A DNA stretch of 64,000 nucleotides from an uncultured Dysosmobacter sp. (GTDB lineage: Bacteria > Bacillota > Clostridia > Oscillospirales > Oscillospiraceae): the NCBI RefSeq assembly GCF_947631165.1, contig NZ_CANRKH010000001.1, positions 62,001-126,000 of the forward strand, given 5' to 3'. Made by a program: the position numbers and the translations under genes. The notes beneath the pieces were generated by a model. The model worked only from the letters and a program-made list of their open reading frames with translations, ran no database searches and had not been told where the DNA came from. Numbering within the stretch: the stretch's first letter is position 1; each line of letters starts with the position of its first letter. This document shows, piece by piece, positions 1-64,000 of the stretch.

Positions 1-957
1 AGCGAAAAGCGGTACTTCAACATCAGCATCCTTCCCAATAAGCTGATGGAGATCCTGCGGACCGCCGGCTGGTATGGTCTGCTGATCCCGCGGGAACATC
101 TGCGGATCGATTCTCTCGCCAAGCTGGAGGCGGCCACAGATTACGCAATCATGGCCCTCAAGTCCTATATGGACAAATTCTTCAAATATGAAAAGGAGCG
201 CTGGGAGGCGCCGCTGCTGGAATATGCCCCGCTGAACATCAATGACCGCAACTTTTTGGGTACGTATCACATCACCTACACGCGGCAGCACCCATGGGAC
301 ACCACCGGCGACGCCCTGGGGACCTTCCTGGAAGAGACCTCCGCCACGCTCCGCGCATCCAACGGGCTGGGCGCATATAAAAAAGAGGCTCTCCGCGGCA
401 GGATGGTGCTGCTGGACTGCAAGCCCCACCTCTATGCTCCCCTCATCTGCCTTGAAAAGAGCGACCCGCAGATCCAGGTTTCGCCGGATGTGCTCAACCG
501 CGGCGAGATGCTCTTTATGGATCGCCTGAATGCATACACCGACAGCCACAGCGATGAGCTGAAGGAAACGCCGCTGTACCTGCTTCGGAATCAGAGCAGG
601 ACCGGCATCGGTTTCTTTGAGGCGGGCAACTTCTATCCCGACTTCATCCTGTGGATCGACACCGCGAAAGTCCAGTATATTTCCTTCATCGACCCAAAGG
701 GCCTGGTGTATGTCAATCCGGACCACTGCAAGGTAGAATTCTGCAAGACCATCAAGGATCTGGAGGCAAGGCTCTCGCCGCCGGCAGGCGGAAAACGCAT
801 CGTGCTGAATTCTTTCATCATGTCCGCCACGCCGTCCAGCCTGCTGCACAGCCAATGGGCCATGGATCAGGCCCAGCTGGAGGAAAAGAATGTGTATGCG
901 CTTGACGATCCCTCCTGCGTGGAACGAATGATCCGCAAGATCCTGGGACAAGTCTGA
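1..957 (+). CDS. C-terminal part of a type III restriction-like helicase/nuclease (5' end outside window)
   Basis: Frame 1 is open from the first base, so the gene starts upstream; the first ATG in the window (46) is not the real start. Seen: a segment reading FFEAGNFYPDFILWI followed about 15 residues later by SFIDPKG, the PD-(D/E)xK nuclease pattern found at the C terminus of type III restriction Res subunits and related DEAD/DEAH helicases. Known: such proteins cut foreign DNA with a Mod methylase partner. Inferred: the ATPase motor lies upstream. No Mod gene can be checked here. It ends at a strong terminator and faces groL tail to tail. Confidence 0.6.
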   Translation, partial: SEKRYFNISILPNKLMEILRTAGWYGLLIPREHLRIDSLAKLEAATDYAIMALKSYMDKFFKYEKERWEAPLLEYAPLNINDRNFLGTYHITYTRQHPWDTTGDALGTFLEETSATLRASNGLGAYKKEALRGRMVLLDCKPHLYAPLICLEKSDPQIQVSPDVLNRGEMLFMDRLNAYTDSHSDELKETPLYLLRNQSRTGIGFFEAGNFYPDFILWIDTAKVQYISFIDPKGLVYVNPDHCKVEFCKTIKDLEARLSPPAGGKRIVLNSFIMSATPSSLLHSQWAMDQAQLEEKNVYALDDPSCVERMIRKILGQV

Positions 958-978
958 CCTTGTGCCGAAACGCAGAAC

Positions 979-1015
979 AAGGCCGCCGCTCACTTGCCGT
1001 GAGCGGCGGCCTTTT
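979..1015 (+). terminator. Intrinsic terminator after the nuclease gene
   Basis: A 15-bp GC-rich stem (979-993 with 999-1013) around a 5-nt loop, followed by T-rich sequence, 22 bases after the stop codon. It separates the rightward nuclease gene from the leftward groL. Confidence 0.85.
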
Positions 1016-1114
1016 CCTTCTGAATAAACACTTGTTCTAAGTTATTGTCGTAAGCGCAAATCCACCGGTCAGCTTCCGCCGGCCCCAGCGTTCTCAGCGC
1101 TTAACGGTCAACTC

Positions 1115-2761
<1,647 letters not shown>

Positions 2762-2767
2762 TTAAAG

Positions 2768-2834
2768 CGGGGGACTGCGTCCCCCCTTTAGATTCCCCCT
2801 CGCCAGTCTGCGAACTGGCGCCGCCCAAGGCGGC
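2768..2834. repeat. Three stacked hairpins between groS and groL
   Basis: The groS-groL gap (2741-2923) holds three consecutive perfect inverted repeats: 2769-2785 (7-bp stem), 2802-2819 (6-bp stem) and 2820-2834 (6-bp stem). None has a T-run that would stop leftward transcription. They could set the groES:groEL mRNA ratio by processing, or be a dispersed genomic repeat; the window has no second copy to decide. Confidence 0.55.
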
Positions 2835-2923
2835 TGGGGTCAGGGTATTTTTGCCACGTACGCGCCGCGGAAAAAATAATTTTCATAATTTTCGCCTCTG
2901 GCGAAAAAGCTGCTCAAAAACGA

Positions 2924-3208
2924 TTATTCGACGATCGCCAGAATGTCGTTCTGACGAACGACCACGTATTCCACCTCTTCCAGGGTGACCTTGGTGCCGG
3001 CATACTGGCTGGTGATGACCTTGTCGCCGGGCTTCACGGTCATGGTGACTTCCTTGCCGTCCACCATGCCGCCGGGGCCGACGGAGATGACTTCCGCCAC
3101 AGAGGGCTTCTCCTTGGCACTGCCGGTGAGGATGATGCCGCCCTTGGTGGTCTCCTCGGTCTCCACCATCTTCAGGATCACACGATCAGCAAGCGGGGTG
3201 AGTTTCAT
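2924..3208 (-). CDS. groS: Co-chaperonin GroES, 10 kDa subunit
   Basis: 94 residues, the usual GroES length, starting MKLTPLADRVILK and carrying the mobile-loop region TKGGIILTGSAKEKP. It caps GroEL and closes the folding chamber. A GGAGG ribosome site precedes the ATG. It is the first gene of the operon, immediately downstream of CIRCE, so it is expected to be heat-induced through HrcA. Confidence 0.97.
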   Translation of the reverse strand: MKLTPLADRVILKMVETEETTKGGIILTGSAKEKPSVAEVISVGPGGMVDGKEVTMTVKPGDKVITSQYAGTKVTLEEVEYVVVRQNDILAIVE

Positions 3209-3256
3209 TTGGGTTTCCTCCTTATGATATAAAAAATTATGAAAGCAAATCCAGCG

Positions 3257-3283
3257 TTAGCACTCAACCTTCTCGAGTGCTAA
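3257..3283 (-). promoter_or_regulatory. CIRCE operator (HrcA binding site)
   Basis: Exact TTAGCACTC-N9-GAGTGCTAA inverted repeat, with further pairing outside the arms. It sits between the promoter and the groS start, the standard position for HrcA repression of groESL in Firmicutes. Confidence 0.97.
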
Positions 3284-3290
3284 CGCTGTT

Positions 3291-3319
3291 ATCATAGTAC
3301 AGTTGTCTCAGTTTGTAAA
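3291..3319 (-). promoter_or_regulatory. Sigma-A-type promoter of groESL
   Basis: On the minus strand TTTACA (3319-3314), a 17-bp spacer, then TATGAT (3296-3291). It ends 8 bp before CIRCE, so HrcA bound there would block the start site. Confidence 0.85.
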
Positions 3320-3371
3320 GGGGGATTTTGACAAAAGTTATGAAGAATTTGTAAATGTTCCGGCAATGCCC

Positions 3372-4298
3372 CTACTGGGCGGTGGCGTTGGGGTCGCAGC
3401 CCCTGGGTCCGAAGAAGCTCAGCCGCTTGTCCGCCAGGCGCATGACCACCTGGCGGCCGCGGAAGCACTCGCCGTCCAGGCAGGAGACGATGTCCTCCTC
3501 TGCCTGGATGCGGACTTCCCTGGCGGTGGACACCCGGATCAGCTCCTGGGGCAATCTCGCATGTTCTCCGGCAGAATAGGGATTGAAAAGCCGGGCAAAG
3601 GTCAGCTTGCTGACATTTTTGATCAGGACCGTATGTAATACGCCGTCGTCCATCCGGGCTTCCGGCACGGGCGTGGAGCCGCCGCCGTAGTAGCGGCCGT
3701 TGCACATGGACACCAGGGCAAAATCATCTTCCACCTTTTCCCCATCCAGCCAGACGGTCCAGCGATGGCCGATGGGGCGAAAGAGGAAGTTTACCGCCAC
3801 TGAGGCCAGATAGCTGCCCCGGCCATTGAGCAGAGGAGAGCTGCTGAACTGGTGAACGCTGTCTGCGACCCGGGCGTCGATGCCGTTGCAGGCGATGGTG
3901 ACGCAGTACCGCCCATTGCAGTCGATCAGGTCCAGGGAAATCGTCTCCCCATCCCACAAATTTTCAGCATCCCGGAATTTCTCCATATCCGGGCCAAAAT
4001 TTTTCAGGAAATCGTTGCCTGTGCCGGCAGGCACACAGGTCATGGCAGCGTTGGAAAAGCCCGCGATGCCATTGGCTACCTCGTGGACGGTGCCGTCGCC
4101 GCCGCAGGCATAGAGCCGCAGCGGCTGGCCGGTCTCCGCCAGCTTCCGGGCCATGTCCGCGGCGCCGCCGGGCCGGTCCGTCAGCATGCAGGCGCACTCC
4201 AGCCCGTGCCGCTCCCGCATCCGGTCCGCCATGGCGTAGATCCGGGCAGTCTGGTCCTTTTTTCCGGCCTTGGGATTGATGATAAAGATGTGGCGCAT
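3372..4298 (-). CDS. Diacylglycerol/lipid kinase family protein (YegS/DagK type)
   Basis: 308 residues. The N terminus reads IFIINPKAGK and the nucleotide-binding motif CGGDGTVHEV lies near residue 75, followed by PAGTGNDF, the signature of the DAGK catalytic domain. Such enzymes phosphorylate diacylglycerol or a related lipid with ATP at the inner membrane face. The C-terminal half is the usual beta-sandwich. It is followed leftward by the groES control region and preceded by a hypothetical gene 10 bp upstream, so the two may form an operon. Exact lipid substrate cannot be told from sequence. Confidence 0.85.
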   Translation of the reverse strand: MRHIFIINPKAGKKDQTARIYAMADRMRERHGLECACMLTDRPGGAADMARKLAETGQPLRLYACGGDGTVHEVANGIAGFSNAAMTCVPAGTGNDFLKNFGPDMEKFRDAENLWDGETISLDLIDCNGRYCVTIACNGIDARVADSVHQFSSSPLLNGRGSYLASVAVNFLFRPIGHRWTVWLDGEKVEDDFALVSMCNGRYYGGGSTPVPEARMDDGVLHTVLIKNVSKLTFARLFNPYSAGEHARLPQELIRVSTAREVRIQAEEDIVSCLDGECFRGRQVVMRLADKRLSFFGPRGCDPNATAQ

Positions 4299-4308
4299 AG
4301 GCGATACC

Positions 4309-4962
4309 TCATTTATTTGTAAATTGGGAGATCGCGTAAAAGCGGGGAAAGTCCTTCTGCGCCGCCTGCCCGATCTTCACGGATGGGCGGTAGAACTGCC
4401 CGTCCAGCTGGAACCGCAGGCCGCGGGAGAGGGCGGAGATCCGTTCCTTCAGCAGCAGGAAGTCCTGATAGCCGGAGAGAGTGGCCGTGGACTGCCAGGT
4501 GCTGTCCCCACGGGAGATCTCCTTGGGATAGAACGCCTCATAGCCCACGATGTTTTGGGGAAACTGCACATAGGAGTTCCGCAGGCTGACCCAGTGGCTT
4601 TCAGGGTCGATGGTCATGGCGAAGGGAGCCAAGGCGGCGCAGGGTTCCGGAAAGACCGGCAGGAGGAACTGCTGCCCTTCATAGGTGTGCTCGCTGCCGT
4701 AGGGACAGCGGGCGAGATCCGTGGTGAGACCGATGTGCCTCATCAAAGGCCAATCCGCCTCATGAGACAGCGCCTCGCCCCGGGACAGCTTGCCGTACAG
4801 CCGGCGGTAGGAGGCCAGGAACTCCTCCGCCGGCATCTCCCGGTAGCCCACGGGGACGTGGCAGTTGAATTGCACCAAATGGAATGGCTCCAGCACCTTT
4901 GCCAGCTCCCTGGGTGTCAAAATGAAGCGGAAGAAGTTCCATCCCCTGGGCATATATTCCAT
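4309..4962 (-). CDS. Conserved hypothetical protein, 217 aa
   Basis: No family recognised. Soluble, rich in aromatic residues, with no signal peptide or membrane segment. It lies 6 bp after an RNA methyltransferase gene and 10 bp before the lipid kinase-like gene, all leftward, so probably one operon. Coding character is typical of the neighbours. Confidence 0.7.
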   Translation of the reverse strand: MEYMPRGWNFFRFILTPRELAKVLEPFHLVQFNCHVPVGYREMPAEEFLASYRRLYGKLSRGEALSHEADWPLMRHIGLTTDLARCPYGSEHTYEGQQFLLPVFPEPCAALAPFAMTIDPESHWVSLRNSYVQFPQNIVGYEAFYPKEISRGDSTWQSTATLSGYQDFLLLKERISALSRGLRFQLDGQFYRPSVKIGQAAQKDFPRFYAISQFTNK

Positions 4963-4968
4963 AACCCG

Positions 4969-6078
4969 TTACCTCCCATAGAAAAACGCGTCGCACTTCA
5001 GCATCCCGTTGTACAGCTTCCGCTTCTTGTCGGCAGGGCGGCCAAAGGCCCGTTCAAATTCCGTGTGGGAGCTGAGGACGATGACCCGCCACTTGGGAGA
5101 CAGGGCCCGAAGGGCGTGTCCGAATGTTCGGTACAGGTCCTCCGCCTCCTTCTTCTCCAGCAGACGCTCACCGTAGGGTGGATTGGTCACCAGCTGGCCG
5201 TATTCGCTGTCCCGGTGGAATTTCCCGGCGTCCGCCGCTTCGAAGCGGACGCAGTCCTCCACGCCTGCCAGCTCCGCGTTGTGGCGGGCCAGCTCCACCG
5301 CGGCGGGATCGATGTCGCCGCCCCAGATGTCGTAAGTCCCATGGAACTCCCGGTCCATGGCTTCGTCGGCGGCGTCCAGCCACAGTTTGCTGTCCATGTT
5401 CTTCCACTTTTGGGCGGAAAAGCTGCGGTCCAGGCCCGGGGCGCGGTTCTTGGCGATGAGCGCCGCCTCGATGGGGATTGTCCCGCTGCCGCAGAAGGGG
5501 TCGCAGAAGGGGTCCCGGCCCCGGTAGCGGGACAGGAGCACCAGGGCCGCCGCCAGGGTCTCCCGCAGGGGTGCGCCCATGTTCCGCGCCCGATAGCCCC
5601 GCTTGTAAAGGCCCTCGCCGGAGGTGTCCAGATACAGCGTGGCCACGTCCTTGATGATGGCGAATTGGATCTGATAGCGGCTGCCGCTCTCCGGCAGGGT
5701 CTCACAGCCGTAGACCCGCCCCAGCCGCTGGGCCGACGCTTTTTTCACGATGGCCTGACAGGCGGGGACGGAGTGGAGTGTGGAATTCAGAGAGTAGCCC
5801 TTCACCGGAAATTCGCCGTCCCGGGGGATGTAGTCCTCCCAGGGCAGGGCCAGCACACCCTGGAACAGGGCCTCAAAGTCCTTGGCGGGAAAACTGCCCA
5901 GCTCCATCAGGACCCGGGCGCCGCAGCGCAGGTTGATGTTCAGCCGGGCGATGTCCGCCATGGTGCCCTCACAGTGGACCCGGCCATTCTCCGCCCGGAC
6001 GTTTTGCAATTGCAGGCGCTTCATCTCATCCGCCACCAGCGCTTCCAGCCCGAACAGACAGGGGACCGTCAGGATCAT
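4969..6078 (-). CDS. THUMP-domain class I SAM RNA methyltransferase (RlmL/YpsC-like)
   Basis: 369 residues from the ATG at 6078, chosen because AAGGAGG lies 8 bases upstream; the open frame extends 23 codons further but lacks a ribosome site. Seen: a THUMP-like N-terminal half, then DPFCGSGTIPIEAAL (SAM motif I, about residue 190) and TNPPYGERL (catalytic NPPY motif). Known: this family makes N2-methylguanosine in 23S rRNA. Inferred target is therefore 23S rRNA; tRNA-modifying relatives share the layout. Confidence 0.88.
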   Translation of the reverse strand: MILTVPCLFGLEALVADEMKRLQLQNVRAENGRVHCEGTMADIARLNINLRCGARVLMELGSFPAKDFEALFQGVLALPWEDYIPRDGEFPVKGYSLNSTLHSVPACQAIVKKASAQRLGRVYGCETLPESGSRYQIQFAIIKDVATLYLDTSGEGLYKRGYRARNMGAPLRETLAAALVLLSRYRGRDPFCDPFCGSGTIPIEAALIAKNRAPGLDRSFSAQKWKNMDSKLWLDAADEAMDREFHGTYDIWGGDIDPAAVELARHNAELAGVEDCVRFEAADAGKFHRDSEYGQLVTNPPYGERLLEKKEAEDLYRTFGHALRALSPKWRVIVLSSHTEFERAFGRPADKKRKLYNGMLKCDAFFYGR

Positions 6079-6531
6079 GAGGCGCACCTCCTTATCAAAG
6101 TCAAATATATTGATATTCAGTATAACAGGAAATAAAGAAATGTGCAATGCGTGGGAGAGGCGTTCCGCCGCTCAAAGGAAAAACAGCATTCTTGCCTCAG
6201 GCGGCCTGGTGTGATATAATTTATATGATGTGCCGCAGCAAACTGAAATTTGGGAGGCGCAGCATGATATGCCGCCCTTCCATATGACATGAGGTACGGC
6301 GACAGCTTCCAATTGATCGGTCATTTCCATTTTGAAGCGCCCGTTCCGCCTGGATTGTAACCAAATTGAAATTCTTTTTCCCATCCGGATATGGTATGAT
6401 AAAGACGGAGGCTCCACCGACGTGATTTTTAGGCGTGTAAACTTCAAGTTGCCCGTTTTCTGCCGCCGCAAATCAGAGTTGGTGAAATTCAGCGGCGGCC
6501 TCTGCTACAATAAAGGTACGGAGGGGATGAG
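6079..6531. other. Divergent intergenic region without a convincing gene
   Basis: A 450-bp AT-richer region between the leftward methyltransferase and the rightward Xre gene. Open frames here (for example 6172-6471, minus) lack ribosome sites and coding character. A plausible -10 hexamer, TACAAT, precedes the Xre gene near 6509, but I see no well-spaced -35 partner. Confidence 0.5.
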
Positions 6532-7074
6532 ATGGCCTTTGGAGAGCGGCTGCAGGAACTGCGCCGGAGCAATGGAATGACCCAGGAGAAATTTGCCGCC
6601 CAGCCGAAGGTCTCCCGCCAGACGGTGAGCAAGTGGGAATCCTGCCGGGGCTATCCCGAGATTGGGAAGATCATCTACATCTGCAACACATACCCTCAGT
6701 GGATAAAGGGAAACACGCTTGCCAGCGGTTAAAATCAACGCTGGCGACGTCATTGTCCTAGGTGGGCTATCGCCCGGCAACGAGGATAACACCGCCAGCC
6801 GCTCAAGATGCCCCGAAAAACCGCGTTTCCCTTTGTCCACTGAGGGTACGGTGTCAATATGAACGAGCTGTTCGACGAGGAGGTCCCGCGGCCGCGGCAG
6901 AATGGCAGGGCAAATATTCCAGCCCCTATCCAAAGCCCCACGCTGAAAACTGCTCTGGCGGATTTTTGCAGCAACTTGTCCCCCTGCAACAAAGGGATCA
7001 GATTTGGAACGCTGGCCGCGGCGGCGCTGCTGGTCCTGCTGTTCGTAAGACATGTGAGAGGAGGAACAGACAAT
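6532..7074 (+). pseudogene. Xre-family regulator gene interrupted by a small TA-flanked element
   Basis: The 5' part encodes an Xre helix-turn-helix (residues about 5-50: GERLQELRRSNGMTQEKF, then VSRQTVSKWE) and runs to CNT at 6690. A 154-bp element with inverted ends follows and brings a stop at 6730. After it the frame resumes as YGVNMNELFDEE, the normal continuation of such regulators. Removing the element plus one TA restores an unbroken frame ending in a membrane helix near 7010-7045. The restored frame runs on into nfeD with no stop, so the ancestral protein may have been membrane-anchored or fused to NfeD. Confidence 0.8.
6693..6846. mobile_element. MITE-like non-autonomous element, TA target duplication
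   Basis: 154 bp with terminal inverted repeats of about 26 bp (outer part CCCTCAGTGGA, then AAAGGGAAAC with one mismatch) flanked by TA on both sides (6691-6692 and 6847-6848). It encodes nothing. TA duplication and this size fit a miniature element moved by an IS630/Tc1-mariner transposase; no such transposase is in the window. Confidence 0.85.
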
Positions 7075-7521
7075 ATGATGACAATGATATGGGTTGGCGC
7101 CATCGTTGTGTTCGGCGTGGTGGAAGCGGTCACGGCGGGCCTGGTGTCTATTTGGTTCGTGGCCGGCGCTCTGGCGGCCATGCTGGCGGCTGTCGGCGGC
7201 CTGAGCGTGTTGGCACAGATCGTCGCCTTCATCGCGGTATCGGCCCTGGCACTGGCTGTGACCCGTCCCCTGGTCAGGAAATTCACCACGGGCCGGGCAA
7301 TCCCCACCAATCTGGACCGGGTTGTCGGAGAGACTGGCAAGGTGACGGAGACCATCGACAATGAAAATTCCACCGGCGCCGTCTATATAGAGGGCAAGAC
7401 CTGGACCGCCCGCAGCGCGGACGGCGGGGTGATCCCGGCGGAGATGCCGGTCCGCATCGTGAAAATAGAGGGCGTCAAGCTCTTTGTTGAAAAAATAAAA
7501 GTGACGGAGGGAACAATATAA
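7075..7521 (+). CDS. NfeD-like membrane protein
   Basis: 148 residues: two or three hydrophobic helices (residues 1-65) followed by a small C-terminal OB-fold-like domain (GETGKVTETI to EGVKLFVEKI). Start chosen at ATG 7075 with GAGAGGAGG upstream; the open frame continues 5' into the broken Xre gene. NfeD proteins partner SPFH proteins in membrane microdomains; the next gene, overlapping by one base, is exactly such a protein. Confidence 0.85.
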   Translation: MMTMIWVGAIVVFGVVEAVTAGLVSIWFVAGALAAMLAAVGGLSVLAQIVAFIAVSALALAVTRPLVRKFTTGRAIPTNLDRVVGETGKVTETIDNENSTGAVYIEGKTWTARSADGGVIPAEMPVRIVKIEGVKLFVEKIKVTEGTI

Positions 7522-8465
7522 TGAATTTAGGAACAATCGCGGTCATCATTCTGGTGATCCTGCTGCTGATCCTCATTGTCAGCAACATCGTGGTGGTCCA
7601 GCAGTCCCGGGCCTATGTGGTAGAGCGCCTGGGTGCGTTCCGGGCGGTCTGGAACGTGGGATTGCACCTAAAGATCCCGTTTATCGAGCGTATCGCGAAA
7701 AAGGTGTCTCTGAAGGAACAGGTGGCGGATTTCGCCCCCCAGCCCGTGATCACCAAGGATAACGTCACCATGCAGATCGACACCGTCATCTATTTTCAGA
7801 TCACGGACCCCAAGCTCTATACCTACGGCGTGGAGCATCCCATGAACGCCATCGAGAACCTGACCGCCACCACGCTCCGCAATATCATCGGCGACATGGA
7901 GCTGGACCAGTCCCTCACCAGCCGTGACATCATCAACTCTCGGATGCGGGCCATCCTGGACGAGGCCACAGACCCCTGGGGCATCAAGGTCAACCGTGTC
8001 GAGCTGAAGAACATCATCCCGCCCAAGGAGATCCAGAACGCCATGGAGAAGCAGATGAAAGCGGAGCGGGAGCGCCGCGAGTCCATCCTCCAGGCCGAGG
8101 GTACCAAGCAGTCCCAGATCCTGGTGGCTGAGGGTGAGAAGCAGTCCGCCATCCTGAAGGCAGAGGCCGCCAAGGAGGCTGCCATCAAGCGGGCCGAGGG
8201 CGAGAAGGAGGCCCGGATCATGGCCGCCGACGCCGAGGCACAGGCCATCATGAAGGTGCAGCAGGCCCTGGCTGACTCTCTGAAGCTTCTGAACGCCGCC
8301 GCCCCCAATGACCAGGTGGTAAAGCTGAAGGCTCTGGAGGCCATGCAGAAGGTGGCGGACGGCAAGGCCACCAAGATCATCATCCCCAGCGAACTGCAGG
8401 GTCTGGCGGGGCTCGCCGCCAGCGCGAAGGCCGTGTTCGAGAGTGAGGACCCCAAAGCAGAGTAA
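7521..8465 (+). CDS. SPFH/Band 7 (stomatin/paraslipin-like) membrane protein
   Basis: 314 residues: an N-terminal membrane helix (about 5-25), a Band 7 domain (about 25-190) and an Ala/Glu/Lys-rich coiled coil (about 190-270) with repeated AEG-K-AI units. Known: oligomeric scaffolds of membrane domains, often paired with NfeD and linked to protein quality control. The ATG overlaps the nfeD stop (TAATG), so translation is coupled. A terminator follows at once. Confidence 0.92.
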   Translation: MNLGTIAVIILVILLLILIVSNIVVVQQSRAYVVERLGAFRAVWNVGLHLKIPFIERIAKKVSLKEQVADFAPQPVITKDNVTMQIDTVIYFQITDPKLYTYGVEHPMNAIENLTATTLRNIIGDMELDQSLTSRDIINSRMRAILDEATDPWGIKVNRVELKNIIPPKEIQNAMEKQMKAERERRESILQAEGTKQSQILVAEGEKQSAILKAEAAKEAAIKRAEGEKEARIMAADAEAQAIMKVQQALADSLKLLNAAAPNDQVVKLKALEAMQKVADGKATKIIIPSELQGLAGLAASAKAVFESEDPKAE

Positions 8466-8477
8466 GCAGCAATTCAA

Positions 8478-8507
8478 AGGCGCAGGCATTTGCCTGCGCC
8501 TTTTTTC
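8478..8507 (+). terminator. Intrinsic terminator after the SPFH gene
   Basis: A stem of about 10 bp (AGGCGCAGGCA with its complement) around a 3-nt loop, followed by a six-T run. It sits at the meeting point with the leftward DUF305 gene. Confidence 0.9.
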
Positions 8508-9075
8508 AGCAGCTCCTTCGCCTCAGCAGCGCCCGCATCTCCTCCACACCCTTTTCCTGAGAGGAGATGATGGTGCACAAAATAGGCACCAGCTCTGGGC
8601 AGACGCCGTATCGCAGAGCGTTTTTTGCCATATGGATAGCCCCTTCATGATGGGGGATCATCTCCCTCATGAAATCCGCCGCGATGTCGCTGACCTCCGC
8701 CGCCCCGCCCATCTCCCGGAACATCGTTCCGTAGATCAGGTCCATCCGCCGCTGGTAAAGCGCCAGATCTCCCGGTGGGCTTTCCAGCGCAGCGCAGCGA
8801 TGCAGGGCCGCCCGCATGGCGGCGATGCCTTGAGTCTGCTCCGTAATGATGCCCTCCGCGATGCGCCGCAGCGCACAGCCGGTGATATGGGGCAGAGCGT
8901 TCCGGCTCATTTCAATAGCCGCCTGGTGGTGGGGGATCATCTGAACGATGAAGTTGTGGGAGATGCTGTCCGTCAGTTCCGCGCCAGTCATGGCGCCGAT
9001 CATATCGTCCAGGATCTGGTAAAAGCGAAGCAGATAGCTCTTTGTCTGCTCCGGCAGGACACACGCAGTCCGCAT
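8506..9075 (-). CDS. DUF305 family protein
   Basis: 189 residues from ATG 9075, chosen for AAGGAGG eight bases upstream; the open frame runs 21 codons further without a ribosome site. Seen twice: the DUF305 signature FxxxMIPHHxxAIxMxxxAL (near residues 45 and 140), with paired His residues typical of a ferritin-like four-helix metal-binding fold. No export signal. Function of the family is unsettled; metal handling is often suggested. Confidence 0.85.
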   Translation of the reverse strand: MRTACVLPEQTKSYLLRFYQILDDMIGAMTGAELTDSISHNFIVQMIPHHQAAIEMSRNALPHITGCALRRIAEGIITEQTQGIAAMRAALHRCAALESPPGDLALYQRRMDLIYGTMFREMGGAAEVSDIAADFMREMIPHHEGAIHMAKNALRYGVCPELVPILCTIISSQEKGVEEMRALLRRRSC

Positions 9076-9191
9076 GATGCCTTCCTCCTTCCCGGAACAG
9101 CCTATGCGAAAAAGCGGAGCAAGGTGCGGCAAGCACAAGGTATTGCCCCGCCGCAGCGGCCCAGCTTATCAGGGCCAAACCAGGAAAGCGC

Positions 9192-9228
9192 CAAGAGAAG
9201 AGACGGGTATAACCCGTCTCTTCTCTTG
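9192..9228. repeat. Perfect 17-bp inverted repeat beside the left prophage end
   Basis: Positions 9192-9208 pair perfectly with 9212-9228 around a 3-nt loop, ending 4 bp before the left 15-bp repeat. There is no T-run on either strand, so it is a weak terminator candidate; it may instead mark the integration target. Confidence 0.75.
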
Positions 9229-9232
9229 ACGC

Positions 9233-9247
9233 CATGTTACAAAAAGG
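9233..9247 (+). repeat. Left prophage boundary repeat (attL candidate)
   Basis: CATGTTACAAAAAGG, identical and in the same orientation as 61523-61537. Host-like genes lie to the left and phage genes to the right. At 15 bp it is too long for chance between two short intervals. Confidence 0.75.
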
Positions 9248-9377
9248 CCTTAATGTCAAGAACAAATTGCAATAATTAAGAACAATCAGCACAATAGACA
9301 ATCCGCCGCCTCCCATTTTGTGCTACTTCACAATAAAATGGGCATGACGACCAGCCGGGCGGGGCCTCCCGCTCGGC

Positions 9378-10519
9378 TTTTAGAACGTCTGTATTATCTG
9401 CGCCCGGTCAGGCCGCGGCCAGCTCCTCCTCGAACAGAGCCGCCGACGATTTCCACCCCAGCAGTTTCCTCGGATAGTGGTTTACCCAGTGTTCCGCCGC
9501 CGCCACCTGTTCCTTCGTCACCTCGTCAAAGTTGGTCCCCTTCGGGAAGAACCGGCGGATAAGCCTGTTCATATTCTCATTACTGCCCCGCTCGTAGGCG
9601 GAATAGGGATGGCAGAAGAAAACGATGGTCCTCTTGCCCTTCCGCCGGTGGGCGATTTCGATTCCTTCAAAGTCCTGGAACTCGCAGCCGTTGTCCACCG
9701 TGATGCTCTTGAACAGAGTATAGAACAGCCGCCCGAACTTCCGCTCCAGCCGGTTGATGGCCTTGACCACGCTGGCCGCGGTGTGGTCCTCCAGCAGCAT
9801 GACGATTCCCATGCGGGTCCTCCGCTCCGTCAGCACCAGCAGCGTTTTCTTGGACCCCTTGCACCCCATGATGCTGTCCATCTCCCAGTGGCCGAACTGC
9901 TCCCGCCGCCCGATTTCCCGCGGGCGCTTCTCGATGCTGTTGCCGCGGGCCGCGCGGGCCGCCTTTTCCCCGTCCCGCTTTTTCCGGTGCCGCTTCCCCT
10001 TGTCGTGCAGGTGGGAGGCGTCCAGCACCAGGAACACGTCCCCCCGGTAGATGTAGTTGTACAGCGTCGTCTCGCAGATTTCCGTGTCGTAGACCTCGCC
10101 GTTGTTTCGGATTTCCGCCAGGGCCGCGCCGGGGGAGAAGTGCTGCACGGCGATAAGCTCCTCCAGCCGTCGGGCAAGGGCGTGGTCATGCCCGATTTTC
10201 AGGTCCGGCCCCTTCGCCGCCAGGAACTCCTTGTACTTCCGCTGCGCCTGTTCCGGGCTGTACTTCACTACAAACTCATAATCCGTCGTCATTTGAACAC
10301 ATTTCCCCCGCTCGATTTCATAGTAGATGGACCGGAGGCATTTCCCCAGCGCGTCCGCTATGACCGGCTTCGGGATTCCCTTTTTCAGCATCCGCTCCAG
10401 CGTCAGCCGCTGGTCCCAGGAAAAGTGTGTTGCTCCCTTGTGATTCATGGTGGCACCCCCTTTTTCCAGTAATATAAATTGGAATAATCGGGAATGTCAA
10501 TCGTTCATCCGTTCTAAAA
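9378..10519. mobile_element. Possible IS30-type insertion sequence bounded by short inverted repeats
   Basis: TTTTAGAACG at 9378-9387 recurs inverted at 10510-10519, giving a 1142-bp unit around the transposase, the right size for IS30. Pairing beyond 10 bp is poor and I see no target duplication, so this boundary is tentative. Confidence 0.35.
9408..10448 (-). CDS. IS30-family transposase
   Basis: 346 residues. N-terminal HTH_38-type helix-turn-helix (about 8-48), a second DNA-binding region, then the DDE catalytic core: Asp191 in HWEMDSIMG, Asp252 in TVDNGCEF and Glu291 in RGSNENMNR, with the family-typical FPKGTNF afterwards. Known: IS30 enzymes cut and join via (IR)2 intermediates and like palindromic targets. 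It lies 160 bp inside the left prophage end. It could be a separate insertion sequence (short inverted repeats at 9378 and 10510) or the phage's own recombinase. Confidence 0.93.
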   Translation of the reverse strand: MNHKGATHFSWDQRLTLERMLKKGIPKPVIADALGKCLRSIYYEIERGKCVQMTTDYEFVVKYSPEQAQRKYKEFLAAKGPDLKIGHDHALARRLEELIAVQHFSPGAALAEIRNNGEVYDTEICETTLYNYIYRGDVFLVLDASHLHDKGKRHRKKRDGEKAARAARGNSIEKRPREIGRREQFGHWEMDSIMGCKGSKKTLLVLTERRTRMGIVMLLEDHTAASVVKAINRLERKFGRLFYTLFKSITVDNGCEFQDFEGIEIAHRRKGKRTIVFFCHPYSAYERGSNENMNRLIRRFFPKGTNFDEVTKEQVAAAEHWVNHYPRKLLGWKSSAALFEEELAAA

Positions 10520-10524
10520 AAGAA

Positions 10525-10550
10525 TTGCCGTAGGCTGACGCCTACGGCAA
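10525..10550. terminator. Bidirectional intrinsic terminator
   Basis: An 11-bp stem with a 4-nt loop and T-runs on both strands (10552-10558 on plus, 10520-10515 on minus). It ends the leftward repressor-like gene and insulates it from the transposase. Confidence 0.85.
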
Positions 10551-10556
10551 ATTTTT

Positions 10557-10799
10557 TTATTCTTTTCCGGTCAGCCAGTTCATGGTGACGCCCAGGACCT
10601 CCGCAAAGGTCATCAGCTCATAGTCCGTCACGAACCGGTCCCCCGTCTCGATTTTGCTGATTGCCTCCCGCTCGATAAGCACGCCCTTGACCTGCATCCG
10701 GGCTGCCAGCTCGTTTTGGGACAGTCTCTTGGTGGTCCTGATTTGGTGTATTCGGTCCCCTGATATATTCTTTTGCCCGCCGTAGTCATATATTTTCAC
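10557..10799 (-). CDS. Xre/Cro-CI family helix-turn-helix protein (candidate prophage repressor)
   Basis: 80 residues, almost all helix-turn-helix: IRTTKRLSQNELAARMQV to REAISKIETGDRFVTDYEL, ending MNWLTGKE as in small Xre proteins. It is divergent from the secreted-protein gene at 10900, and the shared 100-bp gap holds a palindrome. Position at the prophage edge and isolation by a terminator suggest a lysogeny regulator; there is no oligomerisation domain, so it could be only a local regulator. Confidence 0.8.
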   Translation of the reverse strand: MKIYDYGGQKNISGDRIHQIRTTKRLSQNELAARMQVKGVLIEREAISKIETGDRFVTDYELMTFAEVLGVTMNWLTGKE

Positions 10800-10819
10800 A
10801 GCACGCCCTCACTTCCGCC

Positions 10820-10878
10820 TTGACAATAGCACATCTCGCGGATTATTCTGTAATAAAGATTTACAGTTTATAATCTTT
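10820..10878 (+). promoter_or_regulatory. Divergent control region with promoter and palindrome
   Basis: On the plus strand TTGACA (10820), an 18-bp spacer and TATTCT (10844) form a plausible promoter for the gene at 10900. Downstream, AAAGATT and AATCTTT (10855-10861 and 10872-10878) form an inverted repeat with a 10-bp gap, a candidate operator for the divergent Xre protein. Confidence 0.55.
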
Positions 10879-10899
10879 TTTTACAAAAGGGGGATTGCC

Positions 10900-11718
10900 A
10901 TGTCTGGCCGGACTTCAAAGCTGCTCCGATGGGCCTTGTATTTTATCCTGTTCTGCGTCCTGCTCCGCGCCTGCGGAGTGATTTCTTTTACTGCCCATGA
11001 ACACGACTGGCAGGAGGCCACCTGCACCGCGCCCAGGACCTGCGCCACCTGCGGCGAGACGGAGGGGGAACCCCTGGGCCATCAGTGGACCGCCGCCACC
11101 TGCCAGGCCCCAAAGACCTGCGCCAGATGCGGCGAGACGCGGGGGACCACCGCCGGGCACGACTGGATTTCCGCCACCTGCACCGCGCCCAAAATCTGCG
11201 CCGTCTGCGGCGAGACGAAGGGGGAACCCCTGGGGCACCGCTTCTACTCCATGAATTGGTACACCACCCGCCGCCCCACGTGCCAGGAGGAGGGAGAGCG
11301 CACGAACACCTGCTCCCGCTGCGGCCTGACCGTCACAGAGAGCGTCCCCGTTATCGGCTGCATCCCCGGCAACTGGGAGACGGTGGAGGAGGAATCCACT
11401 TCCACCGTCGTCATAAAGGCGCAGTATTGTACCATGTGCGGGAGAGAGCTTGACCGCAAGCAGCTCACCCTTTCCGGCGGCGGCGGGTCCGGCGGCGGGG
11501 GAGGGTCCGGCGGCGGGGGAGGCGGCACGGTCTACGATAACCAGGGCCAGCAGAACACCACGGCCACCTACGTCCTGAACACCAGCACCATGAAGTTCCA
11601 CCGCCCGTCCTGCCGGGATGTCCCCCGCATATCGTCCGCAAACTACTCCACCTCCAGCCAGTCCAGGGACTACCTGATTTCCATAGGTTACAGCCCCTGC
11701 GGCCACTGTTCCCCATAA
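10900..11718 (+). CDS. Membrane-anchored Cys-rich repeat protein (lysogeny-type accessory gene)
   Basis: 272 residues. An N-terminal hydrophobic helix (about 10-28) suggests export or anchoring. Residues about 34-115 hold three near-identical repeats of about 28 residues built on HDW-x3-TC-x2-P-x-x-CxxCGET, each with a CxxC pair. A Gly/Ser linker (about 195-212) leads to a C-terminal domain beginning YVLNTSTMKFHRPSC and ending SPCGHC, like the small Cys domain attached to some exported nucleases. It is rightward against the late genes, with its own promoter region and terminator, so probably made in the lysogen. Function unknown; surface alteration or superinfection exclusion is a guess. Confidence 0.75.
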   Translation: MSGRTSKLLRWALYFILFCVLLRACGVISFTAHEHDWQEATCTAPRTCATCGETEGEPLGHQWTAATCQAPKTCARCGETRGTTAGHDWISATCTAPKICAVCGETKGEPLGHRFYSMNWYTTRRPTCQEEGERTNTCSRCGLTVTESVPVIGCIPGNWETVEEESTSTVVIKAQYCTMCGRELDRKQLTLSGGGGSGGGGGSGGGGGGTVYDNQGQQNTTATYVLNTSTMKFHRPSCRDVPRISSANYSTSSQSRDYLISIGYSPCGHCSP

Positions 11719-11725
11719 ACAGAAA

Positions 11726-11767
11726 AACTCCCCCGGCGCTGGCACACGGTCCGCCGCCGGGGGAGTT
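11726..11767. terminator. Terminator between the exported protein gene and the lysis genes
   Basis: A 13-bp GC-rich stem (11726-11738 with 11755-11767) followed by TCTCTTGTT. It lies between convergent genes (10900 rightward and the endolysin leftward) and can serve both. Confidence 0.75.
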
Positions 11768-11773
11768 CTCTTG

Positions 11774-13177
11774 TTATTTCAGCCAGTCCTTGCAGACATA
11801 GCCCGTGATGCCGTTCACGGCCACATACAGCCAGATGGTTTTTCCCACCTTGTTGTAGTAGCCGTAGCAGCGCACGGTGGTCCCGTTTTTCAGGACGCCC
11901 ATGCTTTTCTTCTCGGTGCCCGCTCCGGTGCGGATGTTCAGCCCGCTTTTGGCGTCCACCTTGTAGGCCCTCGCCTGGGCCTTGTCGAAATACTGGGCCG
12001 CCTCCACCTGCTCCTGCTTCGGCGTGCTGGTGCTGGGCGCGCTGGGGGCCGGGGCCGCGCCGGAAGTCGTCCCGTCATAGGTCACATAGGGCAGCTTCCC
12101 GTGTTTCAGCCAGCGCCTGGAGTTGTACCCGGCCTTGGCCCCGATGTTGGCGACCGCCGTAATCTGCACCCGGTTCTCCCAGGCGGGGGAACACTCCACC
12201 GCCAGGCCGCCGCCGATGTACACGCCGATGTGGCCGGACAGCCAGACGGCTTCCCCCACCTCGATGTTGGAGAAGTCGGTGGAGACCCCGGAGCACCTGG
12301 CAATCATCGTGTCCGCGCCGATGTCCGGCACGCCGTTGGCCTGGTAGACGGCCCCGCCGTAAGTCTTGGACTTGTCCCCGCTCCAGCCCCACAACAGCCC
12401 TTTGATAAGGCAGACGCAATCAAAGCCGAAGGTGTCCGCGCTGGCCGCCTGAATCATCTTCTGCCTGGCCGCGGCCTTGTTGTACGTGTGGTTGTTGCAG
12501 TATCGCTTCTTGTTGGCCTCGTTCATGGGCGCGCCGAAACAGCCCATGATATACAGGGTCTTATAGTTCCGGGCCACGTCCTCGGCCCGCTGGGCCAGCT
12601 GCTTCCCTGTGGTGATTTTCCCGCCGGTGGTCCCGCCGCCGGTGGCCGGTGTGGCCGGTTTCTTGGCGTACTTGTCGAAGTAGCCCTGCCCGTACCCGGC
12701 CCGCTTCACCCGGACCGATTCTACGGTGTTGGCCGGGCGCTCGAAGTTCAGCAGCACGGCGTCGGATGCCTCCCGCACCGTGGCCGCGGATTTCAGGACC
12801 GACAGCACGCTCTTGAAGCTCTCGCCCAGCTCCTTCATCAGAAAGAGCAGCTGCGTCTCCAGGTCCCCCACGGATTTCCCCGCCGCCTTGGCGTACTCCA
12901 GCAGGGCCGCCTTGCGGCTCCAGAACGTCCACTGACACAGGCCGTAGCCCTGCCCATCCCTGGCGAAGTTGGTATAGCTCCCGCTGTCCACGGCGGCGGT
13001 GTACTCCGCGTCCGTCATTTTCAGCTTGGTGTTCCCGGTGTTCTGCAGGTTGTTGGGCAGCAGGCCGCTCTCCGCGTAGATGTTCCCCATCATCCCGGCG
13101 GCCCCCTGTTCGCTCATGCCGTGCCCGGTGAGGAAGTTCCAGATTTTTTGCTCGTTATTCGCTCCAGTCAGCGCCAT
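11774..13177 (-). CDS. Phage endolysin: tail-lysozyme, NlpC/P60-like and SH3 domains
   Basis: 467 residues, three parts. Residues 1-170 resemble the phage tail lysozyme domain (NNEQKIWNFLTGHG, then MMGNIYAESGL with a likely catalytic Glu). After a Thr/Gly linker, about 190-380 resembles an NlpC/P60 amidase/peptidase with Cys254 in GFDCVCLIKG and His316 in GHIGVYIGGG. Residues about 400-467 form a bacterial SH3 wall-binding domain. It cuts peptidoglycan at the end of the lytic cycle. It is the last gene of the late operon, next to holin-like genes. Confidence 0.88.
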   Translation of the reverse strand: MALTGANNEQKIWNFLTGHGMSEQGAAGMMGNIYAESGLLPNNLQNTGNTKLKMTDAEYTAAVDSGSYTNFARDGQGYGLCQWTFWSRKAALLEYAKAAGKSVGDLETQLLFLMKELGESFKSVLSVLKSAATVREASDAVLLNFERPANTVESVRVKRAGYGQGYFDKYAKKPATPATGGGTTGGKITTGKQLAQRAEDVARNYKTLYIMGCFGAPMNEANKKRYCNNHTYNKAAARQKMIQAASADTFGFDCVCLIKGLLWGWSGDKSKTYGGAVYQANGVPDIGADTMIARCSGVSTDFSNIEVGEAVWLSGHIGVYIGGGLAVECSPAWENRVQITAVANIGAKAGYNSRRWLKHGKLPYVTYDGTTSGAAPAPSAPSTSTPKQEQVEAAQYFDKAQARAYKVDAKSGLNIRTGAGTEKKSMGVLKNGTTVRCYGYYNKVGKTIWLYVAVNGITGYVCKDWLK

Positions 13178-13186
13178 TGTGTCCTC

Positions 13187-13603
13187 CTATCCGACCGGGC
13201 CGCCGTCCTGCGGCGGGGCGTTCTCTGCGTCCTCCCGCCGCCGCTTCCGCTCCCGGTGCTTTTCCTTTGCGGTTTTAATCCACCCCAGGATGCCGCACTC
13301 GAACCCCATCATGGAGTAGAAACACTGAACCAGCGTGTCCGGTATGCCTCCCGTCAGCTCGTACAGCTCTATCATTTTCAGCGTGAACAGCAGCACGGCG
13401 GCCCCCACCAGGACCAGGACGATGTTCATAGTCCCGATACGGTCCAGCAGGCCCGGCTTCTTCTCCGCCGGGCCTGCCTGTTTGTTCTGTGTTCTTCCGC
13501 CGCTCCGGCGTTTTCTGCTCCCGCCCAGCAGGCGGTCGGCCAGCAGGGCCGCCGCCATCCCCAGCAGGAAGCAGGCGGCGAACCCGGCGATAATCCCTAT
13601 CAC
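13187..13603 (-). CDS. Small membrane protein, holin candidate (GTG start)
   Basis: 138 residues with two hydrophobic segments (about 2-24 and 59-79) and a very basic C-terminal region. The GTG start overlaps the TGA of the upstream peptide gene, so the two are coupled. Position directly upstream of the endolysin suggests a holin or lysis accessory protein; no specific family recognised. Confidence 0.65.
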   Translation of the reverse strand: MIGIIAGFAACFLLGMAAALLADRLLGGSRKRRSGGRTQNKQAGPAEKKPGLLDRIGTMNIVLVLVGAAVLLFTLKMIELYELTGGIPDTLVQCFYSMMGFECGILGWIKTAKEKHRERKRRREDAENAPPQDGGPVG

Positions 13604-13701
13604 TTGCGGTCCCTCCGGTCCTTATCCCCCACGTAGTAGCCCAGCGCCAGGCAGGCCGCCATGCAGACGGTGAACAGCAGCGCCGTATCAGGCCCGGTCA
13701 T
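13600..13701 (-). CDS. 33-residue membrane peptide in the lysis cluster
   Basis: ATG at 13701, stop at 13600-13602. A single hydrophobic helix (residues about 6-23) is followed by a charged tail, DKDRRDRK. It overlaps the stop of the gene upstream and the GTG of the gene downstream, the tight packing usual for phage lysis cassettes. Possible small holin, antiholin or spanin-like helper. Confidence 0.6.
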   Translation of the reverse strand: MTGPDTALLFTVCMAACLALGYYVGDKDRRDRK

Positions 13702-14014
13702 GGTCGCTGTCCTCGCCGTCGCCCCGGTCCCCCTGGGCCACGGCCACGGGCGCGCTCACATTAAGCCGCGCCATGACTTCCTGGGTCACAGCCTCGCCCA
13801 GCTCCGCCGGGTCGATGTCCTTCTTCTGGTCGTCCTTCTCGGTCGGCTCGGTCTTGTCCACCTTGCTGAAATAGAAGGTGATGACCGCCGTGTAGATGAC
13901 CATGAAGTTCTGGTCCACCTCGCCCTTGAAACTAAGGACAGCGAACATCACGGTCAGGAGGATGGTCACGATGGATTTCACGCTCACCAGGCGGTTGATG
14001 ACTTTCTCTTTCAT
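13688..14014 (-). CDS. Phage holin-like membrane protein, 108 aa
   Basis: Two hydrophobic segments (about 13-29 and 36-50) with a short charged turn, then a long acidic tail of about 55 residues. Size, topology and place in the lysis cluster fit a holin. Which of the four small membrane proteins at 13.2-14.3 kb is the actual holin cannot be told from sequence. Confidence 0.65.
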   Translation of the reverse strand: MKEKVINRLVSVKSIVTILLTVMFAVLSFKGEVDQNFMVIYTAVITFYFSKVDKTEPTEKDDQKKDIDPAELGEAVTQEVMARLNVSAPVAVAQGDRGDGEDSDHDRA

Positions 14015-14027
14015 GTCGGTTCTCCTT

Positions 14028-14315
14028 TCAAAATTCCGGTTTGTGCGCGCTCTTGTTCAGGTGCTTGTCCAGCATATTCAGCGCCTCCTTGCAGGGGCCG
14101 TCCGCCCCCAGCTCGATGACGCCCTGCAGGACGCATTTCAGGCCGTAGCAGATAAGGGTCTGTTCCTTCTGCACGGCGTTGATGACCTCGCTCTGCTTCT
14201 TGTCATTCTCGCTCCGCCGGTAGATGTAGAAGATGACACCGGCCAGGGCAGACACGGCGGCCAGCAGGCTGCCAGCCGTGATGATGGTGTTCGCGTCGAT
14301 GTACAAGGGCTTCAC
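14028..14315 (-). CDS. Small membrane protein, 95 aa, lysis cluster
   Basis: One hydrophobic helix (about 10-32) then a charged region with several Cys and helix-forming stretches. The stop of the upstream gene overlaps its ATG (ATGA-type, 14312-14315). Candidate holin or antiholin. Confidence 0.6.
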   Translation of the reverse strand: MKPLYIDANTIITAGSLLAAVSALAGVIFYIYRRSENDKKQSEVINAVQKEQTLICYGLKCVLQGVIELGADGPCKEALNMLDKHLNKSAHKPEF

Positions 14316-14506
14316 TCCTCCATTTCGTATTCGTCCGGGACTTCATCCCGTCCGAGGAGGGCGGTCAGGCGGTCCGCCGCCTCCGCCCGCTCCTCCTCCA
14401 TGACCACGGCCCCCAGCTGCGCCAGGGCGTCGCTCTGCGCTCGGATGATCCTGTTCTGCATATCACAGATGCCGCACAGCTCCTGAATGATTTGCAGATT
14501 GCTCAT
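14312..14506 (-). CDS. Small phage protein, 64 aa
   Basis: Start set at ATG 14506, which overlaps the TGA of the upstream tail gene; the open frame begins further upstream without a ribosome site. Acidic, predicted helical, sequence MSNLQIIQELCGICDMQNRI at the start. XkdX-like small genes often occupy this place, but I cannot assign a family. Confidence 0.6.
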   Translation of the reverse strand: MSNLQIIQELCGICDMQNRIIRAQSDALAQLGAVVMEEERAEAADRLTALLGRDEVPDEYEMEE

Positions 14507-15147
14507 TCCTCGGCCTCCGTCCAGCCGTAGACGCCCGGCTCCCACACGTTGGCGTCAACGTCGCTGGTCCAGTGTTGGCCCTTGTGGCTCACCTTGTCCC
14601 CCTGGTTGTAGGCGTCGTGCGCGCCGATGGGCTGCACCCAGGCGGGCCACTCCTCCGCCGGGTCCGCGATTTTGGTCCAGAGGCTGGCCGTCTTGTCCGG
14701 CGTCCAGTCCACCTGCGAGGTGTGGTCCTGGACGCACCGGTAAAGCTCGCCGTTGTACTGGCGGATGTTGCCCTGCTTGTAGTCCACCGGGTAGGCCCAG
14801 GGAGAAAACAGGTCCGTGTGCTCTCCGGCGGTGGTGTCGTCGATGCTCCCCGCCTCCGCCATGGTGACAAAGGCGATTCCCGCGGCGGTGTTTACCGCCT
14901 TGACCTGCTCCTTCACCGGCCCCGTCCGGTCCTCCGTCCGGTAGTGCCGGTCGATTTCATACCAGTCATAGCAGTTGCCCTCCGCGTCGTCGGCGCTGTT
15001 GAGCTTCCGCACCACCCGGAAATGGTCCGTGATGGTCTGGTCCGGGTAGATGTGCTCCACCTCCCGGTAGCCGGTCAGGTCCGTGTGGTGGCTCCCCTTG
15101 GTTTTGAGGACTTCCTTCTCTCCCTCTGTGCCAAATACATACTCCAT
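14503..15147 (-). CDS. Tail-associated protein with carbohydrate-binding-like C-terminal repeats
   Basis: 214 residues. The C-terminal half carries two CBM5/12-like motifs: YKQGNIRQYNGELYRCVQDH and then AYNQGDKVSHKGQHWTSDVD with WEPGVYGW, the pattern of small chitin-binding modules common in tail proteins. Its first 73 bases overlap the end of the reverse transcriptase gene in another frame. Likely a baseplate or fibre accessory that binds sugars; an alternative is a fibre chaperone. Confidence 0.7.
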   Translation of the reverse strand: MEYVFGTEGEKEVLKTKGSHHTDLTGYREVEHIYPDQTITDHFRVVRKLNSADDAEGNCYDWYEIDRHYRTEDRTGPVKEQVKAVNTAAGIAFVTMAEAGSIDDTTAGEHTDLFSPWAYPVDYKQGNIRQYNGELYRCVQDHTSQVDWTPDKTASLWTKIADPAEEWPAWVQPIGAHDAYNQGDKVSHKGQHWTSDVDANVWEPGVYGWTEAEE

Positions 15148-16274
15148 GTCATTTCCCCCTTTTTACTGTTTTCCCGGACGATTCTCTTTAGCTCCCGCTG
15201 GATGCGCTCGCCTCGGAAAATGGCCCGGTATAGGTTGGTGTTATTACAGTGTTTGAGCTGCCCCAGCTTTGAAATGAGACTGTGCGCCGTCCCTGGCAGA
15301 ATCCGCTTCCCGGCGTCCCGCCGCTTCCGATACCGTGCCACGGCCTTTTTGATGCGGTGGAGGTTGTGCTTCCGGGGCAGGGTGTAGCCCCGCCCGTACC
15401 GGTAGCCCACGGCGTCCGGCATCCGCCGCCGCTCTCGCTCCACGCCGTTGCGCGGGGCCTCCAGCTTCTCCGGCTTCCTGCCCTTCGGCACCGTCCTGAA
15501 TATCTGCCAGTCGCCTTTTAGCCGCAGCTGGTGAGCGTTCAGCCAGTTCTCCATGAGCGTTTTCAGCTTCCGCAGCTTCCGCTTGTTCGGCCCCAGAATC
15601 GTCAGGTTGTCCATGTACCGCACGTAATGGGCCGCAAATCCGCTCTGCCGGATAAGCTGGTCCAGCGGCTGGAGGACGGTGTTTGCGAACCACTGGGACG
15701 TGTAGGCCCCTATCATCACGCCGTCCTTGACGATTCTCCAGATAAGGTCCAGCACCCGCCGGTCCTTGATAAGCTGCCGCATCCGCGCCATGACCACCTC
15801 CGGCTTCAAGCTCATGTAGAAGTGGTAGATGTCGCCGGTCAGCTCGTACTTGGTGCCTTTCGGGTCCTTCACCATCCACCGCTCGATTGCCTGCCGCCCG
15901 TGGTGCGGGCCGCGGCCCCGGATGCTCCCGCAGCAGTACGGGTCCATCCCTCGCATGAAGATGGGCTGGAGTATCTGGACCAGCGCGTGGTGTATGTATT
16001 GGTCCGGCCACTGGGCCGGTTCGCTCACCGTTCTTTGCTTCCGGGCGCTTGGGTCCCATCTCTGCGTCACCTTGGGCGGCTTCTGCTCAAAGCCCGTCAG
16101 GATGATGTTCCGCAGGTCCTTGACCCGCTCCTGCTTCGTCTCCTCCACCCAGGCCGTGCAGGCGTTGGGCCGGTGGTGACTGTGCCAGTGGTGCGAGGCG
16201 TTCACCTCGTTGATTGCCAGCAGTAGGTTTTCATCTGAAATGAGCCGTTCAAACAGGTGTCCTACCCTGTGCAT
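15075..16274 (-). CDS. Reverse transcriptase of a diversity-generating retroelement
   Basis: 399 residues. Seen: RT motif A GDIYHFYMS (Asp148), the region-4 motif IGAYTSQ (188-194; DGR RTs have GxxxSQ where group II intron RTs have a different pattern), and the active-site box YMDN at 220-223, where YxDD is usual. No maturase or endonuclease domain. Known: DGR RTs copy template RNA with errors at adenines, and the product replaces the variable repeat. Supported by an adjacent template repeat (16474-16612) and a matching variable repeat in the fibre gene. A Shine-Dalgarno AAGGAGG lies 13 bases before the ATG. Asn223 could weaken metal binding, yet the repeats show past activity. Confidence 0.93.
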   Translation of the reverse strand: MHRVGHLFERLISDENLLLAINEVNASHHWHSHHRPNACTAWVEETKQERVKDLRNIILTGFEQKPPKVTQRWDPSARKQRTVSEPAQWPDQYIHHALVQILQPIFMRGMDPYCCGSIRGRGPHHGRQAIERWMVKDPKGTKYELTGDIYHFYMSLKPEVVMARMRQLIKDRRVLDLIWRIVKDGVMIGAYTSQWFANTVLQPLDQLIRQSGFAAHYVRYMDNLTILGPNKRKLRKLKTLMENWLNAHQLRLKGDWQIFRTVPKGRKPEKLEAPRNGVERERRRMPDAVGYRYGRGYTLPRKHNLHRIKKAVARYRKRRDAGKRILPGTAHSLISKLGQLKHCNNTNLYRAIFRGERIQRELKRIVRENSKKGEMTWSMYLAQRERRKSSKPRGATTRT

Positions 16275-16473
16275 AGGGATTTGTGCTCCTCCTTTTAGCT
16301 GTACGGACTTTCTCCCCGCGCCGGTTTCCCGGCGGGTACTCGCCCGCTCCCTTGTAGCTTATCTTCACCGTGGGGTGCGCGATTATCTGTGCCGTGAATA
16401 ATTGAGGATGGTTAGCAAGTCCCACGCAGTTCCCGCCCTTCCCGGTTGGGAGGGGCGGAGCGACGCCGAAGGT

Positions 16474-16612
16474 GGCGGGAGCCGATGTTGCTGCTGGTGT
16501 TGGAGGCCGTGTTGTAGTTCACGTAGAACAGGCCGTAGTTGCCGTTCTGGTTGTAGTTGCCGCCAACGTAGAGGCACGGGTTCGAGGCGTTGAAGTTCCA
16601 GTTGTCGCACGA
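16474..16612 (-). repeat. DGR template repeat (TR)
   Basis: 139 bp, non-coding, between the fibre gene and the RT gene. It aligns without gaps to 16838-16976 with 15 mismatches, and on the coding strand every mismatch is an A in this copy. If read in the fibre frame it is rich in Asn (AAC) codons, as usual for templates because AAY gives wide variation. An open frame covering it (16412-16717) has no coding support. Confidence 0.97.
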
Positions 16613-16721
16613 CGGCCCGACCCAAAACATCGGTACTGCACAGATAACCCCGACCGCGCCAGGGGCTTCCTTCCCGGCCCCGTGGCCGGGGACCCCTGTT
16701 TTTCGCGCGGATTTCAAAATT

Positions 16722-16749
16722 CCGCCCGGCGCGGTCCCACGCCGGGCGG
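16722..16749 (-). terminator. Hairpin between the fibre gene and the template repeat
   Basis: A perfect 10-bp stem (16722-16731 with 16740-16749) followed on the minus strand by AATTTT. It may end the fibre transcript and separate it from a TR-RT transcript; the T-run is short. Confidence 0.55.
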
Positions 16750-16782
16750 TCCGTTATATCATGTTTTTTCCATGCAAAGGGC

Positions 16783-16828
16783 GGGGGCTGCGGCCCCCTC
16801 CCTCTGCACTCCCTCCCCCATTAGGGGA
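16783..16828 (-). repeat. Two hairpins just downstream of the variable repeat
   Basis: Stem 16812-16817 with 16823-16828 (6 bp, holding the fibre stop codon) and stem 16783-16788 with 16793-16798 (6 bp, 4-nt loop). In the best-studied DGR a hairpin or cruciform a few bases after the variable repeat helps target homing; these sit in the matching place. No proof of function. Confidence 0.5.
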
Positions 16829-19733
16829 GTTCCTGGAGGCGGGAGCCGATGTTGCTGCTGGTGTAGGAGGCCGAGTTGAAGTGCACGTAGAACAGGCCGT
16901 AGTCGCCGTACTGGCTGCAGTAGCCGCCAACGCAGAGGCACGGGAACGAGGCGTTGAAGTACCAGCGGTCGCACGAATAGGTGCTCTCGCTTCCGCTTGC
17001 CTCTGTCGGAATGAAGATGGGGAATCCGCCCGCCGACGTGACGGTGAACGCGCTCGGCCAGCCGCTGGACGGCTTTCCCGCCAGGGTCCCGCCCGCGGTG
17101 TCGGAGAAGTTGGCCGGATTCAGGATGATGTTCAGGCCGTTGCCGTCGTAGTAGCAGCCGTCGCACCAATCGTAGCAGTTGTCCCACAGCCCTTCGATGT
17201 TCCTGTACTGCGTCCCGCCGTAGCTGTCCCGGCTGTTCTGCGTGGTCCCGGTGTGATACCCCATGTTGTCCGTGTAGCCCATGTTGAACACGGCGGAGCT
17301 GCTGGAACTCGTCAGGGAACATCCCTTGCCGATGACCTTCTGGCTGTTCCAATCGGCAAACTCCACGATATACAGCAGCCAGATGGTGAACCGCGTTGCG
17401 AAGTCCAGCTGGGAGTAGCCCGCGCCCAGCGTCTTGATGCCCTGCCGGAACGCATCCCTGGTCTTGCTCACCTGCGGGGCCACGCCCGTCTTGCTTTTCC
17501 AGTCGCTGGCACAGTGATAGCGGCCCACGTAGATAGCGTCCCGCTCGCCCTTGCCGTCCTTGCGGTCCATGTGGGCAGGAGAGACGGAATAGCCGTCCTC
17601 CTTCTCCGCCGCGATTCTGATTTGCAGGCCCTTCCCGTTCTGCTCCAGCTTGTACCAGAACTTCGGGATTTTCACCATCTGCCCGCCGGTCCTGGCCTCG
17701 ACGGTCATTCCCGCCCACGGCTGGAGGGTGTCGAACGGGCTGCTGCCCGCCGTCCCATTGTTCACGTGGGGCGTCGGGTCGGTGAAATTCTTGGCGGCGT
17801 CCGTCCGGGTCCACTTGGTCCCGCTGTTCCCGTCCCAGGTCACGCCGTAGATTTTCGGCTCGTACACGTTCACGCTGACCTTCTTGGTCGCGCCGTTGTA
17901 CTTGGTGGTCTGCGCCAGGCTGATAGTGACCTGCGTATCACCGGCGGAAGCGCCGGAAATCGTCACGACCTTTTCCGCCGCCGAGGCCGTGGCCGTGCCG
18001 GGCGCGTCGGAGGTGGCGGACACGGCCCCGTCGCTGTCCGTGGTCACGTTGATTTTCACGTTGGCCCCCACTTTCAGCTTCACACTGCTGTCCGGGTTCA
18101 GGGTAAAGGTCGGATTCTTCCGCGTGACGTTCACGGTCAGCTTCACTTCCGCGTCGGCGTAGTTCTTCGCGCCCTTGCTGGAGATGGTCACGACCGCGTT
18201 GCCCTGTCCCGCGCCGGTGATGGTGACTTTCTTCTGCGCCGTGTCCGTGCTCACGGTGGCGAAAAGTTGCTGGCTGGATTCCGCCGAGATGTCGGCGTCG
18301 CTGTTGGTGGTCACAGTGACCTCCACCTGGTCGCCCACGTGGATGTCCTGCGCCGTGCTGGGCGAGATGGAGAGGGTGTTCGCCGCCTTGGCGATATTCC
18401 ACTGGACGGACTTGGCCCCCGTGTCGCCGCCCGGCCACTGATAGTTGTCCTTGGGGGTGAAGGAGGTGGAGTATTCCCCGGCGTCCCGCTGCTTCGTCTC
18501 CGTCTTGGTCAGCTTGTCCTCGGAGTAGTCGTTCCACTCCGGGGCCTGCTCCTCGCCGCTGTAGGTCAGCGGGGTTTTCACGCTGGGGGTGCTGGCAATC
18601 GTGGCCCGCTGGATGGTCCACTCGACTTCCTTCTCCTTGGCGGTCTTATCCGCCCAGGTGTAATCCCCCTTGGGGGTGAAGTACGCCTTGTACGTCCCTG
18701 CGTTGGTCTCGCCCTGAAACTCGGTCGCCGGGGTCTTTCCGTCCCCGTAGGTAACGTCCATCATCTCCTCGGAGAAGTTGTTCCAGGTCGGCTTCTGCTT
18801 ATCGCCGCTGTAGGTCAGCGCGGCGGCCTGGGACGGCACCACGGAGATAGTGTTCTGCACCGCGGCGATAGCCTCCGCCGCGCCGTCGGCCACCTTCTTT
18901 GCCTCCTCGGCGGTTTTCTTCACGCTGTCCAGCGTGTCCCAGAGGCCACTTTTCCGGTCAACCTTTTCCCAGACGTAGCTCCCTTCCTGCTCCTTGGTGC
19001 ATACCCACTCCTGGCCGGTCTGCAGGTTGAGGTAGTGCTGGCCCACCTTGCCCTCGGTCTCCGCCGTCGGGTCCTCGTTCCCGGTCAGCGTGGGATAGCC
19101 GTTCAGCGCCTTCTCCGCCGCGGCGATTCTGGCGGACAGCGCCGGGTGCGCCTCCGGGTCCTGGTTGTGCTCCTCGATGTCCGCGGCGATAGCCGCCTTG
19201 TGAGCGTCCTTGTCCTTGCTGTGCTCGTCGATGGCGTCCTGGATGGCCCCCACCGTGGCGATTCCCGCCGTGGAGATGCTCACCTCCAGCCGGTCCCCGT
19301 CGGTGACGGTCAGCACCGCGTACAGCTTGAAGCTGTAAAGCTGCTCGCTCTCCGCCGGGATGGTCACGCCGCAGTTGCCGCTCTCGTCCGGCTCGTCCTC
19401 CACGGTCAGCAGGATTTTCTCCTCGCCCTCCGGCTCGCCGCCCGAAGTGTCGCCCACCTGGGCGTAGATGTTGACCCGCTCCAGCTTGTAGGCTTCCTGA
19501 TTCCCGATGCTGGTCACTTGGATGCACACGGTCACGGTGTTGCCCGCCCTGGTCACGCTCTCGATGGTCAGAGGGTGGTCCCTGCCGCCCGGCTCCGGCG
19601 TTCCGGGGTCCCCGTCCGCCGTGGTCCCGTAGGCCGAACTGATTTTCAGTCTCCGGCCCGCCGCGAACTCGGTCAGCATATCCTGGCCGGATTCCGGCAC
19701 GGTAGCTTTGTTCCAGCGTTTCGTGCTTGCCAT
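16821..19733 (-). CDS. Tail-fibre/receptor-binding protein with Ig-like domains and DGR-variable lectin-like tip
   Basis: 970 residues. Residues about 1-270 form the fibre base, with a collar-type start MASTKRWNKATVPESG and a helical region. About 300-480 holds two MBG/Ig-like repeats (ALTYSG-x-KP-W-N then TYSGEEQAPEWNDYS). About 480-630 has two Big-type modules. About 640-970 is a C-type-lectin (formylglycine-enzyme-like) domain, typical of DGR targets, with the variable repeat at 920-966 ending four residues before the stop. Known role: host recognition by phages. Inferred: Ig modules extend the tip and the lectin fold displays about 13 variable residues. Confidence 0.92.
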   Translation of the reverse strand: MASTKRWNKATVPESGQDMLTEFAAGRRLKISSAYGTTADGDPGTPEPGGRDHPLTIESVTRAGNTVTVCIQVTSIGNQEAYKLERVNIYAQVGDTSGGEPEGEEKILLTVEDEPDESGNCGVTIPAESEQLYSFKLYAVLTVTDGDRLEVSISTAGIATVGAIQDAIDEHSKDKDAHKAAIAADIEEHNQDPEAHPALSARIAAAEKALNGYPTLTGNEDPTAETEGKVGQHYLNLQTGQEWVCTKEQEGSYVWEKVDRKSGLWDTLDSVKKTAEEAKKVADGAAEAIAAVQNTISVVPSQAAALTYSGDKQKPTWNNFSEEMMDVTYGDGKTPATEFQGETNAGTYKAYFTPKGDYTWADKTAKEKEVEWTIQRATIASTPSVKTPLTYSGEEQAPEWNDYSEDKLTKTETKQRDAGEYSTSFTPKDNYQWPGGDTGAKSVQWNIAKAANTLSISPSTAQDIHVGDQVEVTVTTNSDADISAESSQQLFATVSTDTAQKKVTITGAGQGNAVVTISSKGAKNYADAEVKLTVNVTRKNPTFTLNPDSSVKLKVGANVKINVTTDSDGAVSATSDAPGTATASAAEKVVTISGASAGDTQVTISLAQTTKYNGATKKVSVNVYEPKIYGVTWDGNSGTKWTRTDAAKNFTDPTPHVNNGTAGSSPFDTLQPWAGMTVEARTGGQMVKIPKFWYKLEQNGKGLQIRIAAEKEDGYSVSPAHMDRKDGKGERDAIYVGRYHCASDWKSKTGVAPQVSKTRDAFRQGIKTLGAGYSQLDFATRFTIWLLYIVEFADWNSQKVIGKGCSLTSSSSSAVFNMGYTDNMGYHTGTTQNSRDSYGGTQYRNIEGLWDNCYDWCDGCYYDGNGLNIILNPANFSDTAGGTLAGKPSSGWPSAFTVTSAGGFPIFIPTEASGSESTYSCDRWYFNASFPCLCVGGYCSQYGDYGLFYVHFNSASYTSSNIGSRLQELP
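16838..16976 (-). repeat. DGR variable repeat (VR)
   Basis: 139 bp encoding residues about 920-966 of the fibre protein. The 15 differences from the template change 13 residues, nearly all Asn or Tyr in the template (for example Asn to Arg, Tyr, Phe, Ser, Asp, His and Tyr to Cys). The 3' end, SSNIGSR, is unchanged and GC-rich, like the initiation-of-homing segment of other DGRs. Confidence 0.97.
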
Positions 19734-19820
19734 AGATGTTCCTCCTTGTGATTTTTCAATATGCGCGGGCCGCCGCCGGTCCGGTCTCCCGGTCCAGCGG
19801 CGGTCTTTGACATCTTTGCC

Positions 19821-20588
19821 TTACCCGGCTATGTCGATGGGTACGGTGTACGCCTCGGCCACACTGGCCGCCGCGCCCGCCTTGACCGTCGCCGTGCCTC
19901 GCAGCTCCGGCGGCGTCAGCTCCGCATGGACGGTGTAGCCCTCGCACAGCATGGCGGAGAACGCGCCCAGGTGGACCGTGGCCGTCGGTTTCAGCTCCGG
20001 GACCGGCAGCGTCAGCGGCGTGTGGTATTCCTCCCACAGCCCCGGCACCGTCCCCCGCGCCTTTGCGATAGCCGGGGCGGCCTCGATAAAGTACGTGATG
20101 CCGTCGTTGTGGGAGCGCAGGGACTTGTAATAGTTCAGCCGCTCCAGCACCCGACGCTGCTTCTCGGAATCTATCTGGTCGTTGGACACGTTGATGTCCA
20201 CCCGGAAGTGATACGGCTCTCCGCCGTACTCGAACCACTCCAGGATTTTTGTCCCTGGGTAGATGGCGGAGATGGCCCGCTCCACGGCGGCCTTTGTCCC
20301 CATCAGCCGGTGGACGAACCAGCTTCCCTTGACGGTCTGCCTCTTTTCCTCCAGGCTGTAGCTTGGGTCCCACCAGTCAACCTTGAAGTCGTGCGCCAGT
20401 ATCGCCAGCAGCGGCTCCTCCAGGTTGTCGATGTTGCAGATGATACGCAGCCGGTCGGTTTCCGCCAGCCTGTTCACCAGCGCCCCGGCGGTGGCCTCCG
20501 CCAGCGCCTCGGTGGATTCATCCTCCTTTAGCGCGGGCGGGAGGGTGAACAGCATATTGTCCTTGGTGATTCCGTTATTCATCCTCAT
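19821..20588 (-). CDS. Phage tail protein I (P2 gpI-like baseplate protein)
   Basis: 255 residues. The N-terminal two thirds (LAETDRLRIICNIDNLEEPL, then AILAHDFKVDWWDPSYSLEE) match the P2 gpI family that joins the baseplate to the fibres. The C-terminal 60 residues are a Thr/Val-rich beta region probably contacting the fibre. It lies between baseplate J and the fibre gene, the standard P2 order. Confidence 0.85.
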   Translation of the reverse strand: MRMNNGITKDNMLFTLPPALKEDESTEALAEATAGALVNRLAETDRLRIICNIDNLEEPLLAILAHDFKVDWWDPSYSLEEKRQTVKGSWFVHRLMGTKAAVERAISAIYPGTKILEWFEYGGEPYHFRVDINVSNDQIDSEKQRRVLERLNYYKSLRSHNDGITYFIEAAPAIAKARGTVPGLWEEYHTPLTLPVPELKPTATVHLGAFSAMLCEGYTVHAELTPPELRGTATVKAGAAASVAEAYTVPIDIAG

Positions 20589-21708
20589 ACCCTCCGCTCT
20601 GAACGGTCACGGTCCCCAGCTCCGCCACCTGCGGCGCTTCGGTCCCGCTCCCGTCCTTTAGGGAGGTAAAGGCCGGTTCTGTCAGCTCCACCCGCTTGAT
20701 GCCGGTCTGCATCAGCATGGAGATAAGCCGGGACGGATTGATGTCCCGCCCCAGCTTCGCGCTCTGCCAGGCGGTGAACTCGTCCACCTTGGCCTTTACC
20801 GCCGCATCCAGGTCCTCGGCGGACTGTGTTTCGTCCTTCTGGATGTAGTAGGTGAGCGTCACGTTGTACTTCACCTTCTCCGGGTCCTCCACAGATACCA
20901 GGTCCGTCAGGGGCCGCACGTCGTCCGCGCTGCACGCCTCCAGCACCTTCTTCTTGGTCTCCTCCGTGGCTATGGTCCCGTCGTCCATCAGCACATAGAG
21001 CTTCACCGTCCCCGGCGTGGGGGAGGCGGCGATAACGTCCGCTATTTTGGTGTCCACCTGCTTTGCGAAGTAGATGTACCCGCCCCGCGCCCCGGCGCAG
21101 CTGTAGCCGTCCATGCTCAACCGCAGCAGCTCGTAAAATTCCTCGTCGGTGGCCGCGTCCCCGCCGCCGTCCGATGCCGTCAGGTTGGCGCAGGAGATGT
21201 AATAGGCGAACAGGTCAACGATGGTATTGATTTGCCCGGCCACGAATCCGTTGCCCGCCGTCCCCTCGGTCTGGCAGCGGATTTCCACGTCCGCGTAGGT
21301 GTCCCCCGCGTTCACGTAGATGTCCTCCACCGTCTCCCAAACAAGGGTCCTGCTGGCGTCAGTGACGCGGGTCCCCCCAGGGATAAGCACGGCGAACTCC
21401 TGCGCCTCGGAGATGGTGAAGCGCATGGTGCAGGTGGCCGCCTTTGCCCCCGGCCTTTCCTTGGCATAGAACAGCTCGGCCAGCGCGTCCAGGTCCTTTC
21501 CCTCCGCCCGGCTGGGCAGGTTCTGGTTTGCGGCGTAGTTGGCAAGCGCCCGCTCCTGGAGCACCACCGCCGCCGCCCACTGGATGAACTGCCGCTCCGG
21601 GCTGCCCGGCTGGACGGTTACGCCCGTGATGCTCTCGTACTGCTCGGTCATCCATGCCGTGATTTCGTCCGGGTCCATGGGGATGAATTGGTACAGTGTC
21701 TTACTCAA
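20575..21708 (-). CDS. Baseplate J-like protein (TTG start)
   Basis: 377 residues from a TTG at 21708, which overlaps the stop of the gp25-like gene and has GGAGGT upstream; an ATG 11 codons later is the alternative. Typical gpJ features: MTEQYESITGVTVQPGSPE at the start, PGGTRVTDASRTLVWET in the middle and GRDINPSRLISMLMQTGI near the end. Forms the baseplate wedge with gp25 and gpI. Confidence 0.88.
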   Translation of the reverse strand: MSKTLYQFIPMDPDEITAWMTEQYESITGVTVQPGSPERQFIQWAAAVVLQERALANYAANQNLPSRAEGKDLDALAELFYAKERPGAKAATCTMRFTISEAQEFAVLIPGGTRVTDASRTLVWETVEDIYVNAGDTYADVEIRCQTEGTAGNGFVAGQINTIVDLFAYYISCANLTASDGGGDAATDEEFYELLRLSMDGYSCAGARGGYIYFAKQVDTKIADVIAASPTPGTVKLYVLMDDGTIATEETKKKVLEACSADDVRPLTDLVSVEDPEKVKYNVTLTYYIQKDETQSAEDLDAAVKAKVDEFTAWQSAKLGRDINPSRLISMLMQTGIKRVELTEPAFTSLKDGSGTEAPQVAELGTVTVQSGGYEDE

Positions 21709-22024
21709 TGTTGATTTCCACCTCCACCTTCGGGACCAGCTTGCCCGATGCCCCGTCCCGCTCAAAGGTGATGTCCTTCACCGTGGCCCGCGGTTCCCAT
21801 TTTTCGATGGCCTCCCGAATCTCCATCCGCGCCTGCTGCTCCGCCGCCGGTGCGGGCAGGTCCAGGAAGTCCATGTCAACGCCGAAGTCCCGGTACAGCG
21901 GCACGGTCCCCTTTGGCGTGGTCAGGATTATCCTGATTGCCTGGAGGACCGATTTCACCGTCTCCGCCGCGCCCAGCTCCAGCGCGCCGTTCTCGTCTGC
22001 TGATACCGTGTAAGTATTGCTCAT
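21701..22024 (-). CDS. Baseplate wedge protein, gpW/gp25 family
   Basis: 107 residues; the stretch AIRIILTTPKGTVPLYRDFG is the gp25 lysozyme-like core without catalytic function. Overlaps both neighbours by a few bases. Part of the baseplate module V-U-W-J-I. Confidence 0.88.
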   Translation of the reverse strand: MSNTYTVSADENGALELGAAETVKSVLQAIRIILTTPKGTVPLYRDFGVDMDFLDLPAPAAEQQARMEIREAIEKWEPRATVKDITFERDGASGKLVPKVEVEINIE

Positions 22025-22437
22025 GTTCTCAAATACTCCTGTAGCGTCACGGACACCGTAGCGCCCGCTATGTCGCCGTTCCGGTCCGTATATTTGGCCG
22101 TCATCTCATGGCTGACGATGTTCCACCTGTATTTCCCGTAGCACTTCGTTCCGATGGTCAGCGCCAGGGCGATTCCCTCCCGCTCGTAGGTCCACAGCTT
22201 CACCACCTGCTCCAGTGGATTGACGCCGTGCTCGATAAGCAGCTGAATCTCGAAGGTGATTTTGTCCGGGTCCATCCCGGTGTACTCCGTCAGCGCGTGG
22301 TAGTTATGCCGGTTGTGGACGGAGTAGCGCGCGGACCCGGACCACTTGAAGTTTTCCAGCGTCAGCACCACGTCGTCCGATACGGAAAAGATGATTCCCT
22401 CTCTGGAGCTTTTCCCCAGGTAGCCCACTACTGCCAC
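22021..22437 (-). CDS. P2 gpU-like tail protein
   Basis: 138 residues with FKWSGSARYSVHNRHNYHAL and TGMDPDKITFEIQLL, the pattern of gpU proteins that act at the tail end. Its place between gpV-like and gp25-like genes differs a little from P2 itself but occurs in related contractile tails. Confidence 0.75.
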   Translation of the reverse strand: MAVVGYLGKSSREGIIFSVSDDVVLTLENFKWSGSARYSVHNRHNYHALTEYTGMDPDKITFEIQLLIEHGVNPLEQVVKLWTYEREGIALALTIGTKCYGKYRWNIVSHEMTAKYTDRNGDIAGATVSVTLQEYLRT

Positions 22438-22790
22438 GCCTGAATCCCTCCCAGCACAAAGCCGCGCCCGTCCCGGATTGGTTCATACAGGCACAGCACT
22501 TGGTCGTTTACCTTTGGCATCCACGGCTTGATAATCAAATCGTGGTCGTGCTCCTCAAAAGCCGCATCCCCGGCTCCGCCGCCCCGCTTCTCTGTTTTCT
22601 GCGGCACGTCGTAGTCGGGGATGAAGTCCCGGTTGATAAGCACGGGAATCCAGCCGGAGGGCAGGTTCATGTCCTGGAAGAACACCTGGGCCAGCCGCTT
22701 CACGTTGTCCACGGCGGTCACGGTCCCCACGCGCACCATCACGGAGAAGGCCGCGTCGTTGTTCTGGAATTGGGTCTGCCTCTCGTACAT
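22428..22790 (-). CDS. Baseplate assembly/spike protein (gpV-like)
   Basis: 120 residues: an OB-fold-like start (VRVGTVTAVDNVKRLAQVFF) and the motif VNDQVLCLYEPIRDGRGFVLGGI as in gpV proteins, but without the long C-terminal beta-helix spike, so a short form. Between gpD and gpU genes. Confidence 0.7.
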   Translation of the reverse strand: MYERQTQFQNNDAAFSVMVRVGTVTAVDNVKRLAQVFFQDMNLPSGWIPVLINRDFIPDYDVPQKTEKRGGGAGDAAFEEHDHDLIIKPWMPKVNDQVLCLYEPIRDGRGFVLGGIQAWQ

Positions 22791-22800
22791 GGTCTCCTCC

Positions 22801-24138
22801 TTACGGAATGATAAGCTGCTGTCCCGGGTAAATCAGGTTCGGGTTCTTGCCGATGATGTCCTTGTTTGCCTCATAGATTTTGGTGTACATGGCCCCGCTG
22901 CCATAGTATTTTTTCGCTATGGCCCACAGGCTGTCCCCGGATTTCACCGTGTAGCTCTGGCCGGTGGTCTCCGCTGCTGCGGTGGCCTCCTCCTCGCCGC
23001 CGGTGTCGCCGCCGGTGGAACCGCTCTCGCCGCCGGACAGGACTTTCCGCAGGTCAATCTTGGTGGTGTACCCGCTCCCGTCGATGGTGTGCGTGGCCTG
23101 CTTGACCATGTACTTACCGGACCAGCCGCCGAAGTCCTCCAGCATGACCGTGACCCCGGCCACAAGGGCCGTGTTCCCCGGCAGCGTGAAGGACGCCGTG
23201 CGGTTGAACTTGTTATGCAGCCGCAGGTGCTTTTCGGCCAGGGCTTTTGCCTCGCCCGCGCTGGACACCCGCGCCGTGATTTCCAGCCGCTGCTCGCTCT
23301 CCCCGTCGTCCCCCTCCGCCGTGGCAATCCCCTCGATGCACTTGCCGGTGGCCGGGTCCGCATAGCTGACGCGGCAGGACCCGTACTGGGTCTCCGCCGC
23401 TCCGGTGGAAAGCTGGTAGCTCTCATAGGCCGTGTAGCTCTCGTCCCGGCGGTATGCCCCGTATGCGCGCGGGGCCGCCGGGAGGATTCTCCCGTTGTTG
23501 CGCCGGATGTACGCCACGGGAGGCAGGGCCTCATAGATGGATTGGTCAAAGAGGACCAGCTGCCCGTCCGTGCATTTCAGGCTGATGCCCTCGTCGTGGC
23601 ACAGCTCGGACAGGAAGGTGATGTCGCTCTTTTTGGTCTGTTCCTTCCGCTCATAGCTCGGATTGTTGGACGCCTCGTACACGCAGGACAGCCCGCCGTT
23701 ACTGGCTATCTCATTGGCGATACCGGACAGGGTGTAATTCTCCCAGGCTTTTGTTTTCTTGGTCTGCCGGATGGCGGACCCATAGGCCAGGGAGGACCCT
23801 TTCAGCGTCACGGTGGACGGCGGGCCGCCTGCTTCCACGCTGTCCAGCTCAAAGCTGCCCGTGGGCAGGGACCCGCCGCCGCTTCCCCAGTTTTCCGGTG
23901 TGATGGTCGCGCTGATGGACAGCTTGGCCGCCGCCGACGCCTCCACCGCCTTGTTCAGCCAGTCCTGCAGCCACAGTCCTTCCCGGTCCTGTAACTGGAG
24001 CTGGATGCTGTCCGATTCGTCCTCCTCGCTGTCCGTGTAGGTCAGGGAGAGGAAGTAGGGCTTCATGCTGCTGGTGATGTCCGCGCCGTCAATGGTGATG
24101 TCCACCGACGCCCGGCGGGCGGCGTTAGGGTCAATCAT
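22801..24138 (-). CDS. Phage late control protein gpD (tail hub) with C-terminal LysM
   Basis: 445 residues. The first 320 match the gpD/gp27-like hub (starting DITIDGADITSSMKPYFLSL; KAWENYTLSGIANEIA in the middle). After a Gly/Ser/Glu linker a LysM module (about 395-445: YTVKSGDSLWAIAKKYYGSG to LIYPGQQL) binds peptidoglycan. The hub sits on the spike; LysM likely docks to the wall during injection. Confidence 0.88.
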   Translation of the reverse strand: MIDPNAARRASVDITIDGADITSSMKPYFLSLTYTDSEEDESDSIQLQLQDREGLWLQDWLNKAVEASAAAKLSISATITPENWGSGGGSLPTGSFELDSVEAGGPPSTVTLKGSSLAYGSAIRQTKKTKAWENYTLSGIANEIASNGGLSCVYEASNNPSYERKEQTKKSDITFLSELCHDEGISLKCTDGQLVLFDQSIYEALPPVAYIRRNNGRILPAAPRAYGAYRRDESYTAYESYQLSTGAAETQYGSCRVSYADPATGKCIEGIATAEGDDGESEQRLEITARVSSAGEAKALAEKHLRLHNKFNRTASFTLPGNTALVAGVTVMLEDFGGWSGKYMVKQATHTIDGSGYTTKIDLRKVLSGGESGSTGGDTGGEEEATAAAETTGQSYTVKSGDSLWAIAKKYYGSGAMYTKIYEANKDIIGKNPNLIYPGQQLIIP

Positions 24139-24246
24139 CTCGTCCTCGCAAACTCCTTTCCGCTCCGCCCGGCTGTCCGCCGGGCATCCGCTCCATTCCG
24201 TTGCTCGTCCTCTCCCCGCAAAGCGCCGCGGCTTTGCGGGGCCCCG

Positions 24247-24453
24247 TTAGCCCTTCCGCTTCCACGGCGGGAGCAGGCTGTTGAAGTTCTGCGGGATTTC
24301 CGGGAGGGTCAGCACCACCCCGGAGGAGAAGATGTAGATGTCCTTATACTCCATGTTCGCGCTGATAAGCAGGCCCGTGTGGGACGTGCTGCCCAGCTGT
24401 TCATAGGCGATAGAATCCCACATATCCCCGCTCTTTGTGGTGTATGTTGCCAT
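24247..24453 (-). CDS. Tail protein X (P2 gpX, LysM-like)
   Basis: 68 residues from ATG 24453 with GGAGG upstream; a longer open frame upstream is a shadow of the tape measure gene. TYTTKSGDMWDSIAYEQLGS and PEIPQNF are typical of gpX. Lies between tape measure and gpD as in P2. Confidence 0.85.
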   Translation of the reverse strand: MATYTTKSGDMWDSIAYEQLGSTSHTGLLISANMEYKDIYIFSSGVVLTLPEIPQNFNSLLPPWKRKG

Positions 24454-24467
24454 GTTCTTTCCTCCGC

Positions 24468-27400
24468 TCACGCATAGGCCCGGCGGCCACGCTCCCGCTC
24501 GGCCCGGCTCAAAAGCCGGTCGAAGTTGGCTTCTATCCATGCCTCGAACCGTTCCTCCGACGCCATCATGGCCTGGTCCATCACGTTCCGGTCCGCGTTG
24601 CCCTGGATGACGACCTGCGGCGCGAACGTGAAGGAGAATCCGGGGCCGCCGCCAGCGCCAGCCGGTAGGCTTTGCAGCTCCGCGGGCCGGTTCCCCAGCC
24701 CCAGCAGCCGCCCGGCCTGCCGCCAGATTTCGATGTTCTGCGCCCGCACGCCCCGCTGGAAGCTGATGACCGCCTCGGTCCCCGCCTCGCCTGCCACGCT
24801 CGGCCCGTTGGTGAAGCCGCCGCGCGCCAGCATGGGGATTTCCGGGATGTTCAGACCGAACTTCTTTCCGCCAATCAGCGGCACCCAGTCCGGGATGTCG
24901 ATGTTTAGCCCGTTGATGCCGGAAATGGCCTTGTTCACAATGGAGATGACCGCGTTCAGCGGCGTTTTTATCAGCGCGCCCAGCCCCTCGAAAATTCCGC
25001 CGAAGATGTCCTGGACGCCCTGCCACGCCTGCTGCCAATTCAGCGTAAACACGCCGGTCACAAAGTCGATGATGCCTTGGAACACGGTTTGAATTGCCGA
25101 AACGATAGTAGCCAGCCCGGAGCTAAATGCCTCGTACCCGGCCAAAAGTGCCGGAATGACCACGCTTGCGATAGAGAGGACCACGGAAATGACGTTCTCG
25201 ATGACAGGGAGGGCCGCCTGAATTGCCATGGCGATTATCTGGGCCACCGTCATCACCGCGCTGCCCAGGTTGGACAGGATGGCGGAAATCGTCGGGGCCG
25301 CCGCCGTGAAGGTCTGGAGCAGGATAGGCACCACCGTCTGCGTGATGAAGCTGAAAATTTCCTGAATGATGGGCTTGACGTAGGTGTTTGCGAAGGAGAC
25401 GACCTGACCGACCACGCCCATGACGGATTGCAGGATTTGAACCAGCCCGTCGAAAGCTGCCCCGGCGTTCTCCCCGAACAGGCCCGTGATGGCGTCGCGC
25501 AGCGGGGCCAGCGCCGCCGCCACGCCGCCGTCCTGGAACAGCCCGTTGATGAAGTCTCCCACCTGCTGGAGCACGCCGATGAACGAATCAAAGACGGCAA
25601 CGCCGGTGTCTCCGAATACGCTCTGAATGATGCCGCGTATATCCTCCAGGTGGTCCCCCAGGAGGCTCACCACGGCAATGATGCTGGAGATGACGCCCAC
25701 GATGGGGAGCGCCCCGGACACCAGGCCGCCGAAGCCGGAGGCGACCGGCCCCCACATATTGCCCAGCGCGCCCATGCCAGCGCCCAGGAAGCTGCCCACG
25801 TTCCCCAGCGCGCCGCCGATGGCCTGCGCCGGTGCGGACCCGGCCACACGGCCCACCAGCCCCGCCGCGCCCTGCGCCAGCCCGGTTGCCCTTCCGGCTA
25901 CCCAGCCCGCGCCCCGCCGTGCGAGGTTCGCGCCGCCAGTGACCAGCCCGGTCAGGCCGGTTTCTCTGGAGATGCCGGACAGGACTTCTCCTATCGCGCC
26001 GCCGGTGGCCCGCAGGCCGCCCAGGATTCCGCCGCCAATTCTGGTGTTTCTCAGGTTGCCCAGCGACGCTGCGATTCCGCCGAGGTAGTTTCCGATTCCC
26101 TGCCCGATGCCGCTGCCGCCCACCAGGTTCCGAATGGTGTTCCCGGTGGCCGCCAGCGTGGTCATGGGTCCGGCGCTCACGGCGGACGCCAGGCCGCTTG
26201 ACAGGACGCCGCCCACGCGCTGTCCGCCTGTGAACAGCCTGCGGGCCATGTCGAACAGCCCGCCGGTCCTCTTTCCGTTCCCGCCGCCTGACTTTGTGCC
26301 CAGCAGCAGATTTCCCGCTCCGCCCAGCAGGCCGGTGATGCCCGGCGCAAACTTCATGGCGGTAAAGGCGATAGCCAGGTTTTTCAGGATGCTTACCACC
26401 TGCGGCCCGTGGTCCTGCAGGTAGTCCAGCGCCTGCTGGATGTATGGCAGAGCGGTCTCCAGCGCGTTCCCGGCCAGCTCCACGCCCTGGCTGAACAGCG
26501 ACGCCAGCGTTTGGGCAATCTCGCCCAGCTCCGGCATATCCCGCAGCTGGTTGATGAAGTCTATCAGGGCCACGCTCATTTCCTTTTTGGCCGGGAGGAA
26601 AGCGGTGCCCACGTCAATTTTTAGTGCCTGGAACGCATTGGACATCATGGTGTCGATGGCCTCCGCGTTGCTGGATTTGATGATGAACTCCCGCTCCATG
26701 CTCCCGGTGTAGAGGCTGGGGTCATTCACCATAGCCAGCGCGTCGGTGAAGGTGCTCAAATTCCCGGTCATCTTCGCCGCGCCCTTGATGGCCCACTGGC
26801 CGAAAAGTGTACTCAACGCCGCAACCTGCTTGTCAGCGTCCAGGTTCTGGATTGCCTCGAACACTTGCAGGATGGTCCCCGTGGCGTCCTCCTGCATCAT
26901 CTTGGCGACGCCCTCCGCCGTGAAGCCCAGGGCCTCCCACTGGGTCTTTTGCGCCTTTGTGGCGCTGGACCCTTTGCTCAAGTTGACGTACATCCGGCTG
27001 ATGGAGTTGGCCGCCTTGCCGGTGTCCACGCCCATAGCCAGCATGGCGTCCGCCAGGGCCGCCGTGCTGGCCACGTCCATGCCTGCCACCTGGCCCAGTC
27101 CGGCGGTCTCATTGACCACCTGGGCGATTTCCGCCGCCGTCGTGGCGCTGTTCGCGCCCAGGTAGTTGATTTGGTCGGAGACCACCATCACCTGGTCGTG
27201 GTTGATGCCGAACGCCTTTTCCCACTTGGCGGCCCAGTCGCCCGCCTGGCCTGCGGAAATATCCATAGCCGTTCCCATCATGGCAACGTCTTTCAGGAAG
27301 CCGCTGATGTTCCCCTCGTCGTCGTACTGGATAAGGTCGCTGATGGACTTGCCGGACTGTCCGGCGGCAGCGGCCAGCCTGGTCAGGTCCTCCGCCGTCA

Positions 27401-27767
27401 TGGGGATTTGCGTGCTCAATTCCAGAATGGCGTCGGTCATGGCGCTGTAGTTTTCCGCGTAGGTCTTGCCGTTCTCCGCCAGCTTCCCGCTGATTTTGCC
27501 GTTGGCGTCGGCCAGGCCGCCCACGTACTTCACCACGTCGGCCATCTGCGCCTCAAAGTCCTTGGCCGCGTCCGTGCATTGGGCCAGGGCCGCCACGGTC
27601 CCGGTGGCAAGCGCGCCCATGGCCGCGAGGCCCGCCGTGCCGATGCGGCTCACCGCGCGGGCCAGGTCTCCGATGCGGTTGTTTGTTCCGTTGATTGCTG
27701 ATATCAGGCTTTTGTCTATTCTCCCGGCAATTTGAATGGTCAGCGGCAGATATTTTCCTTTTGCCAC
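24468..27767 (-). CDS. Tail tape measure protein, TP901 family
   Basis: 1099 residues. The TP901 core lies at about 60-400 (AKDFEAQMADVVKYVGGLA; LTRLAAAAGQSG). Long hydrophobic and Gly/Ala-rich stretches (about 420-700) and helical segments follow (700-1000), as usual for a protein that spans the tail lumen. It sets tail length. Downstream of the frameshifted chaperone, separated from it by the rightward gene at 27837. Confidence 0.92.
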   Translation of the reverse strand: MAKGKYLPLTIQIAGRIDKSLISAINGTNNRIGDLARAVSRIGTAGLAAMGALATGTVAALAQCTDAAKDFEAQMADVVKYVGGLADANGKISGKLAENGKTYAENYSAMTDAILELSTQIPMTAEDLTRLAAAAGQSGKSISDLIQYDDEGNISGFLKDVAMMGTAMDISAGQAGDWAAKWEKAFGINHDQVMVVSDQINYLGANSATTAAEIAQVVNETAGLGQVAGMDVASTAALADAMLAMGVDTGKAANSISRMYVNLSKGSSATKAQKTQWEALGFTAEGVAKMMQEDATGTILQVFEAIQNLDADKQVAALSTLFGQWAIKGAAKMTGNLSTFTDALAMVNDPSLYTGSMEREFIIKSSNAEAIDTMMSNAFQALKIDVGTAFLPAKKEMSVALIDFINQLRDMPELGEIAQTLASLFSQGVELAGNALETALPYIQQALDYLQDHGPQVVSILKNLAIAFTAMKFAPGITGLLGGAGNLLLGTKSGGGNGKRTGGLFDMARRLFTGGQRVGGVLSSGLASAVSAGPMTTLAATGNTIRNLVGGSGIGQGIGNYLGGIAASLGNLRNTRIGGGILGGLRATGGAIGEVLSGISRETGLTGLVTGGANLARRGAGWVAGRATGLAQGAAGLVGRVAGSAPAQAIGGALGNVGSFLGAGMGALGNMWGPVASGFGGLVSGALPIVGVISSIIAVVSLLGDHLEDIRGIIQSVFGDTGVAVFDSFIGVLQQVGDFINGLFQDGGVAAALAPLRDAITGLFGENAGAAFDGLVQILQSVMGVVGQVVSFANTYVKPIIQEIFSFITQTVVPILLQTFTAAAPTISAILSNLGSAVMTVAQIIAMAIQAALPVIENVISVVLSIASVVIPALLAGYEAFSSGLATIVSAIQTVFQGIIDFVTGVFTLNWQQAWQGVQDIFGGIFEGLGALIKTPLNAVISIVNKAISGINGLNIDIPDWVPLIGGKKFGLNIPEIPMLARGGFTNGPSVAGEAGTEAVISFQRGVRAQNIEIWRQAGRLLGLGNRPAELQSLPAGAGGGPGFSFTFAPQVVIQGNADRNVMDQAMMASEERFEAWIEANFDRLLSRAERERGRRAYA

Positions 27768-27787
27768 CGTTTCACCTTCTTCCGCGC

Positions 27788-27816
27788 TTGACTTTCTTTC
27801 CCGCCCCTGCTATGCT
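27788..27816 (+). promoter_or_regulatory. Promoter of the rightward gene inside the tail operon
   Basis: TTGACT (27788-27793), 17-bp spacer, TATGCT (27811-27816), 20 bp before the ATG at 27837. Opposite to the surrounding late genes. Confidence 0.75.
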
Positions 27817-27836
27817 TTAGGCAGGGAGGGAGCAAT

Positions 27837-28091
27837 ATGGGATTGTTCAAATGGCTCATTGGCTATCAGGCCGCCAAGCATCTTCTTCAAACTGCCCGAC
27901 CCCGGCCCGTCAGCGTCAACCTCAGCGTCCATCTTCCCGACCATGATGACGATGCGGAGGTGGACGAATACGAGGATGATTACCCTCTCACCTCCGGCAG
28001 GTGCATCTACGTCCGGGACGACGGCGTGAATCCACCGCGCTTCTTCAATCGCAGAGGGGAAGAAACCGACCAGAACGGATATCTTCTTTGA
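27837..28091 (+). CDS. 84-residue acidic protein, moron-type gene inserted in the tail operon
   Basis: Starts MGLFKWLIGYQAAKHLL, with GGGAGG five to ten bases before the ATG, then a Pro-rich linker and an acidic segment (DHDDDAEVDEYEDD). No family recognised. It has its own promoter and terminator and runs against the late genes, between the tail chaperone and tape measure. That is the classic layout of a moron, a gene expressed in the lysogen. An overlapping minus-strand frame (27810-28169) lacks these signals. Role unknown. Confidence 0.7.
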   Translation: MGLFKWLIGYQAAKHLLQTARPRPVSVNLSVHLPDHDDDAEVDEYEDDYPLTSGRCIYVRDDGVNPPRFFNRRGEETDQNGYLL

Positions 28092-28097
28092 CAACCT

Positions 28098-28133
28098 CCG
28101 GCCCGCTGGCTGCATACCAGCGGGCCGGTTTTT
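28098..28133 (+). terminator. Terminator of the rightward moron-type gene
   Basis: A 12-bp stem (28098-28109 with 28117-28128) around a 7-nt loop, then TTTTT. Its end overlaps the last codon of the frameshifted chaperone on the other strand. Confidence 0.9.
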
Positions 28134-28292
28134 AGTGTTTCGTTGCGCGCCATTCCTCCACCACCTCATTGTTCAGCTCGACGAAATCCCGCACGGACAT
28201 CTTCATGTAGAACTCCACGCTTGTCATCGTCGCGGCGGACAGGCGGATAGCAGCTTTTCGCAGAGCTTTGATTCCGCCCTTTACTCGAAAAA
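28132..28292 (-). CDS. -1 frameshift extension of the tail assembly chaperone (gpT-like part)
   Basis: After a -1 shift at 28287-28293 the frame stays open to a TAA at 28132, adding about 52 residues that contain FYMKMSVRDFVELNNEVVEE. This is the kind of extension seen in the long form of tail chaperones, which binds the tape measure while the short form coats it. No start codon of its own. The same logic as lambda G-GT. Confidence 0.85.
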
Positions 28293-28928
28293 ATCCGAGT
28301 TGTTGACCGCCTCTTTCAGATTCAGCAGCTCACACAGGGGCAGGCCGGTGAACAGCTCCTTTGGCTTATTGACCGCCATGCTGGCGATTACGCAGGCATA
28401 CAGGTAGTTGAAGGAATTTTCCGTGATGACGAAGCCCTCCCGCGCCATCACGTTCTCCGCCGCGCTCTCCTGCATCATGCTCATGTCAGCGATAGGGGAC
28501 AGGTCGAACTCCTGGTAGACCTCGCCCTGGAAGTGATAGGGCTTGTCCAGCCGCAGCACGGTCCCCTCGCTGTTCCCGGACCGGCGGATGTACGCCTGCA
28601 CGGCCCGCTTGACCTTCCGGCCCGCGCCGATGGACAGCGTTTTGAAGAACTCGATGGGCAGCCCGCTCGCCTTGGCCGCGATTTCCATAGCGAAGGACGA
28701 CGTGGTTTCACACAGGAGGGAGCTTGCCACGTCCTGCTGGCCGAAAAGGTCCTGCTGGGCGTCTATGGCGTCCTGGATGGTCAGCCGCTCCAGGCCGCCC
28801 AGGTCGATTTCCGCGTACTCCTTCCGGTCGAAGATGTGCGGCTTTTTCAGCTCGATGACGTATTCCCGCGCGTCCATATCCGCCGCTTCCTCCGGCGCGG
28901 TCTCCGCGATTTTGATTTCCTCCGGCAT
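28281..28928 (-). CDS. Phage tail assembly chaperone, short form (gpG-like)
   Basis: 215 residues, acidic start MPEEIKIAETAPEEAADMDA, then a helical domain. Located between tail tube and tape measure, the fixed place of these chaperones. The zero-frame product ends NNSDFFE; a fraction of ribosomes should shift to make the long form. Confidence 0.82.
   Translation of the reverse strand: MPEEIKIAETAPEEAADMDAREYVIELKKPHIFDRKEYAEIDLGGLERLTIQDAIDAQQDLFGQQDVASSLLCETTSSFAMEIAAKASGLPIEFFKTLSIGAGRKVKRAVQAYIRRSGNSEGTVLRLDKPYHFQGEVYQEFDLSPIADMSMMQESAAENVMAREGFVITENSFNYLYACVIASMAVNKPKELFTGLPLCELLNLKEAVNNSDFFE
28287..28293 (-). promoter_or_regulatory. Slippery site T TTT TTC for -1 frameshifting
   Basis: In the zero frame the codons read GAT TTT TTC GAG TAA, giving the heptamer T-TTT-TTC three codons before the stop. 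About 8 bases downstream, GGCGGA can pair with TCCGCC (28267-28272 region against 28240s), a possible stimulatory stem. Confidence 0.8.
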
Positions 28929-28967
28929 TTTTTATCTCCTTCCATTCATAGCAGAATAGGCCCGCCC

Positions 28968-28999
28968 CGGATTTCTGGCCGGGGCGGGCTGGTCTGGTT
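28968..28999 (-). terminator. GC-rich hairpin after the tail tube gene
   Basis: An 11-bp stem around an 8-nt loop in the gap between tube and chaperone genes. There is no T-run, so it may be a processing or attenuating hairpin that keeps tube mRNA abundant rather than a full terminator. Confidence 0.5.
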
Positions 29000-29012
29000 T
29001 TGTATTCTTCTG

Positions 29013-29543
29013 TCAGGTCATGTTGCGCACGTCGGCCAGCATATCCACGCCGTTGACCTTGTACACCTGGTTCAGCTTGTCGATTTCCAGGATGGGCGCG
29101 CCGTCCACCTCGACCAGAATGTAGGTCAGCTCCAGGGTGATAGCGGCCTCCATGCTGTTGGCCTTTTCCAGCTTGCCGGGGTTGAACTTCTTGACCCGGC
29201 CCATCTCCACGATGCGCAGGGACTTGAAGATGTACCCGCCGCCGGTCCCTTTGTCATAGACCTGCTGCGCGGCGCGGAACGTCAGATTGACGGCGCTCAA
29301 AGGGGAAAGCATATCCGCGCAGGAGCTGTACAGCGTGTTGAACTGGATTTCCTGCTCCATGCTCTCGAACTGGCCCAGGGTGGGGCTGTCGATTTCGCCG
29401 TTGACGCCGACGCCGGACACGGTGCTGGTCTGCATATTGACCTCCGGCAGCGTGGCCGCCGCCGCAATACCAATCATCTTGGTGCCGTCCAGATACACGT
29501 TGTATTCGTTGATTTTCTCCGGGATGTAGTTATTGCTAATCAT
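29013..29543 (-). CDS. Major tail tube protein (P2 FII-like)
   Basis: 176 residues starting MISNNYIPEKINEYNVYLDG, with PTLGQFESMEQEIQF in the middle and TLELTYILVEVDGAPILEID near the end, the FII pattern. Forms the inner tube under the sheath. Follows the sheath gene by 15 bp. Confidence 0.9.
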   Translation of the reverse strand: MISNNYIPEKINEYNVYLDGTKMIGIAAAATLPEVNMQTSTVSGVGVNGEIDSPTLGQFESMEQEIQFNTLYSSCADMLSPLSAVNLTFRAAQQVYDKGTGGGYIFKSLRIVEMGRVKKFNPGKLEKANSMEAAITLELTYILVEVDGAPILEIDKLNQVYKVNGVDMLADVRNMT

Positions 29544-29558
29544 GTTCTGGTCCCTCCT

Positions 29559-31046
29559 TTACGCGAAAAGCGCGCTCAGAGCATCCGGGTCGAACTCCAG
29601 GATGTTCTCGATGTCCTCCGCCGGGACGTAGGGCGTCAGGTACTGATGGAAGGTGATTTTGCCGTTGAGCAGGTCCGTGGTCGGGTTCTCGTCCTCGTTG
29701 AACTCGATTTCATACCGGGCGCAGATGTCCCGCGCCACGAAGCTGTGGCCGCGCACGTTCTCGCTGTCCACAATGGCCTCGATAAGCCGGGGGTTCATGG
29801 GGTCGTCCACCTTCTGGAAATACGTCAGAATGAACGTATTGGCAGACCAGCAGAAGAACCGGCGCACGGAGAACCAGCGGTCCTTGGGGTCCGTGTTGCC
29901 CGGATAGCAGGCGGTGTTGTTGCCCCACAGGCGGAAGCCGTTCATGTTGAGGAACGTCGCCACTCCGAAGCTGTTGACGGTGTTGGCCTGGGTCTGGTCC
30001 AGTAGGACCTCCGTGCCGTCCGCCAGGCACACGGCGCTGATGGCGAGCGTCTTGTTGCTGGGGCTGACGTTTGGCACGTCCCCGTTCACCGCGTCGGTGT
30101 AGGCCGTCAGGGCCGCCGCCAGGGTGGAGCCGCTGTACATGGTCTCGCCCACCTTGCCATAGAGCCAGACGGGGAAAGCGTTGGGGTTCGTCAGGGCCTG
30201 GCCCTCCTTCTGCTCCTTAACGTCGGTGTACTTGGTCGCGCCCTCCGCCGAGCTGTCCACGTCGATGATGGTCACAGCGGAGAAAACGCCGTTGATTTCG
30301 TGGGTCTTGGCCTGCAGGGCCGCGGACACCTCCGGCTTCGCGCTGAACCTGGGGGCCAGCAGGATGCCGGGGGTCATGCCCAGCTTGGGATAGATTTGCC
30401 GGACGACCTCCAGGCCGGTCTCCTTGCCCGTGCCCACGTCCACGGTGCCGATGATGTCCTGGGCCGTGACCTTGGACGGGTCCAGCTTCTTGCCGCTGAC
30501 CTTGATTTTCCCCGCGGCGTCGCTGTCGGCCTCCAGCTTTTCCTTCCCCGCGCTGGTGAGCAGGATAGTCAGCGTGCCGTCGTTGTTGAACGTCGTGGTG
30601 TAGTCGGTGTCCGCCGTCAGGTCGGTTGCCTCCGTCCCGCCGGTTTTCACTTTCAGCTCCTTCGGCAGCAGGCCGGTCTCCTCCACCAGAGCCACGTCGT
30701 CGGCCAGCTCGATGTCCTTCTCGGCCACTTCCTCCTGGAACTTCGTGTTGCTGGGGTCCAGCACGTTGATAAGCACCAGCGGCCCGGTGCCCACCACCTG
30801 GAAGTTGGCGCTGATGCTCTCACAGAGGGTGTACGCGGCAAAGTCGTCGCTGTACCCCACAGCCGCCACGGCCTCCTTGTAGCTCTGAACCAGCAGGGGA
30901 GTGTTCACCGCCCCCGCCGGGTCGGCCAGCATATTCACCGGGGCCGTGCCCACGATGACCTGCAGGCCCGCCGTTCCGAGAACAGGCGCGATAAGCCGCG
31001 TCGCCTGCTCCTGGACATATACGCCATGCTTATAGGTATCTGCCAT
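29559..31046 (-). CDS. Tail sheath protein (P2 FI-like)
   Basis: 495 residues. Starts ADTYKHGVYVQEQATRLIAP; the conserved C-terminal domain carries FRLWGNNTACYPG, then DRWFSVRRFFCWSANTF and VDSENVRGHSFVARDICAR. A variable middle insertion (about 130-210) is normal. Contracts to drive the tube through the wall; proves a myovirus-type tail. Confidence 0.95.
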   Translation of the reverse strand: MADTYKHGVYVQEQATRLIAPVLGTAGLQVIVGTAPVNMLADPAGAVNTPLLVQSYKEAVAAVGYSDDFAAYTLCESISANFQVVGTGPLVLINVLDPSNTKFQEEVAEKDIELADDVALVEETGLLPKELKVKTGGTEATDLTADTDYTTTFNNDGTLTILLTSAGKEKLEADSDAAGKIKVSGKKLDPSKVTAQDIIGTVDVGTGKETGLEVVRQIYPKLGMTPGILLAPRFSAKPEVSAALQAKTHEINGVFSAVTIIDVDSSAEGATKYTDVKEQKEGQALTNPNAFPVWLYGKVGETMYSGSTLAAALTAYTDAVNGDVPNVSPSNKTLAISAVCLADGTEVLLDQTQANTVNSFGVATFLNMNGFRLWGNNTACYPGNTDPKDRWFSVRRFFCWSANTFILTYFQKVDDPMNPRLIEAIVDSENVRGHSFVARDICARYEIEFNEDENPTTDLLNGKITFHQYLTPYVPAEDIENILEFDPDALSALFA

Positions 31047-31090
31047 GCCTTTTTCCTCCTATTGTTCTTTGAGATGAAGCGGGGCTGTTC

Positions 31091-31522
31091 TCACAGCTCC
31101 GCTTTCAGCTTCTTGTAGATGATGGCCTCCGCCGTGCCGGGGGTCTCCAGCCGCTGGCGGACAACGGCGAACTTCCCAGGGTGGACGATAAGCCGACGCA
31201 CAAGGGGGTGCTCCCGGATGAACGCTTTCAGCTCCTTCGGGATGCCGCCCTGGTACGTGGTGTACTGCCTCGCCACGCCCCGCACGCTGGGGCCGCAGTA
31301 CACGCAGGGATTCGTGATGTCCGCGAACTCGTCCCGCTCCTGCTCCGGCGTGGCCTGGGTGGTGGTCTCCGGGGCAGGGGCCGCCGGGGTGGTGGCCGCG
31401 GTGGTCTCCGGGGCGGGGGCCGCCGGGGTCTCCGTGGCGGTGGCCGCCGGGGTGGTCTTGGTCTCCGCCGTCTGCTCCTCCGGGGCCGCGGCGGTGGTCT
31501 GCGCCTTTTTCTTGGTCGCCAT
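31091..31522 (-). CDS. Small tail protein with Ala/Pro/Thr-rich N terminus
   Basis: 143 residues. The first 60 are low complexity, with two near-copies of TPAAPAPETT. The folded C-terminal half contains NPCVYCGPSVRGVARQYTTY and a basic end. Such a protein often precedes the sheath gene in these phages. Function unknown. Confidence 0.65.
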   Translation of the reverse strand: MATKKKAQTTAAAPEEQTAETKTTPAATATETPAAPAPETTAATTPAAPAPETTTQATPEQERDEFADITNPCVYCGPSVRGVARQYTTYQGGIPKELKAFIREHPLVRRLIVHPGKFAVVRQRLETPGTAEAIIYKKLKAEL

Positions 31523-31524
31523 AG

Positions 31525-32052
31525 TTACACCATTCCTTTCATTTCAGTGTCTTGCGTGAGGGCCGGGGCCGTGCAGGTGAGCACGCACGCCGCGAAATAG
31601 TAGGGCGGGGAGGTGTCCTGCTGGATGGCCCAGGCGATAGGTTTCAGAATCGTAAACGCGCCTCCGAAGTAGGGGCGCGTGCAAATCCGCTGGATGATGT
31701 CCTCCTTGATGTTCGCCACGTCCCGGAACCCCTCTCGCTTGGTCCCGGTGTCATAGGCGCAGATGGTCAGGGAGAACTCCACCAGCTGCGGGCTGTCGTC
31801 GTCCGGTATCTCGCCCCCGGTCATGGTGACGCGGATGTAGGGCGCGGCGCAGGCGTCGGTGTCCACTTCCTCGTCGAACTCCTCCGGGATGTCGATGTCC
31901 TGTCGAATGATGCGCAGGGGCTTCCGCCCCTCCTGCCCGGCGTACTTCTTTCCGTCGAACAGCTCCTCCAGCATCTCGATAAGCGCGTCCTGGCACAGCT
32001 GCGGCGTTCTCCCGATTCCCGCCTGTTCAACCTCGCTGGAATAGTTTTTCAT
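31525..32052 (-). CDS. Tail terminator/completion-like protein
   Basis: 175 residues, alpha/beta, acidic. Position between a gpZ-like protein and the sheath gene, and the style of the sequence (PYIRVTMTGGEIPDDDSPQ; FSLTICAYD) fit the neck-tail completion family. No strong motif, so assigned by context. Confidence 0.6.
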   Translation of the reverse strand: MKNYSSEVEQAGIGRTPQLCQDALIEMLEELFDGKKYAGQEGRKPLRIIRQDIDIPEEFDEEVDTDACAAPYIRVTMTGGEIPDDDSPQLVEFSLTICAYDTGTKREGFRDVANIKEDIIQRICTRPYFGGAFTILKPIAWAIQQDTSPPYYFAACVLTCTAPALTQDTEMKGMV

Positions 32053-32063
32053 GGTTCACCTCG

Positions 32064-32765
32064 TCAGCTGTATCTCGCCAGAATCCAGTCCACGCGGTCC
32101 TGGATGCGGGCCATCAGGTAGTAGCGCACGTCCTCCTGCACCTCCGGCCACACCGTCTTGTGCATGGCCGTCGCGCTGGGCGCGCCCATGGTCTGGAGCT
32201 TTTCCACGTTCCCCTGGGCGTTCCTCCACCGCGGCCTGCCGCTCTCCGTGACCGTGTGGCTGGACTTGGAGCCGATGACGCGCTGGACCATTCCGACGTG
32301 CCCGGACTTGAACTGGGCCAGGAAGCCCTTGCTCAAATTCCCCTTGCCCGTCAGGTCCTTCAAGCTGGATTCCGCAAGCACGCGGGCCTTGACGAACTGT
32401 GGCGCGTGCCGGACGTTCATCCCGCTGTAAACGGTGGTCGGCACGTTCTCAAAGTAGGCCAGGTCGTTCCGCATTTTGGAGATGAACAGCGTTGCCGCCG
32501 GATTGGTGTTGGTGGCCTTTTTCTTCTGTTTCAGGTCGTTCAGGTGCCTTTGCCCGGCGGCGTTCACCACGTACCGCGCCTTGGCTGCGGCAATCATCAT
32601 CTTGCGGGCCTCTCTCGCCGTCTGGTTCACGGCCACTTTGAGCGCCTGCGGGGTTCTGCCCCGCAGGTCGCCCAGCGCCCGCTCCACGGTATCCAGCCCT
32701 TCGATTTCGATTGTGACCATCCGGCCTTTCAGGTCCACCGTGACCGGCGTTCTGACTTCTGCCAT
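32064..32765 (-). CDS. Minor tail protein Z-like (gpZ) neck protein
   Basis: 233 residues from ATG 32765, which overlaps the upstream stop as TGATG; 19 further codons upstream are open but have no ribosome site. RTPQALKVAVNQTAREARK and ARYVVNAAGQRHLNDLKQKK match phage gpZ proteins of the head-tail junction. Confidence 0.75.
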   Translation of the reverse strand: MAEVRTPVTVDLKGRMVTIEIEGLDTVERALGDLRGRTPQALKVAVNQTAREARKMMIAAAKARYVVNAAGQRHLNDLKQKKKATNTNPAATLFISKMRNDLAYFENVPTTVYSGMNVRHAPQFVKARVLAESSLKDLTGKGNLSKGFLAQFKSGHVGMVQRVIGSKSSHTVTESGRPRWRNAQGNVEKLQTMGAPSATAMHKTVWPEVQEDVRYYLMARIQDRVDWILARYS

Positions 32766-33163
32766 CAGCTTTGCCGCACCCTTTCCAGCGTCATGCGGTA
32801 GATACCGCCCTCGTCGTCGCACTTACGGATGGAGTAGGTGAGCTTATCCAGTGTCAGCAGCTTCCCTTGCTTCGGCTTCGGCCCGTAGTCCTTCACCCGA
32901 ATGTACATGACCATGTTCAGGTTGTAGAGGCCGGTGTCAAAGTTCTGCTTTGCACCGGCCTCCCAGTGGGCGGAGTGGTCCCGCACGTCGTAGCTGTTCA
33001 GGATGACCAGCACTTCCTTCCCGTCAACCGTGTGCAGGTCGGCGTGCTCGTCGCAGTTGAAGAAGGTCGTGTCGATGTCAGCCGCGGCGAAGTCCTTGAA
33101 GATTCTCCGCTTCTCCGGCTTCTCGTCTCCGTAGTTCTGGTCCAGGTCGAACAGCGCGCCCAT
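32765..33163 (-). CDS. Head-tail junction hypothetical protein, 132 aa
   Basis: Rich in acidic residues; IDTTFFNCDEHADLHTVDGK and a beta-rich middle. Sits directly after the capsid gene, where connector or head-completion proteins are found; I do not recognise the family. Confidence 0.6.
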   Translation of the reverse strand: MGALFDLDQNYGDEKPEKRRIFKDFAAADIDTTFFNCDEHADLHTVDGKEVLVILNSYDVRDHSAHWEAGAKQNFDTGLYNLNMVMYIRVKDYGPKPKQGKLLTLDKLTYSIRKCDDEGGIYRMTLERVRQS

Positions 33164-33164
33164 G

Positions 33165-34226
33165 TCAGCCGTCGTTGTCGCAGACGAACGCCACCAGCCA
33201 GCTGTCCACCTTGTCGGGGATGGGCAGGGGACGCGCCTGCAGCTCCAGGAAGCGGCGGTCGGGGCCGTGCTTCACGTAGCTGCGGAGCAGCCGGGCGGTC
33301 TGCGCAGTTACCCACGCGCCGCGGTCGTCGAGGTAGGTCGCCGCGCCGTAGGCCCGCATGAAGCCGGGGTCAGCAGGGGCCATCACCAGGGCGTTGTCCG
33401 GCACAAGGGGCTTGGTCTCCGGCTGTTCGGGCTTGGTCCAGTCGTCCAGGAACACCTCGCTGTAGCCGTACAGGTCCAGGCTGGGGTCGTTCAGGTGGCC
33501 GTAGTAGCGCACGCCGTTGGGCAGGTCGCGGGGAGCGATTTCCCCGATGTTGAAGCGCCGGTTGTCCATGCGCTTCTGCACCTCCGGGTCAGCCAGGAAC
33601 AGCTTGATAGCTTTCTTGCCGAAGATGGCCCGGTCCACATTGGCGAAGCCGTTCACCTGCACCTTGTCCACCCAGTCGCCCAGGTCGTCCAGCGGCTTTG
33701 CTTCGCTCTGGCCCCACGCGGCGTTTTCCTGGAGCTTCACGGTGTTGGTGAAGCCGAAGTCGATGGTCTCATTCACGCCCTCGCCCACAACAGGGATTTC
33801 CCCGTTGATGATGGCCTGGGCCGCCATCCACTCCTCGCGGCGCGTGGCCGCGTCGTTCAGGCGGTTGTACTCGCCCATCAGCTTCTCCGCCGCCCGCTGG
33901 GCGGGGGTCATTCCGCTGTACAGGTCCTCGCCGGGCAGGCGGGCCATCAGCCTGTCCGCGGTGGTCAGGTCGTAGGGGTTGATAAGGGGCGGCTTGTAGC
34001 TCTTGGTCTCATAGCCGGTGTCCCGCAGGACCTGGCCGCCCGCGCGGGGATGCACGAACGCGGCCATGCGCCGGTCGCCTTTCACCAGGTCGATGTCCAC
34101 CCGCTCGGTGGGGAAGGTCACGATGTTGGTGAAGAAGGTGTCCAAAAAATAAGTGCGGACAGGGGGAGCCTGCCGCACCACCTCCGCCAGATAGCGCGGA
34201 GTGTAGATGTTCACTTCGTTGGGCAT
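33165..34226 (-). CDS. Major capsid protein, E family (lambda gpE-like)
   Basis: 353 residues. Starts with NIYTPRYLAEVVRQAPPVRT, then YFLDTFFTNIVTFPTERVDI and the family-typical GYETKSYKPPLINPYDLTT. HK97 fold expected. Preceded by decoration and protease-scaffold genes, the lambda order. Confidence 0.93.
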   Translation of the reverse strand: MPNEVNIYTPRYLAEVVRQAPPVRTYFLDTFFTNIVTFPTERVDIDLVKGDRRMAAFVHPRAGGQVLRDTGYETKSYKPPLINPYDLTTADRLMARLPGEDLYSGMTPAQRAAEKLMGEYNRLNDAATRREEWMAAQAIINGEIPVVGEGVNETIDFGFTNTVKLQENAAWGQSEAKPLDDLGDWVDKVQVNGFANVDRAIFGKKAIKLFLADPEVQKRMDNRRFNIGEIAPRDLPNGVRYYGHLNDPSLDLYGYSEVFLDDWTKPEQPETKPLVPDNALVMAPADPGFMRAYGAATYLDDRGAWVTAQTARLLRSYVKHGPDRRFLELQARPLPIPDKVDSWLVAFVCDNDG

Positions 34227-34256
34227 AGTTGAATTACCTCCTGTTGAATTTGCTCG

Positions 34257-34646
34257 TCAGGCCGAAAGCTCGGCTTGCGAGAGGTCAAGGGTGAAGATTT
34301 CTTCCCCCTCCGCCTTGAATGTGAATTTCTTGCGCTGGGTGTGCGCCTCGTCCGCCTGCAGAATCCACAGCCGTTCCGCCGCCGTTTTCTCCGGTGTGCT
34401 CACGCCCTCCACGGTGATTTCCATTCCCTCGTACTGGCTGTCCAGCTCCACGGGGAAGAAATGCCCGCCGTCCGGCGCGCCCCACTCGGTCCACTCGTCC
34501 AGCTTTTTGAGGGTGCCGATGACAACGCCATCCGTGCCGTCCCACTGGATTTTGGTTTCGGGGCTGATAAGGTCGCTCACTTTCTTTTCGCCCAATTCGA
34601 GGGACTGACCTTGGGCGGGGATGCTTACGCGGTCAGCCCCCGTCAA
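34257..34646 (-). CDS. Hypothetical head-module protein, 129 aa
   Basis: Acidic, beta-rich (SPETKIQWDGTDGVVIGTLK). Overlaps the decoration gene end by four bases (ATGA). Between decoration and capsid genes; possible second decoration protein. Family not recognised. Confidence 0.6.
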   Translation of the reverse strand: MTGADRVSIPAQGQSLELGEKKVSDLISPETKIQWDGTDGVVIGTLKKLDEWTEWGAPDGGHFFPVELDSQYEGMEITVEGVSTPEKTAAERLWILQADEAHTQRKKFTFKAEGEEIFTLDLSQAELSA

Positions 34647-34993
34647 GGGTCCGCCTTGACCCCTTTCAGGAAGATGCCGATTTTCCGCAGCGGGGCCTCC
34701 AGCTTGGCCGCGGTCACGCTCTCCTCCAGCGCCAGGGTGTCGGCAAAGAACTCGCCGGTCAGGTACACCACGGCCTCCTCGCCGCTGGCAGCGGCCTCCG
34801 GCACGATGCCGTACACGCTCTCCTCCTCGCCGGTCGTCACGGGCTTGATTTTCCCGCCCTCGTCCAGCTGCACGGGCGCGTGGGCCTTAACGTCCGCCGA
34901 AGTCGTTTTCACGGTCTTGGCGATAGGGTGGGGACCCGCCTCGAAGTATTCCGGGTCATGCCGGAAGGTCTTGACTTCCAAATCCATGCTCAT
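34643..34993 (-). CDS. Head decoration protein (HDPD/gpD-like)
   Basis: 116 residues from ATG 34993 with GAGGAGG upstream. EYFEAGPHPIAKTVKTTSAD and DEGGKIKPVTTGEEESVYGI resemble lambda gpD-type proteins, which trimerise on the expanded capsid. Lies between scaffold and capsid genes. Confidence 0.75.
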   Translation of the reverse strand: MSMDLEVKTFRHDPEYFEAGPHPIAKTVKTTSADVKAHAPVQLDEGGKIKPVTTGEEESVYGIVPEAAASGEEAVVYLTGEFFADTLALEESVTAAKLEAPLRKIGIFLKGVKADP

Positions 34994-35006
34994 GTCCTTT
35001 TCCTCC

Positions 35007-35387
35007 TCACTGATTCTTGTCCTTGTTCTTGCCCAGACCCTGGAGCGCGGCAAGGAACTCGTCTCCGCCGCCCTGGCCGTCGGGCGGGGTGTTGGTGACT
35101 TTGTTCACGCCGCTGGCCTCGGCGTCCTTCTTGACCTCCGCCAGATAGGTGGCCCCCTGGGCCTTGGCGTTCTTCACCAGCGCCACGGCGAAGTCGCTGA
35201 CGGTCATGGGCTTGGTGAACTTGGCCTCCGCCGTCAGCTGCTCGCTTCCGGGCAGGGCCGCGTCCTCGATGCCCTGGATGCGCTCCCGCTCCGCCTTGGT
35301 GGCGGCGTCAGCCGCCGCCTGCTCGATTTGACCGACCAGCGTAGGATAGGCGTTCCGCAGGTCGTCCACAGTGTTGATGGTGTCCAT
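35007..35387 (-). CDS. Nested in-frame scaffold protein (internal start)
   Basis: Inside the protease gene AAGGAGG lies eight bases before an in-frame ATG (residue 245, MDTINTVDDLRNAYPTL), so a free 126-residue scaffold can be made from the same frame, as Nu3 is from lambda C. Prediction from the ribosome site and from family precedent. Confidence 0.7.
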   Translation of the reverse strand: MDTINTVDDLRNAYPTLVGQIEQAAADAATKAERERIQGIEDAALPGSEQLTAEAKFTKPMTVSDFAVALVKNAKAQGATYLAEVKKDAEASGVNKVTNTPPDGQGGGDEFLAALQGLGKNKDKNQ

Positions 35388-36119
35388 GTCCTGTTCCTCC
35401 TTGGTGTTTTCCGGCTTGGCCGGTTTTTTATTTGCAGAACGCCCGGCGGCCCCCGCCGCCAGACTGTCTTGCACAAACTTGGGCGCTTTGTCGAACGGGA
35501 GATTCATGCTGATGCTGTTGACAAAGAGGACGCCGCTGCGGTTCTCCGCAACAACGTCCTCTCCTTCATCCGTCAGCTCGTCCACAAAGCCGTTTTCTTT
35601 TGCCTGTGGCGCGGTCCACCAGCTGGTGGCGTCCATCCATCCGGCCACCTCGTCCTTCTCCCGGCCCGTTTTCTTGGCGTAGAGCGTGACGATGTTCTCC
35701 CGGATGGTGGTGATGGCGTCGATGTACTGCTGCAGCGTCTCCGCGTCCACATACCCGCACAGGCCCATCCTGACCGGGTGGACCATGTAGGCGCTGTCAT
35801 TGGCCGCCACGACCTTGTTGCAGTGGCAGGCAACGACGGTGGCCGCCGACGCACACAGCCCGTCGATGTAGGCGGTCACAAAGGCCGCGTTCTGCTCCAG
35901 CAGGTTCCCGATGGTCTGGGCGGCGAACACGTCCCCGCCGCCGCTGTTGATGCGCACGTCGATTTCAGCCACGTTCCCCAGGTCGTTCAGCTCCTGGGCA
36001 AACTGCTTTGGCGTTACCTCGTCCCCCCACCAGCTGGTGTCGGAGATGTCGCCGTACAGCAGCAGCTCCGCCTTTCCTGTTCCCGCCTGGTTTCGGAACT
36101 CCCAAAACTTTTTAGGCAT
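35007..36119 (-). CDS. Prohead protease (ClpP/S49-like) fused to scaffold
   Basis: 370 residues from ATG 36119, which overlaps the portal stop. The ClpP-like domain (1-200) shows RINSGGGDVFAAQTIGN, nucleophile Ser91 in GLCASAATVVA and His114 in YMVHPVRMG. The C-terminal part (245-370), Ala/Lys/Glu-rich, is the scaffold. As in lambda C/Nu3, the protease matures the prohead and digests the scaffold. Confidence 0.9.
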   Translation of the reverse strand: MPKKFWEFRNQAGTGKAELLLYGDISDTSWWGDEVTPKQFAQELNDLGNVAEIDVRINSGGGDVFAAQTIGNLLEQNAAFVTAYIDGLCASAATVVACHCNKVVAANDSAYMVHPVRMGLCGYVDAETLQQYIDAITTIRENIVTLYAKKTGREKDEVAGWMDATSWWTAPQAKENGFVDELTDEGEDVVAENRSGVLFVNSISMNLPFDKAPKFVQDSLAAGAAGRSANKKPAKPENTKEEQDMDTINTVDDLRNAYPTLVGQIEQAAADAATKAERERIQGIEDAALPGSEQLTAEAKFTKPMTVSDFAVALVKNAKAQGATYLAEVKKDAEASGVNKVTNTPPDGQGGGDEFLAALQGLGKNKDKNQ

Positions 36120-37758
36120 TGTTCTGTCCCCCTTCTCGCTGTTCATTCCCGCCGCTGTCCGGCGGCTGTTCCGGGTCCGTCTGCTGCTGGGCGGGCGGGG
36201 CGGCGGCCTCGTCCACCTCCCGCTTCCTCTGCGCCTCGATGACCCGCTTGCGGATGTTCCGGTTATAGTCCCCGCCGGTGAGCTGGGCCGTTTCCTCCTC
36301 CGCCGTGGAAAATCCGGCGTCCACTCGCTTGATGGCCGCCTCCACCTCCTGGGACGGATTCAGCGCCGTGCGGGAGGGGCCGTTCCACTTGCAATCCGTG
36401 TATGCCTTTCGGATGGCCGGGTCCGCGAAGAACCCCGGCGCTTTGATGCGCTCGCGCGCCACGGCCTCTGCAAAAAAGGCTTCATAGATGGGCTGGCAGA
36501 AGTCGTCCGCGAACCAATCCCGCATCATCCCGCAGGTCCTCCAAAACTCGTTGAGGGAGCCGCGTGCGGAGCTGAAATTCTTGGTGAACTGCTTTAGGAC
36601 CACCTCCGGCGGGATTTCCAGCCCCGCCGCGATTTCAACCACCATAGCGTTGAAGAAGGTGTCGTACCCACTGTTGGGGTGTTTTGGGTCGGCGAACTCT
36701 ACATCTTCTCCGGGATTGAGGGCCACCACGGCCCCGGCCCCCAGCTCGATGCTGCTCTGGTCCTGCGCGTCGATAAGCACGTCCGGCGGCAGCATTTCCC
36801 CGATGGGCTTGCCGTTCTGCACCGTGGCCGATTTTATGAACACGGTGAACATGGCGGAGATGACCGCCGCCGTGATTTCCGCGTCCGTGTACCGGCCCAG
36901 CTGCTTCAGCGCCTCCAGCACCGGGGCCAGGATGGGGACGCCCCGGAGCTGGCCTGCCCGCTCGCGGTTCATCACGTGGAGAACGTTGGGCCGTCCCGTG
37001 GCCCCGTAGGCTTCCACCCGCGTCCACTCCAGCGCCCCCGCCTGCGTTGACAGGCTTGCCAGCGGGTGACGGTTGGAAATCCAGTAGGCCACCACCGTTC
37101 CGCTCTCGTCCGTCTCCACGCCCTGCACGATGCTGTACACGTCGCGCCCGGCCACGACGCACGGCGTCAGCCGGTCATAGCCGTTGGGGGAACACACCCG
37201 GTCCGCCTCGATGATGCGCACCCGCAGGCTGTACGGGCTTCCCGGCTGTTCCTTCACCGGCAGCAGCGCGATAGCGTCACCGTTCATCAGGTAGGAGAGG
37301 AAGGCCAGCTGCTGGAGCTTGTAGAAGTTGTCCATCCGGTCCGCGTCGCAAACCGGCGTGTCCGCCCACAGGGAGAACTCCCGCAGGACCTGGGCCTGCA
37401 GGGCCTCCGCCTGCTCGTTGGTCAGCCCCAGGAAGTCCGCGTCGATTTGCGGGGACGGCATCAGGCCCCCGGCTACCACGTTTGTCCGCAGGGTTTTCAG
37501 GGCGGCGGCGGCGATAGGGATTCCCATGTAGGCGTCCCTGGACCGCTGGCGGAGCACGTCGATGTTGTCCTCGATGTCCTCCTTGGTGCTCCCGCCGTAG
37601 TACATCCAGCCGCGCATACTCTTTTTCGTGGTGTTCGCGCCGTAGTTGCCGTACCCGGAGTTGACGAACTCCAGGGCCGTCCGCGCCGCGGCCCGCCGGA
37701 CCGCTCGCACGGGGGAGACCGCCGCAATACACTTGTCCAGGAAATTTTGCTTTGCCAT
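36112..37758 (-). CDS. Phage portal protein, lambda gpB family
   Basis: 548 residues. Starts with a basic region, then DNIDVLRQRSRDAYMGIPIA; WADTPVCDADRMDNFYKLQQ and LEIPPEVVLKQFTKNFSSARG are hallmarks of gpB-type portals. The last 60 residues are Gln/Pro/Glu-rich. Dodecamer at the packaging vertex. Fits the GpA-type terminase upstream. Confidence 0.93.
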   Translation of the reverse strand: MAKQNFLDKCIAAVSPVRAVRRAAARTALEFVNSGYGNYGANTTKKSMRGWMYYGGSTKEDIEDNIDVLRQRSRDAYMGIPIAAAALKTLRTNVVAGGLMPSPQIDADFLGLTNEQAEALQAQVLREFSLWADTPVCDADRMDNFYKLQQLAFLSYLMNGDAIALLPVKEQPGSPYSLRVRIIEADRVCSPNGYDRLTPCVVAGRDVYSIVQGVETDESGTVVAYWISNRHPLASLSTQAGALEWTRVEAYGATGRPNVLHVMNRERAGQLRGVPILAPVLEALKQLGRYTDAEITAAVISAMFTVFIKSATVQNGKPIGEMLPPDVLIDAQDQSSIELGAGAVVALNPGEDVEFADPKHPNSGYDTFFNAMVVEIAAGLEIPPEVVLKQFTKNFSSARGSLNEFWRTCGMMRDWFADDFCQPIYEAFFAEAVARERIKAPGFFADPAIRKAYTDCKWNGPSRTALNPSQEVEAAIKRVDAGFSTAEEETAQLTGGDYNRNIRKRVIEAQRKREVDEAAAPPAQQQTDPEQPPDSGGNEQREGGQNNA

Positions 37759-37769
37759 GCGCGCCCTCC

Positions 37770-38006
37770 CTACACGTCACGGATGACGAAGCGATACGCG
37801 CGGTTTCTGCCCCCGCTCGCTTCCTCCGCTTCCGCCTCGGCCAGTTTCCCGGCCCAGTATTCCATCTGCTCCCGAATCTGTTTCAGGTCTGCCCTAGTCA
37901 GCATCCGGGTCCCGATTTGATAGCTCTGCCCGGTGGCGACGGCTTCCTCCGCGTCCAGCCAGGTTTTCAGCTTCGTCTCGCACAGCTTCTTGCTGAATAC
38001 GGCCAT
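37770..38006 (-). CDS. Head-tail joining protein, gpW-like small protein
   Basis: 78 residues from ATG 38006 (GAGGTG upstream). Helical, with SYQIGTRMLTRADLKQIREQ, the common pattern of small proteins between terminase and portal in gpA/gpB phages (the lambda gpW position). Confidence 0.75.
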   Translation of the reverse strand: MAVFSKKLCETKLKTWLDAEEAVATGQSYQIGTRMLTRADLKQIREQMEYWAGKLAEAEAEEASGGRNRAYRFVIRDV

Positions 38007-38007
38007 A

Positions 38008-39852
38008 TCAAACACCTCGATTCAAGACCCGCCTGCCTACGCGGCGCGCCCTCTGTTCCGACCCCGGCTCCGGTTTCTGCAGCGGGGGATTGTATATCTC
38101 CAGGGCCGCGGTGGCATAGTTGCGCAGGTCCAGCGGCTCGTTCCGCTTGTACCCCTTGTCCCGCAGCACCCAGGCCACCGTCATCTTGCCTTTCTGGAAC
38201 CTGGTAATCTTCATCTCGCTGGCAAGGCCCTTGAAGTACGTCTCGTCGTACCCGGTCCCGTCATCCAGCGGGAAGTGGCAGTAGTTCGCGCCCTTTACCA
38301 CCACCCGCAGGCGCTGGTAAACGAAGTCCTTTCCCGCGTCAACGCCGATGGTGAACAGGGGAGTGGAAACGCGGTTGTCCTTGGACGGATTGCGGATGTA
38401 GGGCACGCCCTGGCCGCCCTTGCCCTTGATGGCGAACACATAGCGGTCGAACTTGTCCACCGTGAAGCTGTACACCTGATTGGACCGGTAGCCGCTGTCG
38501 ATGCAGCAGGCGGCAATCGGCAGGGCCGTCCCGTCCCTCTTGTGGAAGCGCGTCTGGAGGAAAGCGTCCAGGTCTGCCCACACCTGATTTTCCAGCGTGT
38601 CGCCCAGTATCTTTTGATACCGGATTCCCCAGCTCTCCTTGCCGACGCCCCAGCCGACCACCTCCACCTCGAAGCGGTCCGCCTGCACGTCCACGCCAGC
38701 GGTCAGCACCAGCACGTCGTCCGGCACCTCCGCACCGTAGATTTCCCGGCGGTTTATCAGGTCCGCGTCGTCCACGCGGTCGCCCGGCTCCTCCCAGGTT
38801 TCCCCCAGCTCCGTGTTGACCCAGGTTTTCATTTTCTCCGGGTCTCCCTGTTTTTGCAGCTCCCGCGCCAGCAGGAACTTCTCCACCACCTCATGCCAGC
38901 CGCAGAAGTTGGAGGCCAGGGTGTTCAAATGGAAGCCCCGCGCCTCCGCGCCGGGGTTCTCCGCCCGGAAGCGGCCCAGCTGCCCTTGCTTCTTCCACTC
39001 GTATTCTCCGAAGGTCTCCCCGCACCGCTCGCACTCGTAGAGGATTGGCTTTGCCAGGTCGTCCTTGTCGAACTTCACGCGGCCCCACGTCAGGGGCTGG
39101 TAATGCCCGCACCCAGGGCAGGGCACCGTCCACTCCTCCCGCGTGGTCTCCGCAAACTCCGTCTCGATGCGGCTATGGCCTTTAATGGTCGGCGTGGAGA
39201 CGATGACGGTTTTCTTGTCCCAGAAGGTCGTCTGCCGCTTTTGGGCCAGCAGGAGGGGGTCCCCCTCTGTCCCGGCGCTCTCCGGGTAGCGGTCCACCTC
39301 GTCGCACAGCAGCACCTTGATGGGGCGGCTCGCCAGGCTTGCCGGGCTGTTCGCCCCGATGATGGTCACATGGCCGCCGGGGAAATTCTTTTTCAGGATG
39401 GTGTTCCCGCTGTACCGGCTCTTGGTGTCCACCAGGCGCGCCAGAACCGGCGTGTCCCGTATCATGGGCGCGAGGAAGTCCTTGCTGAACGTCTGGCCCA
39501 TTTCAAGGGTCGGCTGCATCACCAGGACCGGGGCGGGGTAGTAGTGCATATAGAATCCCAGCATATTCATCAGCATGGCCGTCTTGCCGATTTGTGCCGC
39601 GCTCATAATCACAACCTTGCGGATGTGCGGGTCTCCGATGGCGTCCATGATTTCCCGCTGGTATGGCGCGTTCTCGGTGTGCCAGCGCCCCGGCGCTGCG
39701 CTGTTCTCCGGCGACAGCATACGGTAGGTGTCGGCCCACTGGGAGAGGGTCATCCCCGGCGGCGGTCGCAGGAGCGCCGCGCACCGCGCGAACATCTCCG
39801 CCGTATGCGGTGCGATTTCAACGACCCACGCCCTTTTCTCCTGTTCCTCCAT
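38008..39852 (-). CDS. Terminase large subunit, GpA family
   Basis: 614 residues. ATPase: Walker A-like AAQIGKTA (about 85-92) and Walker B VLLCDEVDRYPE (about 190). A zinc-finger-like CPGCGHYQPLTW followed by CERCGETFGEYEW, usual in GpA terminases. Nuclease half with TAGVDVQADRFEVEVVGWG and CCIDSGYRSNQVY. It packages and cuts the DNA. Confidence 0.95.
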   Translation of the reverse strand: MEEQEKRAWVVEIAPHTAEMFARCAALLRPPPGMTLSQWADTYRMLSPENSAAPGRWHTENAPYQREIMDAIGDPHIRKVVIMSAAQIGKTAMLMNMLGFYMHYYPAPVLVMQPTLEMGQTFSKDFLAPMIRDTPVLARLVDTKSRYSGNTILKKNFPGGHVTIIGANSPASLASRPIKVLLCDEVDRYPESAGTEGDPLLLAQKRQTTFWDKKTVIVSTPTIKGHSRIETEFAETTREEWTVPCPGCGHYQPLTWGRVKFDKDDLAKPILYECERCGETFGEYEWKKQGQLGRFRAENPGAEARGFHLNTLASNFCGWHEVVEKFLLARELQKQGDPEKMKTWVNTELGETWEEPGDRVDDADLINRREIYGAEVPDDVLVLTAGVDVQADRFEVEVVGWGVGKESWGIRYQKILGDTLENQVWADLDAFLQTRFHKRDGTALPIAACCIDSGYRSNQVYSFTVDKFDRYVFAIKGKGGQGVPYIRNPSKDNRVSTPLFTIGVDAGKDFVYQRLRVVVKGANYCHFPLDDGTGYDETYFKGLASEMKITRFQKGKMTVAWVLRDKGYKRNEPLDLRNYATAALEIYNPPLQKPEPGSEQRARRVGRRVLNRGV

Positions 39853-39994
39853 CCGGCTTCTCCCGCTCCTTCCTGTTGTCCACCAGCGGTATAGTCCCTT
39901 TCACGCACCGCGGGAACGGGCAGAAGATTTTTTCCTCCGTGATGGTCCGGCCCCACACGCACCCCTCACAGGGGTTCTTCTCCTTCTTCTTCAT
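39818..39994 (-). CDS. Small Cys-rich protein between terminase subunits
   Basis: 58 residues from ATG 39994; NPCEGCVWG and FCPFPRCVKG give two Cys pairs, probably a zinc knuckle. Overlaps the start of the large terminase gene by 35 bases and the end of the upstream gene by 29. Similar small Cys proteins occur beside phage terminases; role unknown. Confidence 0.6.
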   Translation of the reverse strand: MKKKEKNPCEGCVWGRTITEEKIFCPFPRCVKGTIPLVDNRKEREKPDGGTGEKGVGR

Positions 39995-40457
39995 CGTTAC
40001 CGCCCTTTGCCGCATACGCCACGTTGAAGTTGGATAGGTCCTCCAGCGCCTCGTCTATGGCTCCTTTCAGCTTATCGAATATGCCCGCCCGGTCGCCGCC
40101 CATCTGGGCCAGCTCCCCGGACAGCTTCGCGGGCAGGACCGACAGGCGGCCCCGGATGTTCAGGCACATGGTAGCCAGGCCCTTCTCGATGTCCTCCGTC
40201 CGGTGGAGGTTCCCCCGGCGCAGCTCGTTCTCCATGTCCGCCGCCTGGCGCTTGGCGCGGGTCAGCAGCGCCCGCTCGTCGTTGAAGTCTGCCTTGCAGC
40301 CTTTCCGCAGGTACATGATGTACCGCGCCACCGTGGATTTCATATCGTAGAGGCCGGGCGCTTTCTCGCTGATAACTCCCTCGTCCCGCAGCTGCCGGAC
40401 CCGGCGCGGCGTCAGGGCCAGCCAGTCCGCCACCACGTTTGCCGTGTAGAGCTTCAC
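39966..40457 (-). CDS. Terminase small subunit, Nu1-like
   Basis: 163 residues. Winged-helix start LYTANVVADWLALTPRRVRQ, then LRDEGVISEKAPGLYDMKST and a helical region with KRQAADMENELRRGNLH, the Nu1 layout. Binds the packaging site and recruits the GpA large subunit. Confidence 0.82.
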   Translation of the reverse strand: MKLYTANVVADWLALTPRRVRQLRDEGVISEKAPGLYDMKSTVARYIMYLRKGCKADFNDERALLTRAKRQAADMENELRRGNLHRTEDIEKGLATMCLNIRGRLSVLPAKLSGELAQMGGDRAGIFDKLKGAIDEALEDLSNFNVAYAAKGGNDEEEGEEPL

Positions 40458-41251
40458 ACCTGTTCGCCTCCAGTCTCCCGGATGTCCTCGCGCTCCTCGT
40501 CCGGGATGACCGTTTCTTCTTCCTCGGCGTCCGGGGAATCCACGGTTCCGGTCGCCCGCATCCGCATGATTTCAAGCCGCTGCCTCTCCAGCTCCACGCG
40601 GGTCTCGTTCTCCTCCGCCGCCCGCAGGCTGTCCGCGATTTTGGCGATACGGCCCTGGACCTTGTAAAGCGCCTCCTGCAATTTCAGCACGCGGGCAAAG
40701 GCGCTGTCCTTGCTGTACATACCCATCTGCTGCTTGGCCCCGTCCTTCTTGTCCGGTCCTCTCCCGGCGGGGACGCGCATATCCAGAACACTATTGGTAT
40801 AAAGAGCGTCCTCCGGGGCGCGCTCATAGTCCGCGATTTTGCAAAGGATTTTGTTCTCCCGGAATTTGAGTATCTTCATCTCGTGCTCCAGCGCCTCCCG
40901 GCCTTTCAGCGGAGTGCGCTCCACGAACTGCTTTTCTTCATCCGTCAGCGCATCGAAAAAGACGGTGCTGTAGGCCCCGTCCTTCTCGGCGTTCTTATTT
41001 CTCACCGGCGCGCCCTTATGGCTCCCGGCGGCGTTCCGCTTTCCCTTGCTGTTCCGGTTGCCCGGCTGGCCGCCCCGCTTCCTCGGCGGGATGGCATCGT
41101 CCCAGCGGTCCTTCGCTTTCCAGTCCCGCAGGGTCTTGTAGTTGACGCCCATCTGCTCGGCCAATTCCCGCAGGTTCACATCCTCGTTGCGGCTCCGACG
41201 GGCAATATATTCGGCCCTGGCGGTGTCGCGCTTCTCGCTTCGCTTCGGCAC
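40454..41251 (-). CDS. PBSX-type terminase small subunit-like protein (GTG start)
   Basis: 265 residues from GTG 41251 with GGAGGT five bases upstream; 20 more open codons upstream have no ribosome site. HTH LRELAEQMGVNYKTLRDWKA, then a basic segment rich in Gly/Asn/Lys (PPRKRGGQPGNRNSKGKRNA), typical of PBSX/XtmA-like small terminases. First gene of the late operon. That a Nu1-like gene follows makes this a second small-subunit-like protein. Confidence 0.75.
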   Translation of the reverse strand: MPKRSEKRDTARAEYIARRSRNEDVNLRELAEQMGVNYKTLRDWKAKDRWDDAIPPRKRGGQPGNRNSKGKRNAAGSHKGAPVRNKNAEKDGAYSTVFFDALTDEEKQFVERTPLKGREALEHEMKILKFRENKILCKIADYERAPEDALYTNSVLDMRVPAGRGPDKKDGAKQQMGMYSKDSAFARVLKLQEALYKVQGRIAKIADSLRAAEENETRVELERQRLEIMRMRATGTVDSPDAEEEETVIPDEEREDIRETGGEQV

Positions 41252-41777
41252 ACGCCCACCTCCAGACAAAGCAAAGACCCGCGACGTTTCCGCCGCGGGC
41301 CAACTATTCACGCTACCAAAATACCACGGAAAACCTGCAGAAGTTGCTAATGGAGAAAAATTTTTTTGAAATTTTTTCTGCCGCAGGTCCCCGGCCCCGA
41401 TTTTTTGACCCCCCTTTCATTTTCCCGGCCCCTCTGGGGGAAGCGAAAAAACAGGGTCACACCTAAAAAAATTTTGCGCTCCCGAACCCGCAGACAAAAG
41501 CAGCCCCGCGGGAGGACCCGCGCGCCCGCGCGCGGTATAGTTCGCCCGCTCGCGCGCGCGTTTTGAATCTCGCGCGTGCGTGTGCGTTTGGTTCTTGGCT
41601 GGCTGGCTCTGCTGGCCTGGGCTGGGCGGCCTGCTGGCTGGTCTGCTGGGCTGGTGCCCGCCCTGGTCGGTGCCTGCCTGGGCTGGCCATTCTGGGCTGG
41701 GCTGGGCGGCCTGCTGGGCGGCGCTGCCTGCTGGGCGGTGTTTTGCAAGTGTTCGCCGCCCCGCTTGCATGGCCTTT

Positions 41778-41796
41778 GGGGGGACTATAGGGGGGC
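41778..41796 (+). repeat. GGGGGACTATAGGGGG motif, copy A
   Basis: Copy A reads on the plus strand and is followed by TATATAGC and a TATAAT hexamer (41811-41816). About 75 bp from here, including TAAAACCC and CGCCGCGGCG, recur inverted near 42300-42376. Confidence 0.6.
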
Positions 41797-42359
41797 CGTA
41801 TATAGCTTGTTATAATCCTCCTCCCGCGCGCATAAAACCCCTCGCCGCGGCGCTTTTGCAAGGCCGCCGCGAAAAGTTGCGGCCCGCCGCCGCCCCGGTC
41901 CCGTTCCGGTCCCGTCTCCAGTTGGCCGCCGTGCATCCCCTCCGCCAGCCGCCCCCGCCACGGTTGCGGCGGATGTTCTGCCGGTCATGCCCTGCGGCCC
42001 GCCTGCCGCCGCCGCTTGAGCTTCCCACGGATTTTTTCACGGATTTTTTTCACGGAATTTTCCCCGGAGAAAATCCCCGCCGCCGGACAGCTCGCCCCCG
42101 GCGGCATCCGCCCCAGCTGCCGCCGGTCTGCCGGTGTGGCCACACTCCGCCCCCGGTCCCGCTGACAGCATCCGCCGCCGGTCTGCTGCCGGTCCCCCGG
42201 TCCGCCGGTCTCCCGGTCCGCCGGTCCGCTGCCGGTCCCGCCGACGGCATCCGCCGCCGGTCTCCATCGGCGCGGCCCCAGCTGGAAATTTTCCGGCCCC
42301 GCCGCCGCGGCGAAGGGTTTTACGCGCACGGTCTGGTTATTCTTCCTGGGTTATATTAC

Positions 42360-42376
42360 GCCCCCTATAGTCCCCC
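42360..42376 (-). repeat. GGGGGACTATAGGGGG motif, copy B
   Basis: Minus-strand copy of the same motif, followed on that strand by AT-rich sequence and the shared TAAAACCC and CGCCGCGGCG segments seen after copy A. A and B thus form a long imperfect inverted repeat around the Pro/Arg-like simple-sequence DNA. Confidence 0.6.
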
Positions 42377-42418
42377 ATCCGGCCCGGTTTCTGGGCTGGA
42401 AATTCCGGGCACGAAAAA

Positions 42419-42450
42419 AGCCCCGGCAAGGCTCACACCCTGCCGGGGCT
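42419..42450 (-). terminator. Strong intrinsic terminator on the minus strand
   Basis: A 10-bp GC stem (42419-42428 with 42441-42450) followed on the minus strand by six T. No gene ends here: it lies about 40-90 nt downstream of motif copy C, so a short transcript starting near C would stop here. Confidence 0.8.
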
Positions 42451-42486
42451 TTCCCGTTCTGCGTTTGTTTTGCTTTGCTATATCTT

Positions 42487-42505
42487 GCCCCCCTATAGTC
42501 CCCCC
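42487..42505 (-). repeat. GGGGGACTATAGGGGG motif, copy C
   Basis: Minus-strand copy, like A followed by ATATAGC. The terminator at 42419-42450 is just downstream, giving a possible short RNA unit of under 100 nt. Confidence 0.6.
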
Positions 42506-42602
42506 AAACCGTCAAACTGCACGAAAAACGGCCCGGAAATTTGTGCAAAAAAAGTTCCCAGGTCCCCCCTAAAGGGGGACCGTGGGAAGGGTTTTCGGGG
42601 GG

Positions 42603-42631
42603 TTGACGCCGCCAAAATCGCCCGCTATCAT
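42603..42631 (+). promoter_or_regulatory. Promoter of the rightward phage block
   Basis: TTGACG (42603-42608), 17-bp spacer, TATCAT (42626-42631), about 75 bp before the first small gene at 42706. A GC hairpin (42559-42580) lies just upstream. Confidence 0.7.
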
Positions 42632-42705
42632 TCGAGCCAAGCCAGACGGCCACGGCCCGACGGCCCAGCGAACCGCCGCAAGGCGTCCAGAAGGGGGAGG
42701 TGAAC

Positions 42706-42846
42706 GTGAGCACGCCCAGCACGAGCGAGCTGCTGGTACAGGAGGCCCGCGCCGCTGAACGGCTTCGGCTCTTGCTTCTCGCTAACGAGTGCAAGACGCT
42801 GGAGGAGTTCAAAAAGCGGCTGGAGGAGCTGACCCGCCAGCAGTAA
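42706..42846 (+). CDS. 46-residue helical protein, first gene of the rightward block (GTG start)
   Basis: GTG at 42706 follows GGGGGAGG by five bases, one of the strongest ribosome sites in the region. The product starts MSTPSTSELLVQEARAAERL and is predicted to be one long amphipathic helix ending in EELTRQQ. No family recognised. Confidence 0.65.
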   Translation: MSTPSTSELLVQEARAAERLRLLLLANECKTLEEFKKRLEELTRQQ

Positions 42847-42974
42847 AGCGCCGGGGGACCCCGTAGCAAGGCACACCCCCGGCGCAGTTCCAGGACCGCG
42901 GGCGGCGAGTTCGCCGCCGCCCCGGTCGCCGCGCTTATGATACCGCACCCGGCGCGATATGTCAAGGGCAGGCG

Positions 42975-43022
42975 GCACGGCAACCGTGCAAAATGCACAA
43001 AGAAACGGCACGGCAACCGTGC
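42975..43022 (+). repeat. Two direct copies of the inverted repeat GCACGG-CAA-CCGTGC
   Basis: Copies at 42975-42989 and 43008-43022, 33 bp apart (about three helical turns), just before the gene at 43063. The same half sites with a 2-bp gap form the spacer of the promoter at 47496-47524. Candidate operators of one phage regulator, or RNA hairpins. Confidence 0.6.
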
Positions 43023-43062
43023 CAAACATCACAGCAGGCCAGGAGGCCAGGAGGAGAAAACA

Positions 43063-43260
43063 ATGGAAACCATGCGTTTGATTGGCGACAAGCTCCGCGA
43101 TAGAAATTATAACGGCATCACCGTTGACCGCACCTACTTCGGCCCGGAGTGGTGCAGGTCCCACGGCTACAGCATCACCCGCAGAGTGCAGGACGAAAGC
43201 GGCCAGCAATACGACATCTGGGAAAAGCCCGGTTATAAAGCCGCCATCCCCGTCCGCTAA
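43063..43260 (+). CDS. Small phage protein, 65 aa
   Basis: Start METMRLIGDKLRDRN, with AGGAGGAG upstream; the open frame continues 5' through the inverted repeats without support. Sequence TYFGPEWCRSHGYSITRRVQ and GQQYDIWEKPGYKAAIPV suggests a small beta-rich fold. The stop codon abuts the first intergenic repeat. Function unknown. Confidence 0.7.
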   Translation: METMRLIGDKLRDRNYNGITVDRTYFGPEWCRSHGYSITRRVQDESGQQYDIWEKPGYKAAIPVR

Positions 43261-43261
43261 A

Positions 43262-43334
43262 GCCCGCAAGGCCGACGGCATCCGCCGCCGCTGGTGCAAG
43301 TCCAGCCGCCCCGCCGGGGCGGGCGCTCATGGGC
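43262..43334 (+). repeat. Intergenic structured repeat, copy 1 of 6
   Basis: 73 nt, starting one base after the TAA of the gene before. Three hairpins in order: CGGC-AUCC-GCCG, GCUGG-UGCAAGU-CCAGC and CGCCCC-GCC-GGGGCG, with a possible outer GCCC/GGGC pair. The next gene starts 57 nt after it. See the finding on this family. Confidence 0.85.
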
Positions 43335-43391
43335 ACAGCCCCAAAAATCAAAATGACCCGCCGCCCAGGGTGAAGGGCAGAAAGGGAATCC

Positions 43392-44426
43392 ATGAACAAC
43401 TCCAAGATTATTGCCAACGCGCTCCAGGCCCGCGGAATGACCGACGACCAGCTGCAGCAGCTCCTGACCGCGTACCACGGGGACCTCCCCTTCCACACCA
43501 TCCCGGAATGGTCCCGCCGCGGCTACCACGTGAAGCCCGACGCCGAGCCGCTGTTCTCCTGCTACCTGTGGAAGCACACCAACAAGCCCAGCCGGGCCGC
43601 CGTCGAGGCCGCCGAGGAGGCCGGGGAGGACATCCCCGAAAACAGCCCGCACTTTTACCAGAAGCTGTCCTACATCTACAGCTTTTCCCAGGTTGAGAAG
43701 AACGCCCCCGCCGCCGACCTTGAGACCATCAAGGCCCAGCTGCAGAACCTGCCCGGCGTGGTCCTGACGGTCAAGGGAGAAAAGACCGGCGCGCCGGTGG
43801 TCTGGCTGACCGGCGACACGGAAGCCCACGCCGACGCCATCAAGGCCGCGGGCGGCATCTGGAGCCGCAAAAAATCCGCCTACTGGGTGAAGCCCAGCGC
43901 GGCGGCCCCGGCGGACAAGCCCGCCGCCCCCGCTCCCCAGGTGGAGCCGGAGAAGCCCGCCGCCCCGGCCCCCTGCACGGCCCTGGTCCCCGTGTACAAG
44001 TTCGATTTGCTCCCGGCCCCGGACCCCCAGCCGGGGCGGGAGGAGGCCCACAAAAAGCCCGCCCGCGTTTATGAGACCTGGACCATCCACCCCGGCAAGC
44101 GCACCCCGCAGCCCTGGAAAAAGTGCGAGTTCGCCACCGTCCGCCGCAACGAAAAGACCCAGCAGCCGGAAGCCTGCAAGATGACCGGTTACACCGACGG
44201 CATTTATAACTATTACAGCGCCGGGTCCCTCTGGTTTGCCATTCATCCCGTGTATGGTCTGGCCGTCTCCACCGCCCACAGCCGCAAGGCCGCCCAGGCC
44301 GACGCCATGAAGAACGCCGACAAGGTGAAGCGCGTTGAAGCCCAGGCCGCCCAGGATGACCGGATGCAGAAATACGCGGCCCTGGTCAAGTCCGCCAACG
44401 ACGGCGACAACGTGACCCTGTTCTAA
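43392..44426 (+). CDS. Phage protein, 344 aa, unknown function (two-domain)
   Basis: The N-terminal half (residues 1-115: SYIYSFSQVEKNA, FSCYLWKHTNKPSR) is conserved-looking, with a CYLWKHTNKP stretch. Residues about 125-165 hold VVWLTGDTEAHADAIKAAGG and WSRKKSAYWVKP, a fold also hinted at in the next gene's GFRWSPREGAW. A Pro/Ala-rich linker (about 170-195) leads to a C-terminal domain with KPARVYETWTIHPGKRTPQP. Comparison with anti-restriction ArdC-like proteins is possible but weak. Confidence 0.65.
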   Translation: MNNSKIIANALQARGMTDDQLQQLLTAYHGDLPFHTIPEWSRRGYHVKPDAEPLFSCYLWKHTNKPSRAAVEAAEEAGEDIPENSPHFYQKLSYIYSFSQVEKNAPAADLETIKAQLQNLPGVVLTVKGEKTGAPVVWLTGDTEAHADAIKAAGGIWSRKKSAYWVKPSAAAPADKPAAPAPQVEPEKPAAPAPCTALVPVYKFDLLPAPDPQPGREEAHKKPARVYETWTIHPGKRTPQPWKKCEFATVRRNEKTQQPEACKMTGYTDGIYNYYSAGSLWFAIHPVYGLAVSTAHSRKAAQADAMKNADKVKRVEAQAAQDDRMQKYAALVKSANDGDNVTLF

Positions 44427-44433
44427 TCCCCCA

Positions 44434-44508
44434 GCCCGCAAGGCCGACGGCATCCGCCGCCGCTGGTGCAAGTCCAGCCGCCCCCCGCCGGGGCGGGCGC
44501 TCATGGGC
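44434..44508 (+). repeat. Intergenic structured repeat, copy 2 of 6
   Basis: 75 nt, eight bases after the stop. Same first and second hairpins as copy 1; third-hairpin loop lengthened to CCGCC with its 6-bp stem kept. Followed by the A-rich stretch and GGAGGT of the gene at 44552. Confidence 0.85.
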
Positions 44509-44551
44509 ACAAAACCGCCGCCCACAAAATCACAAAACGGAGGTACACAAA

Positions 44552-45610
44552 ATGTCTATCGGAAGGAATGACTACGAGGAGCGCCGCGAGGCCCGCGTTG
44601 ACCGCCTGGAGCAGCGCGCCGCCAAGGCGCAGGCCGAGAGCGCCGCCGCCAGCCGCGCCGCCCACGCCATCATGGACCATATCCCGCCGGGCCAGCCTAT
44701 TTTGGTAGGCCACCACAGCGAAGCCCACCACCGCCGCGACCTTGCCAAAATCGACCAGCAGATGAACAAATCCGTTCAGGCCAGTAAAAAGGCGGATTAC
44801 TACGCCAGCCGGGCCGCCTCCGCCGCCAGCAACAACACCATCAGCAGCGACGACCCCGCCGCCCTGGAGAAGCTGCAGGCCAAGCTCGCCGCCCTCCAGG
44901 CCCAGCAGGAGCGCGACAAGGCTATGAACGCCCACTACAGGAAGCACGGCACCATGAAGGGATTCCCCGACATGGACGACGACCGCGCCGCCAAAATCGA
45001 CGCCGAGCTTGCCAAACAGGACGCCAACCCCTACAGCAGCGGGAGACACCTCCCGGTCCCGTCCTACGTCCTCTCCAACCGCAACGCCACCATCAACAGC
45101 GTGAAAAAGCGCATGGAAGCCCTCCGCCGCGTGGACGAGATGGAACACTTTGAAGTCGAGTTTGACGGCGGGCAAATCGTGACCAATGAGGACGTGAACC
45201 GGGTACAAATCCTTTTCGACGACAAGCCCGACGAGGAGACCCGGCGCAAGCTGAAAGCAAACGGTTTCCGCTGGTCCCCCCGTGAAGGTGCCTGGCAGGC
45301 CCCCCGGACCCTGGGCTATCTCTACCGCGCCGAGTATCTGATGGGCGTTCCCAAGTCCGGCCCCTATGACAAAAAGCCCGACGACACAGAACCGGCCACC
45401 ACAGAACCGGCCAGCGCGGAAGATGACGACTTTTCCGACATCGACCCCGCCGCCGTCCGGGCGGAGCTGGAGCGCCGCGGCGACAACTCGCCCTTCGTCC
45501 AGCGCGTCATGGAGGACGTGGAGCGAATCGCCGCCAGGGAGGCCGCCGAGGAGGCCGCCGAGGACCTGCCCGCCGCCGCCAACGGCCAGCTGCTTTTCCC
45601 CCAGGAGTAA
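44552..45610 (+). CDS. DUF3560-family protein
   Basis: 352 residues. A long coiled coil rich in Arg/Ala (residues 1-60: RREARVDRLEQRAAKAQAES), the HH-rich link PILVGHHSEAHHRRDLAKID, then a beta domain ending RKLKANGFRWSPREGAWQAP, the DUF3560 pattern found in phages and plasmids. Acidic tail. Function not established. Confidence 0.8.
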   Translation: MSIGRNDYEERREARVDRLEQRAAKAQAESAAASRAAHAIMDHIPPGQPILVGHHSEAHHRRDLAKIDQQMNKSVQASKKADYYASRAASAASNNTISSDDPAALEKLQAKLAALQAQQERDKAMNAHYRKHGTMKGFPDMDDDRAAKIDAELAKQDANPYSSGRHLPVPSYVLSNRNATINSVKKRMEALRRVDEMEHFEVEFDGGQIVTNEDVNRVQILFDDKPDEETRRKLKANGFRWSPREGAWQAPRTLGYLYRAEYLMGVPKSGPYDKKPDDTEPATTEPASAEDDDFSDIDPAAVRAELERRGDNSPFVQRVMEDVERIAAREAAEEAAEDLPAAANGQLLFPQE

Positions 45611-45618
45611 CACAAAAC

Positions 45619-45693
45619 GCCCGCAAGGCCGACGGCATCCGCCGCCGCTGGTGCAAGTCCAGCCGCCCCCGACCGGGGCGGGCGCTCATGGGC
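45619..45693 (+). repeat. Intergenic structured repeat, copy 3 of 6
   Basis: 75 nt, eight bases after the stop. Third-hairpin loop CGACC with stem CGCCCC/GGGGCG kept; hairpins one and two as in copy 1. Confidence 0.85.
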
Positions 45694-45728
45694 ACAAAAC
45701 CCAAAACCACAAAACGGAGGTCATCACA

Positions 45729-46172
45729 ATGGCAGCGATTGAGAGAAAAATTCCCGGCACCTTTTCCAAGGTCCCCGGCGGCTATGCCCAGCAGACCGGC
45801 CCGAACACACAAATCTTCATCCCGGATATGTGCGCTTCCAGCTTCATCCCCGAAACCGGCGAGCTTAACGGCTACGCCCCCGACTACGAGGCCATGGAGG
45901 CCGCCAAGGCCCCCGCCGCCGTGGCCGACAAGCCCGGCGTGTACGCCTACTACTACGAGACCCAGCACGCCCCGACCGGCTGCGACTTCTCCGCCGAGCT
46001 GGCCTACTACGGGAAGCACTACTTCCTCCGGCCCCTGCATGACGGGCTTCCCAAGCTCCACGGGCGCGGCATCACCTACGACGAGAAGGACGGCAGCTAC
46101 ACGGTCACAAAACGCGCTTACGAACAAATCAAAGCGCAGTACAAAATCAGCCTCGAAATGTGCTTCGATTGA
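45729..46172 (+). CDS. Phage protein, 147 aa, unknown function
   Basis: Start set at ATG 45729 with CGGAGGT ten bases upstream; a longer open frame upstream runs through the repeat and a shadow. GVYAYYYETQHAPTGCDFSA and HYFLRPLHDGLPKLHGRGIT look like a compact alpha/beta fold. No family recognised. Confidence 0.7.
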   Translation: MAAIERKIPGTFSKVPGGYAQQTGPNTQIFIPDMCASSFIPETGELNGYAPDYEAMEAAKAPAAVADKPGVYAYYYETQHAPTGCDFSAELAYYGKHYFLRPLHDGLPKLHGRGITYDEKDGSYTVTKRAYEQIKAQYKISLEMCFD

Positions 46173-46173
46173 C

Positions 46174-46247
46174 CCGCAAGGCCGACGGCCCCAGGCCGCC
46201 GCTGGTGCAAGTCCAGCCGCCCTCGGCGGGGGCGGGCGCTCATGGGC
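46174..46247 (+). repeat. Intergenic structured repeat, copy 4 of 6
   Basis: About 74-76 nt, starting in the stop codon (TGACCCGC). Hairpin one is CGGCC-CCA-GGCCG instead of CGGC-AUCC-GCCG, with both sides changed so pairing stays. Third hairpin has CGCCCU/GGGGCG with a U-G pair. Confidence 0.85.
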
Positions 46248-46283
46248 CACAAAACCCAAAACCACAAAACGGAGGGCAAAAAC

Positions 46284-46664
46284 ATGAAGCTGGATAGAGA
46301 ATTTATCCGGGACCTGAAAAAGCAGGCCAACGGCGACGGCAGCAGGGCGGCCCGGTTCGCTTTCCTGGATGTTGCAAGGGACGCCTGCAAAGAGCTTTCC
46401 ACTTCCAAAGTCAAGAGCATTTTCTGGGACGTGGTGAAAAAGTACGGTCGCATCCCCGTCGCCGTCTGCGTGGCCGCCACCGTTGCAGCCAGAGAGCCGG
46501 ACCGTTTCAAGCCCGCAACCGTCCGATGGGCCAGGGAGGTGCTTTCCCTCTACACAAACAAGCCCCCGCACCTGGACAGCCTGTATATCGACGACAATTT
46601 GAGGCCGGACAGCATCGAGGTGTACGCCTGGGACCTTATCCGGTGCTCCATTGAGGAGTTCTAA
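46284..46664 (+). CDS. Phage protein, 126 aa, helical
   Basis: Starts MKLDREFIRDLKKQANGDGS; all-helical, with FAFLDVARDACKELSTSKVK and VAVCVAATVAAREPDRFKPA. GGAGGG lies eight bases before the ATG. No family recognised. Confidence 0.7.
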   Translation: MKLDREFIRDLKKQANGDGSRAARFAFLDVARDACKELSTSKVKSIFWDVVKKYGRIPVAVCVAATVAAREPDRFKPATVRWAREVLSLYTNKPPHLDSLYIDDNLRPDSIEVYAWDLIRCSIEEF

Positions 46665-46665
46665 A

Positions 46666-46738
46666 GCCCGCAAGGCCGACGGCATCCGCCGCCGCTGGTG
46701 CAAGTCCAGCCGCCCCGCCGGGGCGGGCGCTCATGGGC
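46666..46738 (+). repeat. Intergenic structured repeat, copy 5 of 6
   Basis: 73 nt, identical to copy 1 over its whole length, starting one to two bases after the TAA. That two copies 3.4 kb apart are identical points to recent copying or strong constraint. Confidence 0.85.
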
Positions 46739-46779
46739 CACAAAACCGCCCACAAAATCACAAAACGGAGGTACACAAA

Positions 46780-46956
46780 ATGACCGGCGGGAAAAACCTG
46801 TACTTTTCTTCTTTTCTCGGAGCGATAGAGCTTTTCACAATCACCGACTACGGCGACATCATCACGCTGGGCGCATATATTGACACGCCCGAAGTGAGGC
46901 AGGCCCTCGTTTCCCTCTACGGGGCCGCCGAAGTGACCGGTTGGAAGAAAGTCTGA
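46780..46956 (+). CDS. Small phage protein, 58 aa
   Basis: ATG 46780 with CGGAGGT upstream. LYFSSFLGAIELFTITDYGD and IDTPEVRQALVSLYGAAEVT; beta-alpha character. Unknown function. Confidence 0.65.
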   Translation: MTGGKNLYFSSFLGAIELFTITDYGDIITLGAYIDTPEVRQALVSLYGAAEVTGWKKV

Positions 46957-46977
46957 CCGCAAAACGGAGGTGGAGAA

Positions 46978-47181
46978 GTGGAGAAAAAGCGCGGCACCAG
47001 GCGGTGCGTACACTGTCCGAATTTTCACAGCGACGCAAGGACCAAGCATTTCCCGGAGTGCATCGGCATCTGCGGCCTTTATGGAAAACTTGTGAAGGAC
47101 ACGCTATGCGGGTGCAAAACCGACCGCAGCGGAATCGTTACGCTGTTGAATTTTGGAGGCGAATCCCCCAAAAAGCAATAA
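46978..47181 (+). CDS. Small Cys-rich protein, 67 aa (GTG start)
   Basis: GTG 46978 with CGGAGGT nine bases upstream, 21 bases after the previous stop. CVHCPNF, C-x-G-x-C-G (PECIGICGLYG) and CGCKTD give seven Cys, a likely zinc-binding fold. Not preceded by the intergenic repeat, so probably translated with the gene before it. Confidence 0.65.
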   Translation: MEKKRGTRRCVHCPNFHSDARTKHFPECIGICGLYGKLVKDTLCGCKTDRSGIVTLLNFGGESPKKQ

Positions 47182-47256
47182 GCCCGCAAGGCCGACGGCC
47201 CCAGGCCGCCGCTGGTGCAAGTCCAGCCGCCCCGACCGGGGCGGGCGCTCATGGGC
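47182..47256 (+). repeat. Intergenic structured repeat, copy 6 of 6
   Basis: 75 nt, directly after the TAA. Combines the hairpin-one variant of copy 4 (CGGCC-CCA-GGCCG) with a third loop GACC, so the parts vary independently. Confidence 0.85.
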
Positions 47257-47313
47257 CACAAAACCCAAAACGCACGCGAACGCACAAAAAACACACGCAG
47301 GGAGGTACACAAA

Positions 47314-47475
47314 ATGCGTTATCAAATTCTCTACAGCAAGCGCGGCTGGCCGCTCACCGTATGGATGGACGACGAGGCCGCCGACCGCAAAATGGCCGCC
47401 GGTCTGCGAAAGGCCGGTTACTCCGTCACCGTATGGGCGCACACTGCGGAGGGCGCGCACAAAACAGATATTTGA
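47314..47475 (+). CDS. Small phage protein, 53 aa
   Basis: ATG 47314 with GGAGGT upstream. MRYQILYSKRGWPLTVWMDD and AAGLRKAGYSVTVWAHTAEG suggest a small ferredoxin-like alpha/beta fold. Unknown function. Confidence 0.65.
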   Translation: MRYQILYSKRGWPLTVWMDDEAADRKMAAGLRKAGYSVTVWAHTAEGAHKTDI

Positions 47476-47495
47476 CCGCCCGCAAAACAACACGG

Positions 47496-47524
47496 TTGAA
47501 AACGGCACGGAGCCGTGCTATAAT
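47496..47524 (+). promoter_or_regulatory. Strong promoter with a palindromic operator as its spacer
   Basis: TTGAAA (47496-47501), 17-bp spacer, TATAAT (47519-47524). The spacer contains GCACGG-AG-CCGTGC (47505-47518), so a protein bound there would block RNA polymerase. The half sites match the two inverted repeats at 42975-43022. It drives the Arc-like gene at 47556. Confidence 0.85.
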
Positions 47525-47555
47525 GCGTACACAAAACACGGGAGGAGGTATCATC

Positions 47556-47759
47556 ATGCCCACCAGCAAGAAGAAGCTGGCATCCAACGCCCGCTATGAC
47601 GAAAAGTGCGATATTATCTACCTAAAACCCATCAAGGCCCGCGGCACGGCCATCCGCGCCGCCGCCGCCGCATCCGGCCAAAGCCTGCAAGGTTACATCC
47701 TCCAGGCCGTGGAGGAGCGCATGGCCCGCGAGGCACAAAAGGAGGAAAGCTCACAATGA
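47556..47759 (+). CDS. Arc/ribbon-helix-helix-like small protein
   Basis: 67 residues: CDIIYLKPIKARGTAIRAAA then ASGQSLQGYILQAVEERMAR, the beta-helix-helix pattern of Arc/MetJ-type regulators. First gene after the palindromic promoter, so it may bind that palindrome and control itself. GGAGGAGG lies upstream of the ATG. Confidence 0.75.
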   Translation: MPTSKKKLASNARYDEKCDIIYLKPIKARGTAIRAAAAASGQSLQGYILQAVEERMAREAQKEESSQ

Positions 47760-47989
47760 AGCAAATCACTGTATTTGGTCACGCCACGGTGACTGTTTCC
47801 GTGGTTATCAACGTCCGCGACGGCACGGAGCTGTCCGAAAAGGAAATTCTCTCCCGCGCTCGAAAGAAGTTCGGCGGTATTCACTCATTCTACGGCAACG
47901 GCGGCGACGATAAGCTCATAGGCGTTTCTGGTGACGGCGAGACTATTTCCGCCGATGAAGAAGTTGTCTTTGACGACTTTATGCCGTAA
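47756..47989 (+). CDS. Small phage protein, 77 aa
   Basis: ATG overlaps the previous stop (ATGA). MKQITVFGHATVTVSVVINV and an acidic C terminus; beta-rich. Translationally coupled to the Arc-like gene. Family not recognised. Confidence 0.65.
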   Translation: MKQITVFGHATVTVSVVINVRDGTELSEKEILSRARKKFGGIHSFYGNGGDDKLIGVSGDGETISADEEVVFDDFMP

Positions 47990-48005
47990 CAGCTGGAGGC
48001 ATCCA

Positions 48006-48563
48006 ATGGACGATAAAACCGCTGTTTTCCTGCCCTACAGCTGCGTTTCCTCCTTCCCGGACGGCATCCGCCGCCGGTTTTCCGGCCTGACCCGCGAACA
48101 GGCTTTTGCCGCCCTGGTGGCCTACGCCGACGCGGGCCACGGCGGGGAATACGGCCCCTGGTCCTGGGTGACGGACGAAAACTATATCAAGGGCGAGTAT
48201 TGCGGCCTGAAACCCCCGCCGCCGGTCATCGACCCGCCCTTCCCCGTGCTGGACCTGACCGATTGCAGGACCGAGGAGGAGCGCCGCAAGGCCCTCCTGG
48301 ACCCTTTCGACCCCGACGGCGCGCCGTTTCCCGGCGTTCCCTCCAAGGCTCCATCCATGCAGGTTCCGAAAACAAATCTTGACGTTCTCCGCCAGCTTTC
48401 CCCCTACGAGCTTTCCATGGTGTTTAACAACATCCAGGAGCATCTATGCGACATCTGCCCAAGGGACAAAGAAAACAGGTGCAACGACGATTGCAACAAT
48501 GGTCTTACCGAGTGGCTATGCGCAGAATTTGACCCATCATCCCCCGCATGGGAGGAAAATTAA
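48006..48563 (+). CDS. Phage protein, 185 aa, Cys-rich C terminus
   Basis: GGAGG eight bases before ATG 48006. The first half is an alpha/beta domain (FSGLTREQAFAALVAYADAG); a Pro-rich link follows. The end holds CDICPRDKENRCNDDCNNG, a probable zinc site. Last gene of the rightward block; a terminator follows directly. Confidence 0.65.
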   Translation: MDDKTAVFLPYSCVSSFPDGIRRRFSGLTREQAFAALVAYADAGHGGEYGPWSWVTDENYIKGEYCGLKPPPPVIDPPFPVLDLTDCRTEEERRKALLDPFDPDGAPFPGVPSKAPSMQVPKTNLDVLRQLSPYELSMVFNNIQEHLCDICPRDKENRCNDDCNNGLTEWLCAEFDPSSPAWEEN

Positions 48564-48598
48564 AAAAGCGCCCGGACCGTGTGACCGGGCGCTTTTTC
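48563..48598 (+). terminator. Terminator of the rightward block
   Basis: An 8-bp GC core (48568-48575 with 48585-48592) widened by A/T pairs, followed by TTTTT. The following 48599-48813 holds no gene that I can support; it is GC-rich and converges on the leftward regulator gene. Confidence 0.88.
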
Positions 48599-48813
48599 TT
48601 GCGCTTTTCCTGCCTATTCGCAAATTGTTTTTCCAGCGCGGTTCCCGCGTCCGCGGAAGTGACCGCATCACGCGCAAAATGACCCCGGACCAAAAACACA
48701 AAATCGGCCCTTTCCCGCCGACCTCCGGCAGCTCTCCCGCCGACCGGCGGACGGCCCCGGACCCGCCGCCCCCGGCGTCGTGTTCAGGGCGGCAGGGAGG
48801 ACCCCGGCAACAT

Positions 48814-49296
48814 CTATACGCGCGCGCGCGAAGCGCGGGCCAGAATCTCGTCGTACATGGGCACCTCCTCCAGAGCTTCCCCCAGGCGCTCCACCGCGCT
48901 GTCGTACCACCACCGCACCGTGCTGTCCGGCTTCCCGTAGCGCACCGCCAGCTTCGCCCAGCTGCACCTATCCCGGTGGCGCTCGAAAATCAGCTTTTTG
49001 CACCTACCGCCCAGCGCGTCGATGCACCCCTGGATGTTCTCCCGGTCCATCAGCAGCACCCGGTCCTTCACCGCGATTTCCTCCAGCCGGTTCCTGACGT
49101 TGCGCTCGTCCAGCCGGGCGGCCAGCTCCTCGGTGGGCTTCCCCGGCATGGAGCTGTGCGGCACGCCGTCATACGACAACCCGCGCAGGCTGTTGTATTG
49201 GTCCTCCAGCTCCGCCCGCTCGCTGTCCAGCAGCGCCCGCATGGCTGGAATCCCAAAATAATACGCTATCATCGTTTTCACGTCCTTGCGCCGCAT
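48814..49296 (-). CDS. ArpU/RinA-like late transcription regulator
   Basis: 160 residues. The C-terminal HTH (about 110-145: DRCSWAKLAVRYGKPDSTVR) resembles sigma-70 region 4, as in ArpU/RinA-type phage late activators; the middle has NRLEEIAVKDRVLLMDREN. Leftward and last in the early operon. Likely turns on the late operon starting near 41.3 kb. Confidence 0.7.
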   Translation of the reverse strand: MRRKDVKTMIAYYFGIPAMRALLDSERAELEDQYNSLRGLSYDGVPHSSMPGKPTEELAARLDERNVRNRLEEIAVKDRVLLMDRENIQGCIDALGGRCKKLIFERHRDRCSWAKLAVRYGKPDSTVRWWYDSAVERLGEALEEVPMYDEILARASRARV

Positions 49297-49315
49297 AACT
49301 CCGCCTCCTGATTGC

Positions 49316-49468
49316 TTATTTCTTCTCCGCCTGCTCCGCCGCGGTCACAGGCCGCTCGCGGAGCTTTTCCTGGTTGGCCTCCAGCGCCTTACGCTTGAAA
49401 AATTTCCTCTGCGCGTGCTGGAGGATGTTCTTGCCGTAGTAGCTCGGCATGGCCCGCTTTTTCTTCAT
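49316..49468 (-). CDS. Small basic protein, 50 aa
   Basis: ATG 49468 to TAA 49316. Very basic start MKKKRAMPSYYGKNILQHAQ and a charged helical tail. GGGAGGAG lies 14 bases upstream, rather far, so the start is uncertain. Unknown function. Confidence 0.5.
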   Translation of the reverse strand: MKKKRAMPSYYGKNILQHAQRKFFKRKALEANQEKLRERPVTAAEQAEKK

Positions 49469-49495
49469 GGCAGATACTCTAACTCCTCCCGGATT

Positions 49496-49786
49496 TCATC
49501 GGGTACATTCCCGCTGATTGATTTGCACGATGACCAGCGGCCCGACCTGGAACTGGGACACCTCCCAGTGTTCTTTCATGGGCCACTCCTCGCACTCTTT
49601 TGCGATTTTCCCCATGGCCGCCGCCGCTTCCTCAATCCCGCCGTCCAGAAGAATCCCCTGGCCGTCGTTCACGATGAACATACGTCCAACGCGCGCGTCC
49701 TTCGGCAGCTTCTCAACGACGCGCCGCATATCCTCCAGAAGTTTCAGCGCCTGGGCCGGTGTCAGGCTCTGTGCTCCTCCGCTCAT
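49496..49786 (-). CDS. Hypothetical phage protein, 96 aa
   Basis: SLTPAQALKLLEDMRRVVEK, then RMFIVNDGQGILLDGGIEEA; alpha/beta. Overlaps the upstream gene by four bases. No family recognised. Confidence 0.6.
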   Translation of the reverse strand: MSGGAQSLTPAQALKLLEDMRRVVEKLPKDARVGRMFIVNDGQGILLDGGIEEAAAAMGKIAKECEEWPMKEHWEVSQFQVGPLVIVQINQRECTR

Positions 49787-50439
49787 GTCTCGCCGCCCGC
49801 GGCCTGGTCATTCTCGAACAGGTCCTTTTGCCCAGGGTCCACGATGGCGGCCAGTCTGGCCTCCTGCTCCCGCCGCTCCCGCTCCTCCATGGCGTTCACC
49901 GTGAGGCGGCACATCCGGGCCAGCTCCTCCAGCTTATCCACAAAGCCCATCTTGATAGTGTCCATGGGCATGATGACCGCCGTTAGCTCCAGGCCGTTCT
50001 TCGCCACGATGTACGTCCGCCCGCTCGCGGTCCTCCGCTCGAACAGCTGGAGATAGTCGGCCATATCCTCCAGCGGGGCCAGGTATGCGTTCTGAATGAA
50101 CACGATTCCCTCCCGCGTGCTTAACGGCTTCACCACAAAGCCGTTATACTCCACCGTGGGCCAGTCGTCATGCAGGCACCGCTCCCCCTGCTCCCAGTCG
50201 TCCAGGCACAGGTATTCCGGCACCTCCACCCGGCGGAAGGAGCACTTTTTCCGCTTCTTCTCGGTGATGTCGAACATGGTACACAGGTTGTCATCGTCCA
50301 GCAGCGGCAGTCCGTCCAGGGGATAGAGGGCCACGCCGTCCCCCAGCCACTGGCGGACCTCGCCGCCCTCGCGCACCTCGTCGCACAGGCGGAACACTCC
50401 CTGCCTGCTGCACAGCGCGGCGACTTTTTTCAGCTTCAT
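49783..50439 (-). CDS. Hypothetical phage protein, 218 aa
   Basis: Starts MKLKKVAALCSRQGVFRLCD; a middle domain with TASGRTYIVAKNGLELTAVI and a C-terminal acidic helix (EERERREQEARLAAIVDPGQ, ending KDLFENDQ). Overlaps both neighbours by four bases, so tightly coupled. Family not recognised. Confidence 0.65.
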   Translation of the reverse strand: MKLKKVAALCSRQGVFRLCDEVREGGEVRQWLGDGVALYPLDGLPLLDDDNLCTMFDITEKKRKKCSFRRVEVPEYLCLDDWEQGERCLHDDWPTVEYNGFVVKPLSTREGIVFIQNAYLAPLEDMADYLQLFERRTASGRTYIVAKNGLELTAVIMPMDTIKMGFVDKLEELARMCRLTVNAMEERERREQEARLAAIVDPGQKDLFENDQAAGGET

Positions 50440-50729
50440 TCCCAGGCCGCCCCCTTCTTGTCGTTCTCCAGCACTTCCACCGGGTCATCCGCTCCCACGT
50501 GGGCGGCCAGGAGCGCGTTCATGGCGTCCTCTTTCGATGCGTTCTCCACGCTGACGCTCCAGTGTTCCCCGACGCGGCACGCCTCCACCTTCCGGTTCCG
50601 CTTGAACGCCCTCACCAGCTCGCCCAGGCCCTCCAGCGCATATTTGACAGCACCGGCGGCGGCGGAGAGCAGAATCAGGAATCCCAGCCAGGTCCAAAAG
50701 CTGGAGAAGATAAATTTCAGAAATTCCAT
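50436..50729 (-). CDS. Small membrane protein, 97 aa
   Basis: A hydrophobic segment (about 5-32, IFSSFWTWLGFLILLSAAAG), then a basic stretch and a small soluble domain. Unknown role; early membrane proteins of prophages sometimes exclude other phages. Confidence 0.6.
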   Translation of the reverse strand: MEFLKFIFSSFWTWLGFLILLSAAAGAVKYALEGLGELVRAFKRNRKVEACRVGEHWSVSVENASKEDAMNALLAAHVGADDPVEVLENDKKGAAWE

Positions 50730-50731
50730 GC

Positions 50732-51226
50732 TTAAACCTCCTGAATCTCGATTTGAAACCGCTCGCGCATGAGTTTTTTCTTCATCTCGTACACGCGCGT
50801 CTTGGTGGCCCGGCTTTTCACGTCCTCCACCACCAGAATCCAGTCGCAGACCTCCACGCCGGTCTCCGTCCTGTACGGGCGCAGCTCCGGGCGCAGATAG
50901 GAGAAGTCCGCCTGATACCGGATGGCCCGGACCCGGACCCCCTCCGGCGTGGTGTACGCTTCCTGCAGGGTGAACTGCGGCTGTAACCGCAGCTCCCGGA
51001 TTTGCCCGGCGTGAAGCAGGGCAATCAGCTCGTCATACCGGCGCGCCTCTTTCCGGGAATCGAACCGGACGGCCCCGCCGGACGCGGTGGGCCGCTGGTC
51101 CTTCTGGTTGTGATATTTGCGCTCCCGCTCCGCCTTGGCCGCCGCCCGCTGACGGTTTTGCTCCGCCAGCTGCTGCATGGCCTTGACCTGGTAGGCAGGG
51201 GAGAGGTCCCGCAAATCAATCCCCAT
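50732..51226 (-). CDS. DUF1064-family protein (nuclease-like)
   Basis: 164 residues from ATG 51226, overlapping the upstream stop. RFDSRKEARRYDELIALLHA, then FTLQEAYTTPEGVRVRAIRY, YQADFSYL and VEDVKSRATKT match DUF1064, with the D...(E)VK arrangement of PD-(D/E)xK nucleases. Possibly resolves or trims phage DNA. Confidence 0.8.
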   Translation of the reverse strand: MGIDLRDLSPAYQVKAMQQLAEQNRQRAAAKAERERKYHNQKDQRPTASGGAVRFDSRKEARRYDELIALLHAGQIRELRLQPQFTLQEAYTTPEGVRVRAIRYQADFSYLRPELRPYRTETGVEVCDWILVVEDVKSRATKTRVYEMKKKLMRERFQIEIQEV

Positions 51227-51422
51227 TCCCGGCCCGCCTGCCTTTCCGGCGCTTCTCCAGACAGTAGTCCCGGATGATGGCATACCGCTCGGCCTCGGTG
51301 GTGTTCGCCACCAGCATCCCATAGCTGACTTTACGCCGTCTCGCCTCCCGCGCCAGCGCGGACAGGGCTTCCGAATCCGTGGCACACCCGCCGCCGGGCA
51401 GCTCCACCATGTACCTGCTCAT
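51216..51422 (-). CDS. Small phage protein, 68 aa
   Basis: ATG 51422 with AGGAGG upstream. SRYMVELPGGGCATDSEALS, then ARRRKVSYGMLVANTTEAER and a basic tail KRRKGRRAGNGD. Unknown function. Confidence 0.6.
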   Translation of the reverse strand: MSRYMVELPGGGCATDSEALSALAREARRRKVSYGMLVANTTEAERYAIIRDYCLEKRRKGRRAGNGD

Positions 51423-51528
51423 GTTTTCCGTTTTCCTCCTTTTTCTCGGTCTCCCGCCTGCACTCGCAGATTTCTCCCGCGTCCAGGCGGTCGCCGCAGA
51501 AGCGGCAAACTCTGTACTGTCTCCCCAA
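51331..51528 (-). CDS. Possible small zinc-ribbon protein (TTG start)
   Basis: The first 35 residues read MGRQYRVCRFCGDRLDAGEI then CECRRETEKK, a believable Cys4 ribbon with a GGTGAG site upstream. The rest overlaps the previous entry by 92 bases in another frame, so the gene may end by a frameshift or be spurious. Confidence 0.4.
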   Translation of the reverse strand: MGRQYRVCRFCGDRLDAGEICECRRETEKKEENGKHEQVHGGAARRRVCHGFGSPVRAGAGGETA

Positions 51529-51540
51529 ACTCTCACCCCC

Positions 51541-52314
51541 TTAATTCCGCCGCCGGATGGCCGGTTTTTTCGCAAAGCTGCTGTCCTGCCTGTAGAGCCG
51601 GGCCACAAGGTAGCATCCGCCGTTCACGTCGTTGTGGAAAGCCTCCGCCTTTGCCAGCAGATAGCCGGGGTAGAGGGCTTCAAACTGCGTGCTGTCCTGG
51701 ATGTTGTCCGCCAGCTCCCGCGCCCGTCTCCCGGATATGCGCCCGTCCCTGGTCCTCGGTTCCGGGTCCACCAGATTCTTTGAGGCCGTCCACGCTTTTT
51801 TCCCCACGGGGGATTTCACGATGTAGTGCCCCAGCCCGGCCAGGCCCTCCTCGGTGAACTGCAGCCGCCGGGAGTTGGCATAGCCATTGGTCCACAGACT
51901 TTCCAGCGTGTCCCGGTCTATTCCCCCGCCGATGGTGACGTGGTGGTGGTATCTCCCGCCGCGCTTCCCCCGCTCGGTGACGGCTATGTATTTCAGCTCC
52001 CCCAGGCCGTTCTTTTTCATGTACCGGCGGACCCGCCGGAGGAAGTTTGTCAGCTCCTTCTTGGCCGCCTCGTCACTCTCCGGCTGGACACGGTAGGTCA
52101 GGTGAATCTCCATGTCCGCCGGTGTAAAATTCGCGTGGAGCAGGCGGACCAGCTTTTCCTCCCGGTGTCTCTGGTTGAGCTTCTTCTGTGCCTCGGTGGA
52201 CGGCTTCCGCCTGATTCTCTTTCCGCCCTTTGCCGCCGGGCCAAAGACTGGGTAGATATAGGCATCCAGATATTCCCCGCAGAAATACCGTTTTTCCCGG
52301 TAGACCGTCCTCAT
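51541..52314 (-). CDS. HUH-type replication initiation protein-like
   Basis: 257 residues. HUH motif in GRYHHHVTIGG (His123-125) preceded by ELKYIAVTERG, and a later Tyr164 with Lys167 in LGHYIVKSPVGKKAW, as in rolling-circle Rep endonucleases. The N terminus has a Cys and Tyr-rich start. Expected to nick at an origin and stay linked through Tyr. A hairpin inside an inverted repeat lies just upstream (52354-52404). It could also be a phage replication-accessory protein. Confidence 0.75.
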   Translation of the reverse strand: MRTVYREKRYFCGEYLDAYIYPVFGPAAKGGKRIRRKPSTEAQKKLNQRHREEKLVRLLHANFTPADMEIHLTYRVQPESDEAAKKELTNFLRRVRRYMKKNGLGELKYIAVTERGKRGGRYHHHVTIGGGIDRDTLESLWTNGYANSRRLQFTEEGLAGLGHYIVKSPVGKKAWTASKNLVDPEPRTRDGRISGRRARELADNIQDSTQFEALYPGYLLAKAEAFHNDVNGGCYLVARLYRQDSSFAKKPAIRRRN

Positions 52315-52353
52315 GCTTTTTCACCCCCCGGTGTGGTCGTTAAATTACTACCC

Positions 52354-52404
52354 CATACAAGCCCGAAACGCGCCGCGGCGCGTTGATTTTTTCGCTCTTG
52401 TATG
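52354..52404. repeat. Nested inverted repeats upstream of the rep-like gene (origin candidate)
   Basis: CATACAAG (52354-52361) and CTTGTATG (52397-52404) enclose a perfect palindrome at 52367-52384 (9-bp arms) and a T6 run. Cruciform-forming DNA beside an HUH gene is the usual setting of a nick site. No nick sequence is known to me for this family. Confidence 0.5.
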
Positions 52405-52505
52405 TGCCCCCGGAGTGTGGTAAAATAGGCTTGTCCAACTTGATGCGCCCTCCGGGGCGTCCGCCCTGCGCCAGCCTCCCACAGCTGACGCAGGGCGTTC
52501 TTTTT

Positions 52506-53066
52506 TCACCAGAACATGGCGGAGTAGTCCAGCCTCCGCGGCTCCAACGGCGACAGGGGCAGCCTCGCCGTCGTGAGCGGCCCCAGCACGAAGTGTTTGA
52601 GGAACATGACCGCCGCAACGCACTCGTCCGGCGGCAGCTCCACCAGGATGTCCAGGATTTTCTCGACGGCCTTTTTGGTGCTCTCCGTCTTTTCCGCCAC
52701 GCTCTTTTCCTTCTTGGCCCCGCCGTCCTTCTGCCCGGCTTCCTCCTTGGGCTTCTCGTCCTCCTGCGCCTGGTGTTTCTCGCTCTCCCGCTCCTGCGTG
52801 ATGGAATCCACCGCCCGCTGGGCTGCACCCTCTCCACAGTCCCGGTCATACAGGCGCTCGTCGAACTCGTCCCCGGCCAGGTCCACCTTCATCACGCGCC
52901 CGTACAGGTAGTCATAGGCCGTGTTCTTCTCCAGCAGCTCCCTGCAGCGGTCCTCGGTGACGGTCCCCTCCGGGGCGGCGTGCACGAACCCCATCCCCTC
53001 GACGTGGCTGTTGTCGTACAACGCTTTCAGGACCTTCGCCTTGTCCAATCCCTTGATGCTAACCAT
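52506..53066 (-). CDS. Hypothetical phage protein with highly charged linker, 186 aa
   Basis: N-terminal domain (DKAKVLKALYDNSHVEGMGF, AYDYLYGRVMKVDLAGDEFD), then a Glu/Lys/Gln-rich disordered link (about 92-128) and a C-terminal helix. The N-terminal part resembles a common phage protein with the VLKALYN motif. GGAGGT precedes the ATG. Unknown function. Confidence 0.65.
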   Translation of the reverse strand: MVSIKGLDKAKVLKALYDNSHVEGMGFVHAAPEGTVTEDRCRELLEKNTAYDYLYGRVMKVDLAGDEFDERLYDRDCGEGAAQRAVDSITQERESEKHQAQEDEKPKEEAGQKDGGAKKEKSVAEKTESTKKAVEKILDILVELPPDECVAAVMFLKHFVLGPLTTARLPLSPLEPRRLDYSAMFW

Positions 53067-53190
53067 TTTTTAACCTCCGTTTTTGATATTTGGACCCGTT
53101 TCCGGGATTCCATCGTTCGTCATTCAGCCAGCGCAGGTGCTTACAGCGCCGCATGGCGCACCCCCGCCGCCGTATGTAGACATCGTTCAT
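53059..53190 (-). CDS. Possible 43-residue basic protein
   Basis: ATG 53190: MNDVYIRRRGCAMRRCKHLR, then WLNDERWNPGNGSKYQKR. The frame is open 66 codons back to the stop of the upstream gene and that stretch also looks coding (AWCDLHDRL), but no start codon lies further upstream. Overlaps the next ATG by eight bases, as neighbours do. May have lost its true start. Confidence 0.4.
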   Translation of the reverse strand: MNDVYIRRRGCAMRRCKHLRWLNDERWNPGNGSKYQKRRLKNG

Positions 53191-53256
53191 CAGCCGGTCG
53201 TGCAGGTCACACCAGGCCGTTGCATTGGCGGGCGGTTTCTTTTTCTTCGGCGCCGC

Positions 53257-53559
53257 TTACCACCAGCTTCTCACGTCCCGCATGAAGTCCCGGATGGTCG
53301 TTCCCACCGCGTACCACAGCACGGGGAGGAGCAGGGCCAGCGCCTCGCCGCCCACGGCGTAGTAGCCGCGCTCTTTCAGGGCGTAGGCAGCGCCGACCTT
53401 GTACAGCACCACCCCGGCCACGGTCAGGAATCCATACCAGGCCACAGCCCCCCAGTTGACCTTGGCCGCGCGCTTCCGCACGGCTCTCCACACCCTGGCC
53501 GCCCGCCGCTTCCAGCTCCTCGGCCTGCGAACAGTAATCACGATTTCCACCGTTTGCAT
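53257..53559 (-). CDS. Small membrane protein, 100 aa
   Basis: Basic N terminus (QTVEIVITVRRPRSWKRRAA), then two hydrophobic segments (about 43-60 and 70-90). Start ATG 53559 with GAAGGG upstream. Unknown function. Confidence 0.6.
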   Translation of the reverse strand: MQTVEIVITVRRPRSWKRRAARVWRAVRKRAAKVNWGAVAWYGFLTVAGVVLYKVGAAYALKERGYYAVGGEALALLLPVLWYAVGTTIRDFMRDVRSWW

Positions 53560-53573
53560 TGTTTTCCCTTCTT

Positions 53574-54506
53574 TCACATTGTCATTTGTTCAAATTCCGC
53601 CTCCGTGGCGGATATTCTTTTTTCGGCCATCTCCCGGTAATCCTCGTTGATTTCTACGCCTATGAAGTTCCGGCGCAGCCGCTTCGCAACGACCCCGGTT
53701 GTCCCGCTCCCGGCGAACGGGTCCAGGACGGTCCCACCCTCCGGGCAGCCTGCCAGGATGCACGGCTCGACCAGCCTTTCCGGGAACACGGCAAAGTGCG
53801 CGCCCTTGAATCCGCCGGTGGCGACGGCCCACACATCCCGCTTGTTCCTGGTCCCGGTCCGGTTCGCCGTGTTCCCGTGGCTCGTCCTTTTCACCCGCGC
53901 GCTGTTCTGGAAGGACCGCCCGCCGGTGTAGGCCCCGCCGCCGCGGAAGGTTTTGGCGTTCCCTTTCCGGCTGGCGCACGGCTCCCGCAGGGCCGCCGCG
54001 TCAAAGTAGTATCGCGGGGACTTGGACAGGAGGAAAATATATTCGTGGCTCTTGGTGCATCGGTCCACGACGGCCTCCGGCATACAGTTCGGTTTGCTCC
54101 AGATGATGTCCTGCCGCAGATACCAGCCGTCCGCCCGCAGGGCAAAGGCCAGCATCCAGGGAATCCCCATCAGGTCCTTGTACTTGTAGCCCTTCGGCGT
54201 CCGCTTCTCGGTGTGGCCGCACCGGTTCCGCGTGTTCCCCGGCGGATTGTTCCCCGACCTGGTGGCGTAGCTGTCGCCCATGTTGACCCACAGGGTCCCA
54301 TCCGGGCGGAGGACCCGCCGCACCTCGCGGAAAATCTCCACCAGCTTCTCGATGTACTCCTCCGGCGTGGCCTCCATCCCGATTTGCCCCGGCGTGCCGT
54401 AGTCCCGCAGGTTGTAATAGGGAGGGGAGGTTACACAGGTATATGCGCTTTCTGCCTCCAGGCCCCGCAGCTGCTCCAGGGCGTCACCCAGCAGCACAGT
54501 TTCCAT
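53574..54506 (-). CDS. DNA methyltransferase, N4-cytosine/N6-adenine type (SPPY motif)
   Basis: 310 residues. Catalytic TSPPYYNLRDYG at 26-37 and SAM-binding DPFAGSGTTG near residue 260, so motif IV precedes motif I (beta class). SPPY is usual for N4-cytosine enzymes. No partner nuclease follows, so a solitary phage methylase that hides phage DNA from host restriction is likely. Confidence 0.9.
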   Translation of the reverse strand: METVLLGDALEQLRGLEAESAYTCVTSPPYYNLRDYGTPGQIGMEATPEEYIEKLVEIFREVRRVLRPDGTLWVNMGDSYATRSGNNPPGNTRNRCGHTEKRTPKGYKYKDLMGIPWMLAFALRADGWYLRQDIIWSKPNCMPEAVVDRCTKSHEYIFLLSKSPRYYFDAAALREPCASRKGNAKTFRGGGAYTGGRSFQNSARVKRTSHGNTANRTGTRNKRDVWAVATGGFKGAHFAVFPERLVEPCILAGCPEGGTVLDPFAGSGTTGVVAKRLRRNFIGVEINEDYREMAEKRISATEAEFEQMTM

Positions 54507-54512
54507 CCAGCT

Positions 54513-54752
54513 TCACCGCCCCGTCCTGAAATAAACGCAGGTCCGCACGTGTGGGACGAATCCCACCTCCAGGTCCGGCCTCCACGGCAGGCCGCTTTCC
54601 GTCCCCACGAATTTCCGCCCCTCGTCGGTGTAGAAAACGTCCGTCCCCGTGTTCTCCGCGACAACGACTGGTTCCGGGTCCACCGCGACATACTTTCCCT
54701 CCGGCGTCTGAATCCAGTCGATTTCAGCGCCGCACATTCTGCATCTGCTCAT
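54513..54752 (-). CDS. Small zinc-ribbon-like protein, 79 aa
   Basis: ATG 54752: MSRCRMCGAEIDWIQTPEGK, then a beta domain with VPHVRTCVYF. CxxC plus a later C-x-H-type ligand pair. Overlaps the end of the methyltransferase remnant by 29 bases. Common in Firmicute phages; unknown function. Confidence 0.65.
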   Translation of the reverse strand: MSRCRMCGAEIDWIQTPEGKYVAVDPEPVVVAENTGTDVFYTDEGRKFVGTESGLPWRPDLEVGFVPHVRTCVYFRTGR

Positions 54753-56033
54753 GGAACCCCTCCTCTCCGAATCTCCGCATGGTGACGGCGATAGGGAACT
54801 CCTCAATCTCGCTGGCCCACAGGCAGCTCCCCGGCCCGTTCAGCCGCTCCCATATCAGCGGGAACCCGCCTATGCCGTCAAACAGGCTCGCCATTGTGGC
54901 GTCCCGCTCGTAGCAGGCGCACAGCCGTTTCAGCACCCACTTCCAGGGCGGCAGGGCGATAGAGTTTCCCAGCGCCCTGTATCTCGCCGCGTCGGATGTC
55001 TTGCGCTTCTTGCCCTTGCTGTCTACCCAGTCCCCTATGTCCGTCCATCCGTCCGGGAATCCCTGCAGGCGCTCGCACTCCATCGGCGTCATCCGCCGGA
55101 CGGTTCCCCCGACCCGCACCACGTTGTTTGCATTAACACAGCCTGACGCTCTCGACTGTAGGCATCCGCTTATTTTGGTGTTTTCTGTCCCGTTCCGGCA
55201 ATCCACGGCGGCCACAATGGGCTGTTCGTGGTTGCAGTTTAGTGTTGGGCACACATCCTCCCCAATCTCTGCGCTTGCCTGTCCCGTCGCCATCACCAGC
55301 GGCACATTGTTCCCGCCGGTCCCCCATTTCTGCGAGACGGTGGGGGATACCTCCAGCGGTCCCTTCACCCGGCTGTCCTGCCCGTGGTTCTCAAATACCA
55401 GCATCCGGCCATTCAAGCCATTTTCTCCTGCCTCTCCAGCGCGCCGTCCAGTTCCTGCGGCAGCTTCCGGCCCTTCGTGGCCGCCCGCCGCCGTATTCCC
55501 GCACACGCTTTCCCGGACAAAGAGTATTTCGGGAGCGGATTGTCCTCCAAAATCTGCGACAAGCGCGATTCTACGGCGGCGCTGGGGCGTTCCCCAAAAC
55601 TGTGCATCGAAAACTCGGTAGGCAACGGACCATCCGCTTCCGTACCAGGCGTCCGCCAGGGGCCACCCCCCCCCCGCGAGAAAATGGAATGTCGGGGGCG
55701 TCCGGGCAGGCGACCCGGATTGTTTCTTCGAGGACCGCCCGGAAATCTTCTCCTCCGTTTGAGCTGAACGCGCCAGGCACGTTCTCCCACACCATATATC
55801 GCGGTCGAATAAGCTGACCTGTTCGCCCTCGTAATCTGTCCGCATCCCGAAGCTCCTTTACTACCCTGATTTGCTCCATGAACAGGCCAGACCTTTCCCC
55901 GGCCAGTCCCGCGCGCTTCCCGGCAATACTAAGGTCCTGGCTAACAGGGTGAGCCGCCGATGACGACATCTACCGCCGGGGCCTCGTACCCGCTGATTTT
56001 CGTAATGTCCCCCAAGTGCTTCACCCGTACCAC
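54724..56033 (-). pseudogene. C5-cytosine DNA methyltransferase, circularly permuted and broken
   Basis: Reading leftward from a GTG near 56033: VKHLGDITKISGYEAP, then GGSPC followed by a TAG (55941-55943). After a 4-base insertion the match resumes as QDLSIAGKRAGLAGERSG and MVWENVPGAFSSNGG (ENV motif). A run of 10 G (55666-55675) then shifts the frame again to GWPLADAWYGSGW, FWGTPQRRRRIALVADFGG, and YRALGNSIALP (motif X). Motif I (MASLFDGIGGFPLIWE) comes last instead of first. So all C5 motifs are present in permuted order but split by two lesions, the first at the catalytic Cys. Confidence 0.8.
55666..55675 (-). repeat. Poly-G(10) tract in the C5 methyltransferase
   Basis: Ten C on the plus strand (G on the coding strand). 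Nine or twelve would join the two flanking frames; ten does not. Long G-tracts are typical slipped-strand phase-variation switches, and also places where sequencing errors fall. Confidence 0.75.
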
Positions 56034-56041
56034 CCCCGTTC

Positions 56042-56260
56042 CTATTTATTTAATGTATCAGCCCGCGCCCCGGCCTCGCCCCGCATCAGCGGGCACCAGG
56101 CCGGGACATAGGGGAGATAGTGCGCATGGCCGACGACGTACCCCCGGCACGGCCCCGGCGCAAAGCACCTTGCCCACAGCTCGCCGCTTTTCTCCGGCTC
56201 CCTGACCACGTGGCCGCAGCCCTCGCAGGTCCTGGAGAAGTCCGCCCGCGGGCCGCTCAT
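56042..56260 (-). CDS. Small Cys-rich protein, 72 aa
   Basis: ATG 56260 overlaps the radical SAM stop (ATGA). FSRTCEGCGHVVREPEKSGE, then CFAPGPCRGYVVGH and a final WCPLMRG: a Cys4-5 zinc fold. Common beside phage methylases; unknown role. Confidence 0.65.
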   Translation of the reverse strand: MSGPRADFSRTCEGCGHVVREPEKSGELWARCFAPGPCRGYVVGHAHYLPYVPAWCPLMRGEAGARADTLNK

Positions 56261-56967
56261 GCTTTTTCCATCTCCGCCCGCAGCTTGTCCTTGATGTAGT
56301 AGTCCAGGCCCAGCTCCTGGCACAGCGCCTCCGCCTTTCGCCCGAACTCCGCCCAGTTGATGTCCGACGGCCAGTAATTCAGCTTCCCGATTTTCACGCG
56401 GTCAAAGTTTCCGTGGAAGGTCCGCAGAATCTCCAGCACATCGGATTCCACCAGGACCGGCTCGAAGGAGACCCAGGTTTTTATCCCGCGCTCTTTCGCT
56501 TCAATGAGCGCCGACATTCTTTTTGACAGCCTGATTGCTTTCGGCTCGCGCAGGTAGCTTTCCGCCTCCCCGCCGGAAACCGTGATGCCGTACCAATCCC
56601 CACCGTCCAGCAGGTCAAAGTCCCGGCTCCCGTCTCCCTTGGTGAGAATCTGCACGTGGTTCCCGCTCTCCTTTAGGAGCTTGATAATCTCCCGCGTTGG
56701 CGTGGTGTCGTAGCCGGTCGGGTACGGGTCACACGTAAAGCACAGGTGAATGGTTTTCCCCGTGATTTGCTCCATGTTGAGCTGGTGGGCTACCTCCGCC
56801 ACAATGTCCCTGCGCGGCTCCACGTGGGAGTGAAAAGCCTCCCGCTCGCGGCGGAGGACCTGCGGCGCGAAGCAGTAGTAGCAGCGGTGCGGGCATCCGG
56901 TGTAGATGTTTACGGCGTATTCCCCATACTCCGCCGCCGCGCCTTTTGGTTTATAGATTGGCTTCAC
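56257..56967 (-). CDS. Radical SAM protein
   Basis: 236 residues. Cluster motif C25-x3-C29-x2-C32 in TGCPHRCYYCFAP, then FTCDPYPTGYDTTPTREIIK, a layout shared with SplB-like and other small radical SAM enzymes. It binds a [4Fe-4S] cluster and splits SAM to a radical. Substrate unknown; DNA base modification or repair would fit the neighbouring methylases. Confidence 0.88.
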   Translation of the reverse strand: MKPIYKPKGAAAEYGEYAVNIYTGCPHRCYYCFAPQVLRREREAFHSHVEPRRDIVAEVAHQLNMEQITGKTIHLCFTCDPYPTGYDTTPTREIIKLLKESGNHVQILTKGDGSRDFDLLDGGDWYGITVSGGEAESYLREPKAIRLSKRMSALIEAKERGIKTWVSFEPVLVESDVLEILRTFHGNFDRVKIGKLNYWPSDINWAEFGRKAEALCQELGLDYYIKDKLRAEMEKA

Positions 56968-57350
56968 TCATGAACACCTCCATTTTCGTCCTGGAATAGC
57001 CCCCAAAGCGCCCATTTCCACAACAGCCGCCGGTAAGCGACCGAATAGGGGAGCTGGTTCCGTTCTCTGTTTATGCGGCCCACACAGTCGGCCAGATAGG
57101 TTGCGCTGTTCCGGTCCATTCCGAGGACCCCCATGCACAGCTTGATAAACCGCTTCCGCCCGCCTGCGCAGAACGCATCCTTCCTCAATTTCACGGTGAC
57201 GGTCATCGGCTCCGTCGGCAGAATCAGCGGTTCCCAGCCCTCCGGCGGGTCATCGTCCGGGCAGATAGTCGCTTCTGGCAGGCTGCCCACTCCGATTTTC
57301 ACGCCGTCCGCGTACACCTCAAAGCCCTGTCCCTCCGTTTCCGGGTGCAT
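56964..57350 (-). CDS. Hypothetical phage protein, 128 aa
   Basis: Acidic N-terminal half (EATICPDDDPPEGWEPLILP), then a helical region KRFIKLCMGVLGMDRNSATY. Overlaps the radical SAM start by four bases. Unknown function. Confidence 0.6.
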   Translation of the reverse strand: MHPETEGQGFEVYADGVKIGVGSLPEATICPDDDPPEGWEPLILPTEPMTVTVKLRKDAFCAGGRKRFIKLCMGVLGMDRNSATYLADCVGRINRERNQLPYSVAYRRLLWKWALWGLFQDENGGVHE

Positions 57351-57351
57351 T

Positions 57352-57729
57352 TCACATCCTCCTTAATTTTTGAGCACCAGCCGTTCCAGCCCGTTCTTGT
57401 CCCGCTCCAGCATCCCGCTGCGGATAAGCGCCTTTCTTATCCTTTCTTCTTTTGGGTTCCACCCGCAGTTTTCGCAGGACTTCGACCCGCACGCTATCCC
57501 GTCCCCGTTGCATTTCTGTCCCATTTGTTCTTCCTTCACCTGTTTCCACCTTCTTTTCCGGCACTCTGCGGTTCCATGCGTATTCCGCCAGATACATTTC
57601 TTTGTACGGCATCGTCCTCAACCCGCAGGTGCAGCATTTTATGTAGTAGTATGACCTGATGAACGTGTAGTGCATCTCCGCTATTCCGCCGCAGCAGGGG
57701 CACCGCTTCGGCCCCATCGGGCTAAACAT
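57352..57729 (-). CDS. Lar-like zinc-ribbon protein with odd C terminus
   Basis: From ATG 57729 MFSPMGPKRCPCCGGIAEMH, then IKCCTCGLRTMPYKEMYLAE and YAWNRRVP: the Lar (restriction alleviation) pattern CPxCGG-x-CxxCG-WNRR in about 60 residues. The frame then runs 65 codons more with no domain, overlapping the separate small gene at 57363-57524, so the true end may have been lost by a small indel. Confidence 0.55.
   Translation of the reverse strand: MFSPMGPKRCPCCGGIAEMHYTFIRSYYYIKCCTCGLRTMPYKEMYLAEYAWNRRVPEKKVETGEGRTNGTEMQRGRDSVRVEVLRKLRVEPKRRKDKKGAYPQRDAGAGQERAGTAGAQKLRRM
57363..57524 (-). CDS. Small Cys-rich protein, 53 aa
   Basis: ATG 57524 to TAA 57363: MGQKCNGDGIACGSKSCENC, then GWNPKEERIRKALIRSGML. 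A CxxC ribbon ending SCENCGWNP, a very common small phage protein. GAAGGAAG lies upstream. Good coding character compared with the overlapping frame. Confidence 0.65.
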   Translation of the reverse strand: MGQKCNGDGIACGSKSCENCGWNPKEERIRKALIRSGMLERDKNGLERLVLKN

Positions 57730-58090
57730 CCCTCGCCTCCACCGGCGGGCGGCGGTAGATAGCGCGGATGTCCGCCCAAACTTCTTCATAGGCGGACGAA
57801 CCGCCTATGCTGTTGAGCAGGAATACCTCCCCGTCGTTTTCGTCCACCGACACAAGCGCCCACATTTTGAGCTGTTCGCCGTCCGCGTCCGGGATGAACT
57901 CAATCCAGACAGGTTGACCGTCCATCTTCCGCAGCTCCTCCATCGTGAGCGGCTGTTCCTCCGCCTCCGCCGCCTGCTGGGCGCGGAGTGCGGCAAGGCA
58001 CATCTTATACGCCGCCGCCGCGCCCGGCATTGACGCGCCCTGATACCGGCTCTCGCACCATTTGATTGCTTGCTCAATCGTCATCGTCAT
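57722..58090 (-). CDS. Phage protein with YRRPPVE module, 122 aa
   Basis: Starts MTMTIEQAIKWCESRYQG; a helical start, then EEQPLTMEELRKMDGQPVWI and a C-terminal AIYRRPPVEA. Shares the EEQPLT...YRRPPVE module with the next gene, so the two are paralogues. Function unknown. Confidence 0.65.
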   Translation of the reverse strand: MTMTIEQAIKWCESRYQGASMPGAAAAYKMCLAALRAQQAAEAEEQPLTMEELRKMDGQPVWIEFIPDADGEQLKMWALVSVDENDGEVFLLNSIGGSSAYEEVWADIRAIYRRPPVEARDV

Positions 58091-58742
58091 GCTGTACCTC
58101 CACCGGCGGGCGGCGATAGGCCACCCACGTTTTCCCGTAGTCATCCTCCCACAGTGAGAGCTTTTCGCCATAGATTGCCTGGATATGCGCCGGGCCTCCG
58201 TATGTGGGCACCATGTCCAGGACGGCGGCGCAGTATTTCCTTTCCCGGAAAAGCGGCCTCCCGTCGATGTTTGCGATATAGATTCCCTCGCACCGCATCG
58301 TCATCTCGCGCAGCTCCTCCAGCGTGAGCGGCTGTTCCTCCGCCCGCTCGGCGCATACGCATTCGCCCGGTTGAACGCTCGGAAAAAGAGATACATCATG
58401 CACAAGCGCAACCTGCTCGCGCCCGACATAACACCCCGCGCTCGACATAGGTTTACCTTTCCACAGCTTCACAAAGCATTTCCCTACATCGTCCCGGCTT
58501 ACCCACCTGACCCCATACGCCCGGCACCGCTCCAGCTCCACCTCCGTCAGCAGCTGGTCGCGGATTGAGGAAACGGCCCGACTGCAGGCGTCCGCCGCTG
58601 CCTCCAGGTTCTCTCGCAGGTTATCAACGGCCAGGCGGCAGGCGGCCTCCACCAGCTCCACGGCCTCGTCGTGGGGCAGGCCGTACAGGGCCGCGGCGGT
58701 CGTTGCCGGGTCAAGGATTCTCACAGCTTCCTCGATTTTCAT
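58074..58742 (-). CDS. Phage protein with YRRPPVE module, 222 aa
   Basis: From ATG 58742: MKIEEAVRILDPATTAAALY, a helical domain, a middle WVSRDDVGKCFVKLWKGKPM, then EEQPLTLEELREMTMRCEGI and AYRRPPVEVQ. Overlaps the paralogue at 57722 by 17 bases. Function unknown. Confidence 0.65.
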   Translation of the reverse strand: MKIEEAVRILDPATTAAALYGLPHDEAVELVEAACRLAVDNLRENLEAAADACSRAVSSIRDQLLTEVELERCRAYGVRWVSRDDVGKCFVKLWKGKPMSSAGCYVGREQVALVHDVSLFPSVQPGECVCAERAEEQPLTLEELREMTMRCEGIYIANIDGRPLFRERKYCAAVLDMVPTYGGPAHIQAIYGEKLSLWEDDYGKTWVAYRRPPVEVQHDDDD

Positions 58743-58743
58743 T

Positions 58744-59034
58744 TCACACCCCCGCCAAAAAGGCCACCGGCTTCCCGGTCTTGGCACAGTACGCTTGCTC
58801 CAGCATGGCCCCCTCGCTCTCGTTCCAGTCCGGGAGGAACACAGCCCTGTCCGCACAGTCGAGCATGGCAAAGCAGATGTGCATATAGTCCGCCTGGTTC
58901 AGACCATTCGGCAGCGTCGCCGGATTCAGGACCACATTCCCGGTCATCTCCAGCGCGCGGGCGGCCCGCCCGAACTTCATGCGGTATTCCGGGTCCCCCG
59001 TGATTTTCCCGGCTATGTAGACTTTCTCCATCAT
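58744..59034 (-). CDS. DUF4406 protein (nucleoside deoxyribosyltransferase-like fold)
   Basis: 96 residues. MEKVYIAGKITGDPEYRMKF, then LPNGLNQADYMHICFAMLDC and LPDWNESEGAMLEQAYC: the Rossmann-like DUF4406 pattern with a D-W-x-S-x-GA-x-x-E nucleotide-binding site. May act on nucleotides or ADP-ribose-like ligands. Confidence 0.85.
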   Translation of the reverse strand: MMEKVYIAGKITGDPEYRMKFGRAARALEMTGNVVLNPATLPNGLNQADYMHICFAMLDCADRAVFLPDWNESEGAMLEQAYCAKTGKPVAFLAGV

Positions 59035-59300
59035 TCCCGCCCCTCCTGTTCCGCGTCGCTGTTCTCTATCTCCGGGCGGTTGTTCCATGCGTTGGTAGCA
59101 TCCTCAAATCCGTTTTTCTCAAACTTTGGCTGACCATCCACCAGACGGAATAGTGATTCCTTGTCAAAGAAAATCTTGCACTTATCGCACCCGCACTTGT
59201 ACCTCGCGGTATAATCCCCGTTCCCGCTGTGGCCTTGGGAATATTCCCTTATCTCCGCCTTTCCTCCGCAGAATGGGCAAGGTTTCAGTTTTACCATCAC
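59031..59300 (-). CDS. Lar-family restriction alleviation-like protein
   Basis: 89 residues: KPCPFCGGKAEIREYSQGHS, CGCDKCKIFF and ATNAWNNRP, the Lar zinc-ribbon pattern. Known Lar of Rac prophage eases type I restriction; many small relatives have no tested role. Confidence 0.8.
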   Translation of the reverse strand: MMVKLKPCPFCGGKAEIREYSQGHSGNGDYTARYKCGCDKCKIFFDKESLFRLVDGQPKFEKNGFEDATNAWNNRPEIENSDAEQEGRE

Positions 59301-59689
59301 GTTCCATCTCCTGCTTTCATCGTTTCAAAATAGAATCTGACCTTGTGCGGCGTCGGCTGCACCAGCCCAAACCGCACAGCGTTCCGATATGTCACGCTGT
59401 CCCGCTCCAGGACCTCTGGCATCCGCTCCAGCGCGGCCCGGAACTTCTCCAGCGTGAACGTGTGCTTATAGTGGTTACAGGACCGGCAGGCCGGGAGGAT
59501 GTTTTCCAGGTCATTCAGCCCCGCGCCGCCGTCCAATTCTTCATAGAGCTTCACCGGCTTTACGTGGTCCAGCTGCATTTCCTGTCTGGTGATTTCTTGC
59601 CCGCAGTAGGCGCAGCGCCCGCCGGTCTTTTGGTACACCGCCTCCCGCTCCGCGCTGGTCCATTTCTTGCGGTCCGCCACCTGTCGCAC
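59297..59689 (-). CDS. HNH endonuclease
   Basis: 130 residues. GGRCAYCGQEI with QLDHVKPVKL and ILPACRSCNHYK: zinc Cys pairs around the DH catalytic His, a complete HNH. Away from the terminase, so more likely an early nuclease or a homing enzyme than the packaging partner. Confidence 0.9.
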   Translation of the reverse strand: MRQVADRKKWTSAEREAVYQKTGGRCAYCGQEITRQEMQLDHVKPVKLYEELDGGAGLNDLENILPACRSCNHYKHTFTLEKFRAALERMPEVLERDSVTYRNAVRFGLVQPTPHKVRFYFETMKAGDGT

Positions 59690-59692
59690 CCC

Positions 59693-59929
59693 CTATCCGC
59701 CGAGAACGTCCTTCGCCATTTCCAGCAGCTCCGTCGCGTGGTCGTGGTCCACGATTTTGCATCGGCCCTCTTTCTTCGGGTCCGGCTCAATGGCCCACGT
59801 GGCCTTGTTCGCCATCAGCTCGAACTTCTTCTGCACGGAGGACAGCACCCGGTCATACTTCGCCCGGTCCGTTTTCCACTGGAGGAAGTCGCCGTACTCC
59901 TCCTCCGTCATCTCCACATAGCACTTCAT
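59693..59929 (-). CDS. Small acidic-basic phage protein, 78 aa
   Basis: KCYVEMTEEEYGDFLQWKTD, then VQKKFELMANKATWAIEPDP; helical. Overlaps the next gene by four bases. Unknown function. Confidence 0.6.
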   Translation of the reverse strand: MKCYVEMTEEEYGDFLQWKTDRAKYDRVLSSVQKKFELMANKATWAIEPDPKKEGRCKIVDHDHATELLEMAKDVLGG

Positions 59930-60606
59930 TCCGCGCTCGCCCCCTCTCCGATACGCTTAAACTGGATGACCCACACCCAGGGATTGGCCGCCCAGCCGTA
60001 CAGGTCGCGGTCCGCCGCCTTGATGGTGCTGTCCCACAGGTCGCTGAACATCCCTCGGTAAAATTCTTCGCCCACCTCGTCAAGCGGTTCCCGTCCAATT
60101 CCTTCCGCTTCAATCTCCGCGGTTTCTATGCTCTGCAGGCGCTCCGGTCGCACGTCCTCCACTCGGAGGAAAATCCGGGCGGCCTCCCGCGGCATGAAGT
60201 AGGGGGATTGCCACTGTTCAAACGGCTTATTCCCGTACTTGGCCCACCTCTCGGCGCGGTCCTTGTCCCGGAACATGAACCGGACGGTTTCCCCGTCCTT
60301 GAATCCGACCGCATACCCGGTCTCTCCGAACATCCCCATGCAGCGCCACGGCTCCGGCACATAGAAATCGCCAAAACCCACATACGGCGAATAGACCACT
60401 TTCCCGTTGATGGTAACCTGCCTGTTATTGTCATCGTAATAAAGGGCACCCGACCCTTTACTTACCCAAAATTTGAGTTCGTTAGCGGGTTTTCCATCCA
60501 CTCTATCGCCAATGTTGATAAGTTCCTTGATTACCCGCCGCGTCTCCGTTTTTCTGCCCTCGCGGACGGCCTGGGTCATCTCGGCATTGAACAGAATCGG
60601 CTTCAC
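59926..60606 (-). CDS. ASCH-like phage protein (GTG start)
   Basis: 226 residues from GTG 60606, overlapping the upstream TGA. VKPILFNAEMTQAVREGRKT and ETRRVIK open the family; YFMPREAARIFLRVEDVRPE and WDSTIKAADRDLYGWAANPW follow. The ASCH fold binds RNA or nucleotides. Common in early regions of Firmicute phages. Confidence 0.75.
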   Translation of the reverse strand: MKPILFNAEMTQAVREGRKTETRRVIKELINIGDRVDGKPANELKFWVSKGSGALYYDDNNRQVTINGKVVYSPYVGFGDFYVPEPWRCMGMFGETGYAVGFKDGETVRFMFRDKDRAERWAKYGNKPFEQWQSPYFMPREAARIFLRVEDVRPERLQSIETAEIEAEGIGREPLDEVGEEFYRGMFSDLWDSTIKAADRDLYGWAANPWVWVIQFKRIGEGASAE

Positions 60607-60776
60607 GCCTCCGCCGCCTCCTTTGCCTTTTTGCACTTCTCCAGCCGCTTGCAGGTGAAGCACCGGCCATGGGTCCCGCGCCGGTCCCCGATGGTGCAGA
60701 TAAGATACCCCCGCTCCACCTTGGACTTCTGGCACTCCTTACACTTCCCGAAGCGGCGGCAATCCTTGTCACACAT
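60603..60776 (-). CDS. Small Cys-rich protein, 57 aa
   Basis: ATG 60776: MCDKDCRRFGKCKECQKSKV, then GYLICTIGDRRGTHGRCFTC and a basic end. Eight Cys in 57 residues, a two-zinc fold likely. Its stop overlaps the following GTG (GTGA). Unknown function. Confidence 0.65.
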   Translation of the reverse strand: MCDKDCRRFGKCKECQKSKVERGYLICTIGDRRGTHGRCFTCKRLEKCKKAKEAAEA

Positions 60777-60788
60777 TCCGCTCCCTCC

Positions 60789-61175
60789 TTAACCCTTGCT
60801 CCAGATTTCGTCCACGCGCTGGCGGCATCCCTCCAGGCTCCCGCTGAAAACCCAGTCCCGCACGGTCTCCCGCGCCAGCCTGTTTGAGTAGATGTACTCC
60901 TCGTCGTAGTCCTCCTCCAGCGTCTCCCGGTCGTAGAACTTCACGATTTCGCCGCCAGCGCCCTGCATATCCAGGGCCAGCATGACCCGCCCACTGAGGT
61001 TTCGCATATCCGGTTGGATGCGCACCCGCATTTTTCCGAGGCACATAGAGAAGAATCCCTCCGACACCCCGACGGTCTGCGCCAGTCCCTTTGCCGTTCC
61101 CAGCTCCTTGTTAGCCAGCGCCCGCGCCGTCCCCAGCGTCAGCCGGAACCCGCCGGGATAATACTTCTTAGCCAC
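60789..61175 (-). CDS. Phage protein, 128 aa (GTG start)
   Basis: GTG 61175 overlaps the stop of the HTH gene. AKKYYPGGFRLTLGTARALA, then AQTVGVSEGFFSMCLGKMRV and a charged C terminus. The middle could be a small DNA-binding helix pair. Family not recognised. Confidence 0.65.
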   Translation of the reverse strand: MAKKYYPGGFRLTLGTARALANKELGTAKGLAQTVGVSEGFFSMCLGKMRVRIQPDMRNLSGRVMLALDMQGAGGEIVKFYDRETLEEDYDEEYIYSNRLARETVRDWVFSGSLEGCRQRVDEIWSKG

Positions 61176-61443
61176 CGTTTCCAGCCCCTTTCTGTGCCTG
61201 GCCGTTGCCGCGTCCCCTCTGCTCGTAGGATTGCTGAATCCGCATTTGCGCCAGGTCCGCGCTGTACCGCAGGCGCTGGTTCGGCAGCCTGCTTCCGTCC
61301 TGGCCGCGCCGCAGTTCAGAGTAGAGGGAGGACAGCGGGGCACCCAGCTTCTCCGCAATCTTCTTCACCTGGACGCCATCTTCCCACAGGCTTTGAATCG
61401 CCAGCCGCTCCTCGTAGGAGCGCGTAATATAGCAGCGTGCCAT
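61168..61443 (-). CDS. IS30-type HTH_38 protein, first gene at the right end
   Basis: 91 residues from ATG 61443 with GGGAGGTG upstream. SYEERLAIQSLWEDGVQVKK, then IAEKLGAPLSSLYSELRRG is the helix-turn-helix found at the N terminus of IS30 transposases (compare WDQRLTLERMLKKGIPKPVI at 10.4 kb), without any catalytic domain. Possibly the early regulator, or an end-binding protein for the transposase. Confidence 0.75.
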   Translation of the reverse strand: MARCYITRSYEERLAIQSLWEDGVQVKKIAEKLGAPLSSLYSELRRGQDGSRLPNQRLRYSADLAQMRIQQSYEQRGRGNGQAQKGAGNGG

Positions 61444-61471
61444 ACCTTTTTCACCTCCCAGGCATAAAAAA

Positions 61472-61509
61472 ATAAGTTTGCCGGTCCTTGTCGGACCTTG
61501 CAAACTTAT
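61472..61509 (-). terminator. Intrinsic terminator between the right end and the first early gene
   Basis: ATAAGTTTGC pairs with GCAAACTTAT (61472-61481, 61500-61509), with an inner GGTCC/GGACC stem, followed on the minus strand by seven T. It lies 29 bp upstream of the first ATG of the leftward early operon. Confidence 0.88.
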
Positions 61510-61522
61510 AGTAATGGCTGCT

Positions 61523-61537
61523 CATGTTACAAAAAGG
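61523..61537 (+). repeat. Right prophage boundary repeat (attR candidate)
   Basis: CATGTTACAAAAAGG, identical to 9233-9247 in the same orientation. Phage operon to the left; lower-GC host leader and efflux gene to the right. Confidence 0.75.
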
Positions 61538-61548
61538 TGCCCTCTATC

Positions 61549-61577
61549 TTGACAAGAAGGCATGCGCTGTGTAAAAT
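61549..61577 (+). promoter_or_regulatory. Promoter of the MATE efflux leader
   Basis: TTGACA (61549-61554), 17-bp spacer, TAAAAT (61572-61577): near-consensus. It begins only 12 bp outside the right prophage repeat, so the insertion just spares it but replaces the DNA upstream of -35. Confidence 0.88.
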
Positions 61578-61606
61578 TTTTGTTGCTGACGAGAGAGGTG
61601 AGCACA

Positions 61607-61699
61607 ATGCTGTTTGGGAAGTTTTGCATTGATCCCGGCTCCACACAAGTTTATACCGTGAAACATTGTGCGGAGCCTTTTCGGAAAGTTGATCTATAA
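61607..61699 (+). CDS. 30-residue leader peptide upstream of the efflux gene
   Basis: AGAGGTG seven bases before ATG 61607; the peptide starts MLFGKFCIDPGSTQVYTVKH. A hairpin (61637-61677) forms inside its coding sequence and ends in TTTT, so a ribosome moving or stalling here would change folding. This fits leader-controlled resistance genes. Confidence 0.7.
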   Translation: MLFGKFCIDPGSTQVYTVKHCAEPFRKVDL

Positions 61700-62070
61700 A
61701 GTGAGAAGGCCAAGACAGAAATAGACTGTCTTTGGTTTTTGTACCCTTTTATAATCAAATAACTTGATAAAGTGGTAAACCGCTTTTCAAGTGTCACAGC
61801 GCAGGCGTTGTGACAGGCCTTTTAACGGCCTTGATTTGGATTTCATAGTCCATAACCTTGCGCTTTGCGCACAGCGGGCATTGCCCTCTCAAAAAACAGC
61901 TTTGCTGTTTTTAAGTGTATGGATTATATCAGATCAACGATATGTACTTGACTGCTTAGGCCACAGGCAATGTTTATACCTGTGGCCTTTTGCTATGCTT
62001 GTTGATGATGGGCTGTGATGCAGAGGGTACACAATATTGTGTGCCCTTATCTCTTTTGGAGGAAAAATGA
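61700..62070 (+). promoter_or_regulatory. Structured leader of the efflux gene (attenuator candidate)
   Basis: Hairpins in series: 61762-61792, 61794-61815 (GTCACA with TGTGAC), 61815-61832, 61895-61917 with T5, 61960-61990 (AGGCCACAGG stem with TTTT, a good terminator) and 62027-62050. About 490 nt lie from promoter to gene, too long for a plain leader. Likely transcription attenuation that opens on antibiotic stress. Confidence 0.65.
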
Positions 62071-63450
62071 ATGATAAAAGAACATAGTTTGTTGACTGGG
62101 AGTGTGCCGAAAAAGCTGGCCGTTTTCGCCCTTCCGTTGCTTATGGCAAACATTTTGCAGGCTTTTTACAATGTGGTGGATATGCTGGTAGTCGGCCAGA
62201 TCGTGGGGGAAACGGGCCTTGCTGCGATCAATAACGCTTCTAAGCTGTGTTATATCATCAACTCAATTTGTATTGGTATGACAATGGGTGGAGCTGTGCT
62301 GATCGCTCAATACAAAGGGGCAGACGATAAAAAGGGGCAGGCGGAGTCCTTTCAAACGCTGGCCTTGCTCTCGCTGGTGTCTTCCCTGCTTGTAACCGCT
62401 GTAAGTTTGGCAATCTACCAGCCGCTTTTTCGGGTGTTAAACGTTCCGGCAGACGCATATCAAGATGCCTGTGACTATATGAAAATCATTTGCTGCGGAA
62501 CTGTGTTTATCTTCGGGTACAATGCTGTCTGCTCTGTGCTCAAGGGGCTAGGGGATTCTAAATCTCCCCTCTGTTTCGTAGGGATTGCCACCATCATCAA
62601 TGTCATTTTAGATGTCATATGGGTGGGGCCCTTTGGAATGGGCACAGCGGGAGCCGCTTATGCAACAATTACGGCGCAAGGAATTTCTTTTGCGATTTCT
62701 CTGTTCTATCTGAAGCGGCACAAGGTGTTTTTTCCTGCGGAAAATCACAGATCGTTTACGTTCCAATGGGATAAGCTAGCCGTCATTCTGAAGGTCGGTC
62801 TGCCCACAGCGGTCCAGATGGTCGTTGTCAACACGGCTTATCTGCTGGTAACAGGGATGCTCAATCAATTTGGCACATCTGTTTCTGCCGCCTCCGGCGT
62901 GGGCCTGCAGATCAACACCTTTGCCGGTATGCACTGCTGGGCCATCGGGCAGGCAGTAACGGCGATGGTCGGCCAATGCATGGGGGCGGGACAAATCGAG
63001 CGTGCCCGAAAGACGGTAAAAATGGGTTTAGCGATGAATATTGCCGTAACGCTGGTTGTGGTCATTGGCGTACAGCTTTTTGCTGAACAACTGATTTTGC
63101 TTTTCGGCAGTACCAACCAGGAAGTGGTGAACGCTGGCGTTTCCTACCTTCGTATCTGCTGCGGCATCAACAGCTTGATCTATGCCGCCATGTATACCCT
63201 GGATTCCTTTGCCATTGGAGCAGGGGCGGCAAATATCGCCATGCTCAACGCCCTGCTGGATGCAGTCATCGTGCGTTTGCCCGTGAGTCGGTTTTTTGCC
63301 TTTTCGCTCAATATGGGATTTTCAGGGATCTATTATGGGCAGGCGCTTTCACCGATCTTTCCAGCCATTGTAGGCTTTTTCTACTTTAAGAGCAGCTGTT
63401 GGGAACGAAAAACGCTCATTCAAAAAAGCTACAAGGAGATGCGCCCCTGA
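62071..63450 (+). CDS. MATE-family multidrug efflux transporter
   Basis: 459 residues, 12 hydrophobic helices in two halves. Starts SLLTGSVPKKLAVFALPLL; FYNVVDMLVVGQIVGETGLA and NAVCSVLKGLGDSKSPL are typical MATE stretches. Pumps cationic drugs out against Na+ or H+. GGAGG precedes the ATG by eight bases; an earlier ATG four bases upstream gives only a 6-codon frame. The gene is poorer in GC than its neighbours, which with the leader suggests transfer. Confidence 0.93.
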   Translation: MIKEHSLLTGSVPKKLAVFALPLLMANILQAFYNVVDMLVVGQIVGETGLAAINNASKLCYIINSICIGMTMGGAVLIAQYKGADDKKGQAESFQTLALLSLVSSLLVTAVSLAIYQPLFRVLNVPADAYQDACDYMKIICCGTVFIFGYNAVCSVLKGLGDSKSPLCFVGIATIINVILDVIWVGPFGMGTAGAAYATITAQGISFAISLFYLKRHKVFFPAENHRSFTFQWDKLAVILKVGLPTAVQMVVVNTAYLLVTGMLNQFGTSVSAASGVGLQINTFAGMHCWAIGQAVTAMVGQCMGAGQIERARKTVKMGLAMNIAVTLVVVIGVQLFAEQLILLFGSTNQEVVNAGVSYLRICCGINSLIYAAMYTLDSFAIGAGAANIAMLNALLDAVIVRLPVSRFFAFSLNMGFSGIYYGQALSPIFPAIVGFFYFKSSCWERKTLIQKSYKEMRP

Positions 63451-63630
63451 TAGCGCAGACTCGCTTCCCGGCATCTCACAAACGCCTGGGGCATTTGCGG
63501 GGCCCTGCCCCATCTCTGATCGTGCGCATAAGCGAAGGCCTGAGTTTGCCTGTCGTTCCGCAAGGAGGTGTGTAGGGGATGCCTTTGCGGGTTTCTTTCC
63601 CGCACGATTTTGATCAGCCCGCCGCAGCGG
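63451..63630. other. Intergenic stretch after the efflux gene, no supported gene
   Basis: Open frames here (minus 63349-63831) are shadows. An AAGGAGG at 63561 has only a short frame after it. Nothing else seen. Confidence 0.5.
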
Positions 63631-63657
63631 CCCATTTTTGTCTTCGACAAAAATGGG
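63631..63657. terminator. Perfect 12-bp hairpin
   Basis: 63631-63642 pairs with 63646-63657 around TTC; A/T-rich arms give T-runs on both strands. Probably ends transcripts from either side. Confidence 0.65.
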
Positions 63658-63660
63658 AAA

Positions 63661-63713
63661 GCTCCAAAAAGGAAATCCCCATCCTATCTGGATGGGGATT
63701 TCCTTTTTGGAGC
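63661..63713 (-). terminator. 24-bp perfect hairpin downstream of tRNA-Gly
   Basis: 63661-63684 pairs fully with 63690-63713 around five bases. One arm includes the tRNA 3' end (CCA and last acceptor bases), so terminator formation competes with the mature tRNA end until processing. Confidence 0.75.
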
Positions 63714-63783
63714 GGGCAACGAGGCTCGAACTCGCTACCTCCACCTTGGCAAGGTGGCGCTCTACCAGATGAGCTATGCCCGC
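63708..63783 (-). tRNA. tRNA-Gly (GCC anticodon)
   Basis: 76 nt on the minus strand with a full cloverleaf: 7-bp acceptor GCGGGCA/TGCCCGC, D stem GCTC/GAGC, anticodon stem CCACC/GGTGG with loop TTGCCAA, T arm with TTCGAGC, and encoded CCA. Confidence 0.97.
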
Positions 63784-63919
63784 AAGAACAAGGTGTATTT
63801 TAACAAAGGTTCCTCTGGCTGTCAAGCCCATTTTCCTAATTTTTTGATTTTCCCGTCATTCGCCGCATAATTTCCCCGCAGCCGGAAAGGCTAGGAAAAA
63901 CGTTTGGGAGGGATCACAT

Positions 63920-64000
63920 ATGGACATGTCGCCCAAGGACTATCAGCAGTATGTGAAGCAGAAGGCAAAAAAGTCGCCCCTTGTTAAGGACATCTTCTTT
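63920..64000 (+). CDS. spoVAC: Stage V sporulation protein AC-like (3' end outside window)
   Basis: The first 27 residues, MDMSPKDYQQYVKQKAKKSP then LVKDIFF, look like the SpoVAC start (short soluble head before membrane helices). GGGAGGG precedes the ATG. SpoVA proteins move dipicolinic acid in spores, so the host would be a spore former. Confidence 0.6.
   Translation, partial: MDMSPKDYQQYVKQKAKKSPLVKDIFF

Follow-up and report, generated by a model that had tools for sequence, protein, structure and literature searches.

Twister-sister ribozymes predicted at the gene boundaries of a prophage operon may divide its mRNA into single-gene units

Introduction

Why would a prophage place almost the same small structured RNA between one gene and the next? 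In the present study, this question was addressed in the window, a stretch of 64,000 nucleotides from an uncultured Dysosmobacter sp. (contig NZ_CANRKH010000001.1, positions 62,001 to 126,000), whose locus was recognized as a contractile-tail prophage by PHROGs profile matches of the window proteins. The original prediction had described six near-identical intergenic elements of three hairpins and proposed a processing site, a translation insulator or a protein-binding tag, with no named family that fits.

Results

Identity, core and fold of the six elements

A covariance-model search was used to identify the elements. Rfam Twister-sister (RF02681), for which Weinberg et al. 2015 is reportedly the paper, matched 6/6 copies over their full length (model positions 1-81) with 73.4-81.7 bits, over twice the curated cut-off of 34 bits, and this supplied the family name that had been missing. 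The six same-orientation copies were also recovered independently in the window as repeat family D1, confirming that the predicted copies were real. Based on sequence and model match, we assigned the six repeats as twister-sister self-cleaving ribozymes in the four-way-junction form. Their spans, which include the closing helix P1, were as follows:

43262..43334, + strand: twister-sister copy 1, RF02681 78.0 bits, predicted cleavage C43328/A43329
44434..44508, + strand: twister-sister copy 2, RF02681 77.5 bits, predicted cleavage 44502/44503
45619..45693, + strand: twister-sister copy 3, RF02681 81.6 bits, predicted cleavage 45687/45688
46172..46247, + strand: twister-sister copy 4, RF02681 73.4 bits, predicted cleavage 46241/46242
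46666..46738, + strand: twister-sister copy 5, RF02681 81.2 bits, predicted cleavage 46732/46733
47182..47256, + strand: twister-sister copy 6, RF02681 81.7 bits, predicted cleavage 47250/47251

A C-A dinucleotide was observed at the predicted cleavage site of all six copies (GCUC^AUGGG). The core letters G5, C6, A8 and G9; G29, U30, A33, A34, G35, U36 and C37; G59, C60 and U61; and A63 were likewise present in 6/6 copies. These core residues are those discussed in PMC5660989, with the crystal numbering transferred by us onto the window letters. All six window copies had U at position 36, where relatives had U or C. The same source reports that G5A and A63U abolish twister-sister activity (PMC5660989), and both G5 and A63 fell on invariant letters in a 38-row alignment. 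The window copies thus resembled RF02681 in core letters, helices P1-P5 and the C^A cleavage dinucleotide; the element itself showed no difference, and it was the multi-copy, per-gene layout that stood out.

Unconstrained MFE folding indicated that P1 and P2 close the hairpins into a four-way junction in 6/6 copies. The three predicted hairpins were real and corresponded to P3, P4 and P5, but P1, P2 and the core had been overlooked. Copy 4 carried a P3 with the loop CCA, a form shared by copy 6, and its outer P1 pair was an A-C mismatch. Across 137 copies, this outer pair was Watson-Crick in 93, G-U in 18 and unpaired in 26. Covariation was then evaluated in 38 aligned copies and was found to be present: 96.9% of base-pair cells paired, 11/21 base pairs had changed on both sides, and 0/500 shuffles reached any of five covariation/pairing measures. 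Helices P1, P2, P4 and P5 plus the four-way P3 were kept by paired changes, with P2 being invariant among the aligned copies and hence uninformative on covariation. Because the copies scored 73-82 bits against a 34-bit cut-off and their pairing exceeded all 500 shuffles, they were not considered chance matches. The fold energies of the six copies showed no excess stability over dinucleotide shuffles (z from -1.33 to +0.50), so a strong local fold was dropped as evidence.

Position of the copies at gene boundaries

The genes, leaders and promoter-like sites around the copies were as follows:

42603..42631, + strand: promoter-like TTGACG-17-TATCAT preceding the operon, by consensus match only
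43063..43260, + strand: 65-aa gene before ribozyme 1
43335..43391, + strand: leader from ribozyme 1 to the 344-aa gene start, AAAGGG only, without GGAGG
43392..44426, + strand: 344-aa gene, cluster C03, present in other arrays too
44509..44551, + strand: A/C-rich leader with GGAGG
44552..45610, + strand: 352-aa DUF3560 gene, PF12083, cluster C02
45694..45728, + strand: A/C-rich leader with GGAGG
45729..46172, + strand: 147-aa gene, cluster C01, 147 aa in all 15 cluster members
46248..46283, + strand: A/C-rich leader with GGAGG
46284..46664, + strand: 126-aa gene, missing here in related prophage L131
46739..46779, + strand: A/C-rich leader with GGAGG
46780..46956, + strand: 58-aa gene, missing here in L131
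46978..47181, + strand: 67-aa gene, missing here in L131
47257..47313, + strand: A/C-rich leader with GGAGG
47314..47475, + strand: 53-aa gene, phrog_34845, final gene of the array
47496..47524, + strand: promoter-like TTGAAA-17-TATAAT right after the last array gene, consensus match only

The stop codons preceding copies 1-6 ended at 43260, 44426, 45610, 46172, 46664 and 47181, giving stop-to-copy distances of 1, 7, 8, -1, 1 and 0 nt; the first base of copy 4 lies within the TGA of the gene before it. The 3' ends of the copies were 57, 43, 35, 36, 41 and 57 nt from the next start. Both measurements agreed with the predicted spacing (at or within eight bases of a stop, about 35-60 nt before a start), while the predicted GGAGG was found after five of the six copies and was absent after copy 1. 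The 65-aa gene matched nothing in Pfam, PHROGs or NCBIfam at E 0.01, and the RF02681 scan gave no match in the window past the promoter-like site at 47496..47524.

To place these copies in a wider context, relatives were surveyed. A blastn search with one copy (query window 43255-43345) gave no match in 50,697 INPHARED records, and the survey was accordingly based on IMG/VR, GTDB contigs and a genome set. The 134 copies counted were a pattern-defined subset in which divergent copies are under-counted: the script pattern misses model-listed copies, for example in L035, L066, L069, L114 and L121, and model R1 did not list L025, to which RF02681 gives 56.7 bits. Before every count, 16/53 genome-contig stretches were excluded as chance by eye (no core); seven of these 16 were run through the covariance model, and none matched. 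Genes were called by simple rules, with no trained gene finder.

The results indicated that the copies follow gene boundaries. Neither a disregard of gene boundaries nor a lack of covariation, both named in the original prediction as refuting it, was thus observed. An ORF stop lay within 30 nt upstream of the copy start in 121/131 testable copies, compared with 231/1340 random same-strand positions; the opposite-strand control was also high (61/133). The copy end lay 20-80 nt before an SD-led start in 99/132, compared with 132/1340 random and 6/130 opposite-strand controls. Up to 7 copies were found in one contig. Of the 80 intervals between adjacent model-found copies, 66 were filled by one ORF (63 of them with an SD) and 14 were not filled by a single ORF. 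This recount superseded an earlier one from pattern copies and a rule-based caller (54/67 intervals with one gene, 6 with two, 2 with three, 1 with four and 4 with none), which had missed the 344-aa window gene and a 342-aa gene in L026. Some gene boundaries inside arrays had no ribozyme, such as that between the 58-aa and 67-aa genes at 46956/46978.

Proposed segmentation of the operon mRNA

Taken with this layout, the family assignment suggests that the processing site of the original prediction can be narrowed to a predicted self-cleaving ribozyme. We consider it quite probable that the copies cut one operon transcript into mostly single-gene mRNAs, each a self-contained, swappable unit. 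A single transcript would span the operon, and each ribozyme, folding after being transcribed, would cut itself at the C^A step of GCUC^AUGGG. The polycistronic RNA would become one-gene mRNAs (a two-gene mRNA once) that begin with a 5'-OH and a short, SD-bearing A/C-rich leader and finish with the next ribozyme body as their 3' end just past the stop codon. Cutting would abolish translational coupling and the shared fate of neighbours, and each gene could then be exchanged without disturbing the others. What we infer here is that there is a single transcript, that cleavage takes place in the cell and that it is beneficial. A precedent is provided by clustered prophage hammerheads, which flank single genes and of which three tandem sets were reported to cleave during in-vitro transcription (PMC3088659).

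Two additional effects of cleavage were considered. Release of the SD was not supported, because its mean unpaired probability by folding was 0.548 after and 0.515 before cleavage, compared with 0.661 in shuffled leaders. A leaderless start on 5'-OH-AUGGG was also rejected: the AUG was in frame in 41/106 copies with a called downstream gene, where about one third is expected, and 32 of these 41 had no intervening stop.

A point against segmentation is that, in B. subtilis, a ribozyme-generated 5'-OH mRNA is reported to be destroyed by RNase J1 (PMC3997798), and RNase J is encoded in this genome (634.6 bits). The copies might instead act as decay switches, with the 5'-OH as an RNase J entry that keeps the mRNAs short-lived and ties expression to fresh transcription. 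The glmS product degraded by RNase J1 is a precedent (PMC3997798), as is the reported trimming of 5'-OH ends by 2 nt to a 5'-phosphate in B. subtilis (PMC11780869). However, most copies precede an SD leader and an open gene (99/132; 63/80), which suits a translated product, and the element hugs the upstream stop rather than the downstream start. We regard a decay switch as possible but rather unlikely.

The same closeness to the stop would fit translation-timed cutting, in which a terminating ribosome at P1 blocks folding and cleavage follows only if the upstream gene is untranslated. The stop touches or overlaps P1, and the upstream gap was below 10 nt in 110/129 copies (31 of them negative, that is, overlapping; median 4). 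Tight packing by itself accounts for this distance, and we judged such timing improbable.

Exchange of cassettes and of the RNA between them

The closely related prophage L131 carried different genes in the same array, with 3/4 junctions at ribozymes. In comparisons between arrays, 57/93 homology breakpoints fell inside a ribozyme or no more than 20 nt from one, whereas 2000 random draws gave a mean of 14.8 and a maximum of 25. The breakpoints came from matches of at least 250 nt with 80-99.5% identity (196 ends collapsed to 93 positions); the array pairs were not independent, since L124, L127, L128 and L130 represent a single locus and L044 nearly duplicates L083, as L060 does L066, and a ribozyme common to both edges pulls alignment ends toward itself. 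Since gene boundaries and ribozymes coincide, the test shows where cassettes join, not what causes exchange. Gene order also differed: C02 preceded C01 in 2 arrays and followed it in 7.

RAGATH-5 (RF02685), which differs from twister-sister in sequence and model, was found in the same stop-RNA-leader-start slot and in the same arrays; one copy lies at 9162-9217 of L068. Between the two genes of one orthologous pair, twister-sister stood in one contig and RAGATH-5 in the other, and a similar leader was kept there. With RAGATH-5 copies added as boundaries, one ORF filled 74/89 intervals. Folding of 10 RAGATH-5 sequences gave 6 pairs that showed no covariation and was uninformative. RAGATH-5 is an RNA of unproven function and is not known to cleave itself (PMC11061315). 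Its replacement of twister-sister between the same orthologous genes leads us to predict that RAGATH-5 also self-cleaves. Whether phages build operons from swappable one-gene cassettes with generic self-cleaving joints, any fast self-cutter serving and RAGATH-5 hence being a ribozyme, is in our view evenly balanced.

Exchange at the copies and the variable gene order would also be expected of DNA-level joints, either integron attC-like sites or homologous-recombination repeats, that spread cassettes while the ribozyme is incidental. Copies within an array were also more alike than unrelated copies (mean distance 0.095 vs 0.137). The nearest relative of a copy, however, most often lay at an unrelated position of a different array (52.5/98, ties shared) rather than in the same array (15.5/98), indicating that within-array homogenisation is weak. 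Integron attC sites have GTTRRRY-type core sites, and inspection of both strands showed that GTT is absent from the six copies; no tyrosine-recombinase match, as an integron integrase would give, was obtained among the scanned part of the window proteins. The invariant core, the paired changes that preserve RNA helices, and the occupation of one orthologous boundary by an unrelated RNA, unexpected for a DNA repeat, make DNA-level joints very unlikely.

Flanking self-cleaving ribozymes leave matching 5'-OH and cyclic-phosphate ends, which would allow a freed one-gene RNA to be rejoined into a circle. We consider this highly improbable, as a search of the 94%-complete host genome for RtcB, the sole ligase covered, found no match, and spliced or circular products were undetectable for the hammerhead authors, by their account (PMC3088659). 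The least credible reading is that the elements serve, without cleaving, as a structured tag or translation insulator: the stable fold and regular distance to the next start would suit it, but the copies fully match a catalytic family, down to the residues at which substitutions abolish cleavage, so that a protein-binding tag is superfluous and a passive insulator is disfavoured because it leaves the conserved catalytic core unexplained.

Discussion

The segmentation proposed here resembles several known systems. Prophage clustered hammerheads likewise place several ribozymes around single genes or short phage-gene blocks, and the report on them proposes the trimming of long phage transcripts to gene length while leaving the purpose open (PMC3088659). 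The present operon has that arrangement, with same-strand ribozymes flanking single genes, but differs in ribozyme class, in cassette exchange at the copies and in copy number per contig. HDV-like theta ribozymes are also self-cleaving, occur in gut phages and have been proposed to process phage RNA, but are described as largely tied to tRNA 3' ends (PMC10879173), whereas the window copies lie between protein genes. The glmS ribozyme is likewise a self-cleaving RNA within an mRNA that leaves a 5'-OH mRNA, but it is metabolite-dependent and located in a host gene's 5' UTR (PMC3997798, PMC11780869). Titles and abstract openings from a literature search mentioned no twister-sister arrays; on that scope, we do not present the arrays as unreported.

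Collectively, these arrays would allow ribozyme-driven mRNA segmentation to be tested directly. A natural experiment is provided by two closely related prophages whose common array holds differing cassettes, and by one boundary at which the RNA class is exchanged; it also makes RAGATH-5 a strong candidate for an additional ribozyme class.

Identity and Fold of the Repeated Element

The original prediction described a six-copy element recurring at gene boundaries (43262-47256, plus strand) and knew of no named family that fits it. The repeated element was a sound observation; when the window was scanned with Rfam 15, however, all six copies matched a known ribozyme class, the twister-sister ribozyme (RF02681), each over the whole model and with scores of 73.4-81.7 bits (cut-off, 34 bits). 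In PMC5660989, the cleavage step is placed at C62-A63, and the core letters described include G5, C6, A8, G9, the SL4 loop G29-C37, G59, C60, U61, and A63. Mapping this crystal numbering onto the window, we found all of these core letters in the six copies. The three hairpins noted initially corresponded to P3, P4 with its conserved loop, and P5 with its free loop, but that description was incomplete: P1 (GCCC/GGGC) and P2 close the junction, and both were recovered by free folding in 6/6 copies. Because the first hairpin is P3, the element belongs to the four-way-junction form of twister-sister.

The fold was further evaluated by covariation in 38 aligned copies. It was observed that 96.9% of pair cells were paired and that both sides had changed in 11 of 21 base pairs, and none of 500 shuffles reached the observed level on any of five measures. 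When the partner strand was shifted by 1-3 columns, pairing fell to 28-54%. The outer P1 pair was A-U in 50, G-C in 34, C-G in 8, U-A in 1, G-U/U-G in 18, and unpaired in 26 of 137 copies, a set that exceeds the boundary survey below by three, since loci fetched later were included. The model scores and covariation demonstrated that the elements are more than chance. The element itself is ordinary; the array is striking, and its arrangement is of moderate interest.

Prophage Setting and Distribution

Genes for terminase, portal, protease, capsid, tail sheath, and tape measure on the minus strand mark the window as a prophage of a contractile-tailed phage. The array operon (43063-47475, plus strand) heads away from the terminase genes. 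Among ten plus-strand proteins scanned at 43.0-48.0 kb, Pfam named only DUF3560, and NCBIfam named none. Promoter-like sites in the region numbered five, compared with 1.2 in shuffles (consensus matches only); two plus-strand matches inside the array (46834 and 46853) fall within a gene. Near the lysis end, the protein at 9411-10448 (minus strand) gave an integrase-core (rve) match of 27.3 bits, under the Pfam cut-off of 32.6. A diversity-generating retroelement (DGR) spans 15078-16976 on the minus strand, and 16/16 template/variable repeat differences lie at template adenines.

Other features of the window
42603-42631, plus: promoter-like site before the operon (consensus match only)
47496-47524, plus: promoter-like site directly after the array end, near-consensus TTGAAA-17-TATAAT with TG before the second hexamer (consensus match only)
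15078-16274, minus: DGR reverse transcriptase (PF00078)
16289-16377: RT-18 RNA (RF03021), within the DGR region
16471-16612, minus: DGR template repeat
16835-16976, minus: DGR variable repeat, at the end of a 970-aa tail protein

In a search of 99 relatives, RF02681 was present in 4 of 61 same-genus genomes. Across the order it was present in 6 of 394 genomes at E 0.001 (4 above the cut-off); the own genome is included each time. The elements are therefore sporadic, in line with phage carriage. Searching with a degenerate DNA pattern turned up 43 stretches among the viral contigs of IMG/VR; GTDB contigs gave 53, of which 16 were excluded as chance. A model built in this analysis gave 182 matches in the 93 sources searched, duplicate contigs and cut copies counted. 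The largest arrays held seven copies (L052) and six (L047, L066, and the window). Two further copies in the own genome flank a 68-aa gene on another contig (L129:7487-7880, G000:C3), in a second, related prophage-like region.

Position at Gene Boundaries

We surveyed 134 distinct pattern-found copies from 74 loci. An ORF stop lay within 30 nt upstream of 121/131 testable copies, compared with 231/1340 random places and 61/133 on the opposite strand; the median gap was 4 nt, and the stop overlapped the element in 31 cases. A start led by a Shine-Dalgarno (SD) sequence lay 20-80 nt downstream of 99/132 copies (random, 132/1340; opposite strand, 6/130). The 103 leaders between element and start were 83% A+C, versus 64% upstream of 124 other SD-led genes on the same contigs. 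A single ORF, starting in the leader and stopping at the next copy, filled 66 of 80 intervals between neighbouring model-found copies (63 of the 66 with an SD) and four of five in the window.

Exchange of Genes Between Ribozymes

For a closely related prophage in a same-genus genome (L131), most of the long blocks aligned to the window prophage were 96-99% identical, and one of 564 nt was 89% identical. Where the window has three genes (46262-47182), L131 has a single 60-aa ORF in about 230 nt, and homology ends and resumes at ribozymes (46261 and 47183). A further break runs from just after ribozyme 2 (44516) to inside the DUF3560 gene (45377); this first part of the gene is strongly diverged, and both sides are about 97% identical. 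Three of the four in-array breaks lay at ribozymes. Across 22 array sequences, some not independent, 57/93 breakpoints fell inside a ribozyme or no more than 20 nt from one, against a random mean of 14.8 and a highest value of 25 in 2000 draws. The DUF3560 gene precedes the 147-aa gene in two arrays and follows it in seven.

Among 98 copies, the mean distance was 0.095 within an array, 0.116 between arrays with the same downstream gene, 0.140 with the same upstream gene, and 0.137 otherwise. Homogenisation within arrays is weak, because the closest single relative was most often an unrelated copy in another array (52.5/98).

Proposed Function of the Array

Self-cleavage after each gene would yield separate mRNAs, each beginning (5') with a short leader and ending (3') in a ribozyme body. 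Cutting after genes has a precedent in the clustered prophage hammerheads described in PMC3088659. The main rival is decay, in which separation would destabilise the pieces: according to PMC3997798, RNase J1 breaks down the 5'-OH glmS product in B. subtilis, and the own genome encodes RNase J. It gave no RtcB match. However, most predicted products bear a leader with an SD and an open gene, and segmentation into separate mRNAs is therefore favoured. A ribozyme-donated start codon was rejected, as the AUG of the cleavage product was in frame near chance level in 106 copies. The predicted product starts 5'-OH-AUGGG; in copy 4 (46242-46284) that AUG shares the reading frame of the following gene.

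RAGATH-5 in the Same Arrays

Rfam scans of 35 loci (sets of 18 and 17) revealed ten RAGATH-5 (RF02685) matches in seven loci, all in the same orientation as the twister-sister copies.

RAGATH-5 matches
L068:9162-9217
L065:3031-3082 and 5320-5371
L026:1539-1594
L034:6094-6143, 8188-8239, and 8679-8730
L045:2197-2248
L071:157-209
L119:6722-6774

Eight of the ten start 6-10 nt past an ORF stop (opposite strand, 2/10 at 10 nt or less), and eight are followed at 30-62 nt by an SD-led start (0/10 on the opposite strand), giving the same stop-RNA-leader-start slot as twister-sister. DUF3800-VIII RNA (RF03075) was found at L047:6919-6975 and L069:2942-3008, opposite in strand to their twister-sister copies.

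Rfam types RAGATH-5 as a ribozyme; within the RAGATH set, PMC11061315 reports hammerhead variants, HDV variants, and twister-sister as shown ribozymes and the other 33 as of unknown function. Loci L052 and L068 are collinear (80.6% over 2147 nt) and share a DUF3560 gene (protein 74% identical) followed by the same next gene (80%). Between these two genes L052 carries twister-sister (3371-3446) and L068 carries RAGATH-5 (9162-9217); the leaders are similar. This replacement, seen in one clear orthologous pair, suggests that the two RNAs share a common job, most simply self-cleavage. RAGATH-5 is one good lead from the array analysis.
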